From: Protonemura montana
Lineage: Eukaryota > Arthropoda > Insecta > Plecoptera > Nemouridae
Assembly: GCA_947568835.1 (NCBI GenBank)
Contig: OX387603.1
Coordinates: 1,786,201 to 1,850,200 of the forward strand
DNA length: 64,000 nucleotides
Reading direction: 5' to 3'
The notes beneath the pieces are model-generated. The model saw nothing but the letters and a program-made list of their open reading frames with translations, was not told where the DNA came from and did not search any database. Below, piece after piece: positions 1-64,000 of the stretch. The position numbers and the translations under genes were made by a program. Positions within the stretch are counted from its first letter, which is position 1. Every line of letters starts with the position of its first letter.

Positions 1-909
1 TCTCTGTGTTATTCTTATGGGTCATGTTTTTCCAAGCAGTCCAATGTACTAGGTGCTAGTGGTTGAAAAATGTCTCTGTGTTATTCTTATGGGTCATGTT
101 TTTCCAAGCAGTCCAATGTACTAGGTGCTAGTGGTTGAAAAGTGTCTCTGTGTTATTCTTATGGGCCATGTTTTTCCAAGCAGTCCAATGTACTAGGTGC
201 TAGTGGTTGAAAAATGTCTCTGTGTTATTCTTATGGGCCATGTTTTTCCAAGCAGTCCAATGTACTAGGTGCTAGTAGTTGAAAAATGTCTCTGTGTTAT
301 TCTTATGGGCCATTTTTTTCCAAGCAGTCCAATGTACTTGGTGCTAGTGGTTGAAAAATGTCTCTGTGTTATTCTTATGGGCCATGTTTTTCCAAGCAGT
401 CCAATGTACTTGGTGCTAGTGGTTGAAAAATGTCTCTGTGTTATTCTTATGGGCCATGTTTTTCCAAGCAGTCCAATGTACTAAGTGCTAGTGGTTGAAA
501 AATGTCTCTGTGTTATTCTTATGGGATATGTTTTTCCAAGCAGTCCCATGTACTAGGTGCTAGTGATTGAAAAATGTCTCTGTGTTATTCTTATGGGATA
601 TGTTTTTCCAAGCAGTCCCATGTACTAGGTGCTAGTGGTTGAAAAATGTCTCTGTGTTATTCTTATGGGATATGTTTTTCCAAGCAGTCCCATGTACTAG
701 GTGCTAGTGATTGAAAAATGTCTCTGTGTTATTCTTATGGGCCATGTTTTTCCAAGCAGTCCAATGTCCTAGGTGCTAGTGGTTGAAAAATGTCTCTGTG
801 TTATTCTTACGGGCCATGTTTTTCCAAGCAGTCACATGTACTAGGTGCTAGTGGTTGAAAAATGCCTCTGTGTTATTCTTACGGGCCATGTTTTTCCAAG
901 CAGTCACAA
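1..909. repeat. 72-bp tandem repeat (minisatellite), cut by the window edge
   Basis: About 12.6 head-to-tail copies of a 72-bp unit beginning with tctctgtgttattcttatgg and ending gtggttgaaaaatg. Copies differ at a few positions (gggtcatg/gggccatg/gggatatg; ccaatgtact/cccatgtact), and neighbouring copies share variants, as expected from local unequal exchange. The period is divisible by 3, so parts read as an open frame, but the frame is broken by tag/tga in other copies and I do not regard it as coding. The array continues to the left of the window. Confidence 0.95.
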
Positions 910-1700
910 GGACAGGTCACGGCTAACGGGTCACGAGTCCCAAGGGTCTCGACATTCAAGTGCAACGTCGAATGATCAGACTTAGCTATGCCAGGATAAC
1001 TATCAATAATACATCGAAGCCGCCAAAGAAAACGAAGCTCTCTTTGAAAATTCAGTCCACGTATTGCATAAAGAAGACGTTTGCGTCTTTGGAAAGGGAG
1101 ACTGGGAATCCTCTAGCCGGGAACGCTATCAACGATCTAACACCCTGCCTCGGTCCCGACTTATTTTCGCACTCTCCGTCGATAAAGTGCCGAGCTGTGT
1201 ACCTCTCTGTACGCTGTGTTATTCACGCTGACGCCGGGAAAGTGCACCATTAAAAAGTTACTTCATAATTGAGTGTTAAACTAAACGAAAAATACTGTAT
1301 TTTTGCGCTGCCTCGACTTAGAAAAGGTTTTTATCGAGTGAGTAGAATGGCACCTAGTTTTTATGTCCTATTATTAAATTCTAACAGAAGAACGAGATTC
1401 CAGCCTCTTTAATTCGTAACAACGAATTTCGATGACTGTTTATTTGTTATTCGCTCTTCTGTGCCAAGTTTTTTGGCCCAGTGAAGGTTGGAAACGATCG
1501 ATAGCATTTCAAATATCTGTTATTTATTTTTTTATGGATAAGTCTGTGGTATAGAACTTCAAAGTCTAGGCAATTCAGAGTGAATTCCCTATGCCGTTTC
1601 TTATCATTTTCGGACGATTTCTCGGGCCTAAAAATTGAAAAGCAGGCCAAGAAATGAATGATCTTTCGCAACTGGAGGAAAATGGAAAAAAATTAGAAAA
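910..1700. other. Unassigned sequence between 72-bp array and tRNA-His
   Basis: No recognised gene. A moderately GC-rich patch at 960-1253 is open for 97 codons on the plus strand but has no recognisable domain and no clear splice context. From about 1260 onward the sequence is AT-rich with stops in all frames. Confidence 0.5.
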
Positions 1701-1711
1701 CAAAAATGTCC

Positions 1712-1783
1712 TGCCGTGACCCGGATTCGAACCGGGGTTTCTGCGGCCACAACGCAGGGTACTAACCACTATACGATCACGGC
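1712..1783 (-). tRNA. tRNA-His: tRNA-His (anticodon GTG)
   Basis: On the minus strand the sequence folds as a standard tRNA. The acceptor stem GCCGTGA pairs with TCACGGC, followed by a D arm containing TAGTGGTTAGTA, an anticodon arm CTGCG-TTGTGGC-CGCAG with anticodon GTG, and a T arm with the B box GGTTCGAATCC. It is close to animal tRNA-His as I recall it and has no intron. A run of five T on the minus strand (plus 1702-1706) lies a few bases past the 3' end and serves as the Pol III terminator. All stems are paired, so this is an intact gene rather than a SINE head. Confidence 0.95.
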
Positions 1784-2241
1784 TATGAGGACATGGCGCT
1801 GATGAGCTGAAGTTAACACTTCTAGCCAGTAGCTGGTTGGCCTACATTCAAATACTCTCTGACGGCGAGATATTTTTAACTTTCTATCAGATTCTTAACC
1901 ACGTGAGGCGTAGAAAGACTCCGATTTCTTCAATTATGGCTTAAAATCGAGAAATCAATTTACTATTTTATAGAAAATTATTAAATGGCAGAAAGAAAAT
2001 AAAAAAAAATGCGCCAACATGTGTGAATTCAGCAGCTGTCACGTGTCATTTCTTAAATTTCAATTACCAAAAGCCGACAGCTAGGTTCGAATTTCTTTGC
2101 GAAACGTGACACCAGTTTCTTTCTCCATGCTAAACATATTTCCCGTGTGCTGCATGCCGCTAAATTGACACGGAAAATGAGTTCCAAGTCGACTACGTCG
2201 CTATGTAATCGCATGCAAATTATAGCGTTCACAAGCTCCAT

Positions 2242-2712
2242 CTATAATGTAATAAATTGACAAAGAAAATTGTCATGCACTTTACCCGAATGGCCGGAAG
2301 CCGCTGCGCCGCCAGCAAGACTTTTGAGCGAGTTGAGCAGACCACTCATTCGACTGAACTGTTCAAGAATGTATGTTTCAAACTCCCCACCACTTCCAGC
2401 ACTCGCTAGTAATGCCACCAAATTATGGGCACAATGTAGTTACGAACCCGGCACTCCATTTACAGGCAATTTATCATCCTGAACGATCCTGAATGCTATC
2501 ACTTTAATTTGCCAGGATCCATTCCGAGTAGCAATCGGAATTGAAGCATAGAAGCCATAATTAACGTGTCCATTTTTCAGCCGCTTTTCATTCTCGTTCA
2601 GCTTTGTAATTTGCAGCTTTTCATAGCATTTTCTTCGGCGCACGTGCTCCGTTTTGTCACGGTTGAAAACGTTTAAAGTTGATAATTTAGCTTCGAGCGT
2701 ATTTAGCGGCAC
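2242..2712 (-). pseudogene. Possible degraded coding sequence: 157-codon frame with one internal TAA
   Basis: One minus-strand frame from 2712 to a stop at 2242-2244 is open except for a single TAA at 2442-2440. The translation on both sides looks protein-like: before the stop it reads ...RIVQDDKLPVNGVPGS, after it LHCAHNLVALLASAGSGGEF and FETYILEQFSRMSGLLNSLK. There is a possible donor (G|GTAAAG) near 2285. I do not recognise the family. It may be a decayed gene, a transposon fragment, or two exons read through. Low confidence. Confidence 0.3.
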
Positions 2713-2719
2713 TTACAAC

Positions 2720-5680
2720 TGGCAACTTTGCTCCTCTGCCTCAATTAGAATATTTAGTGAGAATATTTCCTGAGCGAGTTCTCTGAAATGTCAGGGAAAC
2801 TGTTTCTGTCAAACTTTCACGGCCAGTTGAAATTACAGCCGGTCAGCTGATTTCAGGAAGGTTTGGACGCGAATTCAAATGAATCCACCTTTTTTTTCTC
2901 GATGGCACATTTTTTGGCTTCTTAAGTTTCTTCCGGCCAGAGGCTCGGTGCTTGTCGGCGACGCCGACACGGCTTCTTCTAAAGTACCTCCTAAGCCCTA
3001 AAAGTGACCTTCTTGTGCTCGGGAGATGGCACATTCCATTGCGACTAAATGCATTGTTAAAGTTGAGATTCCGAGATGCTCTACGACAGAAGAGTATCTC
3101 CAGAAGAATACGACGCTACTTGGTTTTATGAGACTATATCACAGTTTTCGTCCAGTAAAACTTTAACTGACCAAACCGATTATTTATTTTAATAGATTAA
3201 TTTATTTTCATAGATATAGAATTGAAAGAGTAGTAGAAGGCATTGAAAGAGAAGTCAAATTTAGAATGAACACACTATTTGTATTATCTTTTGTAAGGCA
3301 TGACATATGTTTTTAGAATATTTTTTAAGAAGTTTAGCTAAGTCTTGAATTGATTAAGTTGTCATGAATTTTAAACGCAACCGTGTAAAGTGTTAATGAG
3401 CTAGATCTGCAGGCAACGCAATTCTCAATTCAAGCATTGTTTTCAAGGAACCATATGCCGCAAAACCGCATTACTAATTAATACAATATATTTTTAATTA
3501 TCCGCCAGTAATCGAAGTTATAATTAGAAAATGTCGCCGTCTCAATTTCACAAAACACTTCCCTATCCCCCGGGGACAATCGGCGTCTGGCTATGACAGC
3601 CCAAGTCTATCACACGCGAGCAACACTGGAGGGAAACTGCACGGGACCAGTCGTTCCAGAAAAGCACACGACTCGTTCCCCGACCGAGACCCGTCGCCGA
3701 CTAACTGACACCTCGACGCGGTGACGTACACGATTTTCCCGATTTTCAAAGCGTGCCTGTCAACGGTGCCGAAAACATCGACACAAAACGCAGACCCCAA
3801 TCGAACGCCCAAATACAACCGTCACAACGATAGAAACTCGATTCAAATCTCGATGATATTTAATAACAATTTCATTGTTGTTTCACTTTGACTGAATCGT
3901 TCTGAATCTTGATTTCAGTTAGGTTTGCTACAGGCCCAATGTTTTTCCTACCGGCTTCTTCACGGAGGACGCATGCGTATAAACTCGATGCGCTTGCGCG
4001 TCTATCTCCCCTATTGATTGTCGAAACGCGCTGCAAAAACATCCCCCTAATGAAGACTAAAGTAGCGGCCGTCCTGAAAGTATCGCTCCCACCTGGACTG
4101 GCCACTCATAGGGGAACACGACGGGCAACGTTTCCAGGATCGGCACTAGCTTTTTGTGCGGTGAATACGATAAATCTTATCAGAGTGATAAGTCACGGAA
4201 GGATGGGACATCTAGATTGATCGACAAACACGGTTATCAATCTTCTTCGGTGGCTTTTTATAGTGTTTTTTTTAGCAACAACGGAAAAGCAGAAAATTGG
4301 TTAAAACAAATGGCAATGTTAAATTACTCTTGGAGCTGATAGATTGGATTTTCTTGCCTAAAAGAGGTATTAAAATGTTGGTATCTAGTTTGGTGTAAGA
4401 TCGACAAGCTAAGTACTTGCAGGTTTATTGTTTTTGAGACGTCAGAAGTTCTGAATTACATAACAACAATCTTCACACATCATCTTCTTGCAACTCAACT
4501 AGACGTAATTTAATGACACTTTCTTGTCAGGTGCGCTCAGAGCGAGTTAAACGAGGTTCTCGTGAGGTCACCGAAGTTAAGGGTCATTCCATGTCAATTC
4601 AACCAATTTTTTTTGGAAAATTGACCGTCACCTCTCAGAAATCGACCAAACTTAGTAGGATGATGACCACATTATTTCTATTGTTGACTTCTTCTTTTGT
4701 TTGCCTCTGAGTTAAATGGTTCGCTCGGTACGGCCCCAAAACGGCGGGACGGCACTGAATTTTGGGGTACACGCGTCTTTTTTCTTTCTCAAATTGCGTC
4801 GGCTGTAGATAAGATAAATTAATGAAAAAAAGGTCTATGAAAGGTAATGAAATGTTGTTACATAAAACATAAATTTCGTTTAAAAAAAGTAAAAAATCCC
4901 CCCCTTCCCCCTTTTTAATTTTTCTACCCCTATTATCTTTTTAAGTACTATTTTTTTCTTGAAAAATTGTTATTTGATAGCTATAAGTATAAACTCCATT
5001 ATCTGAAAGTTTCAGAGTGAAACAGCGAGGGAATTTTGAGATAAAAATTAAAAAGTATCGCCGTGTGAAAAAAAACGCATGTTTTTACATGTGTTTACGT
5101 GCATATGGGAGAGTTCATACAAAATCAACACATCATTAAACCTGACCAACTTTTATGTGAAATAAAAGTATGCTTAGGCATAAAGTAGACTTAGAACAGA
5201 CTTTCACTATTTTTTCAAAATTTTGTCCCGCATCATTCATGCGCAGTAGCAGTCCAAACTTGAGCACTTTTCAGTGTTTTGGTTCGCCTTCCAAGACGTT
5301 TGCGCTTCTAGCTAACGACCCGTTAATGATAACGAAAAAATAAAAACACTGATAGAAAGCTGAGAAAATTTAGGAAATGTCGAATTGAAAAAAAAAATTA
5401 AAAATATGAAAACTACCCTTAAAGTATAAACATCCCCTAAATTAAGAATAAAAACAATTTACCATACTTTTAACTTAACAAAAATTTTTTAAAACCTCAC
5501 CAAAGAACTGGCCAAGCTGATCTGAAAGTTTCGTGACGACTAACTCGCCAGTTTCTGAGATACAATTTTTCTCTCGATTTAATATGTGTAGCAGATAATT
5601 TAGCACATCTCGTAAAATTGTGACATTCCACTTCGATTCAGAAATCGTGATCAAAAAATATGTGAAAAACTTACGGAGTT
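2720..5680. other. Unassigned, mostly AT-rich sequence
   Basis: No gene recognised. Two GC-richer islands (about 3560-3830 and 3910-4220) are open on one or both strands for 75-103 codons but show no domain and no convincing splice signals. The rest is AT-rich with dense stops. Confidence 0.45.
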
Positions 5681-6206
5681 AAATGCATCTTAATAAAATA
5701 ATCAGAGTCAATAACTCAAAAACTAACGTATTTTGTATTTCCGAAAATATAACATATTAACCCTGATTATTTTATTTAGAGTTGAAAAACTACCAGTCAT
5801 AAGTTAATCCACTGTTAAAATTGTCAAACTGTTAGATAACAGAGGAGACCAAGAATCTGCACTGAAAATATCACTCATTGCTTCTCAATTATCACTCGAT
5901 ATCACAAGATTTGTTCAATTTCCAAACATTAACGTTAGGACAACCTCGAAAAATTGGCGTTTTTTTCATACACATAATTGGTTAGTTGGTAAAAAACGCC
6001 AATTTGTTCGGGATTTTATTTCAGAAAATACAAAATACATTAGTTTTTAAGTTATTGACCCTGATTATTTTATTTAGATGCATTTAGGAAGCTTGAACTT
6101 GGTAATTGTTATAATTTTATGTGGTTCTTTTGTTATTGGAAAATTGACAGGACTGCTCTTACCCTTGATAAAGTAACAGGTATAGTTTTTGTTAAAATGT
6201 CCAAAC
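5681..6206. mobile_element. Foldback repeat element with related interspersed copies (family A relative)
   Basis: Left arm at about 5681-5747 (taaatgcatcttaataaaat...) is the inverted complement, with few mismatches, of about 6008-6075 (...attttatttagatgcattta). Inside is a second hairpin, aaattggcgtttttt at about 5951 against aaaaaacgccaattt at about 5992. The right flank continues into ggactgctcttacccttgat, shared with other copies near 23760, 33135, 39930, 47285 and 62430. It looks like a non-autonomous foldback element; no transposase frame is present. Confidence 0.6.
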
Positions 6207-6856
6207 TCATCAAACTAAATTACTTTCTTCTGGACATGGAGGCGTCAACGGGGGTTGGGGGACCGACAGGAGGGTGGTAGGCGTTTCACCGCCATCTTTT
6301 CAAGTGTATCGCTCTTGCGTGGGCGTTCACTTTTGACCTTTGCATTTCATCCCGAAACTTGTGCGACTTTACAAAGTACAACCCTGAACATCGCCGCCGA
6401 GCTCTTGACGGCAATGTTGAATAAACCATGACTACCCATCACCGGGTACAGGCTTCTAGGCATGGGCAGTGTTTGGGGGGGGGGAAACAGCATTGACACA
6501 CGGCCAGGGTTAGAACAAAATTCAAGTTAAAATTGGCTTTAAGTTTATTGGATGAAAGGCGCAAAAACCGTGGAGAGAAATGTGGCAGTGAAATGTATCA
6601 ACTCCACGGGGCAGTGGACATGTTTTTGTGGATTTTCAGCCGAGATTTTCATCCGCGACCAGTGAAAGGGAAATGGATCTGAAAATGTGAATTATATTTA
6701 TGTAATGTACGAATAGCTAAAATATGAGACCGAATTCTCTGAGCGAGGGATTTTCTGACAAAGTTTCGTCATGGAAAGTGTGCTTTTCATTTGGAGGAAA
6801 TCCAGAAACATTGAGAAAAGGAAGAAAATCGAGTATTTTCAATTAAATGTACCTTC
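6207..6856. other. Unassigned sequence before the GGCAT array
   Basis: No gene seen. It contains a run of ten G at about 6475-6484 and ordinary AT-rich sequence. Confidence 0.5.
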
Positions 6857-8394
6857 CATGGCATGGCATGGCATGGCATGGCATGGCATGGCATGGCATA
6901 GCATGGCATGGCATGGCACGGCATGGCATGGCATGGCATGGCATGGCAAGGCATGGCATGGCATGGCAAGGCATGGCATGGCAAGGCATAGCATGGCATG
7001 GCATGGCAAGGCATGGCATGGCATGGCATGGCATGGCAAGGCAAGGCAAGGCATGGCATGGCATGGCATGGCATGGCATGGCATGGCATGGCATGGCATG
7101 GCATGGCATGGCATGGCATGGCAAGGCATGGCAAGCCAAGGCATGGCATGGCATGACATGGCATGGCATGGCATGGCAAGGCATGGCATAGCATGACATG
7201 GCATAGCATGGCAAGGCATGGCATGGCATGGCATGGCATGGCATGGCAAGGCATGGCAAGCCAAGGCATGGCATGGCATGACATGGCATGGCATGGCATG
7301 GCAAGGCATGGCATGGCATGACATGGCATGGCATGGCAAGGCATGGCATGGCGTGGCAAGGCATGGCAAGGCATGGCATGGCATGGCATGGCATGGCATG
7401 GCATGGCATGGCAAGGCATGGCAAGGCATAGCATGGCATGGCAAGTCATGGCAAGGCATGGCATGGCATGGCATGGCATGGCAAGGCATGGCATGGCATG
7501 GCATGGCAAGGGAAGGCATGGCATGGCATGGCATGGCAAGGCATGGCATGGCATGGCATGGCATGGCAAGGCATGGCATGGCATGGCATGGCATGGCATG
7601 GCATGGCATGGCATGGCATGGCATGGCATGGCATGGCATGGCAAGGCATGGCATAACAAGGCATGGCATGGCAAGGCATGGCAAGGCAATGCAAGGCAAT
7701 GCAAGGCATGGCATAACAAGGCATGGCATGGCATGGCATAACAAGGCATGGCATGGCAAGGCATGGCATGGCATGGCATGGCAAGGCATGGCATGGCATG
7801 GCATAACAAGGCATGGCATGGCAAGGCATGGCAAGGCAATGCAAGGCAAGGCAATGCAAGGCAATGCAAGGCAAGGCAAGGCAAGGCAAGGCAATGCAAG
7901 GCAATGCAAGGCAAGGCAATGCAAGGCAAGGCAATGCAAGGCAAGGCAAGGCAAGGCAATGCATGGCATGGCAAGGCATGGCAAGGCAAGGCAAGGCAAT
8001 GCAAGGCAAGGCAATGCAAGGCAAGGCAAGGCAAGGCAAGGCAAGGCAATGCAAGGCAATGCAAGGCAAGGCAATGCAAGGCAAGGCAAGGCAAGGCAAT
8101 GCAAGGCATGGCATGGCAAGGCATGGCATGGCATGGCATGGCAAGGCATGGCATAGCATGGCAAGGCATGGCATGGCATGGCAAGGCATGGCAAGGCAAG
8201 GCATGGCATGGCATGGCATGGCAAGGCATGGCATGGCATGGCATGGCATGGCAAGGCATGGCATGGCATGGCATGGCATGGCATGGCATGGCATGGCAAG
8301 GCATGGCAAGGCATGGCATGGCATGGCATGGCATGGCATGGCAAGGCATGGCATGGCATGGCATGGCATGGCATGGCAAGGCATGGCAAGGCAA
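6857..8394. repeat. GGCAT/GGCAA pentanucleotide satellite
   Basis: About 300 units of a 5-bp repeat, mostly GGCAT, with GGCAA, GGCAC, AGCAT, GACAT and AACAA variants. Composition is zoned: the flanks are dominated by ggcatggcat, and about 7680-8110 is dominated by ggcaaggcaatgcaaggcaa. Because 5 and 3 are coprime, the array lacks stops in most frames on both strands, giving open frames up to 568 codons (Met-Ala-Trp-His or Met-Pro-Cys-His repeats). These are artefacts of the repeat. The array lies downstream of the last visible exon of the TBC1D30-like gene, possibly inside its next intron. Confidence 0.97.
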
Positions 8395-9108
8395 ACAGAA
8401 TCTCCAGGTAAAATTCCCTCGTGTAGATCGACAGAGACTACCGGCCAATAAAATCCAACAGACTTTGCATTCCTGAGACCGCGATTCCACCACTCGGCAC
8501 CCGAGTCACGTTCGATCCGCACTCTGCACGAACAACGCCGTGATTCCTCACTCAACTCATCTCATCCAACCATCACCAGGAGGCTGGGTCCTACGTTTCT
8601 CGTAGGTTAACTCGCTTTTAAAAATTTTCATGCGCAAAAAATCTCCATCAATGTTTACCTCAACGATTGATAAACACGAAACGATATTAAAAAGCGAGGG
8701 AAGCCTTCCAGAAATATCGAAATTAAATTTCATACGACAGTGGCTCCACTTAACGTGATGTTCCGGTACTCTGCATTTTTTTCGGTAAGGTAGTCATTTG
8801 GTGGCTATCTTTCACGCAGAGACTGTAACATGAACGTTCTGTCTCTACCAAGAACCTGCGCACTCAACGGTTCTAGCCGGTTCCCTATGAGATTTCTGAC
8901 CACAGAATTCGATTTTCTTGCACAACGCCCACCCTCATGGCATGGAGGCGACGTCGGCGTCGTCGACGGCTCGTCGATTGACCATATGTGTGTGTGTGTG
9001 TAATACACAAATGCCTAAGATATCATGGTAAACAACTCCAGACGGTTGAGAATGCATCGTACCTTCACTAAAACCTTGAATAGGGGATCAAAAAGAGAGT
9101 TAACTCAC
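8395..9108. other. Presumed intron sequence of the TBC1D30-like gene
   Basis: No exon identified. It follows the donor of the exon ending at 9109. A short (TG)n stretch lies at about 8985-9000. Confidence 0.4.
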
Positions 9109-9273
9109 GTCTCTTCTCTGACAGCGCCTGCAGGTGCGCAGTCACCACGTCGTACTTCTTGTCGCGGCTGCGCAACATCGCCTCCCTGCGACGCAGGTTG
9201 CGCACGAGCCGCGCGCCTGCGTGCTGAACGTGCAGCACCAACGCACCGTGGACAGCGCGCAGCTCCTCCAATC
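9109..9273 (-). CDS. TBC1D30: TBC1D30-like gene, exon 4
   Basis: 165 bp; acceptor GTTCGTGTGCAG|GA and donor GAGAC|GTGAGT. Enters with 2 bases and leaves with 1. It encodes a 54-residue Arg/Leu-rich helix (LEELRAVHGALVLHVQHAGA ... ALSEKR), the part most like TBC1D30. The 68-bp array ends about 40 bp upstream of the acceptor. Confidence 0.8.
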
Positions 9274-12200
9274 CTGCACACGAACCGCGCAGCTTGAGAT
9301 AGGCGGTACGCTAGCACCAAGGACTGGCCACCGCTTAGCCTTGTCACTTTGACACACTGTGTTGGCTGCTCCTGTTCAACAGCACCAAGGACCGACCACC
9401 GCTTAGCCTTGTCACTTTGACACACTGTGTTGGCTGCTCCTGTCCAACAGCACCAAGGACCGGCCACCGCTTAGCCTTGTCACTTTGACACACTGTGTTG
9501 GCTGCTCCTGTCCAACAGCACCAAGGACCGGCCACCACTTAGCCTTGTCACTTTGACACACTGTGTTGGCTGCTCCTGTACAACAGCACCATGGACCGGC
9601 CACCGCTTAGCCTTGTCACTTTGACACACTGTGTTGGCTGCTCCTGTCCAACAGCACCAAGGACCGGCCACCGCTTAGCCTTGTCACTTTGATACACTGT
9701 GTTGGCTGCTCCTGTTCAACAGCACCAAGGACCGGCCACCGCTTTGCCTTGTCACTTTGACACACTGTGTTGGCTGCTCCTGTCCAACAGCACCAAGCAC
9801 CGGCCACCGCTTAGCCTTGTCACTTTGACACACTGTGTTGGCTGCTCCTGTCCAACAGCACCAAGGACCGGTCACCGCTTAGCCTTGTCACTTTGACACA
9901 CTGTGTTGGCTGCTCCTGTCCAACAGCACCAAGGACCGGTCACCGCTTAGCCTTGTCACTTTGATACACTGTGTTGGCTGCTCCTGTCCAACAGCACCAA
10001 GGACCGGCCACCGCTTAGCCTTGTCACTTTGACACACTGTGTTGGCTGCTCCTGTCCAACAGCACCAAGGACCGGCCACCGCTTAGCCTTGTCACTTTGA
10101 CACACTGTGTTGGCTGCTCCTGTCCAACAGCACCAAGGACCGGCCACCGCTTAGCCTTGTCACTTTGACACACTGTGTTGGCTGCTCCTGTCCAACAGCA
10201 CCAAGGACCGGCCACCGCTTAGCCTTGTCACTTTGACACACTGTGTTGGCTGCTCCTGTCCAACAGCACCAAGGACCGGCCACCGCTTAGCCTTGTCACT
10301 TTGACACACTGTGTTGGCTGCTCCTGTACAACAGCACCAAGGACCGGCCACCGCTTAGCCTTGTCACTTTGACACACTGTGTTGGCTGCTCCTGTCCAAC
10401 AGCACCAAGGACCGGTCTTCTGTCTGCCAGTTCTTACCTTTGGTCTGCAGTCGCGATGCCTGCATGAACTGGTGACTTGGTCGACGCTGATCGCCGATCT
10501 TGTGACCGTTGGGCAGGTAAGAAGTATTACTCCAGTAATCCGACTCGGCAACGCTGCTATTGGAGTACCTGCTCGACCAACAAAGACAATGGTTGTGAAA
10601 TCTGATTGAAATTGCAATTTTTTCCAATGAGCAATGTCTTTTATTAGTAGAGTTTTAATAAAACAGCATTTCGAGAAATATTTGAAACCTGAAAGTACCT
10701 GCATCATACGCTAAACAGGTTCTGTTATCAAAATAACTTTAGATTGCTTCGTTGAAAATATACCTCCATATACTTGCGGAGGTCAATCATCCCGGCAGCT
10801 GCTATCAGCTCTTGTTACTGTTACGTGAGGAGAGTTAAACATTTACAAAATGAACGACAGGTCAGCGGTTCAGTCCCCCGTCTCGTCGATTATCCGCTAG
10901 CAGATCTCAAATAACCTGGATAGAGCATAGGATCCGGCCAGCTGATCTCAAATAACCAGGATAGAGCATAGGATCCAGCTCGCTGATCTCAAATAACCTG
11001 AATAGAGCATAGGATCCAGCCAGCTGATCTCAAATAACCTGGATAGAGCATAGGATCCAGCCAGCTGATCTCAAATAACCTGGATAGAGTATAGGATCCA
11101 GCCAGCTGATCTCAAATAACCTGGATAGAGCATCGGATCCAGCCAGCTGATCTCAAATAACCTGGATAGAGCATAGGATCCAGCCAGCTGATCTCACATA
11201 ACCTGGATAGAGCATAGGATCCAGCCAGCTGATCTCAAATAACCTGGATAGAGGATAGGATCCAGCCAGCTGATCTCAAATAACCTGGATAGAGCATAGG
11301 ATCCAGCCAGCTGATCTCAAATAACCTGGATAGAGCACAGGATCCAGCCAGCTGATCTCAAATAACCTGGATAGAGCATTAGATCCAGCCAGCTGATCTC
11401 AAATAACCTGGATAGAGCATAGGATTCAGCCAGCTGATCTCAAATAACCTGGATAGAGCATAAGATCCAGCCAGCTGATCTCAAATAACCTGGATAGAGC
11501 ATAGGATCCAGCCAGCTGATCTCAAATAACCTGGATAGAGCATAGGATCCAGCCAGCTGATCTCAAATAACCTGGATAGATCATAGGATCCAGCCAGCTG
11601 ATCTCAAATAACCTGGATAGAGCATAGGATCCAGCCAGCTGATCTCAAATAACCTGGATAGAGCATAGGATCCAGCCAGCTGATCTCAAATAACCTGGAT
11701 AGATCATAGGATCCAGCCAGCTGATCTCAAATAACCTGGATAGAGCATAGGATCCAGTCAGCTGATCTCAAATAACCTGGATAGAGCATAGGATCCAGCC
11801 AGCTGATCTCAAATAACCTGGATAGAGCATAGGATCCAGCCAGCTGATCTCAAATAACCTGGATAGAGCATAGGATCCAGCCAGCTGATCTCAAATGAAG
11901 TCAGGCAATCCATTGTTAGCAACAGGTAGGAGTCTCTAAATGCAAGATTCCGTTGTTTTTAATGATTTTTTCTTAGAGTTTTTAAAATAAGTTTCCAAAC
12001 ATTTTTATTCCCTAATAAAGCGGGTAAAATGTTGAAAGCTACAAAAACTACTGATAAAAACACTTAAAAGAGAGCGGGCTCTTTGAGGCAGCCTTGGCTT
12101 TCCAGCCTCCCGGTTATTGGAGCTCAACCCTTGACTTGGTTGACCTCCTTGAACCTAAAGCTGTCTTTTCCAGGAAGATTAAGGACTTCAATCGACTAAA

Positions 12201-15200
12201 AGCTCGCTCATGCTTGCGTATCTTCCTACATAATGCTACATTAGAGCTGTAAGAAATGAATGCCACTGTCGTACTCGCTCTTAGTTATGAAGGACGAACG
12301 TTGCGTTAGCTAGAAAATACAATACGTCTTTGTGTCTGTACCTTCGGCAGGACGGGCTGGCGCAGCCCTCTTTCTCGTAGATCTCGTAGAGGAGGTCGTC
12401 GACCAGGGAGAGGACGGTGCCCTCGCTTCCTTCCCGCGAGGACAACGACTCCCTGGACGGCGTCGGTGAGGTTACGGGGCTAGCGGTGATCCCCTCAGAC
12501 GAGATACCGCGTCCTACTGGGCGGAGAAACGGTCTAAGTTAGGTTATGTAAGACTTTATGACATCGTGCGCACCTGTGCACTGATTTGTGGTGTTTAACG
12601 ACGCACTGTTTGGACATCTGGCCATGCGGCACTGGTCTAATGGCGTCGGTGAATGAGTGGATGATGATCAACCTAATCTAGCCTAGAAGGGAGGAGGGGA
12701 AACTCGGTGCCGGCACGTAGTCTACTCTTGTCGAAGAGCACCAAGGGGACCACCGGCTTAACGTCCCTTCCGAAGGACGGTACAACGCGAACAACAGGAT
12801 TCCTCCACAAATCCATGCTGTCGAGAGGTTGATAAGCAAGGCGAGTGAAGTTGCTGTACTAACTTTCATCCCTCCAACCTCTCACCCGAACAGAACTGGT
12901 CATGTGTATGATGGTCAACCATCCAATACCTGACCCAGCACAGTGTTGCTTAACTTTCATCCCTCCAACCTCTCTCCCAAACAGAACTGGTTATGTGTAT
13001 GATGGTCACCCATCCAATACCTGACCCAGCGCAGTGTTGCTTAACTTCGGTGATCTCACGAGGACCAATGTTGCCAACACGACAAACTGGTTCGTTTTAG
13101 TTTTAAGGTATAAGGAAAGGTAAAATAACTAAGCTTTCCCAAGTTTTTTTTTAATTTAATATTTTTAAAACCCGGCTGCAAGAATTCTAAGATATTATTA
13201 TTTTTTTTTTTCTGAAGTACGCATTGTTTTTTTTGTATTTTATCTCTGAAATTGTCACCCTATAATAACTACGTGTACACCCATGTCCATGTTTTCCTGA
13301 GAGCGGTATTTTTGTGCGCTGTAATAGACCCAAGTTGGTTTCCAATCTACCTTCCCGCTAGGCTGGACACAAGGCTGGACACAAGGCTGGACACAAGGCT
13401 GGACACAAGGCTGGACACAAGGCTGGACACATGCGCCCTCGAGGGAATCCGGTGGGAAACAACCGCAACAGTACCTCGCTGACCAATGTGACAGTTTCAA
13501 CTCTGACCTTTCAAGCAGCAACACAATTCTAAAGCCGCGACTTACGAATTGTTGATTGATTGATTTGTGGTGTTTAAAATAGCACTGTTTTGACATCTGG
13601 TCATGCGGCACTGGTCTAATGGCGTCGGTCAATGAGTGGATGATGATGAACCTAAACTATCCTAGATGGAAAGCGGGGAAACCTGGTGCCGGCACGTAGC
13701 CTACTCCTGTCGAAGACCAAGGGGACCACCGACTTAACGTCCCTTCCGAAGGACGGTACAACGCGAACAACAGGATTCCTCCACAAATCCATGCTGTCGA
13801 GAGGTTGATAAGCAAGGCGAGTTAAGTTGCTGTACTAACTTTCATCCCTCCAACCTCTCTCCCGAACACAACTGGTCATGTGTATGATGGTCATGTGTAT
13901 GATGGTCATGTGTATGATGGTCATGTGTATGATGGTCATGTGTATGATGGTCATGTGTATGATGGTCATGTGTATGATGGTCATGTGTATGATGGTCATG
14001 TGTATGATGGTCATGTGTATGATGGTCATGTGTATGATGGTCATGTGTATGATGGTCATGTGTATGATGGTCATGTGTATGATAGTCATGTGTATGATGG
14101 TCATGTGTATGATGGTCATGTGTATGATGGTCACGTGTATGATGGTCATGTGCATGATGGTCATGACTATGATGGTCATGTGTATGATGGTCATGTGTAT
14201 GATGGTCATGTGTATGATGGTCATGTGTATGATAGTCATGTGTATGATGGTCATGTGTATGATGGTCATGTGTATGATGGTCATGTGTATGATAGTCATG
14301 TGTATGATGGTCATGTGTATGATGGTCATGTGTATGATGGTCACGTGTATGATGGTCATGTGCATGATGGTCATGACTATGATGGTCATGTGTATGATAG
14401 TCATGTGTATGATGGTCATGTGTATGATGGTCATGTGTATGATGGTCACGTGTATGATGGTCATGTGCATGATGGTCATGACTATGATGGTCATGTGTAT
14501 GATGGTCATGTGTATGATGGTCATGTGTATGATGGTCATGTGTATGATGGTCATATGTATGATGGTCATGTGTATGATGGTCATGTGTATGATGGTCACG
14601 TGTATGATGGTCATGTGTATGATGGTCATGTGTATGATGGTCACGTGTATGATGGTCATGCGTATGATGGTCATGTGTATGATGGTCACGTGTATGATGA
14701 ATTACAAAGTACACGCTTGCTTACCTCGTGTTGGGTCCAGCGCAGATTCAGAGAAAGCTCTTTGCACGGATTTCTTATGCAAACCGCAAGTCGTTGTTTC
14801 TTCGTTGCAGAACTCTTCGCCGATCTCCTCGAACTTGGAGAGTTGGACCCGACTTGCCCCGGTGTTGCTCGATGCCAGCTTGACTTTGATCGTCACGTCG
14901 GGAGTTGCCAGGCGACTCGGCGCTGAATTCTGTCTCTCAAAAACCTTCGTTTCGCCTTTAAACGCTACTTCATCGTGCCCCAGTTCTTGTTCCTTCTTCT
15001 CAGTCTCTTTCTCTTCGAAGACATCTTCGTCGTCCACGTTCCTTGTAAACAACTCGCTCAACTTGTCATCCTCAACGGGCTCTGATTTCGTCACAACATC
15101 GCCCGCACTTTTCCGCTTCCGTCTCTCACGTTTTTCCCTGCTTTTCTTTTCGATTGTCTCGATATCGAACGAGACTGAACGCACGATTCTGTTGCGCTGG

Positions 15201-15376
15201 CTTTTGAATGGTGTCGCCGTGTTCAACGACGCATTGACGTCGTCGTACAGGTAGGTGGGGGAGTCGTTCGATGACTGTCGTGAGATGACAAGGTTGCCGA
15301 AGACGGCGTGATGCAGGTGTCGAAGTTGACGGAGAGGGATCACGTCTGAAGTTTTCGGCGATGTAGATTTCCCCAT
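9109..15376 (-). CDS. TBC1D30: TBC1D30-like Rab GTPase-activating protein, N-terminal part (4 exons)
   Basis: Gene-level entry. Coding exons on the minus strand are 15376-14725, 12513-12342, 10568-10438 and 9273-9109; splice phases 1, 2, 1, 1 agree at every junction, giving 373 codons so far. Residues 1-217 are low-complexity and charged, rich in Ser, Lys and Glu. Residues 254-264 (LVDDLLYEIYE) and 320-373 (a helical block ending ALSEKR) match the N-terminal region of TBC1D30, where a similar helix precedes the TBC domain and ends QAVSQKR. In that family the TBC domain promotes GTP hydrolysis by Rabs, including Rab8 at cilia. The catalytic domain is not visible here; its exons would lie below 9109. 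Start: ATG at 15376-15374 in context GAAAATGG. Introns carry SINEs and minisatellites. The family call rests on memory of the pattern, not on a search. Confidence 0.68.
9313..10415. repeat. 68-bp minisatellite, array 1 (intronic)
   Basis: About 16 copies of a 68-bp unit containing ccttgtcactttgacacact, gtgttggctgctcctgtcca and acagcaccaaggaccggcca. Copies are over 95% alike by eye. The array fills most of the intron between TBC1D30-like exons 3 and 4. The same unit, inverted, forms the array at 56365-57984. The repeated 63-aa open frames offset by 68 bp are shadows. Confidence 0.97.
10438..10568 (-). CDS. TBC1D30: TBC1D30-like gene, exon 3
   Basis: 131 bp; acceptor GTCGAGCAG|G and donor ACCAAAG|GTAAGA. 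Enters with 1 base and leaves with 1. It encodes YSNSSVAESDYWSNTSYLPN followed by GHKIGDQRRPSHQFMQASRL. The donor-side intron starts about 20 bp from the 68-bp minisatellite. Confidence 0.75.
10898..11895. repeat. 41-bp minisatellite, array 1 (intronic)
   Basis: About 24 copies of a 41-bp unit (ccagctgatctcaaataacc, tggatagagcataggatcca). Each unit carries BamHI-like ggatcc and PvuII-like cagctg sites except for variants. It is in the intron between TBC1D30-like exons 2 and 3. The inverted counterpart lies at 52480-53380. Confidence 0.97.
12342..12513 (-). CDS. TBC1D30: TBC1D30-like gene, exon 2 (tandem CAGTAG acceptor)
   Basis: 172 bp between acceptor ...CCCAGTAG| and donor CGAAG|GTACAG; enters with 2 bases and leaves with 2. 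It encodes RGISSEGITASPVTSPTPSR, then a Ser/Glu stretch and SLVDDLLYEIYE. A second in-frame acceptor lies 3 bp upstream (CAG| at 12516), adding one codon, a NAGNAG-type choice. Confidence 0.78.
12583..13096 (-). mobile_element. 5S-rRNA-derived SINE, minus orientation
   Basis: Read on the minus strand, the head (about 13096 downward) resembles the internal half of 5S rRNA: gatcaccgaagttaagcaac, then caggtattggatgggtgacc, corresponding to the A-box and C-box promoter region of a 5S gene. The 91-bp segment is present about twice. A unique tail follows with ccttcggaagggacgttaag and a 3' end gcgtcgttaaacaccacaaa. It lies in TBC1D30-like intron 1. Confidence 0.85.
13359..13432. repeat. 12-bp tandem repeat
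   Basis: About six copies of aggctggacaca, encoding an in-frame LDTR repeat if translated. Intronic; no gene inferred. Confidence 0.9.
13543..13873 (-). mobile_element. 5S-derived SINE, 3' portion, minus orientation
   Basis: SINE tail with an (aatc)n-like end at 13543-13560, continuing to the 91-bp segment, where it runs directly into the 15-bp array. The array motif is itself part of the 91-bp segment. Confidence 0.85.
13874..14700. repeat. 15-bp minisatellite derived from the SINE
   Basis: About 55 copies of ggtcatgtgtatgat with point variants (cacgtg, gcatga, gactat, atagtc). A higher-order unit recurs around 14125, 14335 and 14445 (cacgtgtat, gtgcatgat, gactatgat). The unit equals the gtcatgtgtatgatggtc stretch in every 5S-SINE 91-bp segment, so the array arose inside a SINE copy. 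Open frames of 284-458 codons across it are shadows. Confidence 0.96.
14725..15376 (-). CDS. TBC1D30: TBC1D30-like gene, coding exon 1
   Basis: 652 bp from ATG (15376) to donor CACGAG|GTAAGC, ending in phase 1. It encodes 217 residues starting MGKSTSPKTSDVIPLRQLRH, with a basic/acidic middle (EKKSREKRERRKRKS) and no predicted membrane segment. The 15-bp array ends only 25 bp past the donor (14700). The frame continues 11 codons into the intron before stopping. Confidence 0.8.
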
Positions 15377-15568
15377 TTTCTTCTAGTGACTCTATTGAAA
15401 AAAATGGAAAACAAAATCAGTGTGCTGCATGGTAATCAAAGACATGAAAAGAAATGGCTGCCCATCATCGATGTGAATGACCCAAGTTAATTGAGTGCAA
15501 ACTTTTCTAATTGGTGCCGGTACCATCCTGGTAGGAAGCCTGTCACAATCGCAAACGCAAAACATGGC
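15377..15568. other. Sequence upstream of TBC1D30-like start codon
   Basis: Short AT-rich stretch that would hold the 5' UTR or a 5' intron. The minus sequence just before the ATG is CACTAGAAGAAAATGG. No TATA box or initiator stands out. Confidence 0.3.
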
Positions 15569-16819
15569 TTATTATTGGGTTTTAACGACGCACTTTTTTG
15601 ATATCGTGACCTTTGCCACTTAATGGAGGCGGCGAATGACCCATCCAATTACCGACCCAACGCAATGTTGCTTAACTTCGGTGATCTCACGAGGACCGGA
15701 GTTTCCAACACGCCAAACCGTTCGGTGGTCACCCATTCAATACCTGACCCAGCGCAGTGTTTCTTAACTTTCATCGCTCCAACCTCTCTCCCGAACAGAA
15801 CTGGTCATGTGTATGATAGTCACCCATCCAATACCTGACCCAGCGCAGTGTTGCTTAACTTTCATCCCTCCAACCTCTCTCCCGAATAGAACTGGTCATG
15901 TGTATGATGGTCACCCATCCAATACCTGACCCAGCGCAGTGTTGCTGAAATTTCATCCCTCCAACCTCTCTCCCGAACAGAACTGGTCATGTGTATGATA
16001 GTCACCCATCCAATACCTGACCCAGCGCAGTGTTGCTTAACTTTCATCCCTCCAACCTCTCTCCCGAATAGAACTGGTCATGTGTATGATGGTCACCCAT
16101 CCAATACCTGACCCAGCGCAGTGTTGCTGAAATTTCATCCCTCCAACCTCTCTCCCGAACAGAACTGGTCATGTGTATGATGGTCATCCATCCAATACCT
16201 GACCCAGTGCAGTGTTGCTTAACTTTCATCCCTCCAACCTCTCTCCCGAACAGAACTGGTCATGTGTATGATGGTCACCCATCCAATACCTGACTCAGCG
16301 CAGTGTTGCTTAACTTTCATCCCTCCAACCTCTCTCCCGAACAGAACTGGTCATGTGTATGATGGTCATCCATCCAATACCTGACCCAGTGCAGTGTTGC
16401 TTAACTTTCATCCCTCCAACCTCTCTCCCGAACAGAACTGGTCATGTGTATGATGGTCACCCATCCAATACCTGACTCAGCGCAGTGTTGCTTAACTTTC
16501 ATCCCTCCAACCTCTCTCCCGAACAGAACTGGTCATGTGTATGATGGTCACCCATCCAATACCTGACTCAGCGCAGTTTTGCTTAACTTTCATCCCTCCA
16601 ACCTCTCTCCCGAACAGAACTGGTCATGTGTATGATGGTCACCCATCCAATACCTGACCCAGCGCAGTTTTGCTTAACTTTCATCCCTCCAACCTCTCTC
16701 CCGAACAGAACTGGTCATGTGTATGATGGTCACCCATCCAATACCTGACTCAGCGCAGTGTTGCCTAACTTTAGTTATCTCACGAGGACCGGTGTTTCCA
16801 ACACGGCAAACAGTTCGGT
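15569..16819 (-). mobile_element. 5S-derived SINE with about 12 tandem 91-bp segments, minus orientation
   Basis: Starts with a truncated 3' end (gggttttaacgacgcacttt) and a nearby 5S-like head, followed by about a dozen 91-bp segments and a second head with taactttagttatctcacga and gttcggta. Segments differ by single bases shared between alternate copies (gaatag/gaacag; tgctgaaat/tgcttaact), suggesting duplication in two-segment blocks. The whole sits just upstream of the TBC1D30-like start codon. Confidence 0.87.
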
Positions 16820-17856
16820 AGCGTGCAAGAAGCACGTAACTTAAAAACCGCACGTGATTGAAGTACAAACATGAAGAGAGATCAATCAAGGAAAGCTGGG
16901 AAATGTCATTGAACGCAGAATACAGCGACCGAGGGCAGATTTAGTTGAAACTTCCTTGTGTACGTCGATCTAATCAGTCTGTTTACATACATGAGGAAAA
17001 ACTCACTCGGAAAACACACTGTGGAAGGTAGGGCCAAGTCGAAGGGATATTTGTTTCATAATTAAATTAAAATATAGGTTAGTTAAACATAGGTCATTTA
17101 AATACAATGCAGTAAACACGGCCATTAAGGCGTGTTCTGTTCGGTAGAGAAGTTGGAGGGATGAAAGTTTAGCAACTAAAAGAAATGTGAAAGATAACGG
17201 TTTGATCTTTCCAACGGTTCCAAGCCAAGCCAGCTTTAAATCATTAAAATACAGCTGCATAAAATCTACTCCCAACAAAAAAGATCCTCTAAAAGTAAGT
17301 TTTATGATTGGGTTTAAAGTTGTACAATATTAGTCTAGTTCAGTAACCTTTCGGCTTTCGAGTTCGCTCGGCTGGAAGTTCGACATTGCACGCTAATAAA
17401 ACTAGGAACTCCAAGCGAAAATATAACCGAACAAATTTACTCTCTTCCAACCAAAGTTGATATAAAACTGAAATTGAAAATCTACCGAAATAACAGTAAA
17501 TATAATTACCCAACTCAAACACGTCCGCGAAATGTTAATTAACAAAGGACCAGACAATTAATAATTAGCGACATTGTTACACGATTCACCGTTCGGTTTC
17601 AACCTCCTCGAGCTGCACACTCGACTGAGCCAATATTGTTGCGTACAACGTTTAAAACACGGAAGTCGGTTGGCTCTTATCACTTCCTGTTTCTGTTGAT
17701 AGCGCAAACAGAACAATATTTTAGCTGTCAAAGAATATGTGCAGTAATCAGGTGAATTACAGTCAAATTTGTTTATCAATTTTTCTAGTGATTAAAGAAA
17801 GATCGATGCTTGTTTTGTGACTAATTACTAGTCCTTCAGAGTTACGACAAACCAGA
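16820..17856. other. Unassigned AT-rich intergenic sequence
   Basis: No gene seen. A 5S-SINE scrap (gttctgttcggtagagaagt) is at about 17126-17172. Confidence 0.5.
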
Positions 17857-18321
17857 AGGTTAAGCAACACTGCGCTGAGTCAGGTATTGGATGGGTGACC
17901 ATCATACACATGACCAGTTCAGTTTGGGAGAGAGGTTGGAGGGATGAAAGTTAAGTAACACTGCGCTGGATCAGGTATTGTATGGGTGACCATCATACAC
18001 ATGACCAGTTCTGTTCGAGAGAGAGGTTGGAGGGATGAAAGTTAGTACAGCAACTTCACTCGCCTTGCTTATCAACCTCTCGACAGCATGGATTTGTGAA
18101 GGAATCCTGTTGTTCACGTTGTACCGTCCTTCGGAAGGGACGTTAAGCCGGTGGTCCCCTTGGTCTTCGACAGGAGTAGGCCACGTGCCTACACCGGGTT
18201 TTCCCTCCCCCTTTCTAGGCTAGGTTAGGTACATCATCATCATCCACTCATTCACCGACGCCATTAGACCAGTGCCGCATGGCCAGATGTCAAAACAGTG
18301 CTTCGTTAAACCCCAATAACA
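17857..18321 (+). mobile_element. 5S-derived SINE, plus orientation, near full length
   Basis: Two 91-bp segments followed by the complete unique tail, ending gcttcgttaaaccccaataac. The tail frame starting at 18035 ([20 protein letters not shown]) recurs in other SINE copies and looks like a signal peptide, but it is a by-product of the SINE sequence. Confidence 0.88.
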
Positions 18322-18660
18322 AATTAATTGAGGTAAACTTGGTGGACAGAACATAAAGAACTAAGGCCAGGTTATCAATTGCTCCACTCATCAATCCAGA
18401 CTTAACCAGTTATAAACCATCACCAAGGACAACGCTTAGTCTCGAGTTTGTGGTCAATGGAGTTCCGTGTTTACCAGCGAACGCGATTCAGGAAACACAA
18501 ACAAAATAGAGATTATTTATCGCGCCCCGCTGGAGTACAAACGTGTTTCTGGTTTGAAAACTTTATGAACAGCATCGAGCATGGAGGGTTGCAGTTTGCA
18601 GATGAATCGAACAAGACTTGGCGTCGAACCGTGGTACTTTGAGATTGGTAATAATACTGC

Positions 18661-19062
18661 GCAAGAACGAAAAACAAAGACATTCACGATTTTAATCCAA
18701 GAGGAGGGCAAAATAACCGACAGCTAAGAACGAGACTTAAAATTACACAAATTACACCAAAAAGCGTAGGAGCAAAGATTTTTTACAAACTACCAGAAAA
18801 TATTGAAAGTTACAACATCAAGTGGTCAGTTTTTAAAACAATGACAAAACTATTTTAATTGAATCGTGGTTTTTATACAAAATACGAATTTGAATCGACA
18901 AGGGATTTGTAAATGTGATCATTGCGTAGCTTTTATTTGAATTTTAAGACCTAATAAATGTTGACTTCTTTCCATGCTCATTTACATTGACCAAGAGTTC
19001 TTTTTTTGTCTGTATTTAAAGAAATGGAAAAAATAAAAATATAATTGAATTGAATTGAACTT
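18661..19062 (+). mobile_element. 3' end of a non-LTR retrotransposon
   Basis: An open frame to a TAA at 18856-18858 reads ARTKNKDIHDFNPRGGQNNR ... KSVGAKIFYKLPENIESYNI, the pattern found at the C-terminus of reverse transcriptases of CR1/L2/Jockey-like elements (a basic stretch, then 'G-x-K-x-[YF]-N/K-x-LP-x-x-I'). It is followed by an AT-rich 3' UTR and a short (TTGAA)n tail at about 19040-19062. The 5' part is missing. Confidence 0.55.
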
Positions 19063-19104
19063 TGCCGACCGCAAAAAGACTTTTAATTAGTGTTCATTGC
19101 ATTA

Positions 19105-19181
19105 AAACGCGTGTGAAAACTGATTGAAAGCTGGCGTCCGGTGATTGCAGCTAAGATTGGTACTCGAAAACAAAACAAAAC
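19105..19181 (+). repeat. 77-bp direct repeat flanking the 15/16-bp array (left copy)
   Basis: Matches 21157-21233 at 75 of 77 positions (the only difference is gcagct versus gctcct). The pair brackets the array exactly on its left side and lies 67 bp beyond it on its right. Confidence 0.93.
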
Positions 19182-21089
19182 GTCCATCCCACATCCAATC
19201 CATCCCACATCCCGTCTAGGCACATCCAGTCTAGGCACATCCAGTCCATCCCACATCCAGTCTAGGCACATCCAGTCTAGGCACATCCAGTCTAGGCACA
19301 TCCAGTCTAGGCACATCCAGTCTAGGCACATCCAGTCCATCCCACATCCAGTCTAGGCACATCCAGTCTAGGCACATCCAGTCTAGGCACATCCAGTCTA
19401 GGCACATCCAGTCTAGGCACATCCAGTCTAGGCACATCCAGTCTAGGCACATCCAGTCTAGGCACATCCAGTCTAGGCACATCCAGTCTAGGCACATCCG
19501 GTCTAGGCACATCCAGTCTAGGCACATCCAGTCTAGGCACATCCAGTCTAGGCACATCCAGTCTAGGCACATCCAGTCTAGGCACATCCAGTCTAGGCAC
19601 ATCCAGTCTAGGCACATCCAGTCTAGGCACATCCAGTCTAGGCACATCCAGTCTAGGCACATCCAGTCTAGGCACATCCAGTCTAGGCACATCCAGTCTA
19701 GGCACATCCAGTCTAGGCACATCCAGTCTAGGCACATCCAGTCTAGGCACATCCAGTCAAGGCACATCCAGTCTAGGCACATCCAGTCTAGGCACATCCA
19801 GTCTAGGCACATCCAGTCTAGGCACATCCAGTCCATCCCACATCCAGTCTAGGCACATCCAGTCTAGGCACATCCAGTCTAGGCACATCCAGTCTAGGCA
19901 CATCCAGTCTAGGCACATCCAGTCTAGGCACATCCAGTCCAGGCACATCCAGTCTAGGCACATCCAGTCTAGGCACATCCAGTCTAGGCACATCCAGTCT
20001 AGGCACATCCAGTCTAGGAACATCCAGTCTAGGCACATCCAGTCTAGGCACATCCAGTCCATCCCACATCCAGTCTAGGCACATCCAGTCCATCCCACAT
20101 CCCGTCTAGGCACATCCAGTCTAGGCACATCCAGTCTAGGCACATCCAGTCTAGGCACATCCAGTCTAGGCACATCCAGTCTAGGCACATCCAGTCCAGG
20201 CACATCCAGTCTAGGCACATCCAGTCTAGGCACATCCAGTCTAGGCACATCCAGTCTAGGCACATCCAGTCTAGGCACATCCAGTCTAGGCACATCCAGT
20301 CTAGGCACATCCAGTCTAGGCACATCCAGTCTAGGCACATCCAGTCTAGGCACATCCAGTCTAGGCACATCCAGTCTAGGCACATCCAGTCCATCCCACA
20401 TCCAGTCTAGGCACATCCAGTCTAGGCACATCCAGTCCATCCCACATCCAGTCTAGGCACATCCAGTCTAGGCACATCCAGTCTAGGCACATCCAGTCTA
20501 GGCACATCCAGTCTAGGCACATCCAGTCTAGGCACATCCAGTCTAGGCACATCCAGTCTAGGCACATCCAGTCCATCCCACATCCAGTCTAGGCACATCC
20601 AGTCTAGGCACATCCAGTCTAGGCACATCCAGTCTAGGCACATCCAGTCTAGGCACATCCAGTCCATCCCACATCCAGTCTAGGCACATCCAGTCTAGGC
20701 ACATCCAGTCTAGGCACATCCAGTCTAGGCACATCCAGTCTAGGCACATCCAGTCTAGGAACATCCCGTCTAGGCACATCCAGTCTAGGCACATCCAGTC
20801 CATCCCACATCCAGTCTAGGCACATCCAGTCTAGGCACATCCAGTCTAGGCACATCCAGTCTAGGCACATCCCGTCTAGGCACATCCAGTCTAGGCACAT
20901 CCAGTCCATCCCACATCCAGTCTAGGCACATCCAGTCTAGGCACATCCAGTCTAGGCACATCCAGTCTAGGCACATCCAGTCTAGGCACATCCAGTCTAG
21001 GCACATCCAGTCTAGGCACATCCAGTCTAGGCACATCCAGTCCATCCCACATCCAGTCTAGGCACATCCAGTCTAGGCACATCCCGTCC
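19182..21089. repeat. 15/16-bp minisatellite between direct repeats
   Basis: About 125 copies of cacatccagtctagg (15 bp), interrupted irregularly by a 16-bp variant cacatccagtccatcc, which moves the reading frame. Variants ccggtc, cccgtc and gtcaagg mark single copies. Open frames of Asp-Trp-Met-Cys-Leu or Val-Pro-Arg-Leu-Asp type are shadows. Confidence 0.97.
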
Positions 21090-21156
21090 CTTGGGATTTT
21101 CATTTCAGTGCAAATAGTTTTTTTTTACATTTTCCAAGTTTTTGGGATAAAATAAC

Positions 21157-21233
21157 AAACGCGTGTGAAAACTGATTGAAAGCTGGCGTCCGGTGATTGC
21201 TCCTAAGATTGGTACTCGAAAACAAAACAAAAC
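21157..21233 (+). repeat. 77-bp direct repeat flanking the array (right copy)
   Basis: Second copy of the 19105-19181 sequence. The two copies are 2052 bp apart. Confidence 0.93.
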
Positions 21234-24200
21234 TGGTAGCGCACTGCGAGTAGGTACGTACGGGTCGCGATAAGAGAATTGAAAATAAGTCGCGACTTCG
21301 TTTCATAAAACAATCGAGAAAGTTGCTGCGACTGAAAATTATCAGCAAGGAAATAGAAAAAAAAAAATGAACTGTAAATAAGTTGCGTTGGTGAATTAAT
21401 CACTTAATTAATTCTGCTTTCACCACAAACAAGTGAAGATAAGATGATAACAAAACAAAGCTGGCTTAGCCACAGTGTCACGGTTTGCCATGCAGTGCTC
21501 GGAAGAATGCAAATTACTGCACTGAAGAAAATGCATTCATAGCGACAATTGTTTTAACATTTTTACACTGGCTTTGTATGAGAACATAATTTGTAATATA
21601 AATATATATGATTTTTTTTTAATTAGATACCAAATTGGCCAACTATTTGCCTAGTGATGAAGTGGTCAATGCACACGGGTGTACGCAGTAGTATTATTAT
21701 TAATATCATTAATAACAAATTGTAATTAAAATACCAGTAAGCTAGACCTTAATGGTCAACCAGATATTTGGATAGTTGTCGATTTTTAAAGAAATTGATT
21801 TTCCTCCTCCATAGCCTTGTCTTGTACCCACCTTATTGCTCAGAGGTAATCCACTGCGACTAAAACGCCAAGTTAACCTCGAGGTCTGACCGGTGAGTTA
21901 CAGAAACACCCAAAGAGGACAGCGAAGTTGGTCCTATTCACAACGTCAACATATCGAAAAAAACCACCGAAGTTTTCCACCACGACAGCTTTATTGGTGT
22001 TCAGTAGAATTCACACGAAAGAATCAGTCTGCACCGGGAAGATACGATTTTAATGAATCCTACAGAAAGCGGCGGGCGGACCGACGGTGGAATTGAACTG
22101 GATTGAATATTATCGACAACGAGCTGGCTGGCTCGCAGGAGGTTTCGATACAATGGATACCACCTGACTGCACAATGAACTGAACTTCATGTAAACAAAC
22201 GCGGTATAGGTACTGAGAGTCGTCGGGGGCTCAGTACAATGATAACAAATAATTGCATCTGCCTCGGCTGTCTGCCTCGGCCCATGCTCTAAACATCGGT
22301 ACAGTCTGTACCTATATTGTACCAGACAGCAAGGTATGGGTATGTTTACTTGTATAGGGGGAAACGGCGAGGTCCAGGCATCTTGTTGATTGAATAGGCG
22401 AGTCAGGGCGCGTTATTATTTTGCTAACCGTTTTGAATTTGTGAAATCTAATTGAAATGGATAAAGTATTTGATCCTATCTCCCCGTCAGGTACACAGGT
22501 ACACAATTCGGCGAGACGATTCGAACGAAAGAGTTAGAACAAATGTAAAAAGCAGACACAATTCTGATGGTTGGGTGCATGTGACCTTTATCCCCTTTCG
22601 GGAACCTGTCGAGTGTGGAATGCGCAACAGGGTTTTCACTCAGTGGTTACAAAATGTTACAAAATGTAGCTCTTTTATCTGGATTTCCTGCTTACCGCCA
22701 AATGTAACATTTCTAAACCCATTGAGCGCACCTTTTGACCACAAAGTGAGATAATTTAGAGATGAAAAGTTTGAAAACAAATTGAAACCACCTGCTTGTT
22801 GCTATCGATATGAACTCCGTGCTCGTGGGGTAATGTTTTTTTTGTGTGCTGGCTATGACTGTACTTGGCCCGCATGTGCTGCGCCATCTGTTGCGGGTCT
22901 AGCTCGGATGGTTGAATTCCCTGTCGAGGCGATCGGTGGAAAGCAAACGATAACGTAGAGGGACAATACCTTCGCAGGTGAATTGATAATAAAACCAGGC
23001 ATCGATGAGAATTATATTTATATCCGAATGATACGTCACTGGCGTCGAGTCGATATCGGTTCGACGTTCTTTTGTTTCATTCGCTGTCGCCATAGACCGA
23101 GTTTATACGAGCGAAGGCTCAAATACTTGCAACCGAATTTTATACCCTATAATTATAAGTATATTTTATATTCATATATTATCCAAAACCATGTATCCAT
23201 TTATGTACCTGCATAATCAATGTTTAAACAATCTTCTTTTGTAATAAACTACTACTACTACTACTACTACATACGAGAAAATAGCATGTGCACTCAGTAT
23301 TAGCATCTCAGTGCTTATCTCATTGCACTGGTGGCTTTTAAGGGTATTTAAACAAGTTTATGAAATGCAAATGCATGCCTACATGTGCGTGTACTGGGTA
23401 TGTACTGTTCGGGAGCGGTCAAATTGTTACGAAACAGGCGGATTTGAAAATCTTCGACAGCAGGATGGGTTTTGGAAGTTCTACGTTTACAAATGTTGGT
23501 AGCCCCGTTTGAAGTGATGGTCCCGCGGGTCTGAATCCCTTCCGAGAGGTCAAGGTTGACCACGAGTCAAGGATTTTTCTCGATGAATCCCGCTTGCTGA
23601 TTAAATCTCTATTTCGTTCGGTGTTTTCTTTACTCCCATCTTCAAACTCTCACTGCATTGGTAGCCCAAAGGCACCACGTCATTTAATATCGATAGAAAT
23701 TAAAGTACTTGGTAATTGTTATAATGTATAGTGGTTCTTTTGTTATCGGAAAATTGTCAGGACTGCTCTTACCCTTGATAAACTATCAGTAACAAGTTAC
23801 GAAACATTGGGAAATTTAGTTGTTCTTCGCTTAGCATTCAAAACCCAGTTGAAATAGTTTTTGTTAAAACTAGTGCTAAGTTTAGATAAAGTAGACATGA
23901 GTCTATAAACTATCAAAATTACAGTACGATACCTACACTATAAACGCATTTCCAATAGCATAACAAATCATCGAATAGCAGCAATACAAGAACAAAATAT
24001 GTAATTCTTACCATCTGAAGACTCGCACAATAATGGCCTCCGTCGCCAACCCCTGGCAGCTTTGTCGGCGTTCATCAAATATTCACCCACACCACCAACC
24101 ACTCGATCTAGGCTGCACTGTTAATTACTTTTCAGTTATTTCTCGCCGGTCACAACGCTGTACTAGCCCTGGATTTAAATGTAGTCTTGAAAAGTGAATC

Positions 24201-26669
24201 TCGCCAGCAACTACGAAGCAAATCCAATGTGCTCTAACCGAAGAACTGAGCCGGACTGACAGGGTTTTGTTGTATCCGATATCTATGCGGGAAATGTTAG
24301 CAAGCCAGTGCTAGCCCCAGTATTACATATGTTCAACTCTTCAAAATCAGTAACTAACCATTATAAACAATACCTAGAAGTATCCTTGTGAACTCCACGA
24401 AGGGTAGCGGTAGGTACGCGAAGAGAGCACCCGAGCTAGACGACAACAGTAGACCGCTGATACCGAGCAACTAACCTCAACGTGCACGTGGTGGTTGACC
24501 ACTTGCCAAGGTCGCGACCTCCTACCTTGCCGGCTATACAGTCTAATGTCATCTTTCATGACTAGATGAATTCCAGAGTAACCTTCCTACTTCAGTCAAA
24601 AGAACCATAACAGGCAAACACACCGAGTAAATGCTTTCCTCCAATTCAATCAGATATATCCTTAATATGGAAGATCTGAAATAATAACGAGAGAATTCGA
24701 ATGATTGTTAGATGAGCAAACCACACAAATTTATTTTGCAAATTAATTCAAGCATGTGCATCTTACCTGTAGTAAGGTGGTGGGTAGTCATAATTTTTGT
24801 TTGATTTTTCTGTCTTGAAATATTAAAGACCCAGAGATATTATGTTGGACAGAGGATATCACGTCGAAGAAAAATGGAGGGGAAATAACGCAGTCAAGTT
24901 TTCAATTGTTTCAGTAACTCTGACGTAATACATCTGATTTATTTTGTTTTATTGCGATGTTTATTCGAATATGAAAGACCTAATTATATTAGTTTTCATA
25001 ATATCAAACTATACGAAAAGAGATTGATTGACTCGACATTAACATTCATAATTGGCTAGAGGACATTTTCCAGCGTAGAAATTGAAATCCGCAACTACCA
25101 TTTAGCGTTGGTAAATTCGATGAAATCACGTGTCTAGGGCCGTTATGTACACTTTTCGAAGTCCACTTTACATTTTCAGACTATCTTATGGAGTCTAAGC
25201 ATCTGGACTGCTGCAGAACGAACTACAAACTTATTCGGCATTATTAGTTCCCAATTTACGCACTTCTAAATTGCACTTTCCTAAAATCAATCCACTTTTG
25301 ACGGCCTACTTTCATTTTCGGTACGCTGCATCGCTGTTAACTTTGAAAACGTTATATCTACCACAGTACTTTGCTTCAAAACAAATCTTTCAGATTTCTA
25401 CTACAGTTTTTAACTATTAATCTCATAAATTAGCAGAAATCTGAATGGCTAACTTACCCAATGTCGCAAATTTCATTGTTCGTTCAAAGGCAAGGTGCCT
25501 GAAATGCAGCTTGCTGTTCTCAATTGAAAGTACCACAACTTAAAGGGCATTTTCTAAAGGTCCCTGCAGATTTATCAGCTGTCACTGTCAGTTCAAGAAA
25601 TGTAAGTTGAGGATGGCAACCAACAATTGCTGGAATGTAGGCAGCAGGTGTAACCTGTTGATATTGCTACTACTGCACGCAGAAACCTACATTTGCCATG
25701 TAATTGTCGCGTTCAAATTTACAATTTTTCTTTGACAACACTACGTTTGATCATATCCTGTCATTTCATTTCATTTTGCCTTTCATATGAAGACCATATG
25801 GTACTTAACAGAGTAAAGCTAATCGTAATTGAAAACACAGCAAGAATCATTTTAGTCACCCACCTTTACCAAGTATTTGTAAGAACTCATCATTGGTGCA
25901 GCTTACTTTCCATCTTCAGTTGTAACTTGCTATCTTTCTGACGTGTCTTGCTCTTCTTGCAACAATTCAACGGTTGCCTGCAGTTAAATATTACTCTCAC
26001 AAAGAACTACTATGTACAAATATTTACAAATCAAAAACCACAAAAAACAAAACAGCTCGACTTGTTCTAAAACAAGCTGGCAATCACTTCGCGTGGAAAA
26101 TCAAGTCTCTTCGAAATTGTCTTAGCAAAAAGCTTCGATATACATGTATAGAAATAACAACGGCTTCAATTCGTGAAGCTAAAAAACAAATTCGACAATC
26201 TGAAACGTTCACTGTCCACTTGACTCTCAATAAACGCTTAACAAAATAAACGAATACACATCGCCGTAGCGATGGTCCCTTTCAAAAATCAAAAAATCTG
26301 CGATCTTTGGCTATTTTGTTACGCTGACAATAGGTTTTGCTTCGTCTTTTCCAAAAGTTTTGCTGTTCCACTAAGATAAGTCTAGTTTTGTAACTGCATT
26401 GCTCTTGAAAAACAAATTTGTGGCCATTGCCGACATGGCCCATCAAAATGTCTAGCAAAATCATTGTTTGACGTGTTAGCCAGAGCACTTAACCAACAAT
26501 AAGGAACAGCATCTAACATTTGGGACGAGCAAACCTAACGATAACTGATGATATACCCGTTATTTGACAACATTTTGCGGTGACTCGACTGCCTGGCTGG
26601 GCCAGGTTACGAGAAGCCTTTAAAACAAACTAGACGATGGCTGGAACAAAGTGGTAGGTGGACGGCCTA
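21234..26669. other. Long gene-poor interval between the TBC1D30-like and WD40 genes
   Basis: About 5.4 kb with no recognised exon. Contents: a (CTA)n microsatellite at about 23247-23270 following taataaa, which may be the tail of another non-LTR element; a copy of the family A repeat at about 23700-23905 (ggtaattgttataatgtata ... aaaactagtgctaagtttag); otherwise AT-rich sequence with short spurious frames. The WD40 gene's 3' UTR presumably occupies the right end. Confidence 0.5.
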
Positions 26670-26761
26670 TCACGTGAGCTCGCTGTATTCTGTCCAGCCG
26701 TGGTTCGGAGCTCCCAGGCGCAAGACGCCCACCGAACGATCCTTCGAAGCTGTGATAATGT
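26670..26761 (-). CDS. WD40 gene, exon 7 (C-terminal)
   Basis: 92 bp; acceptor GATCGCAG|AC, stop TGA at 26672-26670. Encodes IITASKDRSVGVLRLGAPNH then GWTEYSELT. Its in-frame join to exon 6 across 2.8 kb of intron completes the last blade. Confidence 0.83.
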
Positions 26762-29700
26762 CTGCGATCGAGTCAAGGAATTGTTGAAATTGCTGACGCA
26801 ATGCACAAAATATTTTTAAATTAGGAACACAAATGCCCTCTCAAAAATGTATGGCCAAATGGTTTTTATTTCTGGTTCTACTCCTTGGAGATCTGTCATT
26901 CTCATCAAATGCACTAAAATCTTCTCAAAAAGCAGGTGTCCAATTAGCTGCTTGATTTGCTGCTTGGTGCTATGGTGGTGCTGGTTGGCACGGTGCTACT
27001 GACAGTAATACCAGGGTCACTGCTTGGTGCTATGGTGGTGCTAGTTAGTACGGTGCTACTGACAGTAATACCAGGGTCACTGCTTGGTGCTATGGTGGTG
27101 CTAGTTAACACGGTGCTACTGACAGTAATACCAGGGTTACTGCTTGGTGCTATGGTGGTGCTAGTTAGCACGGTGCTACTGACAGTAATACCAGGGTCAC
27201 TGCTTGGTGCTATGGTGGTGCTAGTTAGCACGGTGCTACTGATAGTAATACCAGGGTCACTGCTTGGTGCTATGGTGGTGCTAGTTAGCACAGTGCTACT
27301 GACAGTAATACCAGGGTCACTGCTTGGTGCTATGATGGTGCTAGTTAGCACGGTGCTACTGACAGTAATACCAGGGTCACTGCTTGGTGCTATGATGGTG
27401 CTAGTTAGCACGGTGCTACTGACAGTAATACCAGGGTTACTGCTTGGTGCTATGGTGGTGCTAGTTAGCACGGTGCTACTGACAGTAATACCAGGGTTAC
27501 TGCTTGGTGCTATGGTGGTGCTAGTTAGCACGGTGCTACTGACAGTAATACCAGGGTCACTGCTTGGTGCTATAGTGGTGCTAGTTAGCACGGTGCTACT
27601 GACAGTAATACCAGGGCTACTGCTTGGTGCTATGGTGGTGCTAGTTAGCACGGTGCTACTGACAGTAATACCAGGGTCACTGCTTGGTGCTATGGTGGTG
27701 CTAGTTAGCACGGTGCTACTGACAGTAATACCAGGGTCACTGCTTGGTGCTATGGTGGTGCTAGTTAGCACGGTGCTACTGACAGTAATACCAGGGTTAC
27801 TGCTTGGTGCTATGGTGGTGCTAGTTAGCACGGTGCTACTGACAGTAATACCAGGGTCACTGCTTGGTGCTATGGTGGTGCTAGTTAGCACGGTGCTACT
27901 GACAGTAATACCAGGGTCACTGCTTGGTGCTATGGTGGTGCTAGTTAGCACGGTGCTACTGACAGTAATACCAGGGTCACTGCTTGGTGCTATAGTGGTG
28001 CTAGTTAGCACGGTGCTACTGACAGTAATACCAGGGCTACTGCTTGGTGCTATGGTGGTGCTAGTTAGCACGGTGCTACTGACAGTAATACCAGGGTTAC
28101 TGCTTGGTGCTATGGTGGTGCTAGTTAGCACGGTGCTACTGACAGTAATACCAGGGTTACTGCTTGGTGCTATGGTGGTGCTAGTTAGCACGGTGCTACT
28201 GACAGTAATACCAGGGTCACTGCTTGGTGCTATGGTGGTGCTAGTTAGCACGGTGCTACTGACAGCAATACCAGGGTCACTGCTTGGTGCTATGGTGGTG
28301 CTAGTAAGCACGGTGCTACTGACAGTAATACCAGGGTCACTGCTTGGTGCTATGGTGGTGCTAGTTAGCACGGTGCTACTGACAGTAATACCAGGGTCAC
28401 TGCTTGGTGCTATGGTGGTGCTAGTTAGCACGGTGCTACTGACAGTAATACCAGGGTTACTGCTTGGTGCTATGGTGGTGCTAGTTAGCACGGTGCTACT
28501 GACAGTAATACCAGGGCTACTGCTTGGTGCTATGATGGTGCTAGTTAGCACGGTGCTACTGACAGTAATACCAGGGTCACTGCTTGGTGCTATGGTGGTG
28601 CTAGTTAGTACGGTGCTACTGACAGTAATACCAGGGTCACTGCTTGGTGCTATGGTGGTGCTAGTTAGCACAGTGCTACTGACAGTAATACCAGGGCTAC
28701 TGCTTGGTGCTATGGTGGTGCTGGTCAGCACGGTGCTACTGACAGTAATACCAGGGTCACTGCTTGGTGCTATGGTGGTGCTAGTTAGCACGGTGCTACT
28801 GACAGTAATACCAGGGTCACTGCTTGGTGCTATGGTGGTGCTAGTTAGCACGGTGCTACTGACAGTAATACCAGGGTTACTGCTTGGTGCTATGGTGGTG
28901 CTAGTTAGCACGGTGCTACTGACAGTAATACCCGGGTCACTGCTTGGTGCTATGGTGGTGCTAGTTAGCACGGTGCTACTGACAGTAATACCAGGGTCAC
29001 TGCTTGGTGCTATGGTGGTGCTAGTTAGCACGGTGCTACTGACAGTAATACCAGGGTCACTGCTTGGTGCTATGGTGGTGCTAGTTAGCACGTTGCTACT
29101 GACAGTAATACCAGGGTCACTGCTTGGTGCTATGGTGGTGCTAGTTAGCACGGTGCTACTGACAGTAATACCAGGGTCACTGCTTGGTGCTATGGTGGTG
29201 CTAGTTAGCACGTTGCTACTGACAGTAATACCAGGGTCACTGCTTGGTGCTATGGTGGTGCTAGTTAGTACGTTGCTACTGACAGTAATACCAGGGTCAC
29301 TGCTTGGTGCTATGGTGGTGCTAGTTAGCACGGTGCTACTGACAGTAATACCAGGGTTACTGCTTGATGCTATGGTGGTGCTAGTTAGCACGGTGCTACT
29401 GACAGTAATACCAGGGTCACTGCTTGGTGCTATGGTGGTGCTAGTTGGCACGGTGCTACTGACAGTAATACCAGGGTCACTGCTTGGTGCTATGGTGGTG
29501 CTAGTTAGCACGTTGCTACTGACAGTAATACCAGGGCTATGAATCACCGCTCTACTCTGTTCTATGAAGGATACACTCGTCGTATGGTGAGATGTCTATA
29601 TCTTGGATGTCGGCTTTGTGTCTGTAGACGTCCCCGAGGTACTTGTGATGATCGGGGTAGCGACGGTAGCGCCGCACTACGCCGCCGTCGCACACGCTGA

Positions 29701-32700
29701 ACAGCTGGCTCCCGTTGGACGTGTACCTATTACGGGACAGAGACACTTAAGTACGAGAGAACAAGAGTGGCATCGACAGCCAGAGCTAGGTTAGCTAGGT
29801 TTAGAAACGGCAAAATTTTGAGTAAATGGGAAAGAAATTTTGACAGAGTTGCGATAGGCAGATTTAGCAAAGACCGAACTGTGTTGGAAATATCGGTTTA
29901 CATGAGATTACTGAAGTTTAGTAACACTGGGCTTGGTCAGGTATTGGTTGGGTGACCATCATACACATGACCAGTTCTGTTCGGCAGAGAGGTTGGAGGG
30001 ATGAAAGTTAAGCAACACTGCGCTGGGTCAGGTATTGGATGGGTGACCATCATACACATGACCAGTTCTGTTTGGGAGAGAGGTTAGAGGGATGAAAGTT
30101 AAGCAACACTGCGCTTGGTCAGGTATTGGATGGGTGACCATCATACACATGACCAGTTCTGTTCGGGAGAGAGGTTGGAGGGATGAAAGTTAAGCAACAC
30201 TGCGCTGGATCAGGTATTGGATGGGTGACCATCATACACATGACCAGTTCTGTTTGGGAGAGAGGTTAGAGGGATGAAAGTTAAGCAACACTGCGCTTGG
30301 TCAGGTATTGGATGGGTGACCATCATACACATGACCAGTTCTGTTCGGGAGAGAGGTTGGAGGGATGAAAGTTAAGCAACACTGTGCTGGGTCAGGTATT
30401 GGATGGGTGACCATCATATACATGACCAGTTCTGTTCGGGTGAGAGGTTGGAGGGATGAAAGTTAAGCAACACTGCGCTGGGTCAGGTATTGGATGGGTG
30501 ACCATCATACACATGACCAGTTCTGTTCGGGAGAGAGGTTGGAGGGATGAAAGTTAAGCAACACTGCGCTGAGTCAGGTATTGGATGGGTGACCATCATA
30601 CACATGACCAGTTCTGTTCGGGAGAGAGGTTGGAAGGATGAAAGTTAAGCAACACTGCGCTGGGTCAGGTATTGGATGGGTGACTCCCTAATAGACTAGG
30701 TTAGGTCCATCATTATTCACCGATGCCATAAGGCCAGTGCCACATGGCCGGTTATCAAAACATTGCGTCATTACACCCCAATAATCGATCAAACAGACTT
30801 ATTCATTTTTTTTCAACTCGATGGCTGATTTTTTAGAGACCGTTTCTATCTTGCTTGGTCGACATTTGAAGGACTTTTTAGAACTAGTTTGTTAAGATTT
30901 TAATGAGAATACTGCGTTATATACACAAAAAAATAAAAGGAAAATTGAAATTTTAACTGGCGATTATAAAGACATATAAAATAAATTGTATTTCACTGCC
31001 GCTAATGTTTTGTCTCTGCCAGGTGGATGGTGTCACCTACTTTAGCTTCCAGACTTGCATGTCCCGCTGCTCCTTCAGATGTTCCTGGATTCCTGCGTCT
31101 GGAACGTACGACGAGATCGTGTCTCCACCGCTCATGATCACGCCTGGAACATCGGAGCAAAAGTTCGGTCGCAGATTGCAAAGTTGGGTTCCAAGCTCTC
31201 GGCGTTTCAATCATCTGTCATCGGATTACATAACCTTACGCTTAGCTCGTTGCATCGATATATATTTTGTGAATACTTTTCAATTTTTGAGACGGTTATA
31301 ATGTTGTTAGTAATAAAATGCCCCGCGCATTGCAAGCGTTTGCAATTTAAATCAGATTTGATCCTAACACAAGTGTAGCTTGTGTGGGATTTTTCACAAC
31401 TTCATTTTTGTTTTCTTTCCATGAACCTTAACTGTACTATGTGTATATAATTGTCAAAAATTTTAAAGAATAAATAAATAAAATTATAAAATAATAAAGC
31501 AGAAAGCCCACCGGCGCTTTCGTGCTATGCAGGAAGAGTCTCGGCCGTGCCACTGAGGTTAAAATGCTACATAACAAGTATAACCATGGCAACCGCTATA
31601 GAAGACCAGTGTTGACAACTTACTGCAGAAGCCGGTGTGATCGTCGAGGTTGAACGGTTCAGGGGTTGGACAGACTGTGTTCACGTGGTGCCCGGCGTGG
31701 AACGAGTGAAGAACGCGACCGTCGAGCGTAGAGACTTTGACAGTCCCGTCGCTGCCCGCAGTCAAGATGCTACCCGTTGCTCCTCCGGCCCACGGCCACG
31801 ACGGATGCATGAACGTGAGGTCACGGATCACAGAGTTGTGGAGCTGTCGGGTTAGGTTAATGCACGGTCTTAGATTTGCATTTTATTTCAAACTGATTTG
31901 TACATTTTGTAAAACTCTTAACATTCTTCAAAGCCCTGTTTCTGTAACGCCAATCCCTTTCGTTCCCAATTCCTTTCCCATTAACTTTTAATCACGAGTA
32001 TTTTTACCTCCAAACTATGCTATGCTCAATCTGGAGAGAGATAGGGGAGATTCTCCGCGAGTCTACCTACATTGGTTGAAACTACCACATACGGTAGATC
32101 CAAACGATCCAACCAAGAACCGAAGTTGGGAAGTTAACCCTAGTGGCAGACGAAACACGGCTGTGGAACGAACTCCCTGCCTTGGTCATATATCGTCAAC
32201 ATATCGCCCCAACTCAAGCAAATTTAATCACAGCTTAACCTTGCAGTGGTTGACTTCGAATTAGATTCTGCAGAAATCGCTCCACGTTTTATCAAACATC
32301 AAGCCGATGTGACGATCTGCCCTCGTCACGTCCCCCTTCCCCAAGAACGCAAAGGAATTTAGACGCCGGTTGAAGGAAAACCAAAGACGGAACAATCCGA
32401 AAGACTAGTCCTGTAAATAACGTAGCTAACTTCAAATAACTTGGCTAACTTCACTGTATTACTAAATTAAATTTAATGTAACACTAACCGTACACCATAC
32501 AACCGGCGATCATGATTTAACAGAAATGTACTTTCCTATTACTCTAAGAACTTGCATTAGAACATGTACCAAGCCTAAGTATGAGAATAAATTAATAATA
32601 ATAATAATCTTTCCCCCGTCTTTAGATAGCGTTTCGGTGGCGGGTTTTGATGGACTTTTGATACGCATGCAGATACAAATAATTGTGGTCTTTCTTTCAG

Positions 32701-35260
32701 TTCATCCCGGCTTCCTCCAGTCTACAGTGTTGCAAGATGGACGGGGTATGCTGGCTGGTATGAAGGGTTGCCAGATTTGAAAAGTACCAAAGTGTGATAA
32801 AATATCAAATGGGTAATTCCAATTGAAATCACACATTTTTAGACTTCTCTGACCAAGATTATTTTAAAATTTGGAACACATGTTTAGAATGTTCATTTGG
32901 GCACTATTTCTTTACTCGCAAGGTTCAAAAGTTACGAGCGGGGTGAAAATCGGGGTAATTTCACCCTATATTAAAAAAAAAAAACTAGAGACTAAATTAA
33001 CATTCTAAGTAAGTGCACTAAATTTTATCAAAATCTGAGTTAATAACAAAAACTATTTCATCTGGGTTTTGAATGCTAAGTAAAGGACAACTAAATTTCC
33101 CAACGTTTCGTAACTTGTACCTGTTACTTCTTCAGGACTGCTCTTACCCTTGATAAAGTAACAGGTACAAGTTACGAAACGTTGGGAAATTCAGTTGTTC
33201 TTCACTTAGCATTGAAAACCCAGTTGAAATAGTTTTTGTTAAAACTAGTGCTAAGTTTAGATCAAGTAGACATGAGTCTGGAAACCATCAGTGATTTCAC
33301 GTGGAATGACCAAATGCCTTGATTTATTTTTTAAATGGGTGGGTAAGAGGGTGCGGACCCGAGCGCCAACATCTGTACTCACGTCATAGACAAAGTCAAG
33401 CGGTAGCGGCATACGAAGGTCGAGCAGCGTCAGTCCCTTGCCGTTGACTGCCACGGAGACAGCAACGTTGGGGCAAACAGGATCAGCTGCGAGACCGGTT
33501 CGATCTCGACCGGAGAATGCACAGTTGTCGTACGCCAGCAGCTGCTCCCCGCGTTCCACGTCGACCACTGCAAGTCTGCGCAGGATAAATGTGATGAACG
33601 GCAGGAGAATTGTATCAACTACCGGCTGGAATGACCTTTAGGCCACTTGCAAATTCAATCTACAGACATGATAAGCACAGAATAGGGAAATTTCCTTTAG
33701 ATTATTATTTAATTATTATCATTGTGTTCAAATAGGTACGTGTATAAAATAAAATCTGACGTATTTTTTCTTTTTATAATCCGATCATAACTTTTCTATT
33801 TCTATTTGTTTTAAGAATGGCTAAAATATGAATTCTCGTGGCGGGATTAAAACGGGCTGTGATTAACTACACGTAGTTCTGACGTCATTTTGTTGTATCC
33901 TTTGCGTTCGCTTCTGTTTTTTGACGTCAGATATCACTTCATGTCATTAAAAATGGCGACCCTCGTTTTCGAACGAGATTCAAACGCAAACATTTGAAAC
34001 AGAGATATTTTATTCAAAATTAGATTTAGAAGAAAAAAGAATAAAAAAATAGTTTCATATTTAAAGAGATTTCCCTATTGTTTTTAAACGTACTGTACGG
34101 CCTCATGGGTCTCATCAGACGTTGGGTTTGTTCTGTTTTAATGGACCGGCAGGCAGAGTTGAGAAGAAAACATTGAATCTGAGATGAGTCGTGACATTTG
34201 TGAAATTCAGATGAAAGTCAGTTAATCCGTAGTAGAATATTCTGGTAACCCAGGAGGCTTTGAACACAAGTCTCTTTAAAAAACAAGAGTTGCAATGTTT
34301 TATCTTAATAATGTCAGGATTACCTCGTCATAAAATGTAAGAAGATTTCAGACTCCTCAGTCTTTATTTATTAAAGACTTGTGATAAACTTCCCATGGAT
34401 GTAAGTAACACTGAATTAAGTAAGTTTAAAGAGTTAGCTTGGCTAAATGTCATAACTTTGTAAATGCGTTCAATTCAATTTGTTATGAAATATTTATTAT
34501 AATAAGTGGCTTTAATGCTAATTAATTAACATTATTTTGTGCAGGTATTGATAATTTGACAAGTAGATCAGCTATTTTAAGTGCAAAATATCAAATCCAT
34601 TCTCAAATTTTTTCGTTTTGCATTTAGGCAATTCATAGGCAGGCTTTGTTATGGGTTTAATTTCCTTTCCAAGTCAAGATATTTGTCAGTGATTTCTGTT
34701 TTGGTGATGCTTCACACAAGAATACTGTTCAGTTGAATCAGTAGTTCTGGCTGTGGTTTCGACCATCCAAACCCCAGCAATCCTAAGCATGACAGGTGAA
34801 ACAGAGAAGTGGTAGAAAGCTCACCTCCGGGCAGTAGTTGCCGCAAGAATGCGTGCACCATCCGATGTGAATCGTACTGCGTTGACATTTCGTGCCAGCG
34901 TCATAGTCGTGATCTGGTAGCACATGAGCAACTCCATACGCAGCGCCGAATACAGGTTGACCTGCCAAAGTCGAGGGCATACGGTTTAAGGTACTTTATC
35001 AAGTACTCTGGGTTGCTACAGATCAAAGTGTTTCTGCAGTGAAAATGTCTACAGGGTTTTGACCACTAGATGGTCCCCAGTAGATGAGTGAATCTATGTT
35101 ATCCAGATTGGAAAACGACAAAACTTGAATTTGGTGGAATACGAACCTTGCCATCATAAGCACCGGAACAGAACAGATATCTGTCCCTAGGACTGAACGC
35201 TACACCCCGGACGGATCCCTGGTGATGCCGCAAGAACTTCACCTTGCCTTCTTGTTCCAT
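26670..35260 (-). CDS. WD40-repeat protein, complete (7 coding exons, 336 aa)
   Basis: Gene-level entry. Exons on the minus strand: 35260-35147, 34961-34825, 33575-33383, 31843-31624, 31143-31041, 29726-29575, 26761-26670. All introns are GT-AG, all phases agree, and the exons total 1011 bp. WD40-type blades are visible: HHQGSVRGVAFSPRDRYLFC with GAYDGKVNLYS (about residues 12-43), HNSVIRDLTF...TAGSDGTVKVS (about 150-190), and HKADIQDIDISPYDEYIITA with SKDRSVGVL (about 290-325). The Trp-Asp pair itself is degenerate. There is no signal peptide or membrane segment; the length fits a single seven-bladed propeller acting as a scaffold. I do not recognise the family, so no function is given. Start: ATG in context ACAATGG. 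The frame also extends upstream without a stop through a candidate exon (35763-35685), so a longer N-terminus is possible. Intron 6 holds the 60-bp array and intron 5 a SINE. Confidence 0.85.
26945..29541. repeat. 60-bp minisatellite filling WD40 intron 6
   Basis: About 43 copies of a 60-bp unit (ctgcttggtgctatggtggt, gctagttagcacggtgctac, tgacagtaataccagggtca). The period is divisible by 3 and the unit lacks stops in one frame per strand, so open frames of 867 codons (minus; Ser/Thr-rich 20-residue repeat PGITVSSTVLTSTTIAPSSD) and 861 codons (plus; hydrophobic LLGAMVVLVSTVLLTVIPGS) result. Most variation (gtcac/gttac/gctac) changes an amino acid on the minus strand, which does not suggest protein constraint. 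It takes up over 90% of an intron whose flanking exons splice in phase. Confidence 0.96.
29575..29726 (-). CDS. WD40 gene, exon 6
   Basis: 152 bp; acceptor CCGTAATAG|G and donor CGAGT|GTATCC; phase 2 in, 1 out. Encodes YTSNGSQLFSVCDGGVVRRY, then RRYPDHHKYLGDVYRHKADI. The donor is weak (GTATCC) but gives a continuous blade with exon 7 (DISPYDE-Y-IITASKDRS). The 60-bp array begins about 34 bp past the donor. Confidence 0.85.
29879..30786 (+). mobile_element. 5S-derived SINE with 8-9 tandem segments, plus orientation
   Basis: Head gtgttggaaatatcggttta with a 5S-like continuation, then repeated 91-bp segments, then a tail that has lost its middle (tgactccctaatagactagg) and ends at ttacaccccaataatcg. 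It lies in WD40 intron 5, antisense to the gene. Confidence 0.87.
31041..31143 (-). CDS. WD40 gene, exon 5
   Basis: 103 bp; acceptor ATGTTCCAG|GC and donor CTAAA|GTAGGT; phase 1 in, 2 out. Encodes VIMSGGDTISSYVPDAGIQE then HLKEQRDMQVWKL. It has no in-frame Met-led frame of its own; identified by splice fit. Confidence 0.82.
31245..31365. mobile_element. Fragment of foldback family B
   Basis: caatttttgagacggttata, gttagtaataaaatgccccg and cgcattgcaagcgtttgcaa match, in part inverted, the copies at 37044-37205 and 49740-49882. It lies in WD40 intron 4. Confidence 0.6.
31624..31843 (-). CDS. WD40 gene, exon 4
   Basis: 220 bp; acceptor CCCGACAG|CTC and donor TGCA|GTAAGT; phase 0 in, 1 out. Encodes LHNSVIRDLTFMHPSWPWAG, a blade with TAGSDGTVKVSTLDGR, and FHAGHHVNTVCPTPEPFNLD. 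Confidence 0.9.
32140..32608 (+). mobile_element. Degraded 3' end of a second non-LTR retrotransposon
   Basis: Plus frame DETRLWNELPALVIYRQHIA contains the 'R-x-W-N-x-LP' motif typical of the reverse-transcriptase C-terminus in Jockey/CR1-like elements; about 180 bp later another frame reads EFRRRLKENQRR, matching the usual closing helix. A frameshift or stop separates them. The 3' end is an (ATA)n tail at about 32592-32608. It lies in WD40 intron 3. Confidence 0.45.
33053..33287. mobile_element. Foldback element, family A
   Basis: Arms of about 80 bp: 33058-33127 (aaaaactatttcatctgggt ... acttgtacctgttact) is the inverted complement of about 33158-33237 (agtaacaggtacaagttacg ... gttgaaatagttttt). 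The right arm continues to ctaagtttagatcaagtaga. It lies in WD40 intron 3. Confidence 0.75.
33383..33575 (-). CDS. WD40 gene, exon 3
   Basis: 193 bp; acceptor CCTGCGCAG|A and donor TATGAC|GTGAGT; phase 2 in, 0 out. Encodes LAVVDVERGEQLLAYDNCAF ... GKGLTLLDLRMPLPLDFVYD. A foldback repeat lies about 100 bp past the donor. Confidence 0.88.
33576..34824. other. WD40 intron 2 sequence
   Basis: AT-rich intron with no element recognised with confidence. A stretch near 34380-34470 reads KLPMDVSNTELSKFKELAW, faintly like a reverse-transcriptase C-terminus, but it has upstream stops. Confidence 0.4.
34825..34961 (-). CDS. WD40 gene, exon 2
   Basis: 137 bp; acceptor TTTGGCAG|GTC and donor CGGAG|GTGAGC; phase 0 in, 2 out. 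Encodes VNLYSALRMELLMCYQITTM ... VRFTSDGARILAATTAR. Confidence 0.87.
35147..35260 (-). CDS. WD40 gene, coding exon 1
   Basis: Codes for residues 1-38, MEQEGKVKFLRHHQGSVRGV then AFSPRDRYLFCSGAYDGK. Donor GGCAAG|GTTCGT, phase 0. The exon probably begins at 35269 after CTAG|; the preceding codons TTC GGA ACA are in frame. Confidence 0.85.
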
Positions 35261-35684
35261 TGTTCCGAACTAGCAGAACATCCCTCCGATACTATCTATG
35301 AAGAAAAACCGAGGATTAGTGTGTTAACTTGGCACTGATTTAGCAATAATGAGGGTGTGCTCAACAAGTGTAGGGACCAAGATAGTCTCTGAGAGATAAG
35401 ATCAAAAAGTATTCATTCCATTAGAGGAAGAAGTAAAAACAATGTTCATATTCATTTATCTTTTTAAGATGAATGAACATAGCACAAAAGTCTTTGAAGC
35501 AAGTCTGTCATGTATTTTAATAAAAGGTACCAATACAATTCTGATGCCTGGGATCCTGGGATGTGAAGACAGCTTAGGAAATGACGACTGCCCATTTGGA
35601 GTGCAAAGAAATTAATTTTCTTCTGTCAATTGAATAAAAATAAAAAATTACAATTACAAGAACCGTTACAAAGCAGTCACCTAC

Positions 35685-35763
35685 CTTTTCATACAAGGCG
35701 AATCCGACGATCTCATTAACTCGCTTCGAATGCAAACAGGCAGTCTCATCCAGTGGCGATTCA
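35685..35763 (-). other. Candidate upstream exon of the WD40 gene
   Basis: 79 bp between acceptor TGATATCAG|T (with TTTTCC upstream) and donor GAAAAG|GTAGGT. It is in frame with exon 1 and open (ESPLDETACLHSKRVNEIVG). It may be a 5' UTR exon, since no ATG is in frame, or coding if a further exon exists. A 79-bp open frame is not unlikely by chance. Confidence 0.45.
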
Positions 35764-36296
35764 CTGATATCACACAATTTGGAAAAGGTAAGAGAGTCTG
35801 GAAATTTGTTGAATGACTGTCGGTCGTGCGAAACGAGTCATCACAAAATTAGGACACACAACGCGAATGGCACATTTTCATGGACAACGACTCACACGAC
35901 AGCTGAGTACGAACGACATTTTGATTTCAACTGCAAGTGCAAGTGCTGTAGGTGCAAAGGTTCACTGCTAGGTCGCGACTGTGTCTGGGAATTGAGTCCT
36001 GTGCACGAGTTTTAAAACACCGTTGTTCTATTTTCTAAACAAAATATCAACAGCAAGTGTGTCGGATCGGATGCAACATAAACTCTTCTGTCAATTAATA
36101 AACATAAACACTGGTAACTTAATGATATCTTCAAAGATTTTTAGAGAGACATAGCAAAATCCCATCCCTAGGCGAACACAAAAGATAATCAATTAACCCT
36201 TGTAGCCACGGGCAACTAAAGTTGGATCAATCTCAACCTACCTGGTATTTGTCACTGAAACGTCTTGTCAGGTATTGAATAACTTCGCAACTCAAA
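35764..36296. promoter_or_regulatory. Divergent intergenic region between WD40 and PIERCE-like genes
   Basis: About 530 bp separate the candidate first WD40 exon (minus) and the PIERCE-like ATG (plus). Both genes point outward, so the region must hold both promoters or one shared bidirectional promoter. No TATA box is obvious. A good minus-strand donor CCAG|GTAGGT at about 36238 hints at a non-coding first WD40 exon near the PIERCE-like start. Confidence 0.4.
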
Positions 36297-36402
36297 ATGT
36301 TTGATAATATTCCGGCACCAAGGGCTGATGTGCCCAGAGAAAAACATCTCATCTCTCAATACCACCGGATGTGTAATCTGCCATCCAGAACTGTCCAACC
36401 CT
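36297..36402 (+). CDS. PIERCE-like gene, exon 1
   Basis: 106 bp encoding MFDNIPAPRADVPREKHLIS then QYHRMCNLPSRTVQP; ends in phase 1. Confidence 0.78.
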
Positions 36403-36848
36403 GTAAGTACCCATGTTCTTACATCTGCTCATAGGAAAATCAATTAATTCTTTAGTCACAAACAGCTTTTAGCCATGACAACACGGTAGTAGCAGAGATG
36501 GAACCAAAGAATACTTCATATGTTCTTGAGAAAGTATCATATTACCTCAAACCTCGCAAATTTTTGCTTGTCGATTTATAATATTCCTTTTAGAAAGTAG
36601 ATTCAGTTATAATTCGATTTTCAAACACTTTTACAGACCCGTTCAGCTGTTACGGGTCCCAGCAGCGACCGGCAAGTCACTTGTTCTACAGAACGAGTTC
36701 TTTGGACTATGGTTGGTATCCTCCAACGGTACACACTTTGCCCGTCGAGTACTTTCCAATCAGTCAACACTTCAGCAGCGACCTGTTCAAAGCTGGCATG
36801 TACCGCAACCACTCGCTCAATACCATCGCAGACAGGCGGTCGTTTTGA
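36297..36848 (+). CDS. Piercer of microtubule wall (PIERCE)-like axonemal protein, complete (2 exons, 105 aa)
   Basis: Gene-level entry; exons 36297-36402 and 36637-36848, joined in phase 1 with donor CCAACCCT|GTAAGT and acceptor TTTTTACAG|AC. Total 318 bp, 105 residues. Residues 53-61 (YRTSSLDYG), 64-71 (PPTVHTLP), 89-93 (GMYRN) and 95-98 (SLNT) match in order and spacing the conserved core of PIERCE1/PIERCE2 (C9orf116/C15orf65), small proteins that sit inside the doublet microtubules of motile cilia and sperm flagella. The short length is typical. The start is firm: the upstream in-frame stop TGA is at 36276-36278 and this is the first ATG. In an arthropod such a gene would be expected to act in sperm or sensory cilia. 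Identification rests on motif recall. Confidence 0.75.
36637..36848 (+). CDS. PIERCE-like gene, exon 2
   Basis: 212 bp with a strong pyrimidine-rich acceptor; holds all the recognisable family motifs and the TGA stop at 36846-36848. The antisense strand is also open here for 82 codons, which is a shadow. Confidence 0.8.
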
Positions 36849-37043
36849 TTGCGAACCCCGAGGTCGCATCTTGATTCATGGTAGAGATCTTCTGACCTGG
36901 TCGAGGGTAACGTCAGAGTTAAGAGGTAAACATGCTGGTAAAAAGGGGAGCGAGCGAGGGAAGGGCGGGTGAATTTCTGAGATAGGAATTGGTGTAGGTA
37001 CCTACTTATAGGGACTGAACGGGAAGATAACTTTGAAAGATAG

Positions 37044-37205
37044 ATGAAATCTTATTTAAATTGCAAACGCTTGCAATGCGCTGGGTATTTTATTATTATG
37101 AACACTGTAAACGTCTCAAAAATTGATGCCCATACGCGGGTCCCCGTTTGGGCATCAATTTTTGAGATGGTTAAAGTGTTCATAATAATAAAAAAAACTT
37201 TGAAA
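37044..37205. mobile_element. Foldback element, family B
   Basis: Arms tttattattatgaacactgt...gatgccca (37089-37132) and tgggcatcaatttttgagat...ataataaa (37149-37191) are near-perfect inverted complements around a 16-bp loop, with a left extension cttatttaaattgcaaacgc shared with the 49740 copy. Confidence 0.75.
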
Positions 37206-39250
37206 GATATTTGGGGTCGCAGCTTTCGTAAAGATTTTTACACTTATGATAGGTGTTTGAGCAAAATTTGGGACTGGTCATGATGACCCACACCTCAAAA
37301 CATATTGCATGCTCGCTCAAAACTATATTCACAAATTAGGAATACTATGTACACACACAAGAATAGCATACACGTTCATTGTGACAATTTTTTAGCATAT
37401 TTCTTTAATTTCACTTTTTTTTTGTTGTTGTTGTTGTGTACATTGCTTAATAATACATTTATTATTATTATATATTTATAACATATTCATGTCCAATGTT
37501 CATTACATTTAGCTACGTAAGGCAATATCACACAATGGATATTTTTTCAATAAAATGATTTACTCCAGCCAGGATCGTTGTTTGTTCAAAGGTCAAGTAC
37601 CCGTCTATCTTTGGTGCCTACAACAATTTGGAATAGTTAACGCAATTTTCCGACTTTGTTTTTGCTAAAACGACCTACGCAATCAAAACAGCTGTAATGA
37701 GTTTCACGTCAGTTATGCAATTTTTTATTTAATGACAGCAGAATTGAATGGTTGTTTTGTCGGCGTATTTGATTCGATCTTGAATCAATCGCTAGAAGAA
37801 CAGAAACCAGATTATGTCCAGACATATTTAATGAATCGTCTGGATTTGTTTATGACAACTGTCACTGGCATAACTCCAACCCACAACCAACTGGAGTCGC
37901 ATGCAAAATGCAAAATACACATTGAATCTACTTTTCTAACCTATGTTTAAAGTCTATCCAATACTGTTTTATAACGATAATAATATTATACAAATAATCT
38001 GGCACAAATCGCGCTCGTTTTATTTTTGTTGCAAAATTCGATGTCATTTTTTTTTTGTATGTACACTGGTGCGACATTTCAATTACGTTATTCGGAATTA
38101 TTGTTTGAATTATTTGATATAATTACTCTTGAAAACTCTTATTGACTAAACGTCAATAACGCCACTACCTACGCTCGAAGGAAATATATTTTATTGTAAA
38201 CACTTAGTATTTGAAATATATTGTCATTATTTGCAAAGAAACGATATACCTACATAGATTTTGAAGATTTAATCTTGTAATTTTGGTAAAACAACGCTTA
38301 GATGTTGCTTGAAATAATATCACAAGCCGAGGACTTTGCTAGTCTTTATTTATATTTGGGTAAAAACCTTTTTAACAGCGTATCGAGTCTAGGTTTTGAA
38401 TACAATACTCACTTCTTAGATTTTACAACTTAACAGTTTAATTTCAGAAACTAGCACATGTGAAATGCACACCTGTATGTCTCCTGTCAATTTCAAGCAA
38501 TAAAACAAATGAATTTGACAGTTAGAAAGCTTGATTTTCGGTTTCTATTTCTTCTTTTCGCCATTTAAACATTTAAATACTGTTTTATGAACTGTCAAAT
38601 GTCGGAAAATTTAATCTTTTACATAAAGCCTGCATATTTAAGGACTTTTCACAATCATGATGGTTAACAATTACGAGGCAAGAGTCCTGTGTAATGGTTC
38701 AATTGTTCGTAATGTTCAATTACCGATCAACTTGACGTGAACGTACAACACCTAATTAATCTACTTCTAAATCTAATTACCCACTAGAAGCATGACTTAA
38801 CACTCACACCGCGCAATATTATCAATTACATATTATTATATTTAGTTTTTTAAGATAATTATTAACTTCCCATCTGATATTCTAACACAAAACTTAACAA
38901 ATATCCACGCCATTAAATCCATCAAACACAGCTTGTATATTTGAAAATATAAAATTCCTTGTTATTATTCCCTCTTAACAAAGTATTTAACAATTAACAA
39001 ACGTAAATGATTGCGCTAATCAATGAAACTAGTATTTCAAAAAGATACTTTCATAGCTGCTAAATTATTAGTAAGATATGTCAAATCTATTAGCACATTT
39101 GATTAGAAATGATTTATTAACTTGTTAGAATGGCTGATAAAAAGGTTCTTCATAACCTAACTTTCATAACCTAACTTTCAGCTGTATCTTACGTCAACCG
39201 TGACATGCAAAACGAAGAAAAACACGAATCGAGACAAACCTCAAATCTGA
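37206..39250. other. Gene-poor AT-rich interval downstream of the PIERCE-like gene
   Basis: No exon recognised. A 72-codon plus frame at 37732-37950 has no family resemblance. AATAAA sequences near 37187 and 37549 could serve the PIERCE-like transcript. Confidence 0.45.
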
Positions 39251-39261
39251 AACGAAGCAAC

Positions 39262-39350
39262 CCATGGCTTCAGAAGCCACTGGTCTCACATAACCTGGAT
39301 AGCGGTTGCCACGGAGATACTTTGAAGCCAAACCGGCCATCTTGAGAGTC
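39262..39350. repeat. Single-unit relative of the 41-bp minisatellite
   Basis: ctcacataacctggatagcg followed by gttgccacggagatactttg, aagccaaaccggccatcttg. The same sequence, inverted, lies at 49997-50085. The first part equals the core of the 41-bp unit (ctcaaataacctggatag). Confidence 0.7.
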
Positions 39351-39716
39351 CCTGATTTTCAGTTCCCTCTAAAAGCCTGTGATATTTTCAATACTTTCAT
39401 TAGTGGTATTTGTAGTTATCACCGCTTTAATGGTCAAAATTCTCTAAGAAAAGTACCGGATTCTTACTCTGAATGGATTTCATCGCTAGTTTTTCAGGGA
39501 TTACACAACAATACATTTAGAGCTACAAACAGATATGCTTCATGTACTTACTGCGTCGTACGCTAATTACAGGCAATGAAGAAGAAAGAAAATTATTCTG
39601 ACAGCAAGTTTTAATAAAGTAGGCTTCACGAGAGTTTTCCTAAGAGGTAGTTTTCACTGACGAGCACAGACGCAACAACTTGAGCGAGGACCAAACCTTG
39701 CAGTCTAATAGTTTCT

Positions 39717-40038
39717 AGACTCATGTCTACTTGATGTAAACTTAGCACTCGTTTTAACAAAAACTATTTCAACTGGGTTTTGAATGCTAAGTGAAGAACA
39801 ACTGAATTTCCCAACGTTTCGTAACTTGTACCTGTTACTTTATCAAGGGTAAGAGCAGTCCTGACAATTTTCCGATAACTAAAGCATGTGGCTTTCTTTT
39901 TAGCTTTCGTTAGTTATCGGAAAATTGTCAGGACTGCTCTTACCCTTGATAAAGTAACAGGTACAAGTTACGAAACGTTGGGAAATTCAGTTGTTCTTCA
40001 CTTAGCACTCAAAACCCAGTTGAAATAGTTTTTGTTAA
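39717..40038. mobile_element. Foldback element, family A, best-preserved copy
   Basis: Two 128-bp arms, 39754-39881 and 39911-40038, are near-perfect inverted complements around a 29-bp loop. Left of the arm, gactcatgtctacttgatgt is the inverted form of the right end of other copies (atcaagtagacatgagtct), so the right end here is truncated. No coding capacity. Confidence 0.85.
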
Positions 40039-40368
40039 CCCTTGCTGTCACTCCAGTATACCGAGATACCGCCGCAGGGTCGGGCTATCAAGAAAGAACT
40101 ACTGAAGGTCTTGGCAAATATGTAATCTAATGGCAACTTTGGAGAAGAATAAGACGCGGATGATCTCATTTACCACATCTGAAAAGCAGACTGTCCGACT
40201 TCGGTGTTGTGAAGAAGAAAGCTGTCAAAAGATGGTAAGTATTCGTCTCATGACGGGTCAAATAACGATCCCTTTTCTTGACAAGCATTAAGACCAAAAT
40301 CCTTTTCAAAACAAGAAACTGTACACGTGTTTTTTTGGATAATTACTCGTCTTCGACCAATCTTTGGG

Positions 40369-40684
40369 GTTAGCAACACTGCGCTGGGTCAGGTATTGGA
40401 TGGGTGATCATCATGCACATGACCAGTTCTGTTCGGGAGAGAGGTTGGAGGGACGAAAGTTAAGCAACACTGCGCTGGGTCAGGTATTGGATGGGTGACC
40501 ATCATGCACATGACCAGTTCTGTTCGGGAGAGAGGTTGGAGGGACGAAAGTTAAGCAACACTGCACTGAGTCAGGTATTGGATGGGTGACCATCATACAC
40601 ATGACCAGTTCTGATCGGGAGAGAGGTTGGAGGGATGAAAGTTAAGCAACACTGCACTGGGTCAGGTATTGGATGGGTGACCAT
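40369..40684 (+). mobile_element. 5S-derived SINE segments without tail, plus orientation
   Basis: About 3.5 tandem 91-bp segments, ending abruptly at gggtgaccatct with no SINE tail. Variants gcacatg and acgaaag are shared by the first two segments only. Confidence 0.85.
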
Positions 40685-40798
40685 CTGGCATGGCTATACC
40701 CTCGGATTTGTCTGTTGTGCTTATGTCTTCAGTCGAAATACTAGCTTAAGGAATGATACGATGTCGGGGTGTTTTACGGAGCAAGGCTCGCCTGTCAG

Positions 40799-40868
40799 TG
40801 GTTAGGTTAGGATAGGTTAGGTTAGGTTAGGTTAGGTTAGGTTAGGTTAGGTTAGGTTAGGTTAGGTT
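40799..40868. repeat. Interstitial (TTAGG)n telomere-type tract
   Basis: About 13-14 units of ggtta with one variant (ggata), i.e. (TTAGG)n. This is the telomere motif of most arthropods; here it lies internally, about 1 kb from the synapsin stop codon. The SINE tail contains a shorter ctaggttaggtt, an alternative seed. Confidence 0.93.
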
Positions 40869-41650
40869 ACATAACGTCCAGTGGCTTACATAATTATAAC
40901 CAAGTCATCGAATAATCACTAATCTCCGTTCTACTCATTAGCACCTAAATTAGTTCCTGTATTCCACATTCAAAGCATGAAATAATGCTCAGAGTATTTT
41001 TTTTGTTAGTTTCATTACTTCAATTTACTGGTCGGTCTTTCATAAAATGTTGGCTAAAAAACTCTAAAAACTTTCTCGCTACAAGTAAGTCCACATTTTG
41101 GTGAGACTTCAATTTTATTCGATGCTCGAAGAAGCACGTTTGAAAATCACTTTTGAAAATCGCTGAAAATGTAAATTTGTACGCCCAAGTTTCGTCTACG
41201 AATCGGGTCACGTGTCTAAGTGGTTTTGTTGTACGCTAGTTAACATTGGGTTGGAGATTTTTTTAGCAAACTTTCAACAACATATATACTCGTCGATGTT
41301 GAATCAAAATATGGCATGTTTTTTTTCCAGTGGATGACATTGAATTTAACAGTTTGTCGCATGGTATTGGCGTTAAGTAAAACAACAGCTAGCTGGTGAG
41401 TCTTTTTCCGTTCATTATATCCATAATCAAGTTTCAAAAGTTCACCGTTTAACTTTGTTTTTCTGTTAAAAAAAAAAACACCCATCCGGTCGAGCATTGC
41501 GACACAACAAGTGAAAAGCAAAAAACTGCTCAACATTTCAACAATGTAAAAAAAAAAATGACACTCTACCACAGCTCTGACGTCAGCAAATAACACCTCA
41601 ACCATCCAACCAAAAAAAAAAAAAATAATAAAATAATTGCCAAAACAAAC

Positions 41651-41868
41651 CTACATATCTCCGAAAATGCCAGCAAACGTTTTCCGGAGGTTTTTCATGG
41701 TGTCTTCAGTTTCGTCGCCGGTCAACCCTTGACCTTGAACCTGACCTTGAGGCTGACCTTGAGGCTGACCTTGACTCAAAGACCCCTGGCGGTTGAACAC
41801 GGAAGTGCGAGCTTCGTCCGGTCGCCGTCCCACGCTGGGCGCGCTGCTCACCGAACTCGACTGCGAAG
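41651..41868 (-). CDS. Syn: Synapsin last exon (C-terminus)
   Basis: 218 bp; acceptor TTTCTGTCCAACAG|CT, stop TAG at 41653-41651. Encodes [20 protein letters not shown], a short Gln-Gly repeat ([15 protein letters not shown]) and [20 protein letters not shown], the most conserved synapsin tail. Confidence 0.93.
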
Positions 41869-44800
41869 CTGTTGGACAGAAACGGGGATTCTTGGATTGA
41901 CAGGATGGCATCACTTTGTGCTAGAAGCTGTTCAAGTCCCAAGCTACGTTGTCAGAGTATCGGGAAAGCCGTGCGAATCCTGGCGGGTTGGCAAAAGTTG
42001 TTTTCAAAAACACAATATGTTTTCTGCATCGCATTGGTTAGCAGATCTTGAAATAGGTTAGGTTAGGGTTGATTGTTGAGATTAGAACAAGGCCAGACTA
42101 TGAAACTAAAACGATTCTCAATTAGTGATCGACATTGACGGCGAGATGCGTGGGACAGGACAAAAATAACCTGGCACTAGCAAGCTTTAAGTAGAATGGT
42201 GAAACGCGCAAATATGTCTAGAGCTGTTTTGTGTCAAAATAGCACTCAGAGCGAACGAAATCATATGAAATCGCAGGTACGCTCTGGATAAATCAATGTG
42301 TGTTCTTTGGGAAATAACTTTTAGAGGACCATTTGTGTTCAAAAATGAAGATACTCGATCAAAGATGGCGCAGTGTTTTTTTTTTGACAAATAGTTTTGG
42401 AACAAAACGCGTCTGCTAGCACAATGTGAAATGGTTTGCGGTGCGATTGTTTTTCGTAGAGACACAATCAAACACGTGACTCGCGCAATGATGATTTCGT
42501 TTTTTTTAATGATTGGTATATTTTTCATAATTTGACAACATTCAGAAATGAACATGAAACCAATAAAAGGTGATAAATGTGACGGAAATTTAGACAGCGA
42601 TAAGAAGAAGAAAGTATTTTTGAACACATATGGGTAGGGACGAGGGTTTGTTTTGTGAGAACAGTTGGAGTGGAGGGACTGCTAGCTACACACTTAAAAC
42701 ATTCAAAATTTGCACTTTCATTTCGCCAGGATGCTCCTAAATTACTTAAAACGCACGTCATCAAGCAATCGCTTACTTTTCCCAATAAGAGATAGCAATA
42801 AAATAGGACATCCATGTTTGAGCTGCCTCTAAGTAAACTTTTGAAGCTACTAAATTTGAGCAAATTATGAGCCAATTCAGCAACTTTGTTAACACTCTGT
42901 CACTTAATAACGGTTCGTTAAAGACATCTATACTAGCACATAGAAAACATTTTTATATCCTTACCTAGCAGAACCTACAATTTAAATATTTCCCCATTCA
43001 ATATTACCTTCTTCATGTAGGTCTAACACATGTCGTACATAAATTTACACCGCGTAAGAAACTGAAGTACGTTGAACAATTACATTCTGATCTTATTAAT
43101 AACGAACATGCGGGAGGGAGATAATTGCTAAAGGGTTCACGAACTAACAGCATTAGACTTTAAAACACTAATAAATTATCAACATTTTTCTACCGTAATC
43201 TTAGATTGTAACTTTAGATCCTGTTTATGACTTGTTTTTCTAGCAGGTCAAGTCAGAGACGGGGAAGTGAACTCTGTCACTGGTTATGAACTGATGGGCG
43301 AGTGTTGATTGTCTTTCCTGATATTTCTCGCATACCGTTTCCTGACGGCAACTAACGAGTCATGTCATGCCGATACAACCATCCAACTTCATCCAACTTC
43401 ATCCAACTTCATCCAACTTCATCCACCTTCACACGGAACAGTTTGGCGTGTTGGAAACACCGGTCCTTGTTAGATCACCGAAGTTAAGCAACACTATGCT
43501 GGGTCAGGTATTGGATGGGTGACCGTCATACACATGACCAGTTCTGTTCGGGAGAGAGGTTGGAGAGATGAAAGTTAGTACAGCAACTTCACTCGCCTTG
43601 CTTATCAACCTCTCGACAGCATGGATTTGTGGAGGAATCCTGTTGTTCGCGTTGTACCGTCCTTCGGAAGGGACGTTAAGCCGGTGGTCCCCTTGGTCTT
43701 CAACAGGAGTAGGCTACGTGCCGGCACCGGGTTTACCTTCCTCCCTTCTAGGCTAGGTTAGGTTCATCATCATCCACTCATTCACCGACGCCATTAGACC
43801 AGTGCCGCATGACCAGATGTCAAAACAGTGCATCGTTAAACACCACAAAATATAAATAATTCAACTTTCATATGACACCCGCACTTGAGCAAGGGATGGG
43901 AGACAAGGGGTATACGCAAGGAGGGGGCACTGTACCCACTGTGACAGACCGTTCTCGCCACGCCACGTCAAGTGCACTTACCACTAAGAAATATAAGTGC
44001 TTTTAGTTATTTTTTATGGTGCCTCGCCCCGATCGACCTCCTGCTTGCGTATGCCATTTAAAAAACCTGCCTCTAGCCGTCGAAAAATGGTGCGATATCC
44101 ACATTGGATATAAAGGTTCGGCAAGAGTCCTAGCGCTAGTGCTAAACTGCATTCGCAAAATAATACCGATCAATTAATTTTACTACACCGATGAAAATAG
44201 AGTTGCTACCAGATGGCGTCACCGTCGTTTTGAGTTTTAAGAATTTGTATTTCGTTATTTCTCGCAAATTACTCGCACTTGAGCCTGGTTTACGCTAATT
44301 TAAACATCATTAAAGCTAATCTCAACGATTGATAAACGTGTTGCTGTATTTTGAGACGTATATCTTTAATTGTTGAGGTTTTTTGAAATGGACACCAGCA
44401 AGCGCCATCTGGTGGCACCTACCGTCACCACGTGTTGCCGGCCTCGTTTGCTCAGCAGTACATTTAACATAAGCGCTGACCCTTTGACATATAAACCTAA
44501 CGACATATCAAGAATCCCGAAGGTGGCCACCATTTTGTAACAAGACAGAGCGTAGCAGTGTGTAATGGTGGTTATAGTGAACTGATTTAGTGCATGGTGA
44601 CGACCGCGCGGTGCTGCGGTTGTAGGCTGAACCTTCGCTTGGCGGCTGCTGTCATCCCCTGGGCGAAGCTGACAGGTGGGCCTGATGACCACAACAATAC
44701 GCTTGCACAAAGACATGGCACAAGAGAATCCTTTAAGCTCAGAGCATTGAGGTCATCTACTACCTATAACTGGGACTAGCACAACCAACGTAGCTTGCAC

Positions 44801-47800
44801 AAAATCATAGCACAGCTGTGTTCTTAAATAATAATATATAAATAAAAACTCCCCGTCAGCTCTCAATGGCAAATCTATGACCAACCTAGACTTTGTTTGC
44901 CCTGCAGAGTAAAATTAGTGAAAATCTGCTAGAAAGACATGTCTATCAAGGAAAACGACGCCATATCCCGCAGCAAGGCAAATCTAGAGCTGTATTTCAG
45001 TCACACGAGTGTTAATACCGAACACTTGATTAAAAAGGAACAAATTAACGACTTCAAAATTCCAGTTTCAGAGAGATTCGAGACGGAAACCGTCCTACGC
45101 ATGCCCAGTGTGGAGTGATGATGTCATCGGTCCACATTCAACGCAGGGTCGGGCATGCGAATAACTGTTTTAGACACAAATCTAATCTCTCCGTAGCTGA
45201 AAAATTGAAAGAAAAACCGGCAGAGAAAACAGGAAATCCGCCATCAGCTGTCCTGTGGTTGATAAAATAAGCAACAATCAGGTTGCAGTGTTTTTTTGGT
45301 TTTCTAGCATTTCCACTAGGGAGCTCAAACCAGCAAGCGGATGATGGAAAGGGTGATCCCTTATCCCAACCCCGCGAAAGCTGGAATATGTGTGTCCGGA
45401 TAGCTCAGTTGGTAGAGCACCCGACCGGCAATTGGGAGGTCCAGACTTCGTATCCCTGTTCGGTTGCACATTTTTCCAGTCTAGCTTCCTTTCCAACAAT
45501 CAGGTTGTCCAATCTGTTGCGACCAATTTGGGAGTCGATACATCAGCAAAGTTGTCATGGGGATAGAATTGTAATTTCTGAGAACTGTTCGCCTTGCAAA
45601 CAGCAGCGATGAAGAGGTGATAGATGTTGGACGCAATTACAAACTCCCTGGCTTTACCTTGTGAATCACGACGTGGCTGTTGTGCTCCATGCGACGGCGA
45701 CCCCCCTGGTCCTGGAGGTACTGCCTCACCGCTCAGTCCTGACACGGGACGTTGCTCATCCAACAGCTGCTCTTCACCACCCTGGCTTGACACTGAAGTG
45801 CGAGATGTTGCCTTGGTCATCCCTGACGGCCGCGTACTGCCCTGTAAGATCAGGGTGCAGTGTCTTAAAGATCCCATCAATATTGGAAGGTCAGGGTATA
45901 GGGCTTAGTAGGATCACCCCTATGTTTGAACCGAACGGTTTGGCGCGTTGGAAACATTGGTTCTCGTTAGATCACCGGAGTTAAGCAATACTGCGCTGAG
46001 TCAGGTACTGAATGGGTGACCATCATACACATGACCAGTTCTGTTTGGGAGAGAGGTTGGAGGGATGAAAGTTAAGCAACACTGCGCTGGGTCAGGTATT
46101 GGATGGGTGACTATCACATACATGACCAGTTCTGTTCGGGAGAGAGGTTGGAGGGATGAAAGTTAAGCAACACTACGCTGGGTCAGGTATTGGGTGGGTG
46201 ACCATCATACACATGACCAGTTCTGTTCGGGAGAGAGGTTGGAGGGATGAAAGTTAGTACAGCAACTTCACTCGCCTTGCTTATCAACCTCTCGACAGCA
46301 TGGATTTGTGGAGGAATCCTGTTGTTCACGTTGTACCGTCCTTCGGAAGGGACGTTAAGCCGGTGGTCCCCTTGGTCTTCGACAGGAGTAGGCTACGTGC
46401 CGATACCGGGTTTTCCCTCCTCCCTTCTAGACTAGGTCAGGTTCATCATCATCCACTCATTCACCGACGCCATTAGACCAGTGCCACATGATCAGATGTC
46501 AAAACAGTGCGTCGTTAAACACCACAAATCAATCAATCAACCCTATGTTGAATTTGAAGGAAAAGGTTTGAGCAGTAGTGTTTGGATAGGTCATGATTTT
46601 GTTGCCTTGTGGCAATCCTGGTATCGAATGGTTTAGCAAGCGAGCGATCGATTGCATCGAGGGAAGAGATCGTGAAGAAGTCTTGCGGTTGTTGAAGAAC
46701 AAACTGGAAGAGATGATAAAGACGCCATCCTAGAGACGGTATACCACACAACATCAATGGTACGAACGACTAAAACAACGCTAGTGATCGTGCAGGTGCC
46801 GCACTTGCATTGACCTGGCGTTGTCTTGAAGACCAATCAGATTCATTGTCAACATTCAACAGGTGTTTGCAGCTCGGCACCTGTCACGTTATCTACAACT
46901 AACAGCAACCACGTGATGGCTTCTACTTGCGTTAGCTACCTGTTGGTTTTGAGCATTACGATTGGCGGTTTTAGGGAGAGTAGTCGACTAGAAGAGAGGA
47001 AAGAGATTATGTTTATCTACGAAATAACGGCGTAAAGCGAGGGAGGGAGAGAGAGGTTCTAAAGCGAGCGAGGGACAGAAATAAACAAGACAGATCGGAG
47101 AAGTACATGGCATTTTGTAAAAGTTTTCTTGCCATACTCAAGCGAAGGTTCAAGTGACAATCTATTGACAAAATACATTAGTTTTTAAGTTATTGACTCT
47201 GATTATTTTATTTAGATGCATTTAGGAAGCTTGAACTTGGTAATTGTTATAATTTTTTGTGGTTCTTTTGCTATCTGAAAATTGTCAGGACTGCTCTTAC
47301 CCTTGATAAAGTAACAGGTACAAGTTACGAAACGTTGGGAAATTTAGTTGTTCTTCACTTAGCATTCAAAACCCAGTTGAAATAGTTTTTATTAAAACTA
47401 GTGCTAAGTTTAGATCAAGTAGACATGAGTCTAAGAATTAACATTTCTTTTATGTTCATCGCCTTATAAAATGTTCGGCCCACGTCCTCTTGAGCGCGAG
47501 CGATACTGGCACATTACATAACTTCATGGTAGCGATTCTAAACGTACTCTGTTAACAGGCTTAACTGCGCTGTAACCTAAAAATACTTTGTGAATCCAGA
47601 AGCAAAATAAAGATGACTTTAGCATAATATCTTTATTGTGAATCAAAGAAATGTGACTTGAAGTGGATGAGCGTAACACCTGTTCTCATCAAGTCGCAGC
47701 TCCGACGCTCACACCGAACAGTTTGGCGTGTTAGAAACACCGGTTCTCGTGAGATCACCGAAGTTAAGCAACACTGAGCTGAGTCAGGTATTGAATGGGT

Positions 47801-49663
47801 GACCATCATACACATGACCAGTTCTGTTCGGGAGAGAGGTTGGAGGGATGAAAGTTAGTACAGCAACTTCACTCGCCTTGCTTATCAACCTCTCGACAGC
47901 ATGGATTTGTGGAGGAATCCTGTTGTTCACGTTGTACCGTCCTTCGGAAGGGACGTTAAGCCGGTGGTCCCCTTGGTCTTCGACAGGAGTAGGCTACGTG
48001 CCGGCACCAAGTTTCCCCTCCCCCCTTCTAGGCTAAGTTAGGTTCATCTTCATCATCATCCACTCATTCACCGACACCATAAGACCAGCGCCGCATGACC
48101 AGATGTCAAAACAGCGAGTCCTTAAACGCCAATAAAAAAATAAAAATATATCCAACGCTTACCTGCATCCTGAATGCGACGATCTCCGCGATAAGCCTCC
48201 TGTCCTCCTCCTGCGAGTCTCCCATCAAAGTGAGCGCACTGTCGTTCACCTCTATGATGTGTTCCCGACCATCTTTGCCCACCAGCACCTCGATAGCGCA
48301 AAGCTCCAAACCACCAAACACTTCTGACACCTCGTCGATCCACAGCTTGTAGCGGTCTGTCATCTGGATCTGCTCGAGGATCGCTGAGCCGGTGTTGGTC
48401 TTCCAGTTGCCCGAGATGGACTTACGCCTGCGAGGGGCGATCATCAACATGTCAGGGACAAGATGGTAGAGACCAGAAGGTGAACTCATGGACTGTCTTA
48501 TTGGTAAAAAGTTCTTCACTGAAAGGTTTGGTGTCTTGGAAACACCGGTTGTCATGAGATTACCATAGGTGACCATCATACACATGACCAGTTCTGTGCG
48601 GGAGAGAGGTTGGAGGGATGAAAGTTAAGCAACACTGTGCTGGGTCAGGTATTGGATAGGTGACCATCATACACATGACCAGTTCTGTGCGGGAGATAGG
48701 TTGGAGGGATGACAGTTAAGCAACACTGTGCTGGGTCAGGTATTGGATAAGTGACCATCATACACATGGCCAGTTCTGTGCGGGAGATAGGTTGGAGGGA
48801 TGACAGTTAAGCAACACTGCGCTGGGTCAGGTATTGGATGGGTGACCATCATACACATGACCAGTTCTGTTCGGGAGAGAGGTTGGAGGGATGAAAGTTA
48901 AGCAACACTGCGCTGGGTCAGGTATTGGATGGGTGACCATCATACACATGACCAGTTCTGTTCGGGAGAGAGGTTGGAGGGATGAAAGTTAAGCAACACT
49001 GCGCTGAGTCAGGTATTGGATGGGTGACCATCATACACATGACCAGTTCTGTTCGGGAGAGAGGTTGGAGGGATGAAAATTAAGCAACACTGCGCTGAGT
49101 CAGGTATTGGATGGGTGACCATCATACACATGACCAGTTCTGTTCGGGAGAGGTTGGAGGGATGAAAGTTAAGCAACACTGCGCTGAGTCAGGTATTGGA
49201 TGGGTGACCATCATACACACGACCAGTTCTGTTCGGGAGAGAGGTTGGAGGGATGAAAGTTAGTACAGCAACTTCACTCGCCTTGCTTATCAACCTCTCG
49301 ACAGCATGGATTTGTGGAGGAATCCTGTTGTTCGCGTTGTACCGTCCTTCGGAAGGGACGTTAAGCCGGTGGTCCCCTTGGTCTTCGACAGGAGTAGGCT
49401 ACGTGCCGGCACCGGGTTTCCCCTCCTCCCTTCTAGGCCAGGTGTGTGTTTACTTACATGAAAGCCTTGTAGTTCTGTCCGATCTTCTGGACGTGAATGT
49501 CATACTTTGAGTCAACGTATGGCTCGGTGGTACAATACGTGTTGGAAACTGCTACGACCGAGGCGAGGTCCTGGTAGTCGCCGATTGTGTCCACCTTTAC
49601 CTTGCCTAGGCCGCTGTGCGCATGTCCCACTTTGAAGACGACAGGGAACCTTGCCGAGCTCAG
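41651..49663 (-). CDS. Syn: Synapsin, C-terminal part (last 4 exons)
   Basis: Gene-level entry. Exons on the minus strand: 49663-49458, 48427-48163, 45841-45658, 41868-41651; phases agree (2, 0, 1) and total 873 bp, i.e. 290 residues and a stop. Exons 1-2 give the second half of the conserved C domain, with [57 protein letters not shown] and [20 protein letters not shown], all hallmarks of synapsin's ATP-grasp-like fold. Exons 3-4 give a Ser/Gln/Pro-rich linker and the closing [16 protein letters not shown], the E-domain-like tail. Synapsins tether and cluster synaptic vesicles at presynaptic terminals and bind ATP. The A and B domains and first half of C are not found in the window and should lie to the right. 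Introns carry SINEs close to the splice sites. Confidence 0.93.
41869..43376. other. Synapsin last intron, unassigned part
   Basis: AT-rich; minus frames of 146 and 116 codons at 42187-42875 are low-complexity AT translation without a recognisable family. Confidence 0.45.
43377..43426. repeat. 11-bp tandem repeat
   Basis: Four to five copies of catccaacttc directly before a SINE head. Confidence 0.9.
43434..43850 (+). mobile_element. 5S-derived SINE, full length, single segment
   Basis: The clearest complete monomer: head gaacagtttggcgtgttgga, then aacaccggtccttgttagat caccgaag and ttggatgggtgacc (5S-like), one 91-bp segment, unique tail, and end gtgcatcgttaaacaccac. No 3' poly(A). It is in synapsin's last intron, antisense. 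Confidence 0.9.
43851..45270. other. Synapsin last intron, right part
   Basis: No gene. Near 44205 and 44405 two inverted fragments (ccagatggcgtcaccgtc; gccatctggtggcacctaccgtcacc) and the shared taaacg/cgattgataaac motif (also near 8660) suggest an old repeat. Frames at 44366-44779 are not recognisable. Confidence 0.45.
45272..45507. mobile_element. tRNA-containing insertion with 14-bp target-site duplications
   Basis: caacaatcaggttg occurs at 45272-45285 and 45494-45507, flanking a 208-bp insert. At the left junction is a T7 run, so if retroposed the element lies on the minus strand with a short A tail. Inside, on the plus strand, is a tRNA-like sequence (45394-45468). No poly(A) is seen at the right end. 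Confidence 0.7.
45394..45468 (+). pseudogene. tRNA-like sequence (degenerate)
   Basis: Perfect A box TAGCTCAGTTGG (45401-45412) and D arm; anticodon arm CCCGA-CCGGCAA-TTGGG (anticodon position GGC); B box decayed to ACTTCGTATCC (45445-45455). The acceptor ends pair poorly. A tRNA pseudogene or SINE head, not a working tRNA. Confidence 0.65.
45658..45841 (-). CDS. Syn: Synapsin exon (linker)
   Basis: 184 bp; acceptor TGATCTTACAG|GGC and donor CACAAG|GTAAAG; phase 0 in, 1 out. Encodes [20 protein letters not shown], then a Gly/Pro/Ser-rich stretch to [12 protein letters not shown] is a plausible basophilic kinase site (inference). Assignment relies on phase fit and position. Confidence 0.82.
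45931..46541 (+). mobile_element. 5S-derived SINE with 3-4 segments, complete tail
   Basis: Head gaacggtttggcgcgttgga, three to four 91-bp segments, full tail, and end gtcgttaaacaccacaaatc with (aatc)n. Lies about 90 bp upstream of the synapsin linker exon acceptor, antisense. Confidence 0.9.
46542..47164. other. Synapsin intron, unassigned
   Basis: No recognised gene. Frames of 67-74 codons at 46533-47035 lack family resemblance. Confidence 0.4.
47165..47437. mobile_element. Family A repeat, single-arm copy
   Basis: gaccctgatt-type start (ttattgactctgattatttt), then ggactgctcttacccttgat, aagtaacaggtacaagttac and ending atcaagtagacatgagtct. The left arm of the foldback is absent, but the left flank matches 6031-6150. 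Confidence 0.75.
47712..48142 (+). mobile_element. 5S-derived SINE, full length
   Basis: Head accgaacagtttggcgtgtt, one segment, tail, ending gagtccttaaacgccaataa followed by an A-rich stretch that runs up to the synapsin donor at 48163. Confidence 0.9.
48163..48427 (-). CDS. Syn: Synapsin exon (C domain, WKTNTGSA block)
   Basis: 265 bp; acceptor GCCCCTCGCAG|G and donor ATGCAG|GTAAGC; phase 2 in, 0 out. Encodes [40 protein letters not shown], and the [14 protein letters not shown] block to AFRMQ. SINE copies sit on both sides: one ends about 20 bp past the donor, another starts about 90 bp before the acceptor. Confidence 0.95.
48520..49443 (+). mobile_element. 5S-derived SINE with about 8 segments, truncated tail
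   Basis: Head gaaaggtttggtgtcttgga; eight 91-bp segments in which the first three share gtgcgggag; tail stops at cttctaggccaggt, 15 bp before the synapsin exon at 49458. It occupies nearly all of that intron. Confidence 0.9.
49458..49663 (-). CDS. Syn: Synapsin exon (C domain, GHAHSG block)
   Basis: 206 bp; acceptor TATGTTCCAG|CTG and donor TTCAT|GTAAGT; phase 0 in, 2 out. Encodes [20 protein letters not shown] through YKAFM. The tail of a SINE (ending 49443) lies 15 bp from the donor. Confidence 0.93.
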
Positions 49664-49739
49664 CTGGAACATAGGGAAGACATGTGGGGCTCAAACAACT
49701 AGCCGATAAGAAATCCGAGATGTTCCTATGATTTAAATG

Positions 49740-49882
49740 CTTTTTAGATGAAATCTTATCTTTTCATTACAAACACTTGCAATGCGCGGGGAATTTTATT
49801 ATTATCAACACTATAAACGTGTCAAAAATGGGTATCCATTTTTGAGACGGTTATAGTGTTCATAATAATAAAATTTAAATGC
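49740..49882. mobile_element. Foldback element, family B
   Basis: tttagatgaaatcttatctt..., then attttattattatcaacact and its inverted partner agtgttcataataataaaat around gtcaaaaatgggtatccatttttgac. Confidence 0.72.
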
Positions 49883-49996
49883 TAATTATAAAGTTTTTTA
49901 AACACATTTTCAACTAATTTTGAATATTTTCCAGCGGTTACAGCCACGAATACCTGATAAACCCATTCACAGCACGGCCTCTTCGAAAAAACTGAA

Positions 49997-50085
49997 AAAC
50001 AGGTTCTCTCAAGATGGCGGTCTTGGCTTCAAAATGTCTCCATGGCAACCGCTATCCAGGTTATTTGAGATAACCCAACACAACC
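49997..50085. repeat. Second single-unit relative of the 41-bp minisatellite (inverted)
   Basis: tctcaagatggcggtcttgg, cttcaaaatgtctccatggc, aaccgctatccaggttattt gaga. Inverted match to 39262-39350; the last part equals the inverted 41-bp core. Confidence 0.7.
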
Positions 50086-50089
50086 CACA

Positions 50090-51050
50090 CAATGATTACA
50101 TGCATTACGACCGGTCATTATTTCAGGATAGGAACAAGGGATATATTCCTCAGGTAAAGCGACGCATGCGCATGCAGTGGACGGCCTAACAGTTCGTGAT
50201 CCCAACCTGACTCAATATGATTGGGTTTAATATAGGGTTGCCATAATAACAATTTCGGAAGTCGTGACAAATTTTAACAAACGAAAAGTAGTTAGGCCGG
50301 AGGCTCGGGGGACAGAGAGAGCCCCCCAAAAAATAAGGGTGTGGATGTGGGAACAGGATTTGAGGGCCATTTTCAGCAAATTTACGCGTTTTAGATATAT
50401 TAAGAGTTTTCTTTGCACTTGAAATCCTGAGTCATATTTATGCATCAAATTTCAATTTATGAGCAGGAAATTTAGGTAAAATTCGTATAAATATTTGGAA
50501 AAAAATAATTTAACCATGGTTTTAAAATTTGTTTATGGGCGACAGTTCACGTACAATCATAATGTCATTGGCACAATTAGAGGAACAATTAGCTATTTAT
50601 AAGAACAATGCAAATGCAATGTTCGATTTCACGACTTTTGTAAAGAAAATTATGATCGAGCGGGACTTTTGAGTGAAAAGCGGGACGTATGGTAATCCTA
50701 GTTTAATATCCTTGAAGTTTGGTCTAGAGTGGAAATCATGAGGAGATCAAAACTTTGGTGGAGTTAAGACACTTACAAAACGGCACACATAGATATTTAA
50801 CAAATACACGATGGATAAAGTTGAATCCATTTCGAAGAGAATTACAAATCTTAGCTGATTAACCCAATGAAAACCAAGCAAAAACAAATGTGAAACGTCA
50901 CGGCCAAGTTGTCTGTACGTCACGATTTCAACATTTCCCGAGTGCTTCACTGTCAAACTGGCACGATGCAACAAGTTCACTGAGTCGCCGCCAGGTGGCA
51001 GCAACAGTGACAGCAGCAATATCGATAAACTTCATGCCGCCCCAACATCT
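50090..51050. other. Unassigned sequence before tRNA-Asn
   Basis: AT-rich, no gene recognised; presumably synapsin intron. Confidence 0.45.
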
Positions 51051-51067
51051 GCCTCCGTGGCGCAATT

Positions 51068-51107
<40 letters not shown>

Positions 51108-51124
51108 GAGTCCACCCGGGGGCG
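51051..51124 (+). tRNA. tRNA-Asn: tRNA-Asn (anticodon GTT)
   Basis: Complete cloverleaf: acceptor GCCTCCG/CGGGGGC with discriminator G, D arm GGCGCAATTGGTTAGCGC, anticodon arm TTCGG-CTGTTAA-CCGAA (anticodon GTT), variable AGGTT, T arm GGTGG-TTCGAGT-CCACC. It is close to animal tRNA-Asn as I recall it. T5 at 51129-51133 is the terminator. No intron. Probably nested in a synapsin intron on the opposite strand. Confidence 0.96.
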
Positions 51125-51305
51125 GTTCTTTTTGTTTTTACTCACAAGCTTCAAATCAATTTTAATCATAGTATTTTTCATTTGCCAAAGTTCCTGTTGC
51201 ATCCTTGCTAGTTATTACTTAAATATCATTGAATATTTATTTAACGCCTTAGCAAAAATAGCAAACGTTCTCTGGCTTTCGCTGAACTTTAAAATTTTTC
51301 GTTGT

Positions 51306-51776
51306 GGCATGTCCTGGCATGTCCTGGCATGTCATGGCATGGCATGGCATGGCATGGCACGGCATGGCATGGCATGGCAAGGCATGGCATGGCATGGCAT
51401 GGCATGGCAAGGCATGGCATGGCATGGCATGGCATGGCATGGCATGGCAAGGCATGGCATGGCATGTACTGGCATTTCCTGGCATGTCCTGGCATGGCAT
51501 GGCATGGCATGGCATGGTATGGCATGGCATGGCATGGCAAGGCATGGCATGGCAAGGCATGGCAAGGCAAGGCATAGCATGGCATGGCATGGCATGGCAT
51601 GGCATGGCATGGCATGGCAAGGCATGGCATGGCAAGGCATGGCATGGCAAGGCATGGCAAGGCAAGGCATGGCAAGGCATGGCAAGGCAAGGCAAGGCAT
51701 AGCATGGCATGGCATGGCATGGCATTTCCTGGCATGTCCTGGCATGTCCTGGCATGTCCTGACATGTCCTGGAATG
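51306..51776. repeat. GGCAT satellite, second array, with GGCATGTCCT units
   Basis: About 95 units in the same orientation as 6857-8394, but with a 10-bp variant ggcatgtcct clustered at the left end, in the middle (about 51466-51495) and at the right end (six in a row). Open frames of 132-243 codons are shadows. Confidence 0.97.
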
Positions 51777-52479
51777 TCCTCGCTGCAATTGCATGGTCTA
51801 AATGAAAAAAAAATCATCTTGTACTTCACTGAATTCCATTCCGAGCCTCTGAGCAGCCTCTAAATACCAAGCCATGCTGCTCACACATCAAAAGATTGAA
51901 GAACTCGATAAACATTCGGTGACAAAATAAATAAATAATTATCCGCATCCTGCCTGTTGTCACATTCACTTCTCAAACACCCCCTTGTGTATATTCGCGA
52001 AATCCGCCATTACGTCACTTGCTTTCTGTGAATTCTGTTATCAAACCAAGAAAGGACTTCTTTCATTGGGGCCCCACCCGAGCGACACCTGTTTGCAACT
52101 CTCGGCGAAACTAACAGCTTGTACGGGTACACATGGGTGTGGGCGAAAACGATTAAAATGTGGGAGAATCACCTGACAATCTTTCTGATATTACAGTTAA
52201 GATTGGTATTATCGGAGAACAAAACTTGGGAGCTAAAATCAAACTGTCAAAGTTCTCTTTGTCAAAAGCACCGCACAAGAGAGTAAAGTCGAAGAATTAT
52301 TCTCTTCTGTCGTCCATCATCCCACTAAGAATACCGGTTGATGATTTTGCTCGCGGTCAACTTTGATTCTTCAAGCTTCGGATGTTTTAAACGACCTAAT
52401 CGTCGAACCTTGTCAACGAAATAATACGTTGCTGTGAAATCTGATTTTAATTCCAAATGCTGGAAACGGGCCTGGGATC
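51777..52479. other. Unassigned sequence
   Basis: No recognised gene; 63- and 68-codon frames lack family resemblance. tgctgtgaaatctgatttta near 52430 resembles a motif at 10593 (gttgtgaaatctgattgaaa) adjacent to the other array cluster. Confidence 0.4.
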
Positions 52480-53380
52480 CCATGCCCTATCCAGGTCATA
52501 AGAGATCATCTGGCTGGATCCTATGCCCTATCCAGGTCATATGAGATCAGCTGGATGGATCCTATGCTCTATCTAGGTTATTTGAGATCAGCTGGCTGGA
52601 TCCTATGCTCTATCCAGGTTATTTGAGATCAGCTGGCTGAATTCTATGCTCTATCCAGGTTATTTGAGATCAGCTGGCTGGATCCTATGCTCTATCCAGG
52701 TTATTTGAGATCAGCTGGCTGGATCCTATGCTCTATCCAGTTTATTTGAGATCAGCTGGCTGGATCCTATGCTCTATCCAGGTTATTTGAGATCAGCTGG
52801 CTGGATCCTATGCTCTATCCAGGTTATTTGAGATCAGCTGGCTGGATCCTATGCTCTATCCAGGTTATCTGAGATCAGCTGGCTGGATCCTATGCTCTAT
52901 CCAGGTTATTTGAGATCAGCTGGCTGGATCCTATGCTCTATCCAGGTTATTTGAGATCAGCTGGCGGGATCCTATGCTCTATCCAGTTTATTTGAGATCA
53001 GCTGGCTGGATCCTATGCTCTATCCAGGTTATTTGAGATCAGCTGGCTGGATCCTATGCTCTATCCAGGTTATTTGAGATCAGCTGGCTGGATCCTATGC
53101 TCTATCCAGGTTATTTGAGATCAGCTGGCTGGATCCTATGCTCTATCCAGGTTATTTGAGATCAGCTGGCTGGATCCTATGCTCTATCCAGGTTATTTAA
53201 GATCAGCTGGCTGGATCCTATGCCCTATCCAGGTCATAAGAGATCATCTGGCTGGATCCTATGCTCTATCCAGGTTATTTGAGATCAGCTGGCTGGATCC
53301 TATGCTCTATTCAGGTTATTTGAGATCAGCTGGCTGGATCATATGCTCTATCCATGTTATTTGAGATCAGCTGGCTGGAC
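52480..53380. repeat. 41-bp minisatellite, array 2 (inverted relative to array 1)
   Basis: About 22 copies of ggatcctatgctctatccag gttatttgagatcagctggc t. A diverged form (gccctatccaggtcataaga gatcatctg) occurs in the first units and again near 53220, so variant units have been moved within the array. Confidence 0.97.
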
Positions 53381-53854
53381 CCATTATCTATCGACAAGCC
53401 GCCACTGGATGAAATGTATCGCCACGATCTGAAGCGATTAGTTGAATGTCAAAGTGACTGAAACTCGACAATGTATTTACCGTGTACAGCTGAAAGCGAG
53501 CCGTACTTAGCAATTACACACGAGTCACGTGTGCTGATAAACAAGTCGAAGTACATACTACGTTGCGATTGCATCAATTACATCGATATCAATGAGTTAT
53601 CGAGCATCGCATTCTAGCATCGAGCGATCGTGCATTATTCAAGTGGCCGTTCTGAATAAAATATCGATCTTTTCAGCTGTCAAATCGAGCTATTTTAATT
53701 TGAAAATATTATGTAGTTTTATATTGAATTTATAAGCTGGCTGTTTAACTGTGTGGCAATAACTTCTGCACTTTTGAATTATTAAAGCTTTGTTTCATCT
53801 TAAGAAGTCAAAGTTGATCTCATGCGGAAGTAGAAGCTGGTTTGGAGGGTCTTA
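53381..53854. other. Unassigned sequence
   Basis: No gene seen; short palindromic cgatatcaatgagttatcga near 53583. Confidence 0.45.
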
Positions 53855-55018
53855 CCGAACTGTTTGATGTGTTGGAAACACCGGTTCTAGTGAGATCACC
53901 GAAGTTAAGCAACACTGCGCTGGGTCAGGTATTGGATGGGTGACCATCATACACATGACCAGTTCTGTTCGGGAGAGAGGTTGGAGGGATGAAAGTTAAG
54001 CAACACTGCGCTGAGTCAGGTATTGGATGGGTGACCATCATACACATGACCAGTTCTGTTCGGGGGAGAGGTTGGAGGGATGAAAGTTAAGCAACACTGC
54101 GCTGAGTCAGGTATTGGATGGGTGACCATCATACACATGACCAGTTCTGTTCGGGGGAGAGGTTGGAGGGATGAAAGTTAAGCAACACTGCGCTGAGTCA
54201 GGTATTGGATGGGTGACCATCATACACATGACCAGTTCTGTTCGGGAGAGAGGTTGGAGGGATGAAAGTTAAGCAACACTGCGCTGGGTCAGGTATTGGA
54301 TGGGTGACCATCATACACATGACCAGTTCTGTTCGGGTGAGAGGTTGGAGGGATGAAAGTTAAGCAACACTGCGCTGGGTCAGGTATTGAATGGGTGACC
54401 ATCATACACATGACCAGTTCTGTTCGGGTGAGAGGTTGGAGGGATGAAAGTTAAGCAACACTGCGCTGGGTCAGGTATTGGATGGGTGACCATTACACAC
54501 ATGACCAGTTCTGTTCGGGAGAGAGGTTGGAGGGATGAAAGTTAAGCAACACTGCGCTGGGTCAGGTATTGAATGGGTGACCATTATACACATGACCAGT
54601 TCTGTTCGGGAGAGAGGTTGGAGGGATGAAAGTTAAGCAACACTGCGCTGGGTCAGGTATTGAATGGGTGACCATTATACACATGACCAGTTCTGTTCGG
54701 GAGAGAGGTTGGAGGGATGAAAGTTAAGCAACACTGCGCTGAGTCAGGTATTTGATGGGTGACCATCATACACATGACCAGTTCTGTTCGGGAGAGAGGT
54801 TGGAGGGATGAAAGTTAGTACAGCAACTTCACTCGCCTTGCTTATCAACCTCTCCACAGCATGGATTTGTGAAGGAATCCTGCTGTTGGCGTTGTACCGT
54901 CCTTCGGAAGGGACGTTAAGCCGGTGGTCCCCTTGGTGCTCTTCGACAGAAGTAGGCTACGTGCCGGCACCGGGTTCCCCCTACTGCCTTCTAAGCTAGG
55001 TTAGGTTCAATAACATCC
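53855..55018 (+). mobile_element. 5S-derived SINE with about 10 segments and full tail
   Basis: Head accgaactgtttgatgtgtt, aaacaccggttctagtgaga; ten 91-bp segments with variant runs (gggggagag in two neighbours, cattatacac in two neighbours), then the tail, which runs into the 15-bp array at 55022. Confidence 0.9.
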
Positions 55019-55021
55019 ACT

Positions 55022-55216
55022 CATGGTCGTGGTTTGGAGGGTCGTGGTTTGGAGGGTCGTGGTTTGGAGGGTCGTGGTTTGGAGGGTCATGGTTTGGAGG
55101 GTCGTGGTTTGGAGGGTCATGGTTTGGAGGGTCATGGTTTGGAGGGTCATGGTTTGGAGGGTCGTGGTTTGGAGGGTCGTGGTTTGGAGGGTCGTGGTTT
55201 GGAGGGTCATGGTTTG
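55022..55216. repeat. 15-bp tandem repeat
   Basis: Thirteen copies of ggtcgtggtttggag / ggtcatggtttggag, abutting the SINE 3' region at catccactcatgg. Confidence 0.95.
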
Positions 55217-56364
55217 ATATGTTCGGAGGTTTGGAGGTTTATAAAGATGGTTATAAGGACTTTCATATTCACGTTGCTACGGCCGAGCACTCGTTGTGCC
55301 AGTAGCGACTGCAAAATGCTGAATAAAATCCAACTTTCCTCGAGAGTTAATAAAATTTAATTGTATAAAAAGTTGCCCCCCATCAATTGAACAGGTGGCT
55401 CCGGTACATGCGGTAATTCATTTCTGACATGACGCGTTTATCATCAATGAGCATAAACATGGTTAGCGTAGAAAGAAATTTACACTTTTACAAACCATGG
55501 TTTTTATTACAAACTAAATGACAATTAATATTCTCAACTGATGTCTGTGACTTCTTCAAAGATGAAAGCTGTTTTATTTTTTTATGAAATTAAGCATCCT
55601 GGATGAAGACACGGGCATCAGCTACGAAACGGTGGGAAAAAAAGTCGCATTCAAAAACCTAGTTTTTTAACATTTTTTTTCTTCAAAACTAGCGCCGAGG
55701 TCAGAGATATTAAACGTAGATAGGAAAAAATAAAAATTTTGAGTTTCCCACTTCCCTTCCCACCCTAATATCATCATCCCGACCAGTACAAGATTAAAAT
55801 ATTAGTTTCCGTTCACTTCCGGTACACAAAGCTGTATTTCTTATCGAAAAAATACCGTTATCTTCAAATTAGCTTGAATATTGACAGTAAAGATGCAATC
55901 GTATGCCACACCGAGGTGAGATCGTTGCCGCCATTTTGTTCATCTCAACACAGCCTCTTCCTGGACAGAACAAGCTTGTGAAACGCCCCTCCCTTCACAA
56001 TCAAGTGAGCTGAACTGCACTAACATATGATACCCTATATATATATGACTTTCATGTGGCACGACTGCCGAGATTACCTCTGTAATCACATGCTAATTGC
56101 ACAGAGTAAGTAAACGTGTACAAATTAAACGTAAATTGTTACTCAGTTGGTAATGATTCTATCTTTGTCGCCCTCAGGTGTTGAGCGTGTCGAGTTATTA
56201 CTGTAATTAACTTGCCGTGAAGTGAAGTCGCTTTTATAGCGACTTTATGAGCCACTCTAGGCTTGTCTGGCCGCTTACCAACTCTTAGAGAGGAAAAACA
56301 AGCTGATGGATGGTTACAGTCTCACCACCAGCTCCCTTCTAGGCTAGGATATGCCAATAGACCA
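55217..56364. other. Unassigned sequence
   Basis: No gene recognised. A stretch at 55590-55680 (tcctggatgaagacacgggc ... ctacgaaacggtgggaaaaa) resembles the family A repeat distantly. A tatatatat run is at about 56037-56047. Confidence 0.4.
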
Positions 56365-57984
56365 GTTCTTGGTGCTGTTGGACAGGAGCAGCCAACACAG
56401 TGTGTCAAAGTGACAAGGCTAAGCGGTGACCGGTCCTTGGTGCTGCTGGACAGGAGCAGCCAACACAGTGTGTCAAAATGACAAGGCTAAGCGGTGGCCG
56501 GTCCTTGGTGTTGTTGAACAGGAGCAGCCAACACAGTGTGTCAAAGTGACAAGGCTAAGTGGTGGCCGGTCCTTGGTGCTGTTGGACCGGAGCAGCCAAC
56601 ACAGTGTGTCAAAGTGACAAGGCTAAGCGGTGGCCGGTCCTTGGTGCTGTTGGACAGGAGCAGACAACACAGTGTATCAAAGTGACAAGGCTAAGCGGTG
56701 GCCGGTCCTTGGTGTTGTTGGACAGGAGCAGCCAACACAGTGTGTCAAAGTGACAAGGCTAAGCGGTGGCTGGTCCTTGGTGTTGTTGGACAGGAGCAGC
56801 CAACACAGTGTGTCAAAGTGACAAGGCTAAGCGGTGGCCGGTCCTTGGTGTTGTTGGACAGGAGCAGCCAACACAGTGTGTCAAAGTGACAAGGCTAAGC
56901 GGTGGCTGGTCCTTGGTGCTGTTGGACAGGAGTAGCCAACACAGTGTGTCAAAGTGACAAGGCTAAGCGGTGGCTGGTCCTTGGTGCTGTTGGACAGGAG
57001 CAGCCAACACAGTGTGTTAAAGTGACAAGGCTAAGCGGTGGCCGGTCCTTGGTGCTGTCGGACAGGAGCAGCCAACACAGTGTGTCAAAGTGACAAGGCT
57101 AAGCGGTGGCCGGTCCTTGGTGCTCTAGGACAGGAGCAGCTAACACAGTGTGTCAAAGTGACAAGGCTAAGTGGTGGCCGGTCCTTGGTGCTGTTGGACA
57201 GGAGCAGCCAACACAGTGTGTCAAAGTGACAAGGCTAAGTGGTGGCCGGTCCTTGGTGCTGTTGGACAGGAGCAGCCAACACAGTGTGTCAAAGTGACAA
57301 GGCTAAGCGGTGGCTGGTCCTTGGTGCTGTTGGACAGGAGCAGCCAACACAGTGTGTCAAAGTGACAAGGCTAAGCGGTGGCCGGTGCTTGGTGCTGTTG
57401 GACAGGAGCAGCCAACACAGTGTGTCAAAGTGACAAGGCTAAGCGGTGGCCGGTGCTTGGTGCTGTTGGACAGGAGCAGCCAACACAGTGTGTCAAAGTG
57501 ACAAGGCTAAGTGGTGGCCGGTCCTTGGTGCTGTTGGACAGGAGCAGCCAACACAGTGTGTCAAAGTGACAAGGCTAAGCGGTGGCTGGTCCTTGGTGCT
57601 GTTGGACAGGAGCAGCCAACACAGTGTGTCAAAGTGACAAGGCTAAGCGGTGGCTGGTTCTTGGTGCTGTTGGACAGGAGCAGCCAACACAGTGTGTCAA
57701 AGTGACAAGGCTAAGCGGTGGCCAGTCCTTGGTGCTGTTGGACAGGAGCAGCCAACACAGTGTGTCAAAGTGACAAGGCTAAGCGGTGGCCGGTCCTTGG
57801 TGCTGTTGGACAGGAGCAGCTAACACAGTGTGTCAAAGTGACAAGGCTAAGCGGTGGCCGGTGCTTGGTGCTGTTGGACAGGAGCAGCCAACACAGTGTG
57901 TCAAAGTGACTAGGCTAAGCGGTGGCTGGTCCTTGGTGCTGTTGGACAGGAGCAGCCAACACAGTGTGTCAAAGTGACAAGGCT
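56365..57984. repeat. 68-bp minisatellite, array 2 (inverted relative to array 1)
   Basis: About 24 copies of ggtccttggtgctgttggac aggagcagccaacacagtgt gtcaaagtgacaaggctaag cggtggcc. Variants (ggtgctt, tggctgg, aagtgg) occur in small runs. Confidence 0.97.
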
Positions 57985-60474
57985 ATTACGGAATAGTGGT
58001 ACAGAGGTACAGAGGGAAGAGGATATCAAAATGAAGTCATCCTTCATCTTCCCGTGTTTACCCCTATCACTGACGCAGTGTGTGGTCGAATGCGTCGGTA
58101 ACCGCGCTGTTCAGTCCGCTTCTTGTTAAGTTTCTATAAATAGTTTGTTGTTGTGGAGGATTACACTTCGGATGGGTGTTGCGTTGTGCAGGAAACGTCA
58201 CCAGGAGCTTGTAACTGCGACTGGCCCGAGTACGGAGGCGACTCACTCGATGGTAATGTGATTACCAAGTCATGCTCGGGGATAAAAAGCGTAATGACAA
58301 TTCTTGGGCGAGTGTTGTTGTGCGTTTTGTTGATCGCTTTCTCAAGTAATTAATAATGCAAGATGATTGATTGCGTTGGGCGTGGCAAAACAACTAATTA
58401 ATGTGTCACTGTGTTTTGTTTAAATTCGAGCTTTAGTTGACCTGGAAATATGATATTCATAAAAATAAAATGAATCGTGTTCAAATGCTAATAAGAATAA
58501 TTGTTTTATTTAGGAAGTTTATTCTAGTTTTGTTTGGTTCTGGAAATCAATATAATGCCACTCATGATGGGATTTTTCCATGGATTTCACAAATGATTAG
58601 CAATAATGAATAACATTTGAATGTTGGTCATTTGTTCAAAGTGATTTGATGGATTGGGCAAAATCACTATTAAATTCCACGTGGGTTTCAAATCGTCCGA
58701 TACAATCTCAAGTGTAATCTATTGTATTATTGTGTTTAACGACGCACTGTTTTGACAACGAGCCCTGTGGGATGGGTCTGATAGAATGTGTATGATCAAC
58801 ATATCCCTGATAAGGCTGTTGAAAAATAAGTCAATGTTTGGCAATGTCTGCTTCGAACGAAGCCTTGCAATGAGGAGCACTGTTTATAAAAGAAATGAAA
58901 AACCGCTTCAGCAATTCGAGGTACTCAACCAATAAACTTACCCGATAAATAAGTAATAATATTTTTCTTTTCATAAATTTCCCAGAAGACCGGCGTAAAA
59001 ACCAATAAAAAGTGTAATCATTTTGTTTGGCAAACACAGATTGTCAAAGGTTGAGATAACAAATGAATTTTCCTCTTGAAGAAATCTCCTTGATTGGTAA
59101 TAAATCGACGCATAAGCTGAGAGAAGTTGAAGCACAAAAGATATTTCTAAAAGCAACCGCAAGGAAAGTCTGTGGAATTTTACACGATGACCGATCTAAT
59201 GGTTCTAGACTTTAGTTTAGCTTGGATATAAGCACACAACCCACCATTGTACTCGAACATTCACTGACAAAATCAACGTCACAATCAACGTCACATTTGT
59301 GACGAATTCGATCGTATGACAGTCACAGATTTAATGACGTCAATACAAGAATGTCAGGACCACATCGATCTCTATGCAGTGAAGAGGATGGAGCGACCAC
59401 CATGGTACCTTCATGGTACCCGACCAAACATGAATCTGTACATTATAACAAACCTATACACACTATAACGTCTTATAATATCTTTAAATAAATATCAATC
59501 GATGGTATTTTGAAGTAAATATGGCTTAAAAATCAGTACAAAATACAAGAAATAAAGAAACTACATAACCTAGTTTTGAACAAGCCAGCGACCCGGCATC
59601 GAAGCCAGGCCGCGGGATGGTTCATGGGTAGACACAGATCTATGGTTAGGTATTGTCATAGGTAAGAGATTTCTGCGGCGTTGAATCATAAATATTAACA
59701 TTAATTTTATCAATGGATTCATAGAATATCATGATGTCACTTATAAAGAAATGATTAGAAAATGTGCGGTTGTGTGACTTGATTATATTGATATCTATTT
59801 ATAAGTTCACGCAACATTTTTTATTAAATTACATAAATAAATCAAATGTCCTGTCCAATACCGATAGCGGTTGAAAGAATACTGCGATCGAAAGATTGAA
59901 TTCAACGAACCTGCGGTAGTTTCCGATTTCCTAATCAATCGCACTCAACATTCCCATGATTCTTACAAGATTAGAACAATGACACACTTTAGATAATATT
60001 TTAAGTTTAAGAATCATCGACTTTATGTAAACCAGACTCTTCCATGAAGGTAATGTTGCAAAGAAACATTGTATTCAGTACTATACACCGTTTATTCTTG
60101 TTCAGAAGAAAAAACTGACGTTTAAAGTATTTTTAACCCCCAATCGTCGCCAAACTCCAACAGCAAAATGTGTAACGACAGTAAAACGCTTGTCCCATAT
60201 TATGGTCATTTGATATGATCTGGCGGTAGAATCAAGTTTTCAGTCCATCGACTTCGATCGTTGAAATCCCAGCTGAAAGACCACAGAACCGAAGCTTTGT
60301 CTGTGAAGAAGATCCTCGAAGTGCATTCCAAGCTTGTCGATACCAACTTAAGCTAGACAATAGGCGATCAATCAAATTTATAACAGAACTACAATCGCAT
60401 CTTAACATGTTATTTCTGGTAGACGAGAATGATTTACAAATATATATATGAAGATAAATAAAAGATATGGCAAG
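57985..60474. other. Mostly unassigned AT-rich sequence
   Basis: A GC-rich patch at 58192-58252 is open on both strands: plus TSPGACNCDWPEYGGDSLDG between GTGCAG| and G|GTAATG, minus PSSESPPYSGQSQLQAPGDV. I cannot decide whether either is an exon. A 5S-SINE 3' scrap, minus orientation, is at 58731-58806 (gtgtttaacgacgcactgtt). Nothing else is recognisable. Confidence 0.4.
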
Positions 60475-61556
60475 GTCTTACACCTGGGACCTCTCGAATG
60501 CAAGGCAGACATGGCGCTCTCACTACCAGGATAGCCGGCCGCCAGGATCGAACCAGGGACCTCTCGAATGCAAGGCAGACAAGGCGCTCTCACTACTAGG
60601 ATCGAACCTGGGACCCCCTGAATGCAAGGCAGACATGGCGCTCTCACTACCAGGATAGCCGGCCACCAGGATCGAACCAGGGACCCTCTGAATGCAAGGC
60701 AGACATGGCGCTCTCACTACCAGGATAGCCGGCCACCAGGATCGAACCTGGGACCCCCTGAATGCAAGACAGACATGGCGCTCTCACTACCAGGATAGCC
60801 GGCCACCAGGATCGAACCTGGGACCTCGCGAATGCAAGGCAGACATGGCGCTCTCACTACCAGGATAGCCGGCCACCAGGATCGAACCTGGGACCTCTCG
60901 AATGCAAGGCAGACATGGCGCTCTCACTACCAGGATAGCCGGCCACCAGGATCAAACCAGGGACCTCTCGAATGCAAGGCAGACATGGCGCTTTCACTAC
61001 CAGGATAGCCGGCCACCAGGATCTAACCTGGGACCTTCCGAATGCAAGGCAGACATGGCGCTCTCACTACCAGGATAGCCGGCGACCAGGATCGAACCAG
61101 GGACCTCCCGAATGCAAGGCAGACATGGCGCTCTCACTACCAGGATAGCCGGCCACCAGGATCGAACATGGGACCTCTCGAATGCAAGGCAGACATGGCG
61201 CTTTCACTACCAGGATAGCCGGCCACCAGGATCGAACCTGGGACCTTCCGAATGCAAGGCAGACATGGCGCTCTCACTACCAGGATAGCCGGCGACCAGG
61301 ATCGAACCAGGGACCTCCCGAATGCAAGGCAGACATGGCGCTCTCACTACCAGGATAGCCGGCCACCAGGATCGAACATGGGACCTCTCGAATGCAAGGC
61401 AGACATGGCGCTCTCACTACCAGGATAGCCGGCCACCATGATCGAACCAGGGACCTCCCGAATGCAAGGCAGACATGGCGCTCTCACTACCAGGATAGCC
61501 GGCCACCATGATGGAACCAGGGACCTCCCGAATGCAAGGCAGACATGGCGCTCACA
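60475..61556 (-). repeat. 70-bp tandem array of a tRNA-Ala-like unit
   Basis: About 15 units, most exactly 70 bp; the second unit lacks 16 bp. On the minus strand each carries a B box GGTTCGATCC, an A-box-like CTATCCTGGTAGTGAGAGC and an anticodon-loop-like TTGCATT (TGC, Ala). GCCGGC occurs at both ends of a unit and is self-complementary, so it can close an acceptor-like stem. The anticodon and T stems do not pair well, so these are tRNA-derived repeats rather than genes. Neighbouring pairs share variants in two-unit blocks (gacctcccg / catgggacctctcg), as in 61081-61400. Confidence 0.85.
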
Positions 61557-62400
61557 TGGCAATACAAACAAGCACAGAAAAAAATGTAATTATTTCTTCA
61601 GTTACATGACTTAAAGCTTTGTTTTGGCGGATTCGTATTAGCAAACTATTTTAATTGTTTCTGTTTGTGTAAACGACACCCGTCGTTAAGTTTAGCCGAC
61701 AACGCAGATTGTACCAAACTGCGTTACTGATATATACCATGGGACAGTCCAGCTCTGTCATCGGTTTTAATGCTAGACCAACAAAACCCACTGAAAAAGA
61801 AAGATATCCCATAAGGTATCGCCGCGGTTTAGGAAGAGACGTAACACTTAAGTAATTTATCAAAAAAGGAGCTAAATACTCATCGATTTAGTCATCTCAC
61901 GTACCGCAAGCAATCGCTGGAGGCGCTACTCTGGACCCCCTCTGTACTTAATGAGATGCAATATGAGTAACCCGAGCGTGCGTAGGTGCAAGTGAGATCG
62001 AGTGTAGAGTGGAAGGGGGAGGGGACGTACGGTAAGGATCACCCATATGTGTAAATATAAGATGCATCTCTGAAGGCGCCGGCCAGTTGTGTTTGAGACT
62101 TGGCACGGGAAGGACGTGTGCCATATGGTAAAGTTTGACGGTATTTTGACAGCAACTGCGAGCTGGAATACGGTGACGGTGTTTTGAGAGGTTTCAGAAA
62201 CAGGTTAGTGACCAGATAGTGTATTTTCAGAGATTAGAGAAGTTCGACCGCAGGGGTTTTTTGGGTAAATTTGGGAAAAGATTGTCAGGTATAAAGAAAT
62301 ATATATTTAAAAACGGGTTCTGAATGGTAAGTAACAGATGATTACATTTTTTCTGATATTTTTTAACTTGTAAATGTGAAATAATGCATGGCAATTATAC
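61557..62400. other. Unassigned sequence with a possible plus-strand promoter
   Basis: TATAA at 62056-62060 and a CAGTTG initiator-like sequence about 28 bp downstream (62084-62089), then CAG|GTTAGTG near 62200, which could be a first-exon donor. No downstream coding exon is seen in the window. Confidence 0.3.
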
Positions 62401-62423
62401 GATACCAAAAGTTAGTAATAATA

Positions 62424-62582
62424 TATTGTCAGGACTGCTTTTACCCTTGATAAAGTAACAGGTACAAGTTACGAAACGTTGGGAAATTCAGTTGTTCTTC
62501 ACTTAGCATTGAAAACCCAGTTGAAATAGTTTTTGTTAAAACTAGTGCTAAGTTTACATCAAGTAGGCATGAGTCTGGAAAC
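62424..62582. mobile_element. Family A repeat, single-arm copy
   Basis: tgtcaggactgcttttaccc, ttgataaagtaacaggtaca ... ctaagtttacatcaagtagg catgagtct. Only the right arm remains. Confidence 0.75.
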
Positions 62583-63155
62583 GTAATATATCCTCCAAGT
62601 AAACCAAGGGGTTCTAAAACTCAGGGATGAAAGCGATAATGTTTCTCTGGATTATTTGATATTTATATGCGATATTTTATTTATCTCTCCCGTCAGCCAG
62701 TTCTAAAAAACCAGACATAGAAAGAACAAAACAAATTTACCGCGAAAAAACATCTTTATCAGTTTTAAGCAAAAGGTAATTTGATTTCTATGCTGAATGT
62801 AATTGATAAAATAAATGACTGTCATGCGAATAAGACGGGTTTAAATAATAACTCTAGCTTCAACAATGCTACTCCTGTAGCTTGAAAGTAATTTACTGAA
62901 AAATACTTCCTGGATCGCCCTGAAGATCTGGAATAAGTTTGACAATTCATTGAGATCCCAAAACTTGTCTGGAATACCAACAAAATGATCTCAAATGCAG
63001 TGACTTTTTCACGCTTACTTTTGTTTTCAATTGTGGCACTCGCGACACAAGGAAAGCAATCAAAAATTGAAAAAATTGCAACAAATTTGCTGATATTTTT
63101 AGTAAAGTAAATACCTAGTTTTATTCACATTTCTAATAAGTGTTTAGCCATCTAG
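62583..63155. other. Unassigned AT-rich sequence
   Basis: Nothing recognised. Confidence 0.5.
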
Positions 63156-63858
63156 GAGGTTGGAGGGATGAAAGTTAAGCAACACTGCGCTGGGTCAGGT
63201 ATTGGATGAGTGACCATCATACACATGACCAGTTCTGTTCGGGAGAGAGGTTGGAGGGATGAAAGTTAAGCAACACTGCGCTGGGTCAGGTATTGGATGG
63301 GTGACCATCATACGTATGACCAGTTCTGTTCGGGAGAGAGGTTGGAGGGATGAAAGTTAAGCAACACTGTGCTGGGTAAGGTATTGGATGGGTGACTATC
63401 ATACACATGACCAGTTCTGTTCGGGAGAGAGGTTGGAGGGATGAAAGTTAGGCAACACTGCGCTGGGTCAGGTATTGGATGGGTGACCATCATACACATG
63501 ACCAGTTCTGTTCGGGAGAGAGGTTGGAGGGATGAAAGTTCATCAACACTGTGCTGGGTCAGGTATTGGATGGGTGACCATCATACACATGACCAGTTCT
63601 GTTCGGGAGAGAGGTTGGAGGGATGAAAGTTAAGCAACACTGCGCTGGGTCAGGTATTGGATGGGTGATTATCATACACATTACCAGTTCTGTTCGGGAG
63701 AGAGGTTGGAGGGATGAAAGTTAAGCAACACTGCGCTGGGTCAGGTATTGTATGGGTGACCATCATACACATGACCAGTTCTGTTTGGGAGAGAGGTTGG
63801 AGGGATGAAAGTTAAGCAACACTGCGCTGGGTCAGGTATTGGATGGGTGAACATCATA
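63156..63858 (+). mobile_element. 5S-derived SINE segments, about 7-8, without head or tail
   Basis: Tandem 91-bp segments beginning mid-unit (ggaggttggagggatgaaag) and ending at gggtgaacatcata. Variants include gggtaagg, gttaggcaac and gttcatcaac in single segments. Confidence 0.88.
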
Positions 63859-64000
63859 TAGGAGTCACAGCTCTAGTGTTAAACGTCCTGCCATTGGGTT
63901 TACAGGTTTAGTCAGAGTCACGGCGCTAGTGTTTAACTTTCTTTGCGAAAATACTTTACCGACGGTTCTGTTTGTCGCCCAGAGATTGAGCCACCGTCGT

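Follow-up and report, generated by a model that had tools for sequence, protein, structure and literature searches.

The locus at positions 43434–43850 of the DNA analysed here, a 64,000-nucleotide stretch of the Protonemura montana genome that we call the window (1.79–1.85 Mb of one contig in an assembly of 258.5 Mb and 34 contigs), raises the question of what kind of element carries its own promoter in variable tandem number, and whether such arrays travel with the element or grow where it has inserted. The element is a 5S-rRNA-derived SINE of the SINE3 type, identified by a covariance-model match, comparison with the host 5S genes, target-site duplications and a simple-repeat 3′ end. The Rfam model RF00001 (5S model 1–120) matches the forward strand of the reported copy at 43433–43553 with 50.1 bits (cmscan, E = 1.8e-7), compared to a gathering score of 38 bits. 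Five 5S matches in the window exceed that score (54.4, 52.1, 50.1, 44.5, and 43.8 bits), and three are weaker (36.6, 34.7, and 30.1 bits). A search of the host genome with the same model listed 47 matches with a top score of 117.5 bits, and eight host 5S genes were taken for comparison with the SINE head. The head is collinear with host 5S 17–92 at 85.5% identity over 76 bases for six of the eight genes and 84.2% for the other two. The 5S origin claimed in the earlier note is therefore confirmed, and the lack of a significant 5S model match, which it had named as a refutation, was not seen. Direct comparison gives agreement at 70 of 92 positions, with complete identity at 45–61 (A box, 17/17) and 79–92 (C box, 14/14), 6/7 in the IE region, and weaker agreement elsewhere (5/16 at 1–16 and 9/17 at 62–78); the box names and their limits follow the usual 5S numbering. 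The 121-nt 5S part folds into a 5S-like three-way junction (z = −3.2; none of 200 shuffles equally good), in which the first helix would pair with bases other than in host 5S. At the start of contig C11 (from base 70), the host 5S genes recur every 9,508 bp, each repeat holding three genes of which one is inverted; this repeat may be linked to some other repeated gene unit.

The one-unit SINE is 417 bp long; the 91 bp of it that are tandemly repeated are bracketed by a head and a tail in complete copies. It is short, repetitive and dispersed, and its simple-repeat 3′ end (AAT or CAAT type) agrees with the definition of SINE3. The reported copy (43434–43850, forward strand) consists of a head, a single 91-bp unit (43481–43571) and a 279-bp tail (43572–43850). 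The unit begins with AAGTTA at 5S 48 and ends 18 bp past the 5S part, spanning 5S 48–120 plus a linker, and the tail starts with AAGTTA, a direct repeat of the unit start, and closes in an AT-rich simple repeat. Each segment was said earlier to carry the stretch from the A box to the C box, and alignment to host 5S located the A box, IE and C box within it. As read from its sequence, each unit holds a complete internal control region, and with every expansion the potential sites for TFIIIA and Pol III would multiply. The consensus head and unit and the window's tail contain no run of four T, which would make a strong Pol III terminator. Among the genome matches listed for RVT_1 there were at least 150, and a search for the partner LINE in the fetched sequence found only 5′-truncated tail-like pieces. 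The conserved stretch of the tail (GGGACGTTAAGCC...) had no nameable counterpart in a literature search on SINE conserved domains.

Copies in the window differ widely in unit number. Complete copies lie at 12585–13089 (reverse strand, two units), 45931–46528 (forward, three units, with a 9-bp target-site duplication CCCTATGTT) and 47713–48131 (forward, one unit). A composite on the reverse strand (15581–16819) comprises a head, 11 units, a part unit, a second 5S head (GGTGACC joined to ACCGAACGG) and a short different tail, and an eight-unit copy (29866–30780, forward) has a diverged head and a different tail end (75%). Two further forward copies have truncated tails: a head remnant with a part unit and seven units (48526–49443, tail cut at tail position 187) and a head with 10 units (53854–55024, tail cut at 210). 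A headless copy retains two units and the tail (17859–18315, forward). Besides these nine unit-bearing copies, BLAST parsing yielded two orphan 91-bp arrays without head or tail (40372–40685, 3.5 copies, and 63156–63858, 7.7 copies, both forward) and one reverse-strand copy (13564–14699) in which a 15-bp array (TCATACACATGACCA, ~55 copies, 13873–14699) takes the place of the unit with a complete tail behind it. The segment numbers given before (1, 2, 3–4, 8, 10 and about 12) fit both the full units parsed from the nine copies (1, 1, 2, 2, 3, 7, 8, 10, and 11) and the nine 91-bp arrays called by TRF (2.1 to 11.5 copies each). The tail, described as constant, is not always so: it is truncated or different at 15581–15639, 30684–30780, 49443 and 55024.

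The same structure is abundant throughout the genome. Pattern searches allowing up to two mismatches counted 26,565 unit–unit and 8,036 unit–tail junctions, as well as 8,937 head–unit junctions (92-bp-kind units included), with no hit for any of the reversed-pattern controls. At 91 bp each, the unit–unit junctions amount to ~2.4 Mb, or 0.94% of the assembly. The window and loci L009–L028 hold 50 copies with at least one full unit, each with 1 to 15; across all material, unit number ranges from 1 to at least 15, the most seen being 15 to 16. Many one-unit copies in the L009–L028 sample had been fetched for their resemblance to the query, and for this reason we sampled 20 tails systematically by taking every fifth junction among the first 100 exact unit–tail junctions, all on contig C1. 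Two or more units preceded 13 of these 20 tails, and the distribution ran over 0 (three tails), 1 (four), 2 (four), 3 (two), 4 (one), 5 (two), 6 (one), 7 (two) and 13 units (one). The ~8,000 natural copies in the genome, differing in the number of type 1 Pol III promoters, offer material for testing the effect of promoter number on transcription or retrotransposition.

Target-site duplications closely bound multi-unit copies of up to five units. An exact flanking repeat of at least 9 bp was present in 11 of 30 complete copies compared with 4 of 870 mismatched pairings (30 of the 31 complete copies were used, and tail matches ending before tail position 270 were left out). Half of the six multi-unit copies are among these 11 (with two, three and three units). 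In a second sample with short flanks, a repeat of at least 8 bp was found in 3 of 12 copies with a head (five, five and three units) and in none of 132 mismatched pairings. The VNTR may be mobilised together with its constant 5′ and 3′ parts, which fits these duplications, and growth after insertion may fit them too. The starts of headless arrays were considered as marks of internal Pol III initiation and rejected, as they are scattered (unit positions 1, 2, 3, 5–7, 12, 19, 35, 46 and others), share no common point and have no clear target-site duplication.

The explanation that we consider somewhat probable is a 5S-derived SINE with a VNTR of its own promoter, in which arrays are born by slippage, retrotransposed and reshuffled, with limited local duplication added. 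The first duplication would have arisen by slippage or unequal exchange between two AAGTTA motifs spaced by 91 bp, one opening the unit and the other opening the tail. Copies with several units would then themselves be transcribed and retrotransposed, the array moving with the element as in primate SVA. Unit order and number would be reshuffled from copy to copy, either through exchanges between arrays or because the reverse transcriptase switches templates. Later, limited local duplication would give single arrays their private variants and higher-order repeats.

In the consensus of one-unit copies, exact 6-bp direct repeats bound the 91-bp unit (AAGTTA, offset 91) and likewise the 15-bp unit (TGACCA, offset 15). 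This suggests slippage or unequal exchange between short repeats and ties the origin of minisatellites to 6-bp direct repeats of an identified parent sequence. The element contains 21 exact direct repeats that are 6 bp or longer (15 expected from shuffles), and four 7-bp direct repeats gave no array; the presence of a repeat is thus not sufficient for array birth. In a third unit, of 92 bp, 5S 1–92 runs directly into the following 5S start. Its junctions number 1,752 (up to one mismatch), and half of the 14 fetched 92-bp loci run on into a recognisable tail of the 5S SINE family; no bounding direct repeat was found for this unit in the one-unit consensus. The dimer pattern of the 15-bp unit matches 5,796 times genome-wide with overlapping places counted. 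The 91- and 92-bp units have 5S 48–92, the internal control region, in common, the 15-bp unit overlaps the end of that region (5S 88–108), and all three units come from one third of the element.

It is rather unlikely, though of some weight, that the SINE is nothing special and falls victim to a genome that turns nearly any sequence into minisatellites. Tandem repeats make up 25.2% of a 264-kb sample (117 arrays; the sample is SINE-centred), so the SINE may simply share a general tendency, and array families of 41, 68, 114, 72 and 47 bp are dispersed too. A 15-bp array (55025–55216, forward strand; 13-bp core GGTTTGGAGGGTC) lies beside the 10-unit copy at 53854, with GGTTTGGAGGGTC just upstream of that copy (53839) and 12 further copies of it downstream within the array; with GGTTTGGAGGGTC on both sides, the array looks like an expanded target-site repeat, which again speaks for such a general tendency. 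Against it, one 91-bp register recurs genome-wide, and arrays are absent from the tail, two thirds of the element: TRF (score ≥80) found none over 50 tail pieces totalling 12,059 bp.

Transposition of arrays with reshuffling, as we prefer, can be set against the variants within them. We aligned 226 units from 67 loci and tested variant mixing and Fst on the 26 arrays of at least three units, leaving shorter arrays out; the statistics exclude loci L001–L008, which overlap L009 onward or the window (L005 lies in L012, L007 in L013 and L008 in L014). For 12 variants, each present in six or more loci, none was fixed in any of the 26 arrays. The non-CpG variant 22A was mixed in 18 arrays, fixed in none and absent from eight, compared with 20.8, 0.1 and 5.1 expected under independent draws; three other variants behave like it, and Fst among arrays ranged from −0.04 to 0.20. 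First and last units were no more diverged than inner units (P = 0.80 and 0.61). The tabulation of segment number against tail age proposed in the earlier note was carried out and showed that tails are not more diverged in copies with more units (Spearman −0.32, P = 0.17, n = 20). Near-independent draws, unraised divergence at the edges and no age trend together argue against arrays each grown from one inserted unit; given the draws and the tail ages, arrays probably move and reshuffle with the SINE more than they grow in place. The frequency of 22A was 0.58 in one-unit copies (n = 31, a biased set, since most were retrieved because they resemble the reported copy) compared to 0.26 in arrays. 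Array units are accordingly not drawn from all SINE RNAs alike, which argues against template switching with one-unit RNAs.

Interlocus gene conversion accounts for the mixing of variants as well as transposition does. The corresponding scenario is in our judgement unlikely: arrays would have originated once or a few times, unequal exchange or gene conversion would keep the ~26,500 unit junctions mixed, much as satellites evolve in concert, and array transposition would play a minor part. This scenario would explain why Fst is low and yet no unit order is common to any two loci when identical consecutive unit pairs are compared (nine such pairs exist, each confined to a single locus, and no multi-unit master was therefore recognised), and it fits the orphan arrays without head or tail. 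The target-site duplications around multi-unit copies of up to five units are more simply explained if arrays transpose, as is the clustering of the multi-unit state on the tail tree. On that tree, the one- and multi-unit labels required eight changes compared to a shuffled mean of 11.6, with 4 and 7 of 500 shuffles as low, while a single one of 36 inner branches was starred and support for the array history is correspondingly weak. As a judge between one and many array origins, the tail tree was set aside for its poor resolution.

Growth in place, in which one-unit SINEs insert and then expand locally like ordinary minisatellites, appears quite improbable as the main process, although local duplication has left its traces. 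Private variants shared by two or more units occur in 11 of 23 arrays, and units within an array are slightly more similar than units of different arrays (distance 4.2% vs. 4.7%; none of 1,000 permutations as low). Higher-order repeats, of five units in locus L017 and three units in locus L055, and the tandem-rich genome sample point in the same direction. Such growth is opposed by the mixing of common variants at frequencies near those of independent draws with none fixed, by edges as diverged as the interior, and by unit numbers that do not rise with tail age. The earlier term "minisatellite generator" suggests expansion at the site of insertion, whereas the evidence better fits arrays that for the most part travel and are rearranged among loci and in addition undergo smaller duplications locally. 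Selection on the promoter, by which copies with more A–IE–C boxes would be transcribed better and out-amplify others, is the least credible alternative: the three units do converge on the internal control region, the 50 tail pieces are free of arrays, and tRNA-like segments of 52 bp (A-box-like) and 70 bp are tandem in other repeats of the genome, but the promoter focus rests on three unit types, perhaps three births, and the promoter part of the unit (1–44) is not better conserved in arrays than the rest (3.1% vs. 1.6% at non-CpG sites). Conservation of the boxes in arrays was accordingly discarded as a sign of selection, the tendency running the opposite way.

Transposition and reshuffling of arrays, the reading that we favour, has partial counterparts in known systems. 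5S-derived SINEs have been reported in Lepidoptera and Tribolium in the available text of three papers (PMC3272025, PMC8010984, and PMC10886601), and their promoters have A, IE and C boxes (PMC8010984). The SINE3 elements HaSE3, PxSE4, PxSE5, CsSE2 and LaSE2 of Lepidoptera, SINE3-1_TC of Tribolium and the zebrafish SINE3 resemble the present element in that their head is 5S-derived and contains the A box, IE and C box, their body is unrelated, and they end in a simple repeat and have target-site duplications, as far as the accessible descriptions go (PMC8010984 and PMC3272025). In the present element, by contrast, the promoter part is a VNTR, and the word "tandem" is absent from the main text of both papers. 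SINE-derived satellites (sSat) of squamates, among them a 67-nt snake unit that includes the B box, are described in the accessible text of Vassetzky et al. 2023 (PMC10702118). They are similar in that part of a SINE is tandem between the SINE's two ends at up to thousands of loci, and sSat show locus-specific alternating subvariants. They derive from tRNA-derived SINEs, reach hundreds of units and are more homogeneous at longer loci, according to that text (PMC10702118), whereas the element here is 5S-derived, has at most 15 to 16 units in the copies seen, shows little local homogenisation and would carry a complete type 1 promoter per unit. The amphibian repeats PolIII/TAN, OAX, Rana/polIII and Hy/polIII are also tandem with Pol III-like sequence, but in the portion of the source covering them they are without clear SINE origin (PMC10702118).

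The SVA-type VNTR retrotransposons, described in the available part of PMC4432496 as specific to hominoid primates and remodelled at short microhomologies, offer a parallel in mobility. SVA, LAVA, PVA and FVA have a VNTR between constant 5′ and 3′ parts that is carried with the mobile element, and their unit order is organised by subfamily in the same text (PMC4432496), in contrast to the element here, where no common order was seen. They combine an Alu-like 5′ domain and a GC-rich VNTR with a 3′ part that is SINE-R or another hominoid sequence, and so differ from the 5S-derived head and unrelated tail found here; judging from its structure, the element would work like the SVA group and is not a member of it. 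A bolder proposal, which we put forward tentatively and hold to be less than probable, is that of an SVA-like mobile VNTR outside primates whose unit is a complete Pol III promoter: its multi-unit RNAs would retrotranspose and, through template switching or exchange of arrays, be reassembled into new mosaics at each insertion, and promoter number would be a fast-changing heritable trait. The behaviour that was earlier called unusual for a SINE has precedents in the squamate sSat and the SVA-type elements, as the cited parts of PMC10702118 and PMC4432496 show, and no 5S-derived SINE with a promoter VNTR was found in the open-access literature searched. Tandem arrays inside mobile elements are already known from squamates and apes, and what appears to be new here is the array built on a 5S promoter, which extends SINE-internal arrays to another lineage and another SINE class.

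Other repeats and genes were also noticed. A 52-bp unit containing a tRNA A-box-like sequence is repeated 2 to 13 times at L010:5727–5832, L011:793–1301, L014:2704–2859, L019:3745–3850, L021:5445–5600, L022:5699–6382 and L023:7259–7734; six of these seven loci have flanks in common, which resemble inverted terminal repeats enclosing a tRNA-like core. Another tRNA-like unit, of 70 bp (B-box-like GGTTCGATCC), forms arrays of ~14 copies in the window (60598–61553) and ~50 copies at L014:6280–9743, which have no flanks in common. Dispersed minisatellites of 68 bp (six arrays), 114 bp (three) and 72 bp (two) showed no flank similarity and those of 41 bp (seven) little. In these four families, sited in the window at 9313–10415, 56368–57985, 10892–11896 and 52475–53379 and in L011, L018, L019 and L022–L027, it seems to be the arrays themselves that have spread. 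Genes for tRNA-His (1712–1783, reverse strand) and tRNA-Asn (51050–51125, forward strand) are predicted in the window, together with a tRNA-like Rfam match at 45394–45466 (40.3 bits). Long CATGG-type arrays at 6857–8393 and 51305–51756 of the window are open in several frames and are probably simple repeats, not genes.
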